From a virus, in IMG/VR virus record IMGVR_UViG_3300006969_000027, positions 1-26,481 of that record: a DNA stretch of 26,481 bases. One strand, 5' to 3'. Below are positions 1-26,481 of the stretch, piece by piece. Both the position numbers and the translations under genes were made by a program. The notes under the pieces were generated by a model, which had not been told where the DNA came from, ran no database searches, and saw nothing but the letters and a program-made list of their open reading frames with translations. Numbering within the stretch: position 1 is the first letter of the stretch; every line of letters starts with the position of its first letter.

Positions 1-69
1 CATCATCTCGACGCCGACGTGGCCCACGAACGCTTCACGGCTCACCGGCCGTACTGCTGTCTGCCTCAT
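1..69 (-). CDS. Start of a leftward gene cut by the window edge
   Basis: An ATG at 69 (complement strand) opens a frame that stays open to the left edge, giving 23 residues beginning MRQTAVRPVSREAF. A GGGAG ribosome-binding site lies about nine bases upstream of the ATG. The gene diverges from the small rightward gene at 139 and would be the next member of the leftward head module. Too little is visible to assign a function; by position after the maturation protease it could be a capsid or head accessory protein, which is inference only. Confidence 0.5.
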   Translation of the reverse strand, partial: MRQTAVRPVSREAFVGHVGVEMM

Positions 70-138
70 AGAGACATTCTCCCGCTTCTTGTCGTACCGG
101 GCAAGTAGACTGTCTGTACCGACGAGACAGGAGGAGCA

Positions 139-276
139 GTGAGCGACTGGGACGACGACAACAACGGACCCACCGTCGATGCACCGGGCTGCCTGGAGCC
201 CATCATCTGGTGGGGAGCGCGGGTAGCGGTGATTGCCGGAGCGGTAGGGCTGGTGATCTGGCTGCTGGTCCGCTGA
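139..276 (+). CDS. Small single-span membrane protein (45 aa)
   Basis: The GTG start at 139 is preceded by a near-ideal AGGAGG site three to four bases upstream. The product begins MSDWDDDNNGPTVDAPG, an acidic soluble head, followed by one hydrophobic helix (about residues 24-44, AVIAGAVGLVIWLL) and a terminal Arg. It would sit in the inner membrane with one end in the cytoplasm. It runs against the surrounding leftward head genes and ends five bases before a strong hairpin, so it appears to be a self-contained single-gene unit. No family is recognised; it resembles the tiny membrane proteins at 12619-14191. Confidence 0.6.
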   Translation: MSDWDDDNNGPTVDAPGCLEPIIWWGARVAVIAGAVGLVIWLLVR

Positions 277-280
277 ACGA

Positions 281-314
281 ACGAATCCCCCGGGGTCAGC
301 CCCGGGGGATTCGT
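281..314. terminator. Bidirectional hairpin terminator
   Basis: A perfect 15-bp inverted repeat (281-295 with 300-314) surrounds a TCAG loop. It lies between two converging genes, the rightward gene ending at 276 and the leftward gene ending at 336, so it can stop both transcripts. The core CCCCCGGGGTCAGC is shared with the hairpin at 14196-14235. Confidence 0.85.
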
Positions 315-335
315 CCTCATGAAGGTACAGACAAC

Positions 336-494
336 TTAGCGCTGCGGCTCGACCTTGCCACCCTTCCCGGACCGAGCCAGCGCGATCCGCGCCGCCGTCT
401 CGTCGGTGAACGTCTGACTCAGGTACGTCCCGTCGTTCAGCTTCACCCGGAACGTGCCGTTGGTCTGGTTGCCACCACCACACCCACAACCCAT
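336..494 (-). CDS. Cys-rich mini-protein, DUF7196-like (52 aa)
   Basis: The product begins MGCGCGGGNQTNGTF and continues with a short beta-rich domain in which residues FRVKLNDGTYLSQTF are followed by a helix (ETAARIALARSG). A Cys-x-Cys at the very N-terminus followed by a small domain recalls the DUF7196 proteins of actinobacteriophages, whose function is not known. The ATG overlaps the stop of the maturation protease (TGATG), so the two are translationally coupled. It is the last gene of this head transcript, ending 22 bases before the terminator at 281-314. A virion-associated or head-assembly role is only inferred from position. Confidence 0.7.
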   Translation of the reverse strand: MGCGCGGGNQTNGTFRVKLNDGTYLSQTFTDETAARIALARSGKGGKVEPQR

Positions 495-2401
495 CAGCTC
501 TCCCCAATACTCACCAGCAGCTCAGCCCGCTGCCGGTTCCGATCCGCCCTGTCCATCTGCCGGAAGTCGGCCTCGATCTCCCCGTAGGCCGTCCGTCGCC
601 TCCGCCGCCGCGCCAGTACCTCTTCGACCACATCGGCCATCTGCTCACCGGACACCGCCAGCGCATCCTCGGCTGGTGCCTCGGCCGCCAAGGGGAGGCA
701 GCCGGCGGCAACCAACGCAAACGGCTCCGAGTCCGCTGAGTATCCCCGGGGCACCGGGAACGCCGGGACGTTGACCACCAGTGCACCGATCAGCTCCAAC
801 CCACCACCGATCCTCCGCCAATCCCCAGACAGAGGGGAGCGACGCAGCTCGGCACGCTGTTCGTCGGACAGGTGGGCCAGCACCGCACCAGCTACCCAGA
901 TGCCCCACTCGTCTTCACCGGCCCGCACCACGGCCGCTGCGGTGGTCGAGTCGTCGTAGTGGGCGATGGCCTCCATGTAGTTCTTCCGCAGATCAGCATG
1001 CGGACCACCCATGACAATCTTGCCTACTGCGACCCGTTCACCTTCGGCAGTGAGCACCTCGCCGGTGTGGAAGTAGGCGTAGTTGCTGCGGGACCGGGGT
1101 GGGTTGACGCAGTGGGCGAATCCCAGGTGGCAGGTGTCCCAGCGGGCCAGATGCCCGTAGATCTGCCCCTCGGCAGTGACGGTGATCGGCGTCGGCCCGT
1201 CCAGCTCGGCGATGAACCAGTCCGTCGTCGGACCAGCCAGCGCGGCGGAGCCGGCCAGGTTCTGCTCCCCGGAGCAGATCTCACAGTCGTCTTCGTCCAG
1301 CGCCGCCATCACCGCAGCCTCGTCGGGCTCAGCGTAGTTCTCGAACGTCACCTCGGCGAACGCCGGGATGGACACCAGGGTGGCCCCGGAGATCCGTCCC
1401 TTCAGCACCACCATCTCGCTGGGCCGGCAGGAGTCTTCAGAGCAGTGCTGGTTGGGGTCGAACTTGTCCCCCGACTCCCGGTCTTGGATCTCGAACTCCA
1501 GATCGTCCAGGTCAACCGAAGGCTTGAGCACCCCGGCGTCGACCAGCTCGTACGCTCGTTCAGCGTCGTCCCCGGTCAGCCAGTCGCCGGCTGCCCGGAC
1601 ATACTCGTCGTCGATGTCCACTTCGAGCATCCGACCCACGATCACCGACTGCTTGTGACCCTCGCCGGTCTCTTTCTGGAACATGATCGGCAGCGGGAGG
1701 TCACGGTGGCTGATCGAACCCACAGCGAAGCGCCGCTTGTCCCCCGTCGGCTTGTCGATCGGTGCCAGGACCGATCGCCACTTCCGGATCATCGGCACCA
1801 GCGCATCCGCTTCCGCCTGCTCCTCTGCGGTGAGGGCATACTCGTCGTCATCGTCAGACATGTCGACACACTTACCGTCGAGCAGCTCCTGGCCCGGTGG
1901 GCAGGTCTTCTTCGCTAGGGCAGCGGTCTTCTTGGTCCACTGTTCGGGGATCAGCTCCTCGTGTCCGAGCGCGCGTGCCCGCTTCATGATGTGCGCGCGT
2001 ACCTTCGCCCGGTCGCCCGGGTTCGAGCGTCCGTACGCCTGGATGGCGTTCTTCAGGTCGCTGACGTTGCGGATCGGGTAGGAACCGTCGGGCAACGCAT
2101 GGCCCTTCTCTGCGAGCTGCTTACGCTCGTCCGTACCGATATCGGCGAAGCCGTCCACGAACTCGATTACGCCCATCGTGTGCTTGCCTTCCTGGCCGGG
2201 CGGGACACCGAGCGCCCGCGTGTGCAGCCGGTTGCAGAGCCCTTCCGGGTTCTTGGGGAAGTACCTACGCAGGTTCCGTACGCAGCGCTTGAAGTCGCCA
2301 TGCTGACCCCAACGGATCTTGGCTGCGCCTTTACCGTGCACCCAATATTCGATGAACTGCTGGGGCATCCGGCCCGGGACGAACACGCTGGGGTTGGTCA
2401 T
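494..2401 (-). CDS. Capsid maturation protease, multidomain (635 aa)
   Basis: Predicted prohead protease that would cleave capsid or scaffold proteins during head maturation. Several blocks are visible. Residues 1-75 form a domain seen in actinophage proteins (EYWVHGKGAAKIRWG, then FKRCVRNLRRYFPKNP and LCNRLHTRALG). About residues 75-160 look like a DUF6582 helical module (PIRNVSDLKNAIQAYGR, KRARALGHEELIPEQW). After an acidic linker comes the protease-like fold with SISHRDLPLPIMF, GRMLEVDIDDEYVRAAGDW and VSIPAFAEV, the last typical of HK97-type proteases. The C-terminal part (IYGHLARWDTCHLGF, YAYFHTGEVLTAEG, EDEWGIWVAGAVL, LSGDWRRIGGGLELI, VNVPAFPVPRG) matches the conserved half of actinophage maturation proteases. 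It is longer than a minimal protease, and the catalytic residues cannot be fixed by eye. Confidence 0.85.
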   Translation of the reverse strand: MTNPSVFVPGRMPQQFIEYWVHGKGAAKIRWGQHGDFKRCVRNLRRYFPKNPEGLCNRLHTRALGVPPGQEGKHTMGVIEFVDGFADIGTDERKQLAEKGHALPDGSYPIRNVSDLKNAIQAYGRSNPGDRAKVRAHIMKRARALGHEELIPEQWTKKTAALAKKTCPPGQELLDGKCVDMSDDDDEYALTAEEQAEADALVPMIRKWRSVLAPIDKPTGDKRRFAVGSISHRDLPLPIMFQKETGEGHKQSVIVGRMLEVDIDDEYVRAAGDWLTGDDAERAYELVDAGVLKPSVDLDDLEFEIQDRESGDKFDPNQHCSEDSCRPSEMVVLKGRISGATLVSIPAFAEVTFENYAEPDEAAVMAALDEDDCEICSGEQNLAGSAALAGPTTDWFIAELDGPTPITVTAEGQIYGHLARWDTCHLGFAHCVNPPRSRSNYAYFHTGEVLTAEGERVAVGKIVMGGPHADLRKNYMEAIAHYDDSTTAAAVVRAGEDEWGIWVAGAVLAHLSDEQRAELRRSPLSGDWRRIGGGLELIGALVVNVPAFPVPRGYSADSEPFALVAAGCLPLAAEAPAEDALAVSGEQMADVVEEVLARRRRRRTAYGEIEADFRQMDRADRNRQRAELLVSIGES

Positions 2402-2404
2402 GAC

Positions 2405-2629
2405 TTACTCCAGTGCCGCCCGGACAAAGCAGTCCTTGGCCTCCAGGAGCTTCCGCAGCCCGGTGGTCAGCTCCGGTCCGTCAGGAAGCTGAAGAACCAG
2501 CCCTTGAGCCAACATCGCGCAGGTCTTGCTGACCAGCCGCGCGTCCTCGTGCGTCAGATGCTTATACTCGAACCAGCGCATGATCTGCACGGTGGCGGGA
2601 TGCCGCCCGGTCAGGTCCGCTTTCTCCAC
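2405..2629 (-). CDS. Acb2/Tad1-type hairpin protein, probable anti-CBASS sponge (74 aa)
   Basis: The GTG at 2629 overlaps the TAG of the MuF gene by one base, giving MEKADLTGRHPATVQIMRWFEYKHL. The rest reads as two helices, with VSKTCAMLAQGLVLQLPDG, then ELTTGLRKLLEAKDCFVRAAL. This layout (F-x-Y-x-H-L, LA..LV..LPDGPE, LRKLLEAKD..VRAAL) fits the Acb2/Tad1 hairpin family. Characterised members are oligomeric sponges that bind cyclic oligonucleotide signals and block CBASS or Thoeris defence. Its place between the MuF and protease genes suggests expression with the late head genes. A longer in-frame start at 2773 exists but lies inside the MuF gene and would add a low-complexity shadow translation. 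The family call is from pattern memory. Confidence 0.7.
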   Translation of the reverse strand: MEKADLTGRHPATVQIMRWFEYKHLTHEDARLVSKTCAMLAQGLVLQLPDGPELTTGLRKLLEAKDCFVRAALE

Positions 2630-3516
2630 TACGCCTCCAGGTCTCTGGCTCGGATGATCCCACGAACAGCCCGCCGCTGTACCTCGGCGATGGTCTCGGA
2701 CGCAGCTTTCCATCCCCGGTTCGCCATGTCCACGTTCTCTCCCGGTTCGACAACGAGCATCGCGCAGCGGCATTGGATCCGCTCATGCGCCGGCAGGAAC
2801 GGATCTCCGGGGAACTGGGCTGCGAACATGGCCGGTGGGACACCGACCTGGAACATGCCGCTGAGCTGTGCCCGCTGGCCGTCCGCCGCAAAGTGGCTGT
2901 CTCGGGTGCGGGGGTCCATGGTGGCCAGCCACACCTTCTCGAACGGCTGCCCCATCTCCTCCGACAGCACCCTGAACGCGTCGAACGAACCACCGTTGTA
3001 GGCGGACAGGCTTTCGGTCCGGGCCACCACCACACCCCGGCTGCGCCACCGTTCGCTGCGGCTGTTCAGCAGCGTGTTGTCGATCCGTTCGGCCAGCTCC
3101 GGGATGCCCTGACCTTGATGGAGTCCCTCGTCAAGCTCGGTGCGGATCAGCGCGAACACCTCATCGGGGGTCCGGACCATCCGGTTCTGCACCTCTTCCA
3201 GGTGGCGGGCCACATACGGTCGGGCGGAGAAGGCGAACACCTCGCCGAGGATGCGACCGTAGGCGGTGCGGAGAACTCGGGTGATGCCTCCGGTGAGGAA
3301 GTCGAGGAGCAGCCGGTTGAACTTGACCAGTCCGGAGAACACCCCGAACGGGTCGATGATCCGCAGCGCCGGCTTGAGGATGGAACGCCGGATGTCGGAG
3401 AAGAACCCGTCCATCATCCGGATGTAGTCCTCGTAAATGTCCCGCTCACCTTGGATGAGGAAGCCCAACGCGGCCATCCGGTCCGGCAGCCACTGGTCCT
3501 CGCGTAGGTCAGCCAT
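2629..3516 (-). CDS. MuF-like minor head protein (295 aa)
   Basis: Homologue of the phage Mu gpF/SPP1 gp7 group, internal head proteins that contact the portal and help assembly or DNA ejection. The N-terminal 150 residues are helical. The family signature follows: VVVARTESLSAYNGGS at about residue 163, then VWLATMDPRTRDSHFAADGQ at about 195-214, and a closing Cys motif (IQCRCAM, about 249) corresponding to the usual NCRC. Length and position directly after the portal are as expected. The TAG stop overlaps the GTG of the next gene. No effector domain is fused here; the extra domains are on the portal instead. Confidence 0.88.
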   Translation of the reverse strand: MADLREDQWLPDRMAALGFLIQGERDIYEDYIRMMDGFFSDIRRSILKPALRIIDPFGVFSGLVKFNRLLLDFLTGGITRVLRTAYGRILGEVFAFSARPYVARHLEEVQNRMVRTPDEVFALIRTELDEGLHQGQGIPELAERIDNTLLNSRSERWRSRGVVVARTESLSAYNGGSFDAFRVLSEEMGQPFEKVWLATMDPRTRDSHFAADGQRAQLSGMFQVGVPPAMFAAQFPGDPFLPAHERIQCRCAMLVVEPGENVDMANRGWKAASETIAEVQRRAVRGIIRARDLEA

Positions 3517-3527
3517 GGTGCGGACCC

Positions 3528-3562
3528 TTGTATTGTCCGGCTATACACGTCATACTCAGGGC
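3528..3562 (+). promoter_or_regulatory. Rightward promoter for a probably leaderless transcript
   Basis: A TTGTAT box (3528-3533) and a CATACT box (3551-3556) are spaced by exactly 17 bases. Six bases after the second box comes the ATG at 3563, so the transcript would start at or next to the start codon. No ribosome-binding site is present. Leaderless mRNAs are common in actinobacteria. The reading is inference from box quality and spacing. Confidence 0.55.
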
Positions 3563-3715
3563 ATGACTACACCCACGGAGCAAGTGACCATGTACGACGC
3601 TGACGGCAACGTCACCGACGACGCCGAGCAGGCTGTCCAGATCGAGATCATCCAGACCGACATCGACGGTGCTGTCCGGCACACCATCCAGGTCCGGGAC
3701 GAGGAGGAAGCGTGA
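3563..3715 (+). CDS. Small acidic protein encoded against the head operon (50 aa)
   Basis: The product begins MTTPTEQVTMYDADGNVTDD and continues AEQAVQIEIIQTDIDG to an acidic tail ending RDEEEA. It is strongly acidic and looks like a small beta protein; YDADGN..DD resembles short conserved hypothetical proteins of actinophages. It fills the 204-base gap between the leftward portal and MuF genes but runs the other way, ending five bases from the portal stop. It has its own promoter-like boxes and apparently no leader. Transcription from here would oppose the head operon. No function is known. Confidence 0.6.
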   Translation: MTTPTEQVTMYDADGNVTDDAEQAVQIEIIQTDIDGAVRHTIQVRDEEEA

Positions 3716-3720
3716 TCGGC

Positions 3721-6700
3721 TCACCGTCGATCACGCTCCGCCGCTGCTCGTTCCTGCCGTAGCCGCCTCCGTTGCGCCCGCGCCACTGCCGGGAACATCC
3801 GGTCCAGGATCTTCGCCCGTGCGGGGAACAACTGTCGGAAGTAGACCGGTACCGGCTCGTCCCCGGTCCCCGAGAACCCAACCGGCCCCTCCAGCAGGTA
3901 GAGCGACAACGACTCGGCGAAGTCCTCACTGGCCGCCGACACCCCGTAAGTGGTCACTCCGTTCGGGTAACGAGCCGAATGATCCGGAGTCAGGCTGAGC
4001 CTGTGCATGCCCTCAATGATCTCCGGCTCGAAGTTCGTCGGTGCCCGACGCTGTGCGTCTTTTGTTCCGGCGTCCAACCACTCCCGGGTGTCGTGGATGG
4101 GGTTGTTCCACCGAGCACCCGCCTCGTAGGCGACGTTGTGACCGAACTCGTGAGACGCATGGTTTTGGAGCGCAACCTCACGTTCGGTCCGCGCATAGTC
4201 ATTCCAGATGGTAGTGGAGCCGTCACCGGCTGTCGCCAGCGAGGTGAAGCCGCGCCTGTTGTACTCTCGCGCCCACCGCGCATCTTCTGGGTTGCGTCCC
4301 AGTAGGGCGTTGTACGCCTTCTGGTACTGCTCGGAGCCTTCCGGCAGCGTCTGGTGTACGCGTTCCAGCTTGTCGACCAGGCGCAGGTTCGGTCCGTTTG
4401 GACCAACCGGCCCGTCGGTTTCGACCATGTAGGCAATGCCGTTGCGCCGGACCGCGAAGCCGTGCCGGACCAGGTGACCTTGGATGTTGACGTTGTTGAC
4501 GACGTAGTAGTCGCCCGGTCCAGTGTCTCCAGACATTCGGTTCCACCACGAGCGTCCCGGGGTCAACGCATCCAGCGTCCCCACCTGACCGGAGCGAGCC
4601 TGGCGGGTGCTCCGGCCGCCAGAAGCCGTCCGGTGCCGCCCCCCACCGGCTCGGCTGGTTCCACCACTCCGTCCACCACCCCTCTCGGGGGGTTCGTCGG
4701 CGTCCATGTCCCGGCGTAGCTCGGGGGCCTTGTCGATCTGCTTCTTCCACCCCTTGCACGGCCCCGGGTGGAGCGGGTTACGGCAGAACTCCCCCGGCTG
4801 GCAGGACAGGTGTGCTGCCGCCGTCATGCCGCCGAACAGCTCATCCGCCTCGTCGAGCCACACCTGGGCAATCCCCGGGGCAGCGGAGATGAGGTGGTGG
4901 TGTTCGGCGTAGTCAGTACGACCTTCCGCATTGGGTTGGGCATCCTCCGGATAGGCCGGGACGATCTCACCGAATGCATCGGCGTAACGCAACGACAGGT
5001 CCGCTACCGCGTCCAGGAAGTCCTGCCGCGCATCCCAGGCATCCTCCGCGCCTGCGGCAGCGACGAACCGGTGTCGGCCGGCGGAGTCGAAGACTCGCAC
5101 CGGTTCGGTGATGGGCTTACGTCCGTACCAGTCGGTGTTCAATAGGAGAAGCTTGCCGGTCCAGACTGTCACCGGTCGTCCGTTACGGACCCGGCTGCGA
5201 GGACGAGACCGGCCCAACATGGCGAACTCGTACGGCGTCGGATGGGTACCGGCGATGAATGCCTCGGGGGTGGAGCGTGCCAGCAGGGCGTCGATCTCGA
5301 TCGCGTCCGGGTCGTCGGAGGCCAAGGTTTCGCGGTGCCGTTGGAACCCGGCGGCTATGCGGCGCAGGTCGTTGTCGCCCCGGAAGTCGTAGCCTTGGCT
5401 GGCCCAGGTGTAGCCACCAACGTCGATGTCAGCGTGGATATCGATCCATGCGACACCCGCGTCGTGGTAGATCTCCTCTGCTCCCGCGTTGTACCGCTGC
5501 GAGAAGCCACCACCCTGTACGGAACGGTCCAGACTCAGATACTCGTGGGTGACCCGCAGCCGTCCCGCCTCGTCGAGTCGCCAGGTGCGGGAAGACGTAC
5601 CGACCAGGAAACCGCTACGGTTGTAAATCTCGATTTCGATACCAGCCACCGGCTGCCCGTTGACGTCGTACACCCCGAAGTCGGTGATGTCGGTACGGAG
5701 CCCACTCTCCCGATCGTTGATCGAATAGGCAGCGATCATCGCCTCACGGACCCGCTTCTGCGCCTCGTCCAACTCCTCGGCTGAGCCACCGCTGCTACGG
5801 AGCGACTTCATCAAGTCCGTCTTGGGATCACTACCAGCCGGCAGCTTCTTCTTCGACTCCTTCGTCTCGGTCATGTCCAAGACCCGCTGGGCCTCTTCGA
5901 CAGTGACCTGCTCCTGGTTACGACGCCGACCCCGGGAACTTTCCGCCTCCCGGTCCGTACCCGTGTCCGCTGTACGGCGTGTGCCGCGATCCTCGTCACC
6001 TGGCTGCGTCGTACGACGCCGGCTACGCCGCGCTGCCCGGGGCTCCGGATCCTTGTCGCGGCGCAACTCAGGTGCGACGTCGAGCTGCCTGCGCCAGCCA
6101 CGACACGGACCGGGGTGGAGCGGGTTGCGGCAGTAATGGCCGCATTCCGCATGCCCGATGAGGTCCAGCGCCTGCGACACATAGGTCCCGAACCGGGTGT
6201 AGTCGTGGACCTCCCCGTGGCACATCAACGAAGTTGTGTAGGTGGCCAACATGTCCACCATCACGTCCGGGTCCATGCCCAACCGGTTGGCCAGCGCCCG
6301 CGCCGGCTCCCACGACTCCCCGGTCAGCCGCTCCGCATCCCCGGAGGACACCGGGATGTGACAGTGCAGCTCCCACGCCGGTATCCCCGCGAACTGGCCC
6401 CGACGTGGTGCGGTCAACAGCCGATGTCCCGCTTTCTCCAGCGCCCGCCGGACGATCAGATCAGCGCCTACGATCAGTGCGGCTTCCTGGGCTGGGGTTT
6501 CCGTCGACCGGGGTGGCTGCGGCAACCCGCGCGGCTGCGGAACACCAGGCGCCGGCTCCGGTGGTGATGGCTTGGCCCCGGCCTCAGCGCCTTCAATGTT
6601 CCAGTCCACGCCGAGGGTCTTCTGGATGTCCTTGTTGGAGATCAACGTCGGCTGGGCCAGGACGAGCTGCCACGTCTTCTTCCGCAGCAACTCTTCCTCG

Positions 6701-7938
6701 GACGGGGCGTCGTCCTCGGACCAGTTGCCCGCCTTGCGGACGGCTTCGTCGGACAGCCGCTCGTCCAACGCGAGCGCGTCGGCCTGCCGGTCGGGGCGGA
6801 TGACCAATGCGCTCGGGTCGTACCAGAACATGTAGTCGTCAGGGTCGACGCCGAGGATCGACAGCGCAGCCCGGCCGTAGCCGGAGTACAGCGCATCAGC
6901 AACCCGGGCCACCAGCGGCTCGATCTGGAGCTTGATGGTGGACTCTTCGATCTGCCAGGCGGACCAGTGGTTGGCAGAACCCTGGCCGAGGAGGATCTCG
7001 GCCGGCTGGTCGAGGGCGAGCGCGAGCTGGCGGATAGCCTCCTGGCGCAACTCCAGGGTCTCGGCCTGGAACGGGGTCTCGAACGTCTGCCACTTAATCT
7101 TGTCGATGTACTCGCCAGCGATCTGGACAATGATCGGGACAAGCGCGGCTGCGTTGGACTGGTCGAGCAGCGCCGCCGCCATGGCCCGCTCGATGATCTT
7201 CATGAGTCCTGCTGCGCCGGCTGCCGAATCATCCCCTGACGGAAACTCCAGCTCCTCCGGCAGAAACAGCAGCCCCGCGCCGGCCAGCCGCGAATCGATC
7301 TGGGCGAAAACCTTCTTGCGGAGCTGTTCCAACTCCCGCAAGTCGGGCAGCGCCGCCCGAACAGGGGAGTTGGCCAGGTCGTAGCGTCGCGGATGTGGGG
7401 TCCAGGCCCGAATCAGCAGGTCTTTGCCGGGGTCCAGCTCGTGCTTACCGCCGCCGTAGACATTGGATCGGTCGACGATGACCCGGCCAGCCTGCCGCCG
7501 GATCTCCGAAGTGGAGACGATGTACCAGATGTCCTTCTTGGCATTGGCAACCGACTCGGCGACGATGTAGGACTCGCCAGCGACGTAGAGCTGGATGCCG
7601 AGGGTGCGGAGAGCTTCAGCCTTCTGGGTGGGGCCACCGAACATGGTGCCAGCAACCACGGCCAGCTTCGGGTCGGAGACCTCTTCGCCGGGTCCGCCGT
7701 CTTCGTCGAGCTTGGCCAGATAGAGCCGGCACCGGGACAGTGCATTGCCCATCCAGTCGGCGGCGTAGCGCAGGGCTCCCCGGTCGTCGTAGTGGCGCCA
7801 GGCTTCCTCCTGCCACCGCTGGTCGCCAAGCTTCCAGTTTTTCCAGCTCGTCCCGTCCAGGGCAATCGACGCTGCCGCCGCGACGATGGCCTTCGGCCGG
7901 GCGGGCACAAGGTCTGCGCTGGTGCGCCGGAAGGCCAC
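3721..7938 (-). CDS. Portal protein fused to GNAT-like and zincin metallopeptidase-like domains (1405 aa)
   Basis: Residues 1 to about 450 are a phage portal: YVAGESYIVAE, EIRRQAGRVIV, DQPAEILLGQGSANHWSAW and a C-terminal ISNKDIQKTLGVD stretch. A Pro-rich linker follows at about 460-485. Two Cys modules of the form CRNPLHPGPC(R/K)GW are at about 603 and 1052, each followed by APELRRD. Between them, after a highly charged linker, is a domain (about 735-905) with GGGFSQRYNAGAEEIYHDAG and IDVGGYTWASQGYDF, resembling a GNAT-like acyltransferase fold. After the second module and a Gly/Arg-rich linker comes a zincin-type domain: HEFGH at 1263-1267 gives two zinc ligands and the catalytic Glu, and SEDFAE (Glu1338 or Glu1342) may give the third. 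Ordinary portals are about 450-550 residues. The GTG at 7938 has AGGTGAGG upstream. The tail domains may act in head maturation or be delivered to the host; that is inference. Confidence 0.85.
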   Translation of the reverse strand: MAFRRTSADLVPARPKAIVAAAASIALDGTSWKNWKLGDQRWQEEAWRHYDDRGALRYAADWMGNALSRCRLYLAKLDEDGGPGEEVSDPKLAVVAGTMFGGPTQKAEALRTLGIQLYVAGESYIVAESVANAKKDIWYIVSTSEIRRQAGRVIVDRSNVYGGGKHELDPGKDLLIRAWTPHPRRYDLANSPVRAALPDLRELEQLRKKVFAQIDSRLAGAGLLFLPEELEFPSGDDSAAGAAGLMKIIERAMAAALLDQSNAAALVPIIVQIAGEYIDKIKWQTFETPFQAETLELRQEAIRQLALALDQPAEILLGQGSANHWSAWQIEESTIKLQIEPLVARVADALYSGYGRAALSILGVDPDDYMFWYDPSALVIRPDRQADALALDERLSDEAVRKAGNWSEDDAPSEEELLRKKTWQLVLAQPTLISNKDIQKTLGVDWNIEGAEAGAKPSPPEPAPGVPQPRGLPQPPRSTETPAQEAALIVGADLIVRRALEKAGHRLLTAPRRGQFAGIPAWELHCHIPVSSGDAERLTGESWEPARALANRLGMDPDVMVDMLATYTTSLMCHGEVHDYTRFGTYVSQALDLIGHAECGHYCRNPLHPGPCRGWRRQLDVAPELRRDKDPEPRAARRSRRRTTQPGDEDRGTRRTADTGTDREAESSRGRRRNQEQVTVEEAQRVLDMTETKESKKKLPAGSDPKTDLMKSLRSSGGSAEELDEAQKRVREAMIAAYSINDRESGLRTDITDFGVYDVNGQPVAGIEIEIYNRSGFLVGTSSRTWRLDEAGRLRVTHEYLSLDRSVQGGGFSQRYNAGAEEIYHDAGVAWIDIHADIDVGGYTWASQGYDFRGDNDLRRIAAGFQRHRETLASDDPDAIEIDALLARSTPEAFIAGTHPTPYEFAMLGRSRPRSRVRNGRPVTVWTGKLLLLNTDWYGRKPITEPVRVFDSAGRHRFVAAAGAEDAWDARQDFLDAVADLSLRYADAFGEIVPAYPEDAQPNAEGRTDYAEHHHLISAAPGIAQVWLDEADELFGGMTAAAHLSCQPGEFCRNPLHPGPCKGWKKQIDKAPELRRDMDADEPPERGGGRSGGTSRAGGGRHRTASGGRSTRQARSGQVGTLDALTPGRSWWNRMSGDTGPGDYYVVNNVNIQGHLVRHGFAVRRNGIAYMVETDGPVGPNGPNLRLVDKLERVHQTLPEGSEQYQKAYNALLGRNPEDARWAREYNRRGFTSLATAGDGSTTIWNDYARTEREVALQNHASHEFGHNVAYEAGARWNNPIHDTREWLDAGTKDAQRRAPTNFEPEIIEGMHRLSLTPDHSARYPNGVTTYGVSAASEDFAESLSLYLLEGPVGFSGTGDEPVPVYFRQLFPARAKILDRMFPAVARAQRRRLRQERAAAERDRR

Positions 7939-7941
7939 GCC

Positions 7942-8250
7942 TCACCTACCGATCGAGCTGAGCATGCCGGTGATCTGGCTGAACGCGAGAAACGCGACGG
8001 GGACCAGCAGCCACGGGGAGTCTCCCCACAGCCACCACAGTGGCGCAAACAATGCCGCCACCCAGATGCTCATGCACCACTGGCACAGCAGCAGGTACGC
8101 ACGCCAGTTGGTGCAGTCGTCCGCCGGGGCATCCCGACAGAACCTGCGCACCAGCCGCATCCGCACCTGTTCGGTGATCCGATCACTGGTGATCAACCCG
8201 GTCAGCCGGGCGCAGGCCAGTGCCCAGATGACGAAGGTGAAGACCAGCAT
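7942..8250 (-). CDS. DUF1360-like membrane protein (102 aa)
   Basis: The protein has an N-terminal hydrophobic segment (LVFTFVIWALACARLTGLIT), a charged stretch with DRITEQVRMRLVRRF, then WRAYLLLCQWCMSIWVAAL and a second hydrophobic region (LLVPVAFLAFSQITG). The ARLTGLI...D.I..R order followed by YLL.C.WC.S.W matches DUF1360 membrane proteins, found in actinophage head modules and in bacteria. Function is unknown; a holin-like or membrane-docking role has no direct support. It lies between large terminase and portal, three bases from the portal GTG, and is surely co-transcribed with them. Confidence 0.75.
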   Translation of the reverse strand: MLVFTFVIWALACARLTGLITSDRITEQVRMRLVRRFCRDAPADDCTNWRAYLLLCQWCMSIWVAALFAPLWWLWGDSPWLLVPVAFLAFSQITGMLSSIGR

Positions 8251-8289
8251 GACCAGAAGCGTAGGAGATCTTACGACGGTTGCGTAGCG

Positions 8290-9741
8290 TTAACCGACGG
8301 AAACGCCCGCAACCGGCAGCCGGCCGGAGGTCTCCACCCCGCCGGGGACGGCCACGTTCGCGCGTCCGCGCTCCCGCGAACGTAGGTATGCCTGCGCGTG
8401 GACCAGCGCATCGATTCGGTCCGGAGAGTCCACATCCTCGTCCGGTACCCAGGTGCACTGCTGGTCTTCCAGCTCGACGAACTGCCCCACGTGGTGGACC
8501 CGCCCCTGCTCGTAGCGCATGGCGGTCGGCTCGGCGCGCAGCCGTTTCCCGTGCAGCGCGTGTACATCCTTCATCGGTGGTGCCCCGCCGGGAGGGAACA
8601 GCCCCTCACGCTGCATCTCCTTGTACGCGTCGCCCATGACCTGGGTCAGCCACTGCTTGCCGAAGTTGTCCTCGTAGATGAGCACGTTGGCGTCCAGAGC
8701 CAGGAACAGCTCCCACGCCCGCCGCGCGCCGGCTCGACCGGAGATCTGCTTGGACACGTCGGCGAGCACGTAGTCCTCGTTGTCCACCCCACGGCCCACC
8801 GCGACGATTCCCATCTCGTCCCCGGTGCCGGTACCGGAGGGGTCGACCCCCACCGCGACCATCTTCATCTCCGGCCGCTGCTCCGGCTTCACCCGGTACT
8901 TTTCGATCAAGGCGTGATTCCACAGGGCGCCTTCGACGTCTTCCAGCAGCTCCCCGTGTAGCTCCTGCCGACCGACGGTGGTTCCCTCGTACTCCTTGCG
9001 GAACTCGGCGATGGTGTCCTGGGACAGGTTGGCGAAGTTCTCGTAGGTGGAGCCGGTGGTGACCCGGACCGCCAGGTCCCCAGCCTTCCACCGCCGGTAC
9101 CAGTCTTTGATCAGCTTGATGGGCTTGGGGGTGGTGGTGACCACACACCGGGGACGTCCACCGGGCAGGTCCGCCCGCAGCGAAGGCATGATGCCTTCCA
9201 GCCACACCGCATGCGTGTAGCGCCACTTGCCCAGCTCGTCCAGCCACGCGCCGGCTGCGTTGTAGCCACGGCCGGTGTTCTCGTCGTCGACCCCCTCGAA
9301 GTAGATCTGCTGTCCATCCTTCAACAGGGTGATCATCGGCTTGGGGGCTTTGGCGTAGTGGTAGTCGACCCCCTTGACGTAGCCCTTACGGTGCAGGACG
9401 GCGATGATCCCCGATGGTCCCTCGATGCAGAAGGTGCGGGTGTCGGCGAGGGTTTGGCCGACGACCAGCCATTGGGTGACGTTGCCGGCCCGGTCCCGAG
9501 GGAATTTCAGCGCTTGTTCGACGAGCCACTCCGCTCCGGTGCGGGTCTTCCCCCAGCCTCGGCCGGTCAACATCAGCCAGATGAACCAGTCCCCGGTGGG
9601 AGGGTGCTGTTCCGGCCGGGCGACCCACCACCACTCACCGATGGAGATGTCGTCGAGAACCCACGGCTCCTGCTTCCGCAGCCACTCCTCCTGGACCTGC
9701 GCCGGCAGGGTAGCCAGCCGTTCCAGTGGGGACAGCGACAC
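8290..9741 (-). CDS. terL: Terminase large subunit (483 aa)
   Basis: ATP-driven DNA packaging motor and headful or cos nuclease, acting at the portal. The ATPase half shows Walker A GRGWGKT at residues 60-66, Walker B AWLDE with Asp168 and Glu169, and a coupling motif VTTTPKP at 201-207. The RNase H-like nuclease half shows Asp300 in VGVDPSG, Glu357-Asp358 in LIYEDNF, and Asp441 or Asp444 in DRIDALVHA. Length is normal. The GTG start at 9741 is supported by GGGAGG about nine bases upstream. It is the first gene of the leftward head operon. The likely small subunit is about 7.5 kb away (17305-17859), separated by rightward genes, which is an unusual split. Confidence 0.95.
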   Translation of the reverse strand: MSLSPLERLATLPAQVQEEWLRKQEPWVLDDISIGEWWWVARPEQHPPTGDWFIWLMLTGRGWGKTRTGAEWLVEQALKFPRDRAGNVTQWLVVGQTLADTRTFCIEGPSGIIAVLHRKGYVKGVDYHYAKAPKPMITLLKDGQQIYFEGVDDENTGRGYNAAGAWLDELGKWRYTHAVWLEGIMPSLRADLPGGRPRCVVTTTPKPIKLIKDWYRRWKAGDLAVRVTTGSTYENFANLSQDTIAEFRKEYEGTTVGRQELHGELLEDVEGALWNHALIEKYRVKPEQRPEMKMVAVGVDPSGTGTGDEMGIVAVGRGVDNEDYVLADVSKQISGRAGARRAWELFLALDANVLIYEDNFGKQWLTQVMGDAYKEMQREGLFPPGGAPPMKDVHALHGKRLRAEPTAMRYEQGRVHHVGQFVELEDQQCTWVPDEDVDSPDRIDALVHAQAYLRSRERGRANVAVPGGVETSGRLPVAGVSVG

Positions 9742-9841
9742 CGTGGACCTCCCATGTTGATCTGGCGCCAGGGTAGCCGGCGGACAGCTTCCCCCGCAGC
9801 GTGCAACATGTATGATCTGGACAGACAGAACGGAGACCGGG
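9742..9841 (+). promoter_or_regulatory. Divergent control region with a rightward leader motif
   Basis: This 100-base gap separates the leftward terminase from the rightward gene at 9842. A TATGAT box at 9811-9816 lies about 25 bases before the ATG, and ACGGAGACC just before it supplies the ribosome-binding site. No good -35 box is seen at the expected spacing. The layout TGTAT-x-x-T, CAGACA, ACGGAGACC recurs upstream of the gene at 11952, which suggests a shared promoter or leader element. No clear leftward promoter for the terminase is seen. Confidence 0.4.
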
Positions 9842-10106
9842 ATGCCCCACCCACCGACAGATGCCTGCGCCGACGACCACTGCTACTCCCACGACGAGGA
9901 CGAGCCGCTGGCTGCCGGAACGGTTGCCTACATCACCTGTGGTGAGTGCCTGCACCTGTACCAAACGGCTGGGGACCTGGAACGGGCCTACGTCGAGACC
10001 ATGCCCAAGCCGGGTCCCGACGCCAACGGCTTCGTCTGGCCGGAGATCCGTCCCGCAGCCGGCCGAAGAAATCTTCTTCTGTCCCTACTGTTCGCACGAC
10101 TTCTAG
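9842..10106 (+). CDS. Two-part zinc-ribbon protein, reading frame interrupted
   Basis: The ATG at 9842 follows ACGGAGACC and encodes MPHPPTDACADDHCYSHDED, then ITCGECLHLYQTAGDLERAY (first Cys pair, CGEC) and NGFVWPEIRP. The continuation expected for this kind of actinophage protein, EEIFFCPYCSHDF and a stop at 10104, is present but in the +1 frame. The join must lie near 10048-10060, where CGT CCC GCA read as CGTC CCG would restore the product of about 87 residues. In the original frame the ORF runs on to 10360 as a low-complexity shadow. Either a programmed +1 shift, a natural mutation or a sequence error explains this. Two CxxC pairs suggest one zinc site; function is unknown. Confidence 0.6.
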
Positions 10107-10115
10107 GAGGAAGCC

Positions 10116-10538
10116 TTGCCCGCCGTGATCGATCTGCCCGTTGCGCGTGGCCTGCTGGCCCGTGCGGTCCTGACCCAGGGGCCGAGCTTCGTCTACTCGG
10201 CCACCGAGCCAGGCGACGGGACCTCCAGCACATGCCTCAACGCCCCTGTCACCGACGAGCTGTTGGAGATGCTGGGCCAGGAAGTGGACAGCATCCCAGC
10301 GGACGACCCACGCCGGAGGACCGGCTGCCTGATCGGAGTCGCCCTGACCCTCCATGGTGAGACCCGCCATCTGGTCCAGCGGTGGGTTGGGTCGAGCGTG
10401 GGGACCATCCAGGAGGGCATTCCGGGTCTGATGACCTACGCCGCGCGCCGGTACTTCTCCGAGGCGCAGGAGGCGCAGGACGGAGGGGCCACCTGGGGGG
10501 ATGCCTACGACCGGGCTGAGACATCGTGGACCACCTGA
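10116..10538 (+). CDS. Conserved actinophage hypothetical protein (140 aa)
   Basis: The TTG start at 10116 is chosen because AGGAGGAAG stands directly upstream. The product begins MPAVIDLPVARGLLARAVLT and contains TQGPSFVYSATEPG, a single Cys stretch (TSSTCLNAPVTDELLEML), DDPRRRTGCLIGVALTL and an acidic helical C-terminus with AQEAQDGGATWGDAYDRAE. It has no membrane segment or signal peptide. The TGCLIGVAL segment is seen in short unassigned proteins of Streptomyces-type phages. It is the second gene of the rightward block, nine bases after the zinc-ribbon gene. No biochemical role can be proposed. Confidence 0.75.
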   Translation: MPAVIDLPVARGLLARAVLTQGPSFVYSATEPGDGTSSTCLNAPVTDELLEMLGQEVDSIPADDPRRRTGCLIGVALTLHGETRHLVQRWVGSSVGTIQEGIPGLMTYAARRYFSEAQEAQDGGATWGDAYDRAETSWTT

Positions 10539-10557
10539 CGGCCGGGGGGGACGTCTG

Positions 10558-10692
10558 ATGGACGAGTACCAGGACGCCACGAATCATGATCACACGACAT
10601 ACACCTGGCGGCGGCTGTTCGTGGACGTCGTGTTGACGGTGCTGTGCGTCGGAGCCCTGCTCGCGTTGGCAGTGTGGTCGCCGTGGGCCTGA
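10558..10692 (+). CDS. Small single-span membrane protein (44 aa)
   Basis: The product begins MDEYQDATNHDHTTYTWRR and then enters one hydrophobic helix (VDVVLTVLCVGALLALAVW). A G-rich run about eight bases upstream of the ATG is a weak ribosome-binding site. An earlier in-frame ATG at 10501 lies inside the previous gene and adds a shadow-like Arg/Gly-rich stretch, so 10558 is preferred. Overlaps the next gene. Function is unknown. Confidence 0.6.
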   Translation: MDEYQDATNHDHTTYTWRRLFVDVVLTVLCVGALLALAVWSPWA

Positions 10693-10832
10693 GGAAGGTC
10701 GCGGCCGGCATCATCACCGCCTGCGCCATCATCTGCTTCATCCCCGCCGTGGCCATGGGCTTGCCGATCTGGATTCTGTTCTGGCCACCGGCCACCGTGG
10801 TCATGTCCTGGGCCTGGGCGGCGGACTCATGA
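10683..10832 (+). CDS. Small two-segment membrane protein (49 aa)
   Basis: Starting at the GTG at 10683, the product is MGLRKVAAGIITACAIICF, then IPAVAMGLPIWILFWPP and a final hydrophobic stretch ending WAWAADS. It is nearly all membrane-embedded. GTG codons at 10674 or 10683 are possible starts; neither has a strong ribosome-binding site, so coupling to the preceding gene is likely. The TGA overlaps the ATG of the next gene by four bases. No family is recognised. Confidence 0.55.
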   Translation: MGLRKVAAGIITACAIICFIPAVAMGLPIWILFWPPATVVMSWAWAADS

Positions 10833-11281
10833 GGCTGTCCCGGCCGTGCTACGACAAGATGCACCGCTGCCCCGGCTGGGCTGGCGGTGGGGGCCGGTAC
10901 GCCCGGGTACAACGGTGTACGGACGGCCGGCTGGTTGGTACCCACGACAACACCCTGTACACGAAGCGCCTGTGGTGGCTGCGGTTCAACCACTGCACCG
11001 CGTGTGACGTACTGGTGTTGCCGTATGCGGTGCGGTTCCTGGACCCAACCAACTGGCGGTCCGAGATCCGGATGCAGCTCATGCGGCTGGAGAACCGGAC
11101 CTACGGTCTGATCATCGAACGAAACCGGTGGGAAGGCGAGCTGACGTTCTCGGTTGCGGTGTTCCTGGACGAGCTGCCCCGTCGCCGTGTGCTGGGCTTC
11201 GGCATCGACGTAGGGCGTCGGGCGCTGACCGTCGGATACGCGTGGCGGAGGAAGAAGACAAACCCGTGTCGAGACTCTTGA
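10829..11281 (+). CDS. Conserved Cys-containing actinophage protein (150 aa)
   Basis: The N-terminal half has RPCYDKMHRCPGWAGGG, then GRYARVQRCTDGRL and LWWLRFNHCTACDVLVLPY, with several paired Cys (CxxC in HCTACD) that could hold a metal. This half matches a type of small actinophage protein of unknown function. The C-terminal half (about residue 85 on, ENRTYGLIIERNRWEGEL, FSVAVFLDELPRRR, GFGIDVGRRALTVGYAW) reads like a separate beta-rich protein, so the gene may be a fusion of two small genes. The ATG overlaps the previous stop. The last bases overlap the next gene, whose GTG lies at 11266. Confidence 0.75.
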   Translation: MRLSRPCYDKMHRCPGWAGGGGRYARVQRCTDGRLVGTHDNTLYTKRLWWLRFNHCTACDVLVLPYAVRFLDPTNWRSEIRMQLMRLENRTYGLIIERNRWEGELTFSVAVFLDELPRRRVLGFGIDVGRRALTVGYAWRRKKTNPCRDS

Positions 11282-11565
11282 CCGCGTACGAGGCTGGCGC
11301 GGTGCTCGGGGTGGGTGAGGCAACCATCCATCGTTGGGCATCGCGCCGGCTGCTGCCGTACGTCCGGGTCGACGAGGGACGCAAGAGTGGGCGTCGGTTC
11401 GCCGAGGAGGACGTGTTGGGAATGCTGCATATTCTGTGGCTTCTCGCGGAGCGGGAGGTGGGTGGTGAGGAACCGGGGCAGGGGCCTACGGAAGTGCCGC
11501 TACGACGGCAAGACCATCTTCCGCACCTGGGATCAGGCTCGGAAGGCGCTGAGCCGGCGGGCTGA
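11266..11565 (+). CDS. MerR/excisionase-type helix-turn-helix DNA-binding protein (99 aa)
   Basis: The GTG at 11266, with GGAGGAAG about 13 bases upstream, gives MSRLLTAYEAGAVLGVGEAT, then IHRWASRRLLPYVRVDEGRK. This is the classic winged HTH of excisionase-like and BldC/MerR-like proteins: a helix ending AYEAGAVLGV, a recognition helix ATIHRWASR, and a wing with VRVDEG..SGRRFAEEDV. A short helical tail follows. The product probably acts as a small regulator or directionality factor. No integrase is visible, so a regulatory role is more likely than excision. It overlaps both neighbours in the rightward block. Confidence 0.75.
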   Translation: MSRLLTAYEAGAVLGVGEATIHRWASRRLLPYVRVDEGRKSGRRFAEEDVLGMLHILWLLAEREVGGEEPGQGPTEVPLRRQDHLPHLGSGSEGAEPAG

Positions 11566-11908
11566 GCCGGGGCGCCCGTACTGGTGTCCGATGGCTGGTG
11601 GCTACCACATGACCCGTCTGTCACCGGACGAGTACAACCGCAAGAGAGCTGAAGGGGATCGGATCATGTTCGAGGAAGCAGTCGAGGCCGCGCTGACGAA
11701 TGCGCCGCAACAGATCATCGAGACCAGTCACCATCTAGCCTGCCCGGTGTGTGGGGCGCTGATGAAGCTCACCCTGCTGGCGCAGGTACAGCCGGTACAG
11801 ACCGGGGTCGGGGTGGTGGAGACGTTCGACGTGACGGTGGGGCTGGACCACGCTGAGGAAGGGCACCGGTCCCAGAGCCGGTTCTATGCCGGTGTAGGCA
11901 AGCTCTAG
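11462..11908 (+). CDS. Zinc-ribbon-like protein with a second Cys domain (148 aa)
   Basis: The frame is open from 11315, but GGGAGGTG before the GTG pair at 11462/11465 fits a start there. The N-terminal part RKCRYDGKTIFRTWDQARKA, then GRPYWCPMAGGYHMTRL, matches short actinophage proteins of the form C..GK..F..W..A..AL...YCP..GGYH.T, probably a zinc ribbon. After a charged segment comes a second part from an internal ATG at 11666: TNAPQQIIETSHHLACPVCG, then ALMKLTLLAQVQPVQ, with one CxxC and a C-terminal beta region. It could be two fused genes; the internal ATG has AAGGGG upstream. It ends just before a promoter-like site. Confidence 0.65.
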   Translation: MVRNRGRGLRKCRYDGKTIFRTWDQARKALSRRAEPGRPYWCPMAGGYHMTRLSPDEYNRKRAEGDRIMFEEAVEAALTNAPQQIIETSHHLACPVCGALMKLTLLAQVQPVQTGVGVVETFDVTVGLDHAEEGHRSQSRFYAGVGKL

Positions 11909-11911
11909 GGT

Positions 11912-11951
11912 GTATACTCAGGCCAGACAAACCAGAGACGGAGACCACTGA
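11912..11951 (+). promoter_or_regulatory. Rightward promoter-like site and leader
   Basis: TATACT at 11914-11919 is a good -10 box, about 33 bases before the ATG at 11952. CAGACA and ACGGAGACC follow, as in the leader before 9842. No convincing -35 box is seen 16-18 bases upstream. It would start a transcript covering the RNA-ligase-like gene and the tiny membrane-protein array. Confidence 0.45.
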
Positions 11952-12206
11952 ATGCCGCCCCGGATGACGCACCTCTACTTCGTGGTGCCCGACGATGACA
12001 TCGATGCCCGCCTGGTTGTCGTGGAGTCGCTACTGAAGGCGCTGCGTGAAGGCTGGGTCGTTGGTTCCGCCGTCTCCACTGCCACATCCGTTCACTACAT
12101 CCTCGGGAGGCGTGGTGCGTATCCCTACCCTGTTCCTGCGGGACCCCCGTACCCTCCGGGTCCGCCCGGAAGTCCGACCGGGGTGCGAGTGGGTTCTCGA
12201 CGGTGA
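11952..12206 (+). CDS. Hypothetical protein (84 aa)
   Basis: The product begins MPPRMTHLYFVVPDDDIDAR, then LVVVESLLKALREGWVVGSA, which looks like a small alpha/beta domain. The last 30 residues are Pro/Gly-rich (YPYPVPAGPPYPPGPP) and coincide with the start of the next gene in another frame, so the tail may be incidental. GGAG about nine bases upstream supports the ATG at 11952; an alternative ATG at 11964 would drop four residues. It is the first gene after the promoter-like site. No family is recognised. Confidence 0.55.
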   Translation: MPPRMTHLYFVVPDDDIDARLVVVESLLKALREGWVVGSAVSTATSVHYILGRRGAYPYPVPAGPPYPPGPPGSPTGVRVGSRR

Positions 12207-12600
12207 AGGCCAAGCCACCCGCATGTACGACGGGATTGGCCTGCTGTTCGACGGTGCCGGCTGGTACCTGAGCGGTAGCCGATCCGCCAGCGGGCAGGAG
12301 TCCTGGCGAGCCGTCGGCGAAGACGGCCGGCTGATGTCCTGGATAGCTGAGGGACTTGGCGAGGCGCAGACGCTCATCCCCGGCACCTACGAACTGTGCG
12401 GTCCGGACATCGTAGGCAACCCGGAAGGCTTCGCCGAGCGGGTGCTGATCCGGCACCAAGGGCTTCCCGGATTGGACAACGTACCGCGCAGCTACGACAG
12501 TCTCTCCGACTTTCTGCGGAGCTGGCCCCATGAAGGGGTGGTCTGGCACCATCCAGCCGGCAAGATGGCCAAGCTCCGCTCCACTGACTTCCCCACCTAA
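12115..12600 (+). CDS. RNA-ligase-like protein lacking the nucleophilic lysine (161 aa)
   Basis: The GTG at 12115 follows GGGAGG by four bases. The product opens with RIPTLFLRDP, then RPGCEWVLDGEGQATRMYDG, GTYELCGPDIVGNPEG at 90-105, and a C-terminal block HEGVVWHHPAGKMAKLRSTD. This order matches the DUF5565-type RNA ligase family: motif I (K-x-DG), motif III/IIIa, motif IV (EGVVWHH) and motif V (K-x-K). The motif I lysine that carries AMP in these ligases is Met37 here (TRMYDG). The usual RREVK-like stretch after motif I is also absent (YLSGSRSASGQ), and motif V reads KLR. Glu93, Glu140 and Lys153 are kept. As it stands it should not adenylylate, so it may be a binding protein or a decayed ligase. 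Overlaps the previous gene by 92 bases. Confidence 0.65.
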   Translation: MRIPTLFLRDPRTLRVRPEVRPGCEWVLDGEGQATRMYDGIGLLFDGAGWYLSGSRSASGQESWRAVGEDGRLMSWIAEGLGEAQTLIPGTYELCGPDIVGNPEGFAERVLIRHQGLPGLDNVPRSYDSLSDFLRSWPHEGVVWHHPAGKMAKLRSTDFPT

Positions 12601-12618
12601 CGGAAGGAGTACAGGCAC

Positions 12619-12726
12619 ATGCCGTCCTACATCCGCAGGGTCATCCTGCTCGCTGCCGTCATCGGCGGGATCGGGTTGGCCTTCTGGGTCAAGAACACAT
12701 TGTTTCTCATGGAGGTGAAGCCTTGA
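12619..12726 (+). CDS. Tiny membrane protein 1 of the array (35 aa)
   Basis: The product is MPSYIRRVILLAAVIGGIGL, then AFWVKNTLFLMEVKP: a short basic N-terminus and one hydrophobic helix. GGAAGGAG lies upstream of the ATG with a gap of about nine bases. The TGA overlaps the next start. First of twelve tightly coupled genes. Confidence 0.6.
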   Translation: MPSYIRRVILLAAVIGGIGLAFWVKNTLFLMEVKP

Positions 12727-12809
12727 TCAGCCGTGTACTGGTCGCCTTAGGCGTCCTGGCCATCGTCGCCGGGGTGCTGGGGGCAATGCTCAACGGAGGT
12801 GGCCGGTGA
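12723..12809 (+). CDS. Tiny membrane protein 2 of the array (28 aa)
   Basis: A TTG start overlaps the previous stop and has GGAGGTGAAG five bases upstream. The product, MISRVLVALGVLAIVAGVLG, then AMLNGGGR, is essentially one transmembrane helix. The Gly-Gly codons near its end double as the ribosome-binding site of the next gene. Confidence 0.5.
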   Translation: MISRVLVALGVLAIVAGVLGAMLNGGGR

Positions 12810-12907
12810 GTCCGGGGGAGAAGCTCGGGATGAAGATGCTCGCCTGGGCCACTGGGATCTTCCTGGTCGTCTGGGCCTGTGAACGGATTGGGGTGAGCGG
12901 CAAGTGA
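12806..12907 (+). CDS. Tiny membrane protein 3 of the array (33 aa)
   Basis: The GTG overlaps the preceding TGA by four bases and follows GGAGGTGG. The product MSPGEKLGMKMLAWATGIFL, then VVWACERIGVSGK, has one hydrophobic segment and a single Cys. The stop overlaps the next GTG. Confidence 0.5.
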   Translation: MSPGEKLGMKMLAWATGIFLVVWACERIGVSGK

Positions 12908-12999
12908 GCTGGGGAGCAGGGTTCATTGGGTTTGTCATCGCCCTCGGTACCGGGCTAGCGATCGGCTACATGATGGGCCTCGGGCAGGCAGCATGCTGA
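12904..12999 (+). CDS. Tiny membrane protein 4 of the array (31 aa)
   Basis: The GTG overlaps the preceding TGA (GTGA). The product MSWGAGFIGFVIALGTGLAI, then GYMMGLGQAAC, is a Gly-rich transmembrane helix ending in Cys. It has only a weak ribosome-binding site, so translational coupling is likely. Confidence 0.45.
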   Translation: MSWGAGFIGFVIALGTGLAIGYMMGLGQAAC

Positions 13000-13229
13000 C
13001 CGCGCCAGCTCCCAGCCCGGGACCCGGCGGTCCGGTCATCGACCCAGGCCCCATCCAGACCGACCCCATGGGTTGGCTGCAACGGTTCATGGCCTGGGAT
13101 GGAGCGTGGCCGCTGATCGTCGCCGTGGTCCTCACCGCGATCGGTATCGGCGTCGCCCGGCGTCACCTTGCCCTGTTCGCGTTCCTGACCGGCACCGCGC
13201 TCGGCTTCTTTGTGGGGAGCGTGCTGTGA
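12993..13229 (+). CDS. Membrane protein 5 of the array (78 aa)
   Basis: This is the largest member of the array. A Pro-rich N-terminus (MLTAPAPSPGPGGPVIDPGP) is followed by two hydrophobic segments, WPLIVAVVLTAIGIGVA and LALFAFLTGTALGFFVGSVL. The ATG overlaps the end of the preceding gene by seven bases. The topology is probably a hairpin in the membrane with the Pro-rich end outside or in the cytoplasm. Function is unknown. Confidence 0.6.
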   Translation: MLTAPAPSPGPGGPVIDPGPIQTDPMGWLQRFMAWDGAWPLIVAVVLTAIGIGVARRHLALFAFLTGTALGFFVGSVL

Positions 13230-13381
13230 AGGGAAAGAAGCCCGTAGTGTTCCTCATCGTTGCGCTGATCGTCTTCGGTGTGGCGTACCGGCCGGACATT
13301 GCCGCCGACACGCTCACGGGACTCCTCGGCGGCTTCCGGTCCCTGATCGAAGGTGCCGGAGACGTCTGGAGGAGCCGCTGA
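13226..13381 (+). CDS. Membrane protein 6 of the array (51 aa), paralogue of the next gene
   Basis: The GTG overlaps the preceding TGA. The product begins MKGKKPVVFLIVALIVFGVA, one transmembrane helix, then YRPDIAADTLTGLLGGFRSL and an amphipathic tail. Its order (basic start, helix, Y/A-x-PDIAA, Gly-rich amphipathic helix) is the same as in gene 7, so the pair looks like a tandem duplication. The pattern is familiar from small proteins of actinobacteria and their phages, with no known role. Confidence 0.6.
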   Translation: MKGKKPVVFLIVALIVFGVAYRPDIAADTLTGLLGGFRSLIEGAGDVWRSR

Positions 13382-13539
13382 TGGTCAAGAAGATCCTGAC
13401 CTGGGGCGGCATCGCCTTCCTGATCCTGTACGTCGCCATTGCCCCGGAGGCTGCCGCGAACGTCTTCAAGTCGCTCGGTGGGGGCCTGATGGACATAGCG
13501 GAAGGCTTCGGCGACTTCTTCGTCAGCCTGATCGCATGA
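13381..13539 (+). CDS. Membrane protein 7 of the array (52 aa), paralogue of the previous gene
   Basis: The product begins MVKKILTWGGIAFLILYVAI and continues APEAAANVFKSLGGGLMDIA with an amphipathic tail ending FFVSLIA. It aligns along its length with gene 6 (APEAAANVFKSLGGG against RPDIAADTLTGLLGG). The ATG shares one base with the preceding stop, and GGAGGAGC is upstream. Confidence 0.6.
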   Translation: MVKKILTWGGIAFLILYVAIAPEAAANVFKSLGGGLMDIAEGFGDFFVSLIA

Positions 13540-13700
13540 GATCGATCCTGGTGCCCGTGGTCGTCGGTGCGATGACCACGGGCTGGTTCGCGTTTCTGTA
13601 CACCTGGCTGGAGCGGGACCACTTCGACCCCGGGGTGCTGATCTTGTGTCTGCTGCTGACGATGCTCACATTCCGCGTGTTGACCAGGAGGAGCCAATGA
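13536..13700 (+). CDS. Membrane protein 8 of the array (54 aa)
   Basis: The product has two hydrophobic stretches, MRSILVPVVVGAMTTGWFAF and GVLILCLLLTMLTFRVL, joined by a charged loop (LERDHFDP). The ATG overlaps the preceding TGA by four bases (ATGA). It is probably a two-span membrane protein of unknown role. Confidence 0.6.
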   Translation: MRSILVPVVVGAMTTGWFAFLYTWLERDHFDPGVLILCLLLTMLTFRVLTRRSQ

Positions 13701-13843
13701 AACGTCTGCTTGTCGGGGGGCTGTGCACCGCCGCCCTCCTGTTCGTGCTGATCTGGGGAGCCGGCGGCAGCCCTGTCTGGGTGCTCGTCGCCGCCGGCTT
13801 CGTCGTAGCTGCGGTAGTGATGCAAGTGAGGATGAGGGACTGA
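13697..13843 (+). CDS. Membrane protein 9 of the array (48 aa)
   Basis: The product MKRLLVGGLCTAALLFVLIW, then GAGGSPVWVLVAAGFVVAAV and a short basic tail, has two transmembrane segments around a GAGGSP turn. AGGAGGAG stands five bases before the ATG, which overlaps the previous stop. Confidence 0.6.
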   Translation: MKRLLVGGLCTAALLFVLIWGAGGSPVWVLVAAGFVVAAVVMQVRMRD

Positions 13844-14007
13844 TGCCGAACTGGTTCACGTGTGGGGTGGTGGGTCTATACGTGCTGGTCAACGCCACTG
13901 TTGCTTACGTGGCGTTGGACACCAACTCGTTCCCGCTGAAGGTGTTGGCGGTGGTCATGGTCCTGGCAGGATGCGTGGCAGCGTTCCGGGTAGGGAGGCA
14001 CCGATGA
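13843..14007 (+). CDS. Membrane protein 10 of the array (54 aa)
   Basis: The product MPNWFTCGVVGLYVLVNATV, then AYVALDTNSFPLKVLAVVMV and a basic tail (FRVGRHR), has two transmembrane segments with a short polar loop. The ATG shares one base with the preceding TGA. Confidence 0.6.
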   Translation: MPNWFTCGVVGLYVLVNATVAYVALDTNSFPLKVLAVVMVLAGCVAAFRVGRHR

Positions 14008-14099
14008 ACCGGAGCTGGGGCGGTAAGAGCCTCGGGTTGGCCATCGTGCTCGCGCTCCTGGTTGCGGCGTATTGGAACGGCTGGATCCCACCGTGGTGA
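14004..14099 (+). CDS. Tiny membrane protein 11 of the array (31 aa)
   Basis: The product MNRSWGGKSLGLAIVLALLV, then AAYWNGWIPPW, is one transmembrane helix with a Trp-rich end. GGGAGG precedes the ATG, which overlaps the previous stop. Confidence 0.55.
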   Translation: MNRSWGGKSLGLAIVLALLVAAYWNGWIPPW

Positions 14100-14191
14100 A
14101 CCTGACCCCGGGGGACTCCCGCACCGGCTGCTACATCACGCTACTGATTGTGGGGGCAGCCCTGGTGCTACTGGCCTTGGTCCTGCTGTAA
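14096..14191 (+). CDS. Tiny membrane protein 12 of the array (31 aa)
   Basis: The GTG at 14096 overlaps the preceding TGA; another GTG sits at 14093. The product MNLTPGDSRTGCYITLLIVG, then AALVLLALVLL, is a C-tail-anchored hydrophobic helix. The TAA lies four bases before the terminator hairpin and ends the rightward array. Confidence 0.5.
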   Translation: MNLTPGDSRTGCYITLLIVGAALVLLALVLL

Positions 14192-14195
14192 CACG

Positions 14196-14235
14196 CGACG
14201 CCCCCCCGGGGTCAGCGGCCCCGGGGGGGGCGTCG
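14196..14235. terminator. Strong bidirectional hairpin terminator
   Basis: A 16-bp arm (14196-14211) pairs with 14219-14235, with one extra G, across a seven-base loop. It lies between the rightward array ending at 14191 and the leftward gene ending at 14261. The core CCCCCGGGGTCAGC is the same as in the hairpin at 281-314. Confidence 0.85.
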
Positions 14236-14260
14236 TTCGGAATCCATTCCGAACGAAAGC

Positions 14261-14719
14261 CTACTTCAGCGCCAGTACCGTGACGGTGGCCGCGCACTCC
14301 CTGCCGGGATCGTGCGGGTACGAAGTCTGCCGATCAGGCGAGCCGGGGACTTCCCGGCCGCTGACCTTGATCGAGCAGGTCACTGAGCGCCGCTTGTCGA
14401 TCGGCCCCATCGGGGTGGCGGTGAGGAAGAACTGGACAGACTCGAAGCGTGGAACGGTGATGACCTCGTAGTAGAGATCAGTCCAGCTCTGCTCGGTCCA
14501 CTCCTGCCGACCCTTCAGGTTGCTAATGCTGTGGGCACTGACCCACGCCGCGCTTGGCCGGTCACCGATCTTACCGATCTCCACCCTCAGCTCGACGATC
14601 CTTGCGTCGTCATCCCGGGTCGGGGTCTGGGTGGTGAACACCGGCCCGAACGTCTGGAGCAGGCCGACGGCAACAGCCACCACGATCCCGGTGACGAACA
14701 GGGTCTTGACCTTAGTCAA
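14261..14719 (-). CDS. Membrane-anchored secreted protein, possibly MmpS-like (152 aa)
   Basis: The TTG at 14719 is chosen because GGAGG lies six bases upstream; a longer frame to 15082 would run across the divergent gene. The product begins MTKVKTLFVTGIVVAVAVGL, an uncleaved signal anchor, then an extracellular part with ARIVELRVEIGKIGDRPSA, a central helical stretch and a beta-rich end (ESVQFFLTATPMG, RSVTCSIKVSGREVPG, GRECAATVTVLAL). A Cys pair near the C-terminus with V-T-C-S-I-K-V-x-G resembles the MmpS-like beta fold. The gene at 16210-16602 has a similar plan. It stands alone on the leftward strand between two rightward blocks. The family call is tentative. Confidence 0.6.
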   Translation of the reverse strand: MTKVKTLFVTGIVVAVAVGLLQTFGPVFTTQTPTRDDDARIVELRVEIGKIGDRPSAAWVSAHSISNLKGRQEWTEQSWTDLYYEVITVPRFESVQFFLTATPMGPIDKRRSVTCSIKVSGREVPGSPDRQTSYPHDPGRECAATVTVLALK

Positions 14720-14846
14720 CTGCAACCTCCGATTGATTGACCAATCTTGCTGTATGACCGTACCATACAGGTCTGACACTTCCGATCCTCGTCTCCGTGG
14801 TACCGTCCGGCTATCCGTGATGGAGACCCGTGATGGGAGTGGCGTG
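14720..14846. promoter_or_regulatory. Divergent intergenic control region
   Basis: This 127-base gap lies between the leftward gene starting at 14719 and the rightward gene at 14847. A possible rightward promoter is TTGACC (14737-14742), 18 bases, then TACCAT (14761-14766). GGGAG at 14835-14839 serves the rightward ATG. Leftward boxes are not clear. Confidence 0.35.
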
Positions 14847-15107
14847 ATGCCGAAGGAAATCATCCACGACGAGGTGGGACAGTTCGACCTGGTGATCTCG
14901 TGGTCGGCTGAGGACGAGTACGTCCAGGTCGGCATGCAGACCCGCGACGGGCAGGCGATTGCCGAGGTGCTTACCCCGGCCGACGTCCGAGCCGGGATCG
15001 TACCCATGTTCGAGGGCGTATGGGGCACCTTCAACCGCCCCCAGCTCCAACGTGGGATCCAGATGCTCAAGCGCGCCCGCAACGCGGTCTACGGAGCCGA
15101 CGAGTGA
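14847..15107 (+). CDS. Conserved actinophage hypothetical protein (86 aa)
   Basis: The ATG at 14847 has GGGAG seven bases upstream. The product begins MPKEIIHDEVGQFDLVISWS, then AEDEYVQVGMQTRDGQAIAE, a small beta-rich domain, and ends with a helix (QLQRGIQMLKRARNAVYG). It is probably a soluble protein. Similar short proteins are met next to lysis or tail genes of actinophages, without known function. Its stop overlaps the GTG of the glycoside hydrolase, so the two are coupled. Confidence 0.75.
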   Translation: MPKEIIHDEVGQFDLVISWSAEDEYVQVGMQTRDGQAIAEVLTPADVRAGIVPMFEGVWGTFNRPQLQRGIQMLKRARNAVYGADE

Positions 15108-15910
15108 GCGCCATGTTCTCCATCACCTCCAGGGCACCGGACGGTGCAGTCCTCCACGGCTCGCTGACCTACACCCCGCCGCCGGCTCTGCTGCTCGGTG
15201 TGGACACCAGCAATGCCGACCTGGCCCATGACCTCGGTGACTACCCGAAGATGACCTACCACCGGGTGTTCTCCCCGAACGCATGGCCGAACTGGACCTC
15301 CGGGAAGTTGGCCACCCTGCCCCTGTCCATCACCCCACACTGCTCCTGCGACGGCCCATGGGTGCCGGAGGACTTCCGCGCCTGGTGTGCCAAGGCCACC
15401 CGCCCGGTGTACGCCACATGGAAGCACGAACCGATGAAGAAGGTGTCCCCAACGGACTACCAGCACAACTCGGCGGAGATGGCGGCCATCGCGGCGGAGT
15501 ACCCGTTGATCCTCGGCACTGGTCCGGTGTTGACCCGTTTCTGGGTCGACGACGCGCGGGGCGATCCATCGTTGTGGTGGTTCGCGGGTGCCAGCTTCTG
15601 GGGGATGGACTGCTACAACGGGGTCGACGACCGGTACCGCCCACCGGGGGAGATGTTCGGTACGGCTGTCGAGTTGGGTCACGGCTACGGAGTACCGGTG
15701 CTCATCCCGGAGTGGGGTGTGGAGCGGTTGGCGTTCGACACCAGCGGGGAGCAGCGTGCCCAGGTGCTGCGGGATGCAGTGACGTTCCTGCGCTCCGCGC
15801 GGGTGGTTGCCGCCGGCTGGTGGAATGTGGCTGGGTCTCCGTCGCGGCTGTCGGCCGGCCCAGAGAAGGCCACGTTGCAGACCTTGGTCGACCAGCAAGG
15901 TACGCTCTGA
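15104..15910 (+). CDS. TIM-barrel glycoside hydrolase-like protein (268 aa)
   Basis: The GTG at 15104 overlaps the preceding TGA, with GGAG eight bases upstream. After a short beta N-terminus (to about residue 28), a barrel-like fold begins at LLLGVDTSN. Two strands end in acidic residues with the spacing of clan GH-A retaining enzymes: ATWKHEPM (Glu109, candidate acid/base) and VLIPEWGVE (Glu203, candidate nucleophile). FWGMDCYNG between them is typical of a strand carrying aromatic substrate contacts. The plan resembles GH26-like or endoglucanase-like actinophage proteins annotated as hydrolases or minor tail proteins. No signal peptide or wall-binding domain is seen. A target in the cell envelope or capsule is inferred. 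It is followed two bases later by a tRNA. Confidence 0.7.
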   Translation: MSAMFSITSRAPDGAVLHGSLTYTPPPALLLGVDTSNADLAHDLGDYPKMTYHRVFSPNAWPNWTSGKLATLPLSITPHCSCDGPWVPEDFRAWCAKATRPVYATWKHEPMKKVSPTDYQHNSAEMAAIAAEYPLILGTGPVLTRFWVDDARGDPSLWWFAGASFWGMDCYNGVDDRYRPPGEMFGTAVELGHGYGVPVLIPEWGVERLAFDTSGEQRAQVLRDAVTFLRSARVVAAGWWNVAGSPSRLSAGPEKATLQTLVDQQGTL

Positions 15911-15912
15911 GA

Positions 15913-15986
15913 CGCGCGGTGGTGCAGCTCGGCAGCACGCCAGCCTCATAAGCTGGAGGTCAGCGGTTCGAATCCGCTCCGCGCCA
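15913..15986 (+). tRNA. tRNA with CAT anticodon (tRNA-Met type)
   Basis: The 74-base cloverleaf has a seven-position acceptor stem, D stem GTGC/GCAC, anticodon stem CCAGC/GCTGG with loop CTCATAA, and T stem AGCGG/CCGCT with loop TTCGAAT. CCA is not encoded. Position 1 is C and position 72 is C, so the first acceptor pair is a mismatch, a trait otherwise typical of initiator tRNA (C1-A72). The three G-C pairs of an initiator anticodon stem are absent. Elongator Met, or Ile2 with a modified C, are also possible. It lies two bases after the hydrolase gene. Confidence 0.9.
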
Positions 15987-16015
15987 CATACTGGTCCGGA
16001 CGGGTTTGCGGACAC

Positions 16016-16053
16016 TGATGCCCCGGGTTTACTGGCGTTCACCCGGGGCATCA
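16016..16053 (+). terminator. Hairpin after the tRNA
   Basis: A perfect 13-bp inverted repeat (16016-16028 with 16041-16053) encloses a 12-base loop. It stands 29 bases after the tRNA and can end the transcript of the hydrolase and tRNA. No U-run follows. The gene at 16061 starts only seven bases later, so some readthrough must occur if that gene is expressed. Confidence 0.7.
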
Positions 16054-16060
16054 GCACGTC

Positions 16061-16213
16061 ATGGACGCAATCGTCTTCCTACTGCTCGTCGGCGCTGCGG
16101 TGTGTTTCGGTCTCGCAGCGTTCGGAGTAGGTGGCCGGATCAACCTGGTCGCGCTCGGACTGTTGCTGTGGGTGCTGACCGTACTCCTACCCGCAGTGTC
16201 CGGGCTGGACTAG
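16061..16213 (+). CDS. Small two-span membrane protein (50 aa)
   Basis: The product MDAIVFLLLVGAAVCFGLAA, then FGVGGRINLVALGLLLWVLT and a short tail, has two hydrophobic segments around a GVGGR turn. No clear ribosome-binding site is seen because the hairpin ends seven bases before the ATG; folding of that hairpin could control access. Its TAG overlaps by four bases (CTAG) with the stop of the convergent leftward gene. It resembles the array proteins at 12619-14191 and may act in lysis, which is inference. Confidence 0.6.
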   Translation: MDAIVFLLLVGAAVCFGLAAFGVGGRINLVALGLLLWVLTVLLPAVSGLD

Positions 16214-16602
16214 ACAGTGCAGCCCACCGTTCCTGATGTCCGCCGTACGCCGGTCCCCTGGCCACCAGTACGCCGGTTGATGATGGCCACAATCAGCTCC
16301 CCACTCACGGTCTGTGTGGCGTAGAGCGTCAACCGCAGACCCCGAGGGTAGGTGACCGTCCGCTCGAACGGCGAAGTGCGGACTCGGGCGATCTCCTGCG
16401 CGACACCTAGTCCCCGCTCCGGGACGACCGCACCCACGGCGAGCTTGATCACCACGTCCTGTGGACGGTTGGCCGGCTTGAACGTCACCACCAGCTCATA
16501 GAGGTCTTCGTCGGAGTTGGTAGTGACGGCAACCACCCTGTACGCACCAACCACTACCAACGCCGCCAGCAACGTGACAACGACGGTCCGAACCTTCAGC
16601 AA
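16210..16602 (-). CDS. Membrane-anchored secreted protein, MmpS-like (130 aa)
   Basis: The TTG start gives MLKVRTVVVTLLAALVVVGA, a signal anchor, followed by a beta-rich external domain: DLYELVVTFKPAN, DVVIKLAVGAVVPE, SPFERTVTYPRGLRLTLYAT and SGELIVAIINRRTGG, ending VGCTV. The succession of a VTYP-like strand, L.LYAT and G.L.V.I resembles the MmpS/transport-accessory beta fold of actinobacteria. Its architecture (K-V-(K/R)-T anchor plus beta domain) repeats that of the gene at 14261-14719, so the two may be distant paralogues. It is the last gene of the long leftward operon. Confidence 0.6.
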   Translation of the reverse strand: MLKVRTVVVTLLAALVVVGAYRVVAVTTNSDEDLYELVVTFKPANRPQDVVIKLAVGAVVPERGLGVAQEIARVRTSPFERTVTYPRGLRLTLYATQTVSGELIVAIINRRTGGQGTGVRRTSGTVGCTV

Positions 16603-16611
16603 CTGGCATCC

Positions 16612-16788
16612 CTACGCTTCATGCTGGATCCGCTGCCAGTAGAGGCCATCACGTTGGTCGTCCCGCAAGCGGTACATCTGACCGCAGGAGCAGCGGGCTT
16701 CGCTTCCGAGGCCCAGCCCGTGGAGGTCCAGTTCCGCCAGCTCCAGGTAGCAGACGTGTGTCGAGACTCGCTTGGTGATCTCAGCCAA
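16612..16788 (-). CDS. Small Cys-containing hypothetical protein (58 aa)
   Basis: From a TTG at 16788 that overlaps the region of the previous stop, the product is MAEITKRVSTHVCYLELAEL-like, followed by GLGLGSEARCSCGQMYRLRD and a Trp-containing end. C-x-C plus an upstream Cys may bind metal. The frame is open to 16845, and GTG at about 16797 or ATG at about 16812 are alternatives. The added residues would be Trp/Gly-rich and look like a shadow. No family is recognised. Confidence 0.5.
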   Translation of the reverse strand: MAEITKRVSTHVCYLELAELDLHGLGLGSEARCSCGQMYRLRDDQRDGLYWQRIQHEA

Positions 16789-16990
16789 CGTCCCCACCGC
16801 GTTCCAGCCCATCCACCTCGACCATTTCCAGCCTAGCCAGGACATACCGCAGCAGAGTGATCAACACATCCCGCTCCGGCCGTTCGATGGCGTCCAGGGC
16901 TCGGTTCTCCGCGAGCTGGAACAGCAGGTACTGCGTCTCACCCTTGCGGTCGATATAGGTCAGCTCGTGGACCATCTTGCGCCTAGGCAT
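16781..16990 (-). CDS. Hypothetical protein (69 aa)
   Basis: The product begins MPRRKMVHELTYIDRKGETQ and continues YLLFQLAENRALDAIERPER and a helical C-terminus (LITLLRYVLARLEMVE). GGGAGG lies upstream of the ATG. A beta hairpin followed by helices is likely. It overlaps both neighbours in the leftward operon. No function can be proposed. Confidence 0.65.
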   Translation of the reverse strand: MPRRKMVHELTYIDRKGETQYLLFQLAENRALDAIERPERDVLITLLRYVLARLEMVEVDGLERGGDVG

Positions 16991-17318
16991 GGCCGTCCTC
17001 CCGAATGGCCTCTCGGACCGCCGGCCCCTGCACCTCCAGGGTCAGGTTGCCGATGTCGAGGCGGATGGCCTTGTGGTAGTACCGGGCGCTGTCCGGACCG
17101 CCGACGCTGGTGTGGGTAGTCTCGTGGTCCCGCCATTCGTCGAGCTGCCTCTCCAGCGCCTTGTATTGCCGGTAGTCCAGCCGCAGGTATACGTCCGTCT
17201 GATCAGCCACTCTCTGTAACCTCTCCTCGGTCTCCGCTCGGGGATCGGGGCCACCCCTACTGGCCAGTAACGTCGTTTCGTACGGGTATAGCCAAACTTC
17301 CCGGTCACGCTGCGTCAA
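16983..17318 (-). CDS. Hypothetical protein (111 aa)
   Basis: The TTG start overlaps the end of the small-terminase-like gene by 14 bases. The product begins MTQRDREVWLYPYETTLLAS, has a charged helical middle (AETEERLQRVADQTDVYLR, YKALERQLDEWRDHE) and a beta-rich end (YYHKAIRLDIGNLTLEVQG). It is soluble, with no signal peptide. It lies directly downstream of the small-terminase-like gene. No family is recognised. Confidence 0.65.
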   Translation of the reverse strand: MTQRDREVWLYPYETTLLASRGGPDPRAETEERLQRVADQTDVYLRLDYRQYKALERQLDEWRDHETTHTSVGGPDSARYYHKAIRLDIGNLTLEVQGPAVREAIREDGHA

Positions 17319-17859
17319 CGTGGAACTCGCCCTCGATGGTCTGCCGTCGCGCCTCCACCTCAGCCAAATGCTCCAGAATCTTCCGCCGCCGTCCCTCCAG
17401 CTCGTCCCCGGTCAACACCAGCACCGTCTCCTGCTCCACCTGGAACGGAGCATTGAGGCCCAGGATCAGCGCCTCCCGCTCCATCACCCGCAGCACGATG
17501 TCCGCCGCCTTCGGGTCCGGAGGTACACCGTCCCGGGGCGAACCGAGCGCCAACGGCATCCAACGGGCCAGGAGCTTCCCCAGCCGGTCCAGATACAACG
17601 CCCGTGCCTGGTGGACGGTGGTCTGATTGAACTGGACGGCCCGCTTAGCGAGCGCCCGCGCGCAGAGCTGGTAGGCACCCGCGTGGCCCTTCATCCCCAA
17701 CGCGAGCGCGATCTGCCGGTAGGTCGCACCAGCCACCAGCAGGTCCAGCGCCCGCATCTCCCGCTCGGTGATGGCCACTCCGCTACGCGTGCGCGCGAGC
17801 ACAGTCCGTTCGCTGATGCCCAGCTCGGCTCGGATCTCGGGAATGGTCGGATCGGTCAC
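17305..17859 (-). CDS. Terminase small subunit-like protein (184 aa)
   Basis: The GTG at 17859 overlaps the preceding stop (GTGA); the frame is open further upstream, but that part is a shadow of the neighbouring gene. The N-terminal region has an HTH: VAITEREMRALDLLVAGATY, then RQIALALGMKGHAGAYQLCA. The central helices read YLDRLGKLLARWMPLALGSP, then KAADIVLRVMEREALILGLN. This LDRL..L...P.A..GD..AAD.VLR.MERRA.LLGL arrangement is typical of small terminases that bind the packaging site. The C-terminus is a charged helix. The large subunit is on the same strand but about 7.5 kb to the left, which is unusual. Another HTH regulator remains possible. Confidence 0.65.
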   Translation of the reverse strand: MTDPTIPEIRAELGISERTVLARTRSGVAITEREMRALDLLVAGATYRQIALALGMKGHAGAYQLCARALAKRAVQFNQTTVHQARALYLDRLGKLLARWMPLALGSPRDGVPPDPKAADIVLRVMEREALILGLNAPFQVEQETVLVLTGDELEGRRRKILEHLAEVEARRQTIEGEFHVDAA

Positions 17860-18071
17860 AGCTCGAACCTGCTCCTCGAAGCGACATAGGCGGCCGGAGG
17901 AGCACTGGCCACGTACCGGATACAGCTCCAGCAGGGCATCGAATGCTTGAAGAGGGTGACCAGGTGGTAGCAATCCATGCCCTCGTCCGGGTGGCACAGC
18001 TTGTCCTCGCCAACGGACGCTGCGCCACGCTGCGGCTGCTTGCAATGGGAGCAGATCGACAGCTCATTCAT
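17856..18071 (-). CDS. Small zinc-binding protein (71 aa)
   Basis: The product begins MNELSICSHCKQPQRGAASV and has KLCHPDEGMDCYHLVTLFKH, then PCWSCIRY. The pairing C-x2-C ... LCHPD..MDCYHLVT is a recurrent actinophage motif that probably forms one zinc site. It sits in the leftward operon, overlapping the preceding gene by one base and the next by four. Function is unknown. Confidence 0.75.
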   Translation of the reverse strand: MNELSICSHCKQPQRGAASVGEDKLCHPDEGMDCYHLVTLFKHSMPCWSCIRYVASAPPAAYVASRSRFEL

Positions 18072-18298
18072 CAGACGACCCCCTCCGCCCGTAACTGGGC
18101 CATGGTCCGCTCAATGGCATCCAGGCTGGGTACGATCCCCATCTCCGCAGCCTTGGCCAGGATGTCGTCACATCGCCCCACGTTGATCACTGGCCCACCT
18201 TCGACCAGCCCGTACCGGCGGGAGGACTCGATGGCCAGCAGGGTCGCAGCCAGATCTACAGCCTGGCGCCAGTCGGCTGGAGTCACCGGATCCTTCAC
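18071..18298 (-). CDS. Hypothetical helical protein (75 aa)
   Basis: The GTG at 18298 overlaps the dioxygenase stop (GTGA). The product begins MKDPVTPADWRQAVDLAATL, then LAIESSRRYGLVEGGPVINV, and ends with a helix (SLDAIERTMAQLRAEGVV). It is acidic, soluble and of a size common among actinophage accessory proteins. Immediate coupling to the TET/JBP-like gene may suggest a partner role, but nothing else supports that. Confidence 0.65.
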   Translation of the reverse strand: MKDPVTPADWRQAVDLAATLLAIESSRRYGLVEGGPVINVGRCDDILAKAAEMGIVPSLDAIERTMAQLRAEGVV

Positions 18299-19182
18299 CG
18301 CTCCACCTTCTCCCGCACCCGGACCGCCCGATCGGCCTCGTCCTCAGCCGTACCGCACTCGGCCATCTTTGTACGGTAGTACGCGACAACCGAGATCCGC
18401 TCGGCGGGACACGACTCGCACGGCCCGAACAGCCGGGATCCGCAGGCGCAGATAATCGCCGCGTTGGCGTGCCACTCGTGAGCATCCATCAACAGCAGGT
18501 CACCGTCCTTCAGGTCCACCGCCACCCGGTACTCCGGGAACATGAGCTGCCCACCCGTATAGGAGCCGCGCCGCAGGCAGGTGATGGTGGAGAAGCCGGC
18601 TTCCAGGTCGCCCTTGTCGGTGTGCATGCCGGTGGAGTAGGTGTTGTTGACAGTGACGGTGGTAAACGGGGTGCCAGGCACTACCCAGTCTTCGACAGTC
18701 CGGGCGGCGTAGTCGGCCTGGATGGCATACCGATCGGGGACATGCTCGGCGAGCTGTTCACCGATGGCGGAGAGGAGCGGTTGGAGCCGCCGCCAGCGTG
18801 GCAGGTTCTTCCCGGTCCAGACGGTGAGCCGGCAGTAGCGGGTTTGGCCCATGGGGTCGACGGCTCCGACGACCATGCTGGGGGTGTCGGCGGCGTAGGT
18901 GCGGGTGGCTGCGGCGTTGGGTACGCGGTCGGTTCCGCTGGCGAGTCCTCGGTTTTGTGAGCGGATGTCGCGCAAAGAGTGTAGTATGCCGTATATCTCC
19001 CGATTCTGGGTGTATCGGGTGAGGGCTGCGGGGAGGTAGACGCAGAGGGGTCGCCCGTCGGGTTTGGTGACGCGGGCTGGTCCGGTGAGGAGTGCGTCGT
19101 AGTCTCGGGGTCCGAGGACTTTTCCGATCTTGGGTTCGAGGTCTTCTTTGCGGAGCCGGGTCCGCAGCCGCAGTTCGATCAT
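18295..19182 (-). CDS. TET/JBP-like Fe(II)/2-oxoglutarate DNA base dioxygenase (295 aa)
   Basis: Predicted to hydroxylate the 5-methyl group of thymine or 5-methylcytosine in DNA using Fe(II), oxygen and 2-oxoglutarate. The double-stranded beta-helix core is at about 165-275. NNTYSTGMHTDKGD gives the HxD metal pair (His187, Asp189); YTGGQLMFPEYRVAVDLKDG is the expected GG.L..P strand; MDAHEWHANA gives the distal His (235 or 238); and Arg262 or Arg270 after it would hold 2-oxoglutarate. An inserted CACGSRLFGPCESC (Cys245, 247, 255, 258) looks like a zinc knuckle. The N-terminal half (TKPDGRPLCVYLPAAL, PSMVVGAVDPMG, RYCRLTVWTGKNL) resembles phage TET/JBP proteins. AGGAG supports the ATG. It is downstream of a kinase, FAD enzyme and transferase in one operon. 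A generic 2OG oxygenase is the alternative. Confidence 0.75.
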   Translation of the reverse strand: MIELRLRTRLRKEDLEPKIGKVLGPRDYDALLTGPARVTKPDGRPLCVYLPAALTRYTQNREIYGILHSLRDIRSQNRGLASGTDRVPNAAATRTYAADTPSMVVGAVDPMGQTRYCRLTVWTGKNLPRWRRLQPLLSAIGEQLAEHVPDRYAIQADYAARTVEDWVVPGTPFTTVTVNNTYSTGMHTDKGDLEAGFSTITCLRRGSYTGGQLMFPEYRVAVDLKDGDLLLMDAHEWHANAAIICACGSRLFGPCESCPAERISVVAYYRTKMAECGTAEDEADRAVRVREKVER

Positions 19183-19186
19183 GGGT

Positions 19187-19384
19187 TCAGCTCCTGGTGC
19201 GGTCCCATTGTTCTCTCAGCCATGCGTCTTCCTCATCCCAACGTTGTCGCTGTTGTTCGGTTGCCGCTGCCAGGTCGCCGAGGAGTGGGGTGGGCACGGC
19301 GGGGTGGTGGTGTGGCTGAAGGAATGGTTCGTCTCGGCTGGGGCGCACCAGCCGGCGGAGGAGGCGAGCCGGGCAGGTCGCCAT
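19187..19384 (-). CDS. ORF that may be the 3' part of a frame-disrupted gene
   Basis: From an ATG at 19384 the frame gives 65 residues: MATCPARLLRRLVRPSRDEP, then PAVPTPLLGDLAAATEQQRQ and a charged end (RWDEEDAWLREQWDRTRS). By position-specific GC (second position lowest) and by protein-like composition this frame looks more coding here than the overlapping frame of 19216-19461. The stop is four bases before the dioxygenase ATG. It may be a separate small gene with a weak start (GAAGG upstream) or the proper C-terminus of the gene beginning at 19461. Confidence 0.4.
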   Translation of the reverse strand: MATCPARLLRRLVRPSRDEPFLQPHHHPAVPTPLLGDLAAATEQQRQRWDEEDAWLREQWDRTRS

Positions 19385-19461
19385 TCGATAGAACCTTCGC
19401 CATGGGTCCAGTATCGGCTTAGGGCTTCCCGTTGGGCAGCTAGCTGTGCGGGGGTGGTCAC
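19216..19461 (-). CDS. Hypothetical protein, 3' part possibly out of frame (81 aa)
   Basis: The GTG at 19461 overlaps the preceding TGA (GTGA), a strong sign of a real start. The N-terminal part, MTTPAQLAAQREALSRYWTH, then GEGSIEW, recalls the YWxHGEG module of actinophage proteins, also present in the maturation protease here. After about residue 28 the composition turns to Thr/Pro/Ser/His (SHTTTPPCPPHSSATW), unlike a real protein, while a different frame becomes protein-like. A -1 shift near 19385-19400 would join the two. It is either a short real gene or a broken or recoded one. Confidence 0.4.
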   Translation of the reverse strand: MTTPAQLAAQREALSRYWTHGEGSIEWRPARLASSAGWCAPAETNHSFSHTTTPPCPPHSSATWQRQPNNSDNVGMRKTHG

Positions 19462-19772
19462 TCGTACTCCGATGTTTCACGTGGAACAGCACGGTAGTCG
19501 GCGACAACGGGGGTTTTGACGACGAAGCCGGAGAGCATCCGGGCAGTGTCCAACGCCCGGGTGGGGTTGCGGGTAACGAGTGCCAGCTCCCATTTGATCT
19601 CGGTGGTGTCGAGGATTCGGCTGGTGAACACCATGTAGACCGGATCGGCGTCACGGGCTTCCCGTTCCCGGCGAAACCGTTCCCGGCGAGACCGTTCCCG
19701 GGTCCAGTGTTGTTCCATCGGTGAGTTGGGGGCTGGGCGAAACTCGACCGGTGGCCAGGTCAACTCCACCAC
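19458..19772 (-). CDS. Hypothetical protein with an Arg/Glu repeat segment (104 aa)
   Basis: The GTG at 19772 overlaps the end of the kinase gene; ATG at about 19718 (MEQHW) is an alternative. A highly charged stretch, WTRERSRRERFRREREARDA, comes from a DNA repeat (19662-19701). A compact domain follows: DPVYMVFTSRILDTTEIKWE, then LALVTRNPTRALDTARMLSG. It lies between the base kinase and the dioxygenase in the hypermodification operon, so a role there is possible but unsupported. The end of the gene contains a parS-like site (19473-19488), so codons VPRETS also serve that sequence. Confidence 0.6.
   Translation of the reverse strand: MVELTWPPVEFRPAPNSPMEQHWTRERSRRERFRREREARDADPVYMVFTSRILDTTEIKWELALVTRNPTRALDTARMLSGFVVKTPVVADYRAVPRETSEYE
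19473..19488. other. parS-like ParB/Spo0J binding site
   Basis: The 16 bases TGTTTCACGTGGAACA read on the other strand as TGTTCCACGTGAAACA, which fits the bacterial parS consensus TGTTNCACGTGAAACA exactly. It lies in the coding end of the gene 19458-19772. No second copy was seen in the window. Whether host ParB or the phage ParB-like protein (22121-22816) binds it is unknown. Confidence 0.65.
19662..19701 (+). repeat. Short tandem repeat, 15-base unit
   Basis: CCGTTCCCGGCGAAA, then CCGTTCCCGGCGAGA, then a partial CCGTTCCCGG stand head to tail. On the complement strand they encode the Arg/Glu-rich stretch of the gene 19458-19772. The 15-base period keeps the frame, so slippage could change the length of this segment by five residues. 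Confidence 0.75.
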
Positions 19773-20320
19773 CCCAGGATGGGAGACAGCCGGTTGGCCA
19801 GGTCTGCGGCAAGGGCAGCGGGTTCGGTGCGGGTGTCGAGGTCGATGACCCGGTAGCCGTCAGCTTGGGCATAGGCGTGCAGGCGTTCGACCTTAGTGGC
19901 CCGGCCTTTCATCCAGGCACCGTTTTGGTGGGAGCCGCGTTCGTCACGCCGTTCGTCGAGTACATCCTGCGGGGCACGGAGGACGACGAGGGTGATGTGG
20001 TAGCCACGGCCGGCGGCGGCGTGCAGGAAGTTACGGTTGGCCAGCCGATCCCCTTCCCCCAGGATCAGTGGGTATTCCTGGAGTCCGAGCCATTCGACGA
20101 CCGCCGGCTGCACCCGCATCGACAAGGTGTCCGTTCCGGCGAAGGTGGGGCGTCGCCAGCCCAGTTCGATGGCCTGGAGGGTGCCGTCGGGGTAGGTCCA
20201 GTAGGTGTGGGCGAACGGGTCGGAGACGACGGTGCCTTCCAGCCGCCGGGTCAGCTCCTGCATGAGGGTGCTCTTGCCGACACCGGGAGGACCAGCAAGG
20301 TAGACCAGTTCCGCGCTCAT
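19760..20320 (-). CDS. P-loop nucleotide/base kinase, probable 5-hydroxymethyl-pyrimidine DNA kinase (186 aa)
   Basis: The ATG at 20320 overlaps the stop of the FAD gene (ATGA); a longer frame to 20413 is a shadow. Walker A is GPPGVGKST at residues 10-18. Later motifs are GWRRPTFAGTDTLSMRVQP, then LILGEGDRLANRNFL and a lid-like Arg segment, RGSHQNGAWMKGRATKVERL. This combination fits the P-loop kinases of phage base-hypermodification operons, which phosphorylate 5-hydroxymethyluracil in DNA to make a leaving group for amino acid attachment. Context agrees: transferase and FAD enzyme upstream, dioxygenase downstream. A kinase for free nucleotides or another small substrate cannot be excluded. 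Confidence 0.75.
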   Translation of the reverse strand: MSAELVYLAGPPGVGKSTLMQELTRRLEGTVVSDPFAHTYWTYPDGTLQAIELGWRRPTFAGTDTLSMRVQPAVVEWLGLQEYPLILGEGDRLANRNFLHAAAGRGYHITLVVLRAPQDVLDERRDERGSHQNGAWMKGRATKVERLHAYAQADGYRVIDLDTRTEPAALAADLANRLSPILGWWS

Positions 20321-21195
20321 ACTCTCAGCTCCTTCTTCATCTCCTCGACGATGTGCCGAGCGACTCCGCCCGCGAGGGCCAGCCCGACCCGATGTCCTCC
20401 GGTGGCCACCCACACCCGGGGGGCGATCCGGTCAGCAACGATGGTGGGGAGGACCGGACGCACCCCGTACACCTCCCCCGTGGGGGAGGGTGCTTCCATC
20501 TTGTGCCGGGCTGCGGTGACGTAGCGGTCCCAGCCGAGTTTCGCCTTGGGGGACAGCTCCACCGTGTCGCCCAGCCGTCCACCGGTCCCGTATGGACGCC
20601 AGGTCAGATGTCGGTACGGTGCCCCCAGCCAGGTGTGCGGTACCCCATGCGGTGGTTCCATGGGCAGCAGGTAGGCCCGGCCGGGCAACCGCTGGACCCC
20701 GGTGAGGGGCAGATGGCTGGCAGCCAGCAAATCATCGGTGTGGGCGCCTGCCGCGACGACAACCGCTGCGGTGGTGATCTCACCTTCACTGGTGATCAGG
20801 GTCATATGGTCGCCACCGTCGAAGATCCGGTGGACGTGTGCCCGGATCGGGCGCACGAGGTCCAACACAGCCTGAGGCGAGTCGAGCAACCACAAGTCGT
20901 TGCGGTGTCGCCACTGGGGGTGCTGGCTGGAGGCAAAGTATTCACCGACCCGTTTGAGTCCGACCTGTTCCAGCAGCGCCCAGCCGGCGGAGAAGTCTTC
21001 GTCGGTCCACCATGAAGGCAGCCGCAGTGCGGTGCGGGTCTTGTCGGCGTACCAGCCACGCATCACCAGACCAGCCGCTGCCCGGGAGGCGCCTTCGAAT
21101 GAGTTGTCGTCGATGAGCCAGGTGACGGTCAGGTCCCGCAGCCGGTGGGCGATGGCCGTGCCCCAGAAGCCCCCACCGACAACGACAACGCTCAT
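20317..21195 (-). CDS. FAD-dependent oxidoreductase, glycine/D-amino acid oxidase-like (292 aa)
   Basis: The N-terminal Rossmann motif is VVVVGGGFWGTAIAHRL (residues 3-19). SRAAAGLVMRGWY follows at about 39-51, as in the DAO superfamily, and AAVVVAAGAHTDDLL is the second nucleotide-binding segment. The C-terminal GVRPVLPTIVADR, then RVWVATGGHRVGLALAGG, closes the FAD site. At 292 residues it is somewhat shorter than glycine oxidases. In phage M6-type pathways a glycine-oxidase-like flavoprotein acts on glycyl-thymidine in DNA; the neighbouring transferase and kinase genes point to the same role. It overlaps both neighbours by four bases. The substrate is inferred from context. Confidence 0.8.
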   Translation of the reverse strand: MSVVVVGGGFWGTAIAHRLRDLTVTWLIDDNSFEGASRAAAGLVMRGWYADKTRTALRLPSWWTDEDFSAGWALLEQVGLKRVGEYFASSQHPQWRHRNDLWLLDSPQAVLDLVRPIRAHVHRIFDGGDHMTLITSEGEITTAAVVVAAGAHTDDLLAASHLPLTGVQRLPGRAYLLPMEPPHGVPHTWLGAPYRHLTWRPYGTGGRLGDTVELSPKAKLGWDRYVTAARHKMEAPSPTGEVYGVRPVLPTIVADRIAPRVWVATGGHRVGLALAGGVARHIVEEMKKELRV

Positions 21196-22118
21196 GATCG
21201 CTCCGTCAGGTAGTTGTGCGGCAAGGTGTCCCGCCGCGCGTACCAGGCCACATCCAGCAGCTCCCGCATGAGCTGAGCCTTACCGAACTCGGTCACCGCG
21301 CAGGACATGGCATACTTGCCGGCCCAGGTCTCCGCCCGCCGGAGTTGGATACGCATCAACTCGATGTCGTGGCCGACGTGGTAGTGGCCTTCCTTCATCG
21401 AGTTGAAGTCGCACAGGGTGGTTTCGAACTGGGCGACAGTGCCGGGCAGTCCCCGCAGCCGGTCCATCAGATCGGCAGAGAGTCGGTTCAGCTCATACAC
21501 GTCCATGGGTCCGTTGCCGGCAGTGAGTGGGAAGTCGACCAGTCGGGCGAGTCCCTTCCGAGGGCCGGAGGAGTGGGCGTGGCCCATGTCGTCGGGTTCG
21601 ATCGCGGCCCAGTCGCAGTCGGCGTCGTCAGCTTCCCGCAGCAGGTGGGACAGCAGCTCACACGCCTTGTAGGTGGCCCATCGGCCATTGCCGTAGACGC
21701 GGAGGAGTCCTTCGGTGACCTGGGGGTAGGGGTGGTTGCCGGCCTGCCGGTAGCCGTCGAGCCACTGGTAGAGACCACCGTGCGAGTCGGCCAACCTTGC
21801 CAGGGAGGACAGGTGCCGCGCCAACTGGGCTGGGTCGCGATGTCCTCGGCGTTCTGTCCCACACGGCAGGTGCAGCGCCTCCCCGGCCATCGGTCCGCAC
21901 TCACCCCGGGACAGGGCGTAGCCGAGGAGGGTGGAGCCGAGGTCGTAGTAGGCCACATGCAACAGTCCGAGCCAGGTCCGCTGGTCGCGGGTCATCTCGA
22001 ACACGTCGGCCAGGTAGGTGACCACCGGATACACCGGGTCTACGTCACGTGAGGCGAGGCTGGCCCGGTGGAAGTCGGCGTACTCGTGGAGGGTCTGCTC
22101 GTTCCACCGGGTCACCAT
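21192..22118 (-). CDS. Amino-acid:DNA transferase, AGPT-pyrophosphorylase-like (308 aa)
   Basis: An all-helical protein that begins MVTRWNEQTLHEYADFHRAS. Landmarks are QRTWLGLLHVAYYDLGSTLL (about 70), LHLPCGTERRGHRDPAQLARHL, then GNGRWATYKACELLSHLL, a helix-hairpin-helix-like stretch, DDMGHAHSSGPRKGLARLV and a C-terminal helical region with ETTLCDFNSMKEGHYHVGHD. The order TERRG - YKACELL - A.SSGPRKGL fits the alpha-glutamyl/putrescinyl-thymine pyrophosphorylase group (amino-acid:DNA transferases), which displace the pyrophosphate from 5-(pyrophosphoryloxymethyl)-uracil in DNA with an amino acid. AGGAGT precedes the ATG. It lies between the ParB-like and FAD genes. The amino acid used is likely Gly, from the FAD partner, by inference. 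A search is needed for firm assignment. Confidence 0.7.
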   Translation of the reverse strand: MVTRWNEQTLHEYADFHRASLASRDVDPVYPVVTYLADVFEMTRDQRTWLGLLHVAYYDLGSTLLGYALSRGECGPMAGEALHLPCGTERRGHRDPAQLARHLSSLARLADSHGGLYQWLDGYRQAGNHPYPQVTEGLLRVYGNGRWATYKACELLSHLLREADDADCDWAAIEPDDMGHAHSSGPRKGLARLVDFPLTAGNGPMDVYELNRLSADLMDRLRGLPGTVAQFETTLCDFNSMKEGHYHVGHDIELMRIQLRRAETWAGKYAMSCAVTEFGKAQLMRELLDVAWYARRDTLPHNYLTERS

Positions 22119-22120
22119 GG

Positions 22121-22816
22121 CTACTCCTTGGGGGTTTCTCCGGGGCGTTCGACGACCCGGGCCAACGCCGCGTGGACGATCTCACCATTGGTCAACGGAC
22201 CCCACTGGCCCCGCAGCCACTCACACCAGTCGAGCAGTTGCTGCTTCTTCTCCGTCGTCAACACCAGGATGATCTCCGCCAGTCCCTGCGCGGACAGCGG
22301 CTGCCAGTTGCCGACCCGCTCCGCCCGCTCTGCCCGCTGCTCGTCGGTCTCGTTGGAATGGGCATCGGTGTCCGGGGCGGTGATCTCCTCCACACCGGCC
22401 AGGACGTAGCTGAGGTCTTCCAGATCGGAGCTGGTGTATCCGGTACCCGCCAGGTCGTCTTCGAGCGCCTGCAACAGCCTCAGCACCGCTTCCGGCTCGT
22501 CTGTACCGAGGGCGTTGATGCGGTTGCTGGACAGCAGGATGCGCTTCTCGGCCTCGGAAGTCAGGTTCTCCAGGAAGACGGTGGCAACCTTCTCCCAGCC
22601 CAGCTCGACGATGCCCCGGAAGGTGTGGTTGCCGGCCAGGACATAACCGGACACCCGGGAGGCGATGACGGGGGCGTACTGCTTGCTGGTGGCCAAGGAC
22701 TCCCGGATGGCGTCCATGTCACCCTTGTGCGGGTTCTCCGGGTGTTCCCGCAGCTCCCCCACCGGGACGTATTCGACAGTCAGCTCATGGTCCACGGAAC
22801 TGGTCAGATTGGTCAT
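22121..22816 (-). CDS. ParB/sulfiredoxin-fold protein (231 aa)
   Basis: From the ATG at 22816 the ParB N-terminal domain is at about 12-110: VEYVPVGELREHPENPHKGD, IRESLATSKQYAPVIASRV, YVLAGNHTFRGIVELGWEKV (the GNHR-like box) and a helical KRILLSSNRINALG. The rest is an acidic, helical C-terminal part with TSSDLEDLSYVLAG and WLRGQWGPLTNGEIV. No ParB HTH for DNA segregation is evident and no ParA is in the window. Such domains in phages accompany DNA modification genes or act as nucleases or NTP-binding switches. It heads the hypermodification genes, two bases from the transferase. A longer frame to 22876 overlaps the previous gene. Confidence 0.8.
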   Translation of the reverse strand: MTNLTSSVDHELTVEYVPVGELREHPENPHKGDMDAIRESLATSKQYAPVIASRVSGYVLAGNHTFRGIVELGWEKVATVFLENLTSEAEKRILLSSNRINALGTDEPEAVLRLLQALEDDLAGTGYTSSDLEDLSYVLAGVEEITAPDTDAHSNETDEQRAERAERVGNWQPLSAQGLAEIILVLTTEKKQQLLDWCEWLRGQWGPLTNGEIVHAALARVVERPGETPKE

Positions 22817-22826
22817 GGTCCCGAGC

Positions 22827-23135
22827 CTAACCGGCTGTCTGTTCCGGGAGGACACGCATACCCCAGTAGCTTCCACTGTCGTCAGGCAACGCAGCGAGGA
22901 ACAGGGTCACTGTGGCCTCCGCTCCCAGGAGCTTCGGGGGACGGGAGACGTGGACCGACCGGCCGGCCAGCAGTGGTGACACATCGGTCCAGTCCTCGAT
23001 CCGCTGTTCGGATTCGGAATAGCTGGCTGTCATGGTTCCGGTGACCAACGGCGCACGGCAGTTGATCCACTGCTCGATCCGTTGGCCGCCAGCCTCCACC
23101 GTCCAGACCCGCACCATCTTGTGAACGTGCTCCAT
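22827..23135 (-). CDS. Hypothetical protein (102 aa)
   Basis: The ATG at 23135 shares one base with the phosphoesterase stop (TGATG). The product begins MEHVHKMVRVWTVEAGGQRI and continues EQWINCRAPLVTGTMTASYS, then VTLFLAALPDDSGSYWGMRV. It looks like a small beta-rich soluble domain. No family is recognised. It sits between the phosphoesterase and the ParB-like gene in the operon. Confidence 0.65.
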   Translation of the reverse strand: MEHVHKMVRVWTVEAGGQRIEQWINCRAPLVTGTMTASYSESEQRIEDWTDVSPLLAGRSVHVSRPPKLLGAEATVTLFLAALPDDSGSYWGMRVLPEQTAG

Positions 23136-23740
23136 CACCGGCTCCCGGTGGGCTGAACACGTGCCCGCAGGTCCCGTGGGCCGTAAGCCATCAACTCCCG
23201 GATGTCCTCGATCGGCACCGGGGTGTAGTACCACCGGTCCATACCGACGTTGATGTCGTAGCCACGCTGCAACCACTGGTTGTGCACGTGGCCATGGATC
23301 AGCCACTCGTCGTCGGGGAGGTGGGGGCGGTGGTTGACGAACCGATCTTCGTCCTGGCTGTCCCCGGTCCGGGGGAAGTGGCACAGGTGGGCGCCCAGGC
23401 CGGGGTGGTAGGTGTGCCGGTATTCGATCTCGAACCCGACGTCCACATACCGGGCGATATCCTTCGGGCGGATGCGCTTGTGGCCGGGCCAGCACTTGTC
23501 GTGGTTACCGGGGACCAGGTGCTTCCGGCCGTTGAGCTGGCGGACAAGCTGGAGCGTGTCGTCCAGCCGACCCAACGCCACATCACCCAGGACGAACACC
23601 ACATCGTTGCGGCCGACGGTGGTGTTCCAGTTCCCGATGATCGCCTGATTCATCTCATCGACGGAGCTGTACGGGCGCTGGCACAGCTCGACGATCCGGG
23701 CGTGCCCCAGGTGCAGGTCGGAGGTGAAGAAGACGCTCAC
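23135..23740 (-). CDS. Calcineurin-like metallophosphoesterase (201 aa)
   Basis: The five motifs of the family are all present: SDLHLGH (Asp8, His10), GDVALG (Asp53), GNHDK (Asn79, His80, Asp81), CHFP (His121) and HGHVH (His149, His151). Length and order fit small phage and bacterial phosphodiesterases. It is a cytoplasmic two-metal enzyme that would cleave phosphodiesters or cyclic nucleotides; the substrate is unknown. A role against cyclic-nucleotide defence or in DNA or RNA repair is possible but not shown. The ATG overlaps the previous stop, and the gene is inside the leftward operon. Confidence 0.9.
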   Translation of the reverse strand: MSVFFTSDLHLGHARIVELCQRPYSSVDEMNQAIIGNWNTTVGRNDVVFVLGDVALGRLDDTLQLVRQLNGRKHLVPGNHDKCWPGHKRIRPKDIARYVDVGFEIEYRHTYHPGLGAHLCHFPRTGDSQDEDRFVNHRPHLPDDEWLIHGHVHNQWLQRGYDINVGMDRWYYTPVPIEDIRELMAYGPRDLRARVQPTGSR

Positions 23741-24027
23741 TCTTCGGTCCGCTCCTTGGCTACCCGCTCGGCAATCTCCAACACCTTCTCCCAGTCGGAG
23801 TCGTCGTCGTCAACCAGCTCCCGCAGTTCGGCAATGTGCTCGTCCAGCTCGTCCCGATCCATCTCTTCCCGGTACCAACTGTCGAGCCACTTCTCCCAGG
23901 ACTCGACCCGGCCGGACCAGATCTGGCGGTGCCGTTCGTCACGGCTGAGGTCGACGGCTTCCCGCAGGGAGCCGAGGTAGAGCGCTTCCTGCTGGACGAG
24001 GGTCTCCTCCGCTGGATCGATGCACAT
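23737..24027 (-). CDS. Acidic helical hypothetical protein (96 aa)
   Basis: The ATG at 24027 has AGGGAG six to seven bases upstream. The product MCIDPAEETLVQQEALYLGS, then REAVDLSRDERHRQIWSGRV, is highly charged and helical, with an Asp/Glu run (LVDDDDSDWEKVLEIAERVA). It probably forms a coiled coil. No family is recognised. TGTATGGT and CAGACA upstream resemble the leader elements at 9811 and 11914, but they lie inside the preceding gene. Confidence 0.65.
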   Translation of the reverse strand: MCIDPAEETLVQQEALYLGSLREAVDLSRDERHRQIWSGRVESWEKWLDSWYREEMDRDELDEHIAELRELVDDDDSDWEKVLEIAERVAKERTEE

Positions 24028-24029
24028 GT

Positions 24030-24242
24030 CTACTCCCTCGCGTTGTCGTGTCTGGTTACACCATACAGGTACCAGAGGTAGCCGTGGACGAGATTCCACT
24101 TCTCCTCCAACTGGAACGCCTTCTCAGCCAACCCATGTGGACACCGCAGCCGGTTGAGTGGTCCGAGGCTCCACGGCGCCCAGTCCAACACCCAGCAGGT
24201 CCACTCCAGCAGCCCGCAGTAGACGTTCCGGAGGAACCTCAC
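24030..24242 (-). CDS. Hypothetical Trp-rich protein (70 aa)
   Basis: The GTG at 24242 overlaps the preceding stop (GTGA); the frame runs on to 24437 only as a shadow. The product MRFLRNVYCGLLEWTCWVLD, then GPLNRLRCPHGLAEKAFQLE, has a hydrophobic Trp-rich N-terminal half that may be membrane-associated and a conserved-looking NRLRCPHGLAE segment met in actinophage proteins. Function is unknown. Confidence 0.6.
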   Translation of the reverse strand: MRFLRNVYCGLLEWTCWVLDWAPWSLGPLNRLRCPHGLAEKAFQLEEKWNLVHGYLWYLYGVTRHDNARE

Positions 24243-24451
24243 GGCGTGCCCAGGGTGTCGCACGGAGGTATGGTGCGGTCCGGACCACACGCCTTGTGCA
24301 GCTCCAGCAGCCGTTCCAGCTCGTGCCGCTTGATCTCCTCGGAGGTGGCCGGCTGCGCCGGCCGGACCTCCGGCTCCGGGGCCGCACTGACGAAGCCGAC
24401 GTAGGCCAGCATCAGCCCGAAGGCGATGGCCAGCCATGCCAGCCGGCGCAT
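24239..24451 (-). CDS. Small secreted or membrane-anchored protein (70 aa)
   Basis: From the ATG at 24451, MRRLAWLAIAFGLMLAYVGF is a signal peptide with VSAAPE as a possible cleavage site. A charged mature part follows (PATSEEIKRHELERLLELHK) with two Cys (KACGPDRTIPPCD) that could form a disulfide. GTG codons at 24454, 24457 and 24460 are alternative starts; GGAGG upstream could serve any of them. It is co-transcribed with the surrounding leftward genes. Confidence 0.65.
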   Translation of the reverse strand: MRRLAWLAIAFGLMLAYVGFVSAAPEPEVRPAQPATSEEIKRHELERLLELHKACGPDRTIPPCDTLGTP

Positions 24452-24687
24452 CACCACCACACCTCCGGTCCGGAGTCGAGGAACGTCACTGCGGTCAGCA
24501 GCGCCGCCCGCAGCCCTTCCGGGGACAGATTGGACAGTACGTCGTCCATCAGGGATGAGATGGCCCGTGCCCGGTCGTCCTGCTCAGCCAGGACGTAGAG
24601 ACGACGAGCACGGGACAGGTCCCGCATCCGCACCAACGCCCGCAGTCCTTCCTCATACGTCTCCCGAGCGGTCACCGCGACAGGCAT
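24451..24687 (-). CDS. Hypothetical helical protein (78 aa)
   Basis: The ATG at 24687 is preceded by GAGGG; the longer frame to 24852 is an Arg/Gly-rich shadow of the next gene. The product MPVAVTARETYEEGLRALVR, then DLSRARRLYVLAEQDDRARA, continues as helices to a Trp-Trp end. It overlaps the previous gene by 16 bases. No family is recognised. Confidence 0.6.
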   Translation of the reverse strand: MPVAVTARETYEEGLRALVRMRDLSRARRLYVLAEQDDRARAISSLMDDVLSNLSPEGLRAALLTAVTFLDSGPEVWW

Positions 24688-25526
24688 GCCTCGACCCTCA
24701 CCTTCTCTATGTCCTCCGGGGTGAAGTCCCGGACCGTGGTGTAGCCGGTGGCCGCCCGCCACTCGTCGATGAACCGTTGACCATGGCGGAGCGTTGCGGT
24801 ACCCACCAGTTCGCCGAAGGCGAGGTTGGCTGCTTCGATGTGCCGCTGCCACCTCATGTACGGATCGGCGAAGCCGCGTCCCGGGTCGCCGTAGTGGGAG
24901 ATGGCATCGATCAGCCTGAGGGTTGCCGCGCCGCAGGCGAACGTGTTCAGGTCGACGATCGAAGCGACCGCCGGCAGCAACTCGACGAGATCATCGGCCC
25001 AGGTACGGTCCGGCAACATCCTGATGGCGCCTCGACAGCCCTGTACCAGATCGACCAGGATCTGGCGGGCGGGCGTGGGCGCGTAGGGAATCCGACGCGC
25101 GATGAGATCGACGACGAGAGTCAGGTAGATACGTTCCCGGTCTAGTGTGTCGTCCTGCCACACCGAGGACGTGCCGATGATTTGGGTGCCAATGTTCCAG
25201 ACCCGCGCTGTGCAGTCCGAGCACAACAGTGGTGACTCGGTTTCCTCGTACGTCGGTACCTCGACCTTGAGGTGCTGCACAGCCGGCATGACGAAGCTCT
25301 GGAGCTGAATGTCTACGGGCTGCTTGACCAGCCGCAGATAGCTCCGGTGGGTACACAGGGTGTCGTTGATTCGGATCGCCACCACCGCCAACACCGGGTC
25401 GGTACACGACGGCATATCGGTGATGATCGTGTCGCCGTTGAGGTAGCTGATGGCGTTCATGATGCACGCCTGACCGGAGCCACGCTTGTGCTTGCCTACG
25501 GCCAGCCGGGGCAGTGCGTCAATCAC
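24672..25526 (-). CDS. Conserved actinobacterial/phage hypothetical protein (284 aa)
   Basis: The GTG at 25526 overlaps the preceding stop (GTGA). The N-terminal domain, VGKHKRGSGQACIMNAISYL, then DMPSCTDPVLAVVAIRINDT, matches a widespread actinobacterial and phage domain with the signature G.CVMEAVSY..G...SD.P.C..PV..A, of unknown function. The middle has a Cys pair (LLCSDCTARVWNIGT), and the end has helices rich in acidic and aromatic residues (FTPEDIEKVRVEACLSR). It is soluble. The family is seen in prophages and plasmid-like elements. Neighbours give no pathway clue. Confidence 0.75.
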   Translation of the reverse strand: MIDALPRLAVGKHKRGSGQACIMNAISYLNGDTIITDMPSCTDPVLAVVAIRINDTLCTHRSYLRLVKQPVDIQLQSFVMPAVQHLKVEVPTYEETESPLLCSDCTARVWNIGTQIIGTSSVWQDDTLDRERIYLTLVVDLIARRIPYAPTPARQILVDLVQGCRGAIRMLPDRTWADDLVELLPAVASIVDLNTFACGAATLRLIDAISHYGDPGRGFADPYMRWQRHIEAANLAFGELVGTATLRHGQRFIDEWRAATGYTTVRDFTPEDIEKVRVEACLSR

Positions 25527-26095
25527 GATTCCTCCTCGGGACGGCAGCAGCCGTCACAGTCGTGGTGAGCTTCCCGCTCCGCCGCATCCGGCCCGTAGAC
25601 GATCTCGACGAAGGCCAGGTGGTCCGGGTCGGGGTGGGGCTGGCTGTGGTCACAGATGCGGAACATGGTGTTGGTGGCGTCGTACCAGTGCAGTGGGGCT
25701 TCCCGCAGTACGTGGTTGGACGGATTGTGCAGGCAGCAATGCATACCGACGCAGCGGTCGCTGGGGTGGTGGGCGAGGATGCCACCTTGGGCCATGGACA
25801 GCCACTCTTGCCTCAGCGGCGGACGCTTGCCGACGAAGATGGCGAGGCTGGCCAGCTTGTCCAGCACTTGGCTGACGTCGAGGGTCATGGTGGAGCTGAG
25901 CGGGTCAACGTTCATTGACGCCGTGATGGCCTCGGCGAGTGCCCGCATCAATTCGTCTTCCACGTCCCGGACCTGAAGGACCAGGCAACCTTGGTTGCCG
26001 ATGGCGCCGAGTACCTTGTGGGCGGTGCGGGGGTCGCCGACGACCTCGGTCACGGCATCCACCACGTCGTAGTCGACTTCGCTCAGTTCAGCCAC
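25523..26095 (-). CDS. Hypothetical protein with a Cys/His-rich C-terminal domain (190 aa)
   Basis: The GTG start overlaps the exonuclease end by eight bases. The N-terminal part (VDYDVVDAVTEVVGDPRTAH) is helical and of unknown type. From about residue 108 a Cys/His-rich block, HHPSDRCVGMHCCLHNPSNH, then RICDHSQPHPDPDHLAFVEI, resembles an actinophage domain of the form HCCIHNPSDH..R.APL.W, and the gene closes with HDCDGCC. These residues may bind metals. The role is unknown. Confidence 0.7.
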   Translation of the reverse strand: MAELSEVDYDVVDAVTEVVGDPRTAHKVLGAIGNQGCLVLQVRDVEDELMRALAEAITASMNVDPLSSTMTLDVSQVLDKLASLAIFVGKRPPLRQEWLSMAQGGILAHHPSDRCVGMHCCLHNPSNHVLREAPLHWYDATNTMFRICDHSQPHPDPDHLAFVEIVYGPDAAEREAHHDCDGCCRPEEES

Positions 26096-26481
26096 GGTTG
26101 CTCAGCTCCTCGTCGATGTGCTCCAGCACACCGTCAAGCCGCTGGAGCCACTGCCATACCTCCACGTTCCACCGCGCATCGGCCAGGGCGTGGTGTTCGG
26201 TGGTGGACTTCTGCACCGGCACCCGCAGATCGCCGCGACGGAGGACTTCCTGCCGCAGGTCGTTGGTCCACATCGGTACACCGTCGGGAAGCTGGGCCAT
26301 GGTCCCCCACAGTTGCGCCAGGCACACATGGTCGTAGGCGCCGTACCAGGCCCACAGCTCCGGCCGGGTGCCGGCGGTGGTCCAGGAATCGAACAGGAAG
26401 TTCCTCACCTCTTCGCGGAGCTGCCTACGGGACATCACCCGCACCGCATCCGGGTGGCTGTTGTCCCAGTGCAGCGGGTGC
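26088..26481 (-). CDS. 3'-5' exoribonuclease, Rv2179c-like (5' end beyond the window)
   Basis: The frame is open to the right edge, so the N-terminus is missing; 130 residues are seen. A DnaQ/RNase T-like fold is indicated by PELWAWYGAYDHVCLAQLWG, then LPDGVPMWTNDLRQEV and the closing HHALADARWNVEVW, where His and Asp of HxAxxDA are the last catalytic pair. This WAYYGAYDHV..QL.G signature fits actinobacterial 3'-5' exoribonucleases related to Rv2179c. The first DxE motif should lie outside the window. It is the first gene seen of the leftward operon. RNA turnover of host or phage transcripts is the likely role, by family. Confidence 0.85.
   Translation of the reverse strand, partial: HPLHWDNSHPDAVRVMSRRQLREEVRNFLFDSWTTAGTRPELWAWYGAYDHVCLAQLWGTMAQLPDGVPMWTNDLRQEVLRRGDLRVPVQKSTTEHHALADARWNVEVWQWLQRLDGVLEHIDEELSNRG

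Follow-up and report, generated by a model that had tools for sequence, protein, structure and literature searches.

A viral portal ORF joined to GNAT-fold and zincin-like domains behind two conserved His/Cys modules

Results

Organization of the portal-fusion ORF

The window, i.e., the whole stretch of 26,481 nucleotides analyzed from the virus record IMGVR_UViG_3300006969_000027, encodes on its minus strand a phage portal whose frame runs on into a GNAT-fold domain and then a zincin-like domain, each preceded by a His/Cys module. This ORF is probably a portal-anchored polyvalent effector, whose tag-seated enzymes would be taken into the head, freed by proteolysis, and released with the DNA into the host. 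Such an effector is itself of a known kind; the novel part is a tag pair, consisting of the module of the window (module A) and a second motif (motif B, HLPGxHxQxxHG) with which it is interchangeable. The features of the ORF and its neighborhood are as follows.

8290..9741, minus strand: terminase large subunit, upstream of the portal-fusion ORF
3721..7938, minus strand: portal - module A1 - GNAT-like - module A2 - zincin ORF, one frame, 1405 aa
6169..7938, minus strand: portal domain, residues 1-590, phrog_776, core end at ~583
6088..6153, minus strand: module A1, residues 596-617, H596-x2-C599-x3-C603-x4-H608-x3-C612-R-G-W615
5104..5829, minus strand: GNAT-fold domain, residues about 704-945, near-canonical CoA loop Q-G-G-G-F-S
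4834..5103, minus strand: mostly helical region, residues 946-1035, conserved in the related loci L051 and L076, low model confidence
4741..4812, minus strand: module A2, residues 1043-1066, H1043-x2-C1046-x5-C1052-x4-H1057-x3-C1061-K-G-W1064; L051 has HLPGRHDQKTHG in its place
3739..4608, minus strand: zincin-like metallopeptidase domain, residues 1111-1400, from the fold model and its matches
4138..4152, minus strand: HEFGH active-site motif, residues 1263-1267; H, E, G, and H invariant in 14 relatives
3913..3927, minus strand: E1338-D1339-x2-E1342, helical in the model and a candidate for the helix with the third zinc ligand; both E and the D invariant in the alignment of 14 relatives
2629..3516, minus strand: MuF-type head morphogenesis protein, downstream, Phage_Mu_F E=8e-14, without effector fusion
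494..2401, minus strand: capsid/head maturation-protease-type protein, phrog_859 and phrog_18402

A sequence-only reading of this DNA had described a 1405-residue ORF joining a portal to further domains, and this ORF is real, running uninterrupted from a GTG start at window position 7938 down to 3721. A plus-strand reading of 3721-7938 was rejected for its seven stops, and an internal start giving the zincin alone (Met1038) was rejected, having no convincing ribosome-binding site. No recognized cleavage site was found in the 1405-aa fusion, and PADLOC gave no match. The portal was identified by a full-length profile match to phrog_776 (residues 6-580, E=7e-150) and by the gene order terminase large subunit, portal, and MuF.

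It is very improbable that an assembly or frameshift artefact fused separate genes, a concern that the sequence-only reading had itself raised. Similar pieces do occur as separate ORFs in the locus L235, where the frame carrying module A and the zincin overlaps the preceding ORF. However, the identical portal-fusion ORF was found in two further metagenome records (in full in L002 and in part in L003), and L051, from another metagenome, holds a diverged full-length relative as one 1542-aa ORF, with identities to the window of 77% in the portal, 62% in the GNAT, and 38% in the zincin. The portal and GNAT parts are moreover under purifying selection.

GNAT-fold and zincin-like domains

The AlphaFold model of the GNAT-like domain was confident (pLDDT mostly >90) over about residues 704-945, a wider span than the residues 735-905 first assigned to it, and nearly all of its top PDB fold matches from Foldseek were GNATs. 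The domain combines this fold with the R/Q-x-x-G-x-G/A loop of GNAT acetyltransferases, in which the window has Ser instead of the final G/A, and L096 has Q-G-K-G-F-A. A genome scan based on the GNAT found no relative.

The HEFGH motif with a downstream Glu, likewise first read from the letters, is conserved in the 14 relatives, and the structure prediction proposed as its check returned a zincin model (pLDDT 88.9) whose Foldseek matches were zincins, with a probability of 1.00 for anthrax lethal factor (LF) and 0.99 for PPEP-3. An HExxH helix followed by a ligand-bearing helix in a zincin fold places the domain among the zincin metallopeptidases, and the model supports a predicted fold of the LF/PPEP-like, M34 type. 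By sequence profile, the window domain had no Pfam match at E<=0.1, to M34 or otherwise, and the PDB sequence search reached lethal factor only at E=0.51; searches of Pfam, PHROGs, and PDB sequences gave nothing firm as a known family. The domain is under purifying selection (dN/dS 0.19). A horizontal replacement of the zincin between the window and L051 was considered and rejected, as the tree was poorly resolved and a common clade was not rejected (AU p=0.14). No zincin relative was found by tblastn in 50,697 cultured-phage records, and thus no isolate is at hand.

Other portals, MuF, and maturation proteases likewise bear zincins of this family, and the GNAT family of the window is also fused to MuF in other phages, which bears out the likeness to MuF-effector fusions drawn in the sequence-only reading.

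His/Cys modules and motif B

The two CRNPLHPGPC modules begin exactly at Cys603 and Cys1052, as had been noted, and conform to the consensus H-x2-C-x3..7-C-x4-H-x3-C-[KR]-G-W, in which the H and C that precede the pattern used for searching are conserved too, as candidate ligands. The motif pattern had no match in 100 dinucleotide-preserving shuffles of the window. In module A, the amino acids are kept while synonymous codons vary, and positions outside the search pattern are also kept; the modules are therefore functional peptide elements, and a role as a DNA recombination joint only was ruled out. The earlier suggestion that the modules are the joints by which domains were added thus holds in that different cargo follows the same module in portals that are 71-77% identical, but not in the sense of mere DNA joints.

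Module A was found in dozens of uncultured phages, within the head operon, and the 84 loci bearing it include MuF in 73 and the portal in 66. No convincing match was found among 84,980 bacterial and archaeal genomes; the nine exact pattern matches there all lay in short ORFs lacking the conserved residues that flank the module and were thus attributed to chance. Motif B (HLPGxH[DN]QxxHG), which takes the place of module A2 in L051, is His-rich, with adjoining basic residues in most copies, and lies at comparable junctions, whether the protein is a portal, MuF, protease, or stand-alone cargo. When 14 zincin ORFs were gathered regardless of motifs, nine carried A, B, or a third motif, HPR[GD]..G.[FW], N-terminal to the zincin, compared with none in shuffles. 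The Pfam repertoire of the proteins bearing A or B comprises ART, NUDIX, kinase-like, ddrB-ParB, zeta toxin, 2H, portal, MuF, and S78 protease domains.

The conserved candidate ligands suggest that the module is a small metal-binding element. As the structure model has low confidence over the modules (pLDDT about 40-60), this prediction is drawn from conservation only.

Cargo exchange among related portals

The distance from the portal core to the module is ~19 residues, being 19 in six of seven distinct phages. A portal-only search found the module in all the relatives it retrieved, and the extension is missing from most portals sampled. The comparison of related portals that had been proposed did reveal exchangeable domains, as the cargo behind the module is a GNAT, a zincin, an ADP-ribosyltransferase (ART), or a NUDIX domain. 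The order is GNAT-A-zincin in the window, GNAT-B-zincin in L051, B-zincin in L171, and, by inspection of the sequence, B-x-B-NUDIX-ART in L004, and ART is the portal cargo in L069/L083 and L020/L235. L235 keeps the same order in largely separate ORFs (portal-A-ART, A-GNAT-A-GNAT, A-zincin, A-x, MuF, and protease), and modules also head stand-alone cargo genes within the same operon. As the enzymes at these joints differ among related phages, the head gate appears to serve as a plug-in point for enzymes that the phage may carry into the host. An apparent match spanning the portal and the next gene in Arthrobacter phages Rizwana and AWGoat was discarded, as it was an overlap into the following gene with no module.

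Comparison with known systems

The ORF resembles polyvalent proteins (PMC5512222) in joining at least two unrelated enzymatic or structural domains (GNAT, zincin, and, in relatives, ART) in one polypeptide among the head genes of a portal-terminase phage, and we class it with them. The window zincin differs in lying below the curated cut-off of Pfam MPTase-PolyVal (PF18818), which none of 10 zincin records reached. Portal fusions to PBECR, 2H, InPase, and NUDIX domains are precedents (PMC5512222, PMC9503650), those to PBECR, 2H, and InPase having been described by Iyer et al. 2017 (PMC5512222). In the literature searched, we found no description of a GNAT and a zincin on a portal, of the tag pair by its sequence, or of His/Cys tag modules in polyvalent proteins (PMC5512222).

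MuF polymorphic toxins are similar in that a head protein adjoining the portal bears exchangeable C-terminal effectors, with a metallopeptidase domain in 20% of the putative toxins of this kind (Jamet et al. 2017, PMC5576092). In the window, however, the carrier is the portal, the cargo is joined via A or B modules, and the MuF gene is a separate, cargo-free ORF, so the fusion falls outside this group. The zincin shares with the catalytic domain of anthrax lethal factor and with PPEP the predicted fold and the HExxH followed by a Glu-bearing helix; it differs in its low identity (12-14%), low global TM-scores, and phage head-gene context, and the window protein has no delivery or receptor-binding part. 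The best structural matches to the zincin were minor capsid proteins of Myoviridae sp. ctguh8 and ct9dX1 (BFVD A0A8S5MFJ7 and A0A8S5TIF5; E=3e-12 and 1e-9), which are also head proteins but are named minor capsid protein rather than portal and are 15-21% identical. The portal (Pas4) of Actinoplanes phage phiAsp2 is 37% identical and stands in the same order, portal - (small ORF) - MuF - protease, but ends without module or cargo.

Discussion

Since the C-terminal end of a portal points to the inside of the capsid, each portal subunit would bring its attached enzymes into the head. The module would act as a small metal-binding tag that both assigns the cargo to the head and holds it in place there, and proteolysis, by the maturation protease encoded next door or by the zincin itself, would free the enzymes. 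They could then exit with the DNA, and their targets would be host proteins or nucleotides as infection begins. We also consider it possible, although somewhat doubtful, that CxNPLHPGPCKGW and HLPGxH[DN]QxxHG (perhaps with HPR[GD]..G.F) are functionally equivalent tags for sorting or processing, not described before, which tailed phages use to load interchangeable effector enzymes into the head and free them later, be they fused to the portal, MuF, or protease or the products of separate genes. Two points count against the portal-anchored effector as proposed here: no recognized cleavage site was found in the fusion, and a domain that is already part of the portal chain would have no need of a tag.

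The modules might instead be primarily processing sites, at which the maturation protease, or the zincin in cis, splits a polyprotein into portal, GNAT, and zincin in the procapsid. Each cargo domain is preceded by a module, B motifs part domains inside some maturation-protease polypeptides (L100 and L145), leaving the capsid requires the release of fused cargo, and zincin autoprocessing was proposed by Iyer et al., citing DdrB of phage P1 (PMC5512222). We nevertheless think this rather unlikely, as several stand-alone cargo proteins (L043, L012, and L235) have the module only about 4-20 residues from the N-terminus, so that cutting there would release almost nothing, and the five conserved His/Cys with the G and W exceed what a cleavage site needs. 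The modules could also be DNA-binding tags like viral zinc knuckles, keeping cargo on the packaged genome so that it is ejected with the DNA; the C-x3..5-C-x4-H-x3-C followed by a basic KGWK stretch and the His-rich motif B with its basic neighbors are in line with this. It appears unlikely, however, since the spacing (C-x3/x5-C-x4-H-x3-C in the window, C-x3..7 across relatives) departs from the classical C-x2-C-x4-H-x4-C of CCHC zinc knuckles, and the module model is of low confidence.

A role confined to the capsid, with head proteins matured by the zincin, capsid or portal lysines acetylated by the GNAT, and no part in the host, would suit the location of the extension on the portal and the presence of the zincin family on maturation-protease and MuF polypeptides. 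We judge it quite unlikely, because the extension is dispensable in portal relatives, being missing from most portals sampled and from that of phiAsp2, because a separate protease gene is present, and because close kin have ART or NUDIX domains instead, neither of obvious value for maturing a head. Cargo as varied as ART, NUDIX, GNAT, and kinase-like domains points to host-cell targets more than to a part in maturation.

To our knowledge, the sorting of enzymes into phage heads and their release into the host are little understood except in a few models, T4 and N4 among them. A portal as carrier would imply a fixed effector copy number per virion, put at twelve of each domain in the sequence-only reading. 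If the proposal is true, the short tag before many effector domains would be a testable signal for cargo loading and would provide a sequence handle for virion-delivered effectors across uncultured phages.

Portal-fusion ORF and neighbouring genes

The window is the entire IMG/VR virus record (26,481 bp). The giant portal ORF proposed by the sequence-only reading held up as a real and conserved fusion on the minus strand; reading 3721–7938 on the plus strand was ruled out by seven stops. The head genes are arranged as follows:

7938 to 3721, minus strand: portal-fusion ORF, 1405 aa, GTG start
Upstream of the portal ORF: large terminase gene
Downstream of the portal ORF: MuF-type head protein gene, without cargo
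Downstream of the portal ORF: maturation-protease-type protein gene

Residues 6–580 matched the phrog_776 portal family (E=7e-150). The best cultured relative of this portal was found in Actinoplanes phage phiAsp2 (37%), in which the gene order is portal, small ORF, MuF, and protease-type gene; unlike the window portal, however, that of phiAsp2 stops without any extension. No DNA-level match to the window was found among cultured phages. A tRNA-Met gene (CAT anticodon, 15913–15987) lies on the plus strand, opposite to the head genes, and six minus-strand ORFs in 9936–16602, perhaps not all genes, matched nothing in Pfam or PHROGs at E≤0.01.

Module A

The window contains two copies of the exact pattern C.NP.HPG.C.G, whereas 100 shuffled versions contain none, which bears out the two duplicated Cys modules proposed for the portal ORF. 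Scanning viral contigs for this pattern yielded 77 stretches with 58 distinct cores. Because positions unconstrained by the search were still kept (Leu 98%, Pro 98%, Lys 91%, and Trp 98%) and synonymous codons varied freely, module A is under selection as a peptide. Further upstream, a His was invariant and a Cys was kept in at least 90% of 26 sequences; the extended consensus, H-x2-C-x3..7-C-x4-H-x3-C-[KR]-G-W, contains five candidate metal ligands. The structure model has low confidence over the module. When 84,980 genomes of bacteria and archaea were scanned for the pattern, it turned up nine times, in each case in a short ORF that lacked the flanking residues; as far as such an exact-pattern scan can tell, motif A thus appears to be specific to phages.

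In the fetched flanks of A-motif loci, MuF was present in 73 of 84 and a portal in 66 of 84, usually in the order TerL, portal, MuF, A-protein, and protease. Most A-proteins are stand-alone (1200–2060 aa), and their module lies close to the N-terminus; Pfam assigned an ADP-ribosyltransferase (ART) exoenzyme domain to 17 of 26 A-bearing proteins, NUDIX to six, and also kinase-like domains. Among portals of the window family, in a sample chosen mostly by motif, the module was present in every ORF with a tail of >200 aa. Among seven distinct phages, it lies 19 residues beyond the portal core in all but one, where the distance is 15; searching by portal alone again returned only module-bearing portals.

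GNAT-fold and zincin domains

Both enzyme-like domains claimed for the extension were supported by structure prediction. The GNAT region, modelled after the window had been aligned with its relatives in L051, L067, L076, L096, and L213 (stretches of related phages), had pLDDT mostly >90 over about residues 704–945, and its top 50 PDB fold matches were nearly all GNAT acetyltransferases (best probability 1.00; E from 1e-4). The same family was found behind motif B (K/R-H-L-P-G-x-H-[DN]-Q-x-x-H-G) in about ten further ORFs. It is also C-terminal in the MuF-type product of the 'capsid maturation protease' gene of the cultured Microbacterium phage Jera (gp5; L218:2528-4531) and N-terminal in the minor head protein of Alteromonas phage R7M (L219).

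In 14 aligned zincin homologues, the H, E, G, and H of HE[FY]GH and the downstream E1338, D1339, and E1342 were invariant; in the model (mean pLDDT 88.9), these residues lie on two helices. The predicted fold resembles the catalytic domains of lethal factor (probability 1.00) and Pro-Pro endopeptidases, although at 12–14% identity and low global TM-scores, so that the modelled kinship is at the fold level only. Sequence searches of Pfam, PHROGs, and PDB gave nothing firm, and the domain is not a member of Pfam MPTase-PolyVal by sequence; the best matches among viral models were minor capsid proteins of two metagenomic myoviruses (E=3e-12 and 1e-9). In the L201/L202 pair, the zincin is under purifying selection (dN/dS 0.19). 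Elsewhere, the zincin is carried by portals of other families (L201, L203), maturation proteases (L205, L208, L212), and MuF (L210, L211). One ORF of about 5,885 aa (L236:1959-19613; G006, contig IMGVR 3300043607_000039) ends in the zincin family, has an HPRG-type motif near its N-terminus, and is a giant polyvalent protein; the 2,259-aa part of it in L213 also has a GNAT match and a HipA-like kinase stretch.

Cargo exchange at the modules

Comparison of related portals for exchangeable domains indicated, from their sequences, that cargo differs behind one and the same module, with GNAT, zincin, ART, and NUDIX being swapped.

Cargo behind the portal module in the window and related phages
Window: GNAT-A-zincin
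L051: GNAT-B-zincin, B (HLPGRHDQKTHG) replacing the second module
L171: A'-B-zincin
L004 (portal 71% identical): B, unknown part, B, NUDIX, ART (NUDIX and ART read from sequence motifs)
L069/L083 and L020: ART

The window and L051 zincins may differ through replacement or through simple divergence, as a common clade was not rejected (AU p=0.14). In the L235 phage, most of these parts are encoded by ORFs of their own, in the order portal-A-ART, A-GNAT-A-GNAT, A-zincin, A-x, MuF, protease. The A-zincin frame there (L235:7824-8849) and the end of the A-GNAT-A-GNAT ORF overlap, and its module precedes the first usual start codon, which may reflect an indel or joining by frameshift.

A scan for motif B yielded at least 120 stretches. 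The motif occupies comparable sites in portals, MuF proteins, proteases, and cargo proteins, the last bearing ART, ddrB-ParB, zeta toxin, HNH, or 2H domains. In L100 and L145, it lies between domains within maturation-protease polypeptides, preceded in L100 by a 2H-like domain read from sequence; a B-like HLQGLHDQKDHG was noted in L004. Arthrobacter phage Rizwana gp17 (L220:5240-7912), on inspection, has a 2H-phosphoesterase-like insert between MuF-type and protease parts of one polypeptide. Among 14 zincin ORFs gathered regardless of motifs, nine had A, B, or HPR[GD]..G.[FW] on the N-terminal side of the zincin (7/12 without the two query ORFs), and shuffling gave none. The third motif, which may be a further equivalent tag, precedes the zincin in ORFs that lack A and B (L205, L204, L209, L203).

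Proposed mechanism and novelty

The anatomy, conservation, operon context, and cargo exchange of the portal fusion are established. Portals in general form rings of twelve subunits whose C-termini point into the head, so the fused enzymes would sit within the capsid. Their site of action would be the host, given that ART, NUDIX, GNAT, and kinase-like enzymes depend on substrates from the host cell and that cargo varies between close kin, as effectors do; leaving the head would require a proteolytic cut that separates them from the portal. The module may serve as a processing site or as a DNA-binding knuckle. A packaging or docking tag is favoured because the module also heads stand-alone proteins, in some about 4–20 residues from the start.

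Fusions of portal and MuF to PBECR, 2H, InPase, RelA/SpoT, NUDIX, and ART domains have been published (PMC5512222, PMC9503650, PMC5576092), and thus the principle is known. In the open-access literature searched, which covers few subscription journals, neither a portal with GNAT and lethal factor-like zincin nor the paired motifs A and B were described. The portal fusion is real and conserved and falls within the polyvalent-protein theme, and the A/B tag pair is worth experiments.

Follow-up and report, generated by a model that had tools for sequence, protein, structure and literature searches.

Twelve overlapping genes for tiny membrane proteins in a phage genome, including a tandem pair of apparent host origin

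Sets of small membrane-protein genes and the locus under study

Genes for small proteins with transmembrane (TM) segments occur in sets in several described systems. In the part of Pollenz et al. (2022, PMC9671378) considered here, Gordonia phages are reported to have as many as four holin-like TM genes, which are diverse and include no duplicates, and a distal cassette made up of four TM ORFs that overlap is described for phages of the DR cluster. Streptomyces plasmids contain three to six diverse spd genes each, and an integral membrane member of the Spd proteins interacts with TraB and with another Spd protein, according to the portion of PMC4170104 that was available. In Firmicutes, the bPH_2 proteins DdE and DdF have been reported to be essential for export of the leaderless bacteriocin EntDD14 (enterocin DD14) (PMC8657885, in part). 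These proteins constitute a functional precedent for the pairing of bPH_2 proteins with tiny hydrophobic peptides. Word searches in a subset of open-access full texts yielded no phage with over four tiny TM genes in an array, which is weak evidence of absence.

We analyzed the virus record IMGVR_UViG_3300006969_000027, whose entire stretch of 26,481 bases is referred to as the window. No DNA match to the window was obtained in the phage collection. The minus strand contains the structural genes (terminase, portal fusion, MuF-type, and protease; 9741 to 494) and a DNA-modification block (about 26 kb to 16 kb). A plus-strand block (about 10.1 to 15.9 kb) separates the two; it runs on the strand opposite to that of most of the genome and comprises an HTH gene, an RNA-ligase gene, and then an array of twelve ORFs at 12619-14191 (Table 1). 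The RNA-ligase gene ends 18 bases upstream of the first array gene on the same strand. A long inverted repeat, read in the sequence just after the last array gene, is a candidate terminator; it lacks a T run and was not reported by a terminator scan based on T runs.

Table 1. Positions and properties of the array genes, their neighbors, and the lysis genes of the overlapping contig G002. Positions refer to the window unless a contig piece is named; SD, anti-Shine-Dalgarno pairing at the start; overlap, bases shared with the following array gene.
Feature	Position	Strand	Length (aa)	Start	TM	SD (kcal/mol)	Overlap	Remarks
HTH gene	11272-11565	+						PF12728
RNA-ligase family gene	12046-12600	+						phrog_14301, E 6e-32
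g1	12619-12726	+	35	ATG	1	-8.9	4	SD site in intergenic DNA
g2	12723-12809	+	28	TTG	1	-8.8	4	
g3	12806-12907	+	33	GTG	1	-9.0	4	
g4	12904-12999	+	31	GTG	1		7	Glycine-patterned, terminal Cys; 45% identical to G004 a4
g5	12993-13229	+	78	ATG	2		4	Proline-rich N terminus; architecture as in G004 a5
g6	13226-13381	+	51	GTG	1		1	Diverged tandem copy of g7 (34% identity)
g7	13381-13539	+	52	ATG	1		4	Amphipathic C-terminal stretch; copied from a chromosomal protein of Micromonosporaceae
g8	13536-13700	+	54	ATG	2	+0.6	4	SD absent; ATGA overlap; 49% identical to G004 a7
g9	13697-13843	+	48	ATG	2	-10.3	1	
g10	13843-14007	+	54	ATG	2		4	No match in 121 Micromonosporaceae genomes
g11	14004-14099	+	31	ATG	1		4	Weak WGG-SL match to G004 a9
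g12	14096-14191	+	31	GTG	1	-3.5		Weak SD
Inverted repeat	14196-14235							G+C; candidate terminator
r1t-type holin	L035:1236-1463 (G002)							60% identical to the G004 holin, E 4e-25
Amidase endolysin	L035:1466-2362 (G002)		298					Adjoins the r1t-type holin

The array and its counterpart in a related phage

A chain detector (ORFs of 24 to 110 aa, a 19-residue Kyte-Doolittle window of at least 1.6, and a spacing of -12 to +25) recovered precisely these twelve genes as one chain in the window. When the whole window was dinucleotide-shuffled 100 times and both strands were scanned, no chain exceeded a single gene. The ORFs and the detector bore out the preliminary description, which had listed twelve genes for proteins of 28 to 78 residues with overlaps of one to seven bases, and its view of the products as membrane proteins agreed with the one or two TM segments predicted in each (sixteen in total by the Kyte-Doolittle criterion). 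Seven genes start with ATG, four with GTG, and a single one with TTG. Pairing with the anti-SD sequence reached a mean of -7.0 kcal/mol at the twelve starts, whereas 77 further NTG codons within the array averaged -2.5 kcal/mol (p = 4e-5). Stronger pairing was likewise observed for the ten starts of a second array (see below) in comparison to 68 other codons (p = 1e-4). The ribosome-binding sites had been proposed to be built into the preceding genes; this was confirmed for most starts, but the site of g1 is intergenic, that of g12 is weak, and g8 has none. As little or no SD is present at g8 and g12, initiation at these two genes would depend on the four-base stop-start overlaps.

The first loci scanned besides the window contained just one further chain of at least five genes. 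When about 1.39 Mb of distinct phage DNA (127 loci) was scanned with the detector, which had no independent positive control, chains of at least four genes were found only in the phage G004, its pieces, and its sister contig. G004 (IMGVR_UViG_3300050498_000117; 65,134 bases) was among the 26 loci that a terminase scan provided for comparison, and its terminase is 86% identical to that of the window. It contains ten tiny TM genes (L029:1037-2380) that are syntenic with the window array, with an RNA ligase of 59% identity upstream and homologs of the downstream genes of the window after the array. The sister contig is identical to G004 over 10,014 bases and thus provides no independent evidence. 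A phage with a terminase of 67% identity (G005) has different genes and no array at this locus and has an Amidase_2 gene, and the contig of a further phage (G003) stops short of the array position. The twelve frames are real, because no shuffled chain exceeded one gene, the SD signals are stronger at the starts, and a syntenic array is present in G004. With twelve genes here and ten in G004, their number far exceeds a holin/antiholin pair, as the preliminary description had pointed out, and the check for synteny in related phages that it proposed revealed conservation of the locus.

Homology was assessed by shuffles on all 120 pairs of window and G004 array proteins. Four pairs were homologous (g7/a6, z 30; g8/a7, z 29; g6/a6, z 11.5; g4/a4, z 9.5), with identities of 45 to 54% between g4, g7, and g8 and their counterparts, while g5/a5 (z 4.1) and g11/a9 (z 3.1) were merely plausible. 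The shuffle test detected no recognizable syntenic counterpart of g1, g2, g3, g9, g10, and g12 in the G004 array, so that, together with g11, seven of the twelve lack a confident homolog there. The nonsyntenic pair g3/a1 reached a z value of 6.2, and weak z values therefore carry little meaning. Given the missing homologs and this high nonsyntenic value, the array may be a loose assortment of genes that do not form one machine.

Taken further, the locus would be a gene nursery in which tiny hydrophobic ORFs pile up, as short TM proteins arise easily, and would have little collective function. The seven genes lacking a confident counterpart are consistent with this explanation. However, the genes overlap by one to seven bases in the window, strong SD signals are present in both phages, g4, g7, and g8 have been kept at the identities given above, and dN was lower than dS for g7/a6 (0.48 and 0.89) and for g8/a7 (0.38 and 1.65), with dS near saturation. 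A nursery is thus improbable. As judged by these substitution estimates, the central array genes are shown to be under purifying selection.

The g6/g7 pair and its host protein family

The genes at 13226 and 13381 (g6 and g7) had been recognized as tandem paralogs at the outset, and a shuffle z of 8.6 to 10.6 at 34% identity confirmed this relationship. A profile of g7, g6, and a6, used in one run over the species-genome collection, matched eight loci, all of them from Micromonosporaceae (Micromonospora, Asanoa, Spirilliplanes, and one MAG). The g7 protein was 62 to 77% identical to these eight proteins across all 52 residues, and g6 showed 36 to 45% identity at four of the eight loci. At all eight, the g7 homolog stood alone, accompanied by no other gene of the array. 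Comparison of g7 with the homolog at one locus (L058) resulted in a dN of 0.16 and a dS of 0.83 (dN/dS of about 0.2), and the Eisenberg moments of the C-terminal amphipathic stretch were 0.54 and 0.56, respectively. Both g6 and g7 share the features of the host family, namely, full-length homology and a single TM segment followed by the amphipathic stretch. By homology, g7 and its diverged copy g6 are thereby shown to be host-derived, from an unnamed actinomycete family of tiny membrane proteins.

A tree of the family (52 columns; 14 of 26 inner branches open) placed g7 among the Micromonosporaceae rows. In the same tree, the grouping of g6 with the G004 protein had a support of 75/77, with g6 on a very long branch. 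We do not claim a single acquisition of g6 and g7 from this poorly resolved tree. The Micromonosporaceae homologs and the placement of g7 indicate that the host of this soil phage is probably a relative of the Micromonosporaceae, with Micromonospora-like bacteria as likely candidates. Three other array proteins were compared with Micromonosporaceae genomes. For g8, four weak matches (E 0.005 to 0.009) inside open frames of 169 to 170 aa were obtained in 200 genomes; g4 yielded one weak match (E 0.0098) and g10 no match in 121 genomes. We take g8, g4, and g10 to have no convincing host homolog.

Matches to the g7 family with an E value of 0.001 or better were present in 49 of the 197 sampled genomes of the class. 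Among the best-scoring host loci, 47 were examined, of which 39 are distinct (L066 to L073 repeat L058 to L065). In 33 of the 39, the gene is directly followed, on its own strand, by a bPH_2 (PF03703) gene, a proportion that applies to good members of the family; six have no adjoining bPH_2 gene (L074, L075, L084, L086, L087, and L091). A Pfam check of ten ORFs near host g7 homologs identified six as bPH_2. This genomic context in the hosts suggests a link of g6 and g7 to a host bPH_2 protein.

A far-reaching version of this link would be a multisubunit membrane machine of about a dozen microproteins, built around the hijacked and duplicated small subunit of a bPH_2 membrane system that is pan-actinomycete and so far undescribed. 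The g6 and g7 proteins would dock on the host bPH_2 protein, and the other proteins would redirect or shield it, so that a membrane-protection or peptide-export machinery serves the phage. We consider this machine quite unlikely; if it were real, phages would have a membrane takeover of a new class, and a host family that has neither a function nor a name would become accessible.

Lysis, exclusion, and the possible role of the array

The contig IMGVR_UViG_3300006880_000037 (G002) overlaps the window at positions 1 to 10053 (10,053 bases) with 99.98% identity and thus represents the same phage or a near-identical one. At the end away from the overlap, it carries an amidase/holin pair (Table 1) about 22 kb beyond window base 1 and about 35 kb from the array. 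In the PDB, the 298-aa protein matched N-acetylmuramoyl-L-alanine amidases (E 2e-7), and it also matched Rhodococcus phage genes annotated as lysin A. G004 also possesses an r1t holin (PF16945, E 4e-26) at contig positions 29841-30059, compared to 1037-2380 for its array; no endolysin was recognized by Pfam among 74 G004 proteins, and the gene next to the G004 holin received no assignment. The array does not adjoin the endolysin, and the phage has a holin besides it. As a canonical endolysin-holin pair is encoded separately, the array is predicted not to execute lysis. Lysis or a reservoir of holin-like genes, which the preliminary description had offered among the possible roles, was not supported as the main role, and a lysis cassette as the main reading was rejected in view of the pair on G002. 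Superinfection exclusion and envelope stress, which the same description had named, may apply. An accessory role of the array in the timing of lysis may exist.

Such a role would correspond to an expanded distal holin/antiholin cassette, in which several pore formers or timers modulate lysis together with the r1t holin. The up to four holin-like TM genes of Gordonia phages and the distal four-gene cassette of DR phages provide precedents in the part of PMC9671378 considered. Moreover, all twelve proteins have one or two TM segments, and g6 weakly matches a PHROG holin profile (E 0.029). However, Pfam assigned no holin family to g1 to g10 at E values up to 1, the canonical amidase and r1t holin are encoded elsewhere in the phage, with an r1t holin in G004 as well, and g7 was copied from a host protein that is conserved and has been kept under purifying selection. 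An expanded holin cassette is therefore unlikely.

Alternatively, the array could be a superinfection-exclusion or antidefense cassette that blocks DNA entry of other phages or blunts membrane-acting abortive infection. Exclusion proteins are often tiny membrane proteins. The accessory operon is divergent from the late genes and includes RNA-ligase and HTH genes, and two predicted anchored extracytoplasmic proteins are encoded nearby (14261-14710 and 16210-16602), which fits such a function. Homology of g1 to g10 to a named exclusion or defense protein was absent in Pfam and PHROGs, and we rate a dedicated exclusion cassette as rather unlikely.

Two assignments in the neighborhood of the array were discarded. 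The products of 14261-14710 and 16210-16602 were presumed to resemble MmpS, but Pfam gave no match, and the model (pLDDT 68.5) had no PDB match below an E value of 0.001. The gene at 15110-15910 was dropped as an endolysin candidate, with no match in Pfam or PHROG, nothing convincing in the PDB, and an unusable AlphaFold model (pLDDT 33). It was most similar (E about 1e-37) to two genes on Micromonosporaceae chromosomes that have no phage genes around them.

A Spd-like membrane assembly could help phage DNA or products to cross the septa of a mycelial host, and the predicted host is presumably mycelial. The diversity of spd sets between plasmids and the interaction of an integral membrane member with TraB, as given in the available portion of PMC4170104, are in line with this idea. 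However, the TraB/FtsK family was not detected among the 74 scanned G004 proteins, and the sole match of g7 in the plasmid collection was a chromosome-sized Nonomuraea record (E 0.2). A Spd-like assembly is therefore highly improbable.

We tentatively favor an accessory, translationally coupled membrane-modulation operon with host-derived g6 and g7 over a holin cassette. The overlaps in the array point to translational coupling, by which the twelve tiny integral membrane proteins would be made in fixed proportion. From their sequences, the proteins are predicted to insert into the cytoplasmic membrane of the host, where g6 and g7 may engage or mimic a bPH_2 partner. The cassette would thus tune the host membrane during infection, with possible effects on its integrity, on the exclusion of other phages, or on the tolerance of membrane-active proteins. 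Annotation of phage and bacterial genomes is poorest for tiny membrane proteins, of which this operon consists almost entirely. The g7 protein provides a testable handle, being a copy of a conserved, unnamed host protein whose gene is paired, across actinomycetes, with that of a PH-domain membrane protein. In addition, the array sets "many small TM genes" apart from "holins," which actinophage annotation tends to equate.

Of the known systems, the bPH_2-linked family of the hosts (L058 to L065 and others) is the one to which g7 is related over its whole length. In the hosts, the gene is single, or occasionally present as two close copies, and in most cases precedes bPH_2, whereas the phage has two copies within an array; a bPH_2 gene was found neither in the window nor in the G004 pieces L029, L030, L031, and L005. 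The arrangement resembles bPH_2 pairs of the YdbS/YdbT type, in which a bPH_2 gene is paired with a very small hydrophobic or amphipathic peptide (PMC8657885, in part); the Firmicute peptides are secreted bacteriocins, and their likeness to g7 lies in the genetic pairing. The Spd proteins likewise form element-specific sets with interacting membrane members, as far as the partial account goes, and this analogy is one of style: three to six genes act there with TraB, and the 74 G004 proteins include no FtsK-like TraB. The array shares with the Gordonia and other actinophage cassettes, in the portion of the work on them that was considered, the organization as consecutive, overlapping, and diverse small TM genes, which are poorly conserved and sometimes distal to the endolysin. 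Those of Gordonia phages contain at most four genes with one to four TM segments each, while the array comprises twelve (ten in G004), mostly encoding 28 to 54 aa. The array is thus three times larger, with smaller proteins, a duplicated pair of apparent host origin, and a separate endolysin-holin pair in the same phage. We class it as a variant of the small-membrane-protein cassette in which one component belongs to an unnamed host family.

Proteins flanking the array

Around the array of tiny membrane-protein genes, the window encodes two divergent proteins that are anchored, extracytoplasmic and beta-rich; the related phage contig G004 (IMGVR_UViG_3300050498_000117; L005 and L029 are pieces of it) encodes three. 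They are loosely reminiscent of MmpS, but a fold search gave no match supporting this likeness. The protein encoded upstream of the tRNA-Met gene carries conserved HEP and PEWG motifs, reminiscent of a glycoside hydrolase barrel, and has relatives in two Micromonosporaceae chromosomes (E about 1e-37). Tiny transmembrane (TM) ORFs were also found outside the array, and one of them appeared alike, by eye, in the two phages.

Features of the window and of G004
Feature	Location	Strand	Match
DNA hypermodification block	window 18295-22876	-	
TET/JBP oxygenase	within block	-	PF12851
P-loop protein, kinase or terminase-like	window 19760-20413	-	
FAD oxidoreductase	within block	-	PF01266
Amino acid:DNA transferase	within block	-	PF18724
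ParB-like gene	within block	-	
1405-aa ORF, portal at N-terminal part	window 3721-7938	-	phrog_776, residues 6-580
Beta-rich proteins	window 14261-14710, 16210-16602	-	
Beta-rich proteins	L029 2436-2840, 2846-3304, 5017-5400	-	
HEP/PEWG protein	window 15110-15910	+	
tRNA-Met (CAT), immediately 3' of HEP/PEWG gene	window 15913-15987	+	
Tiny one-TM ORF	window 139-276	+	
Tiny one-TM ORF, its look-alike	L005 13395-13544	-	
Further tiny TM ORFs	window 10501-10692, 10644-10832, 16061-16213		
HTH-gene copies	L005 123-251, 2187-2369	-	
RNA-ligase-matching ORF	L005 804-1430	-	
RF-1 domain (release-factor-like) protein	L029 5773-6087	-	PF00472

Portal ORF and other phage genes

Beyond its portal part, the 1405-aa ORF has 800 more residues, and its C-terminal part contains HEFGH, a putative zinc-metalloprotease-like motif; the counterpart in G004 measures 1596 aa. 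The window also carries a DNA hypermodification block. A relative of the window HTH gene (11272-11565) is present in two copies in G004, where a second ORF shows similarity to a segment of the RNA-ligase gene. Together, these copies suggest a local duplication in this region of G004.

Actinomycete relatives of g7

Single-TM proteins of about 50 aa, belonging to the un-named family of the array protein g7, adjoin bPH_2 genes across actinomycetes (L058-L065 and L080-L108). One chromosome-sized Nonomuraea record (NZ_LT559118.1, 11.85 Mb) is entered as 'plasmid I' in the plasmid collection. A Pfam scan of g7 returned no match. The bPH_2-linked proteins merit definition as a separate family.
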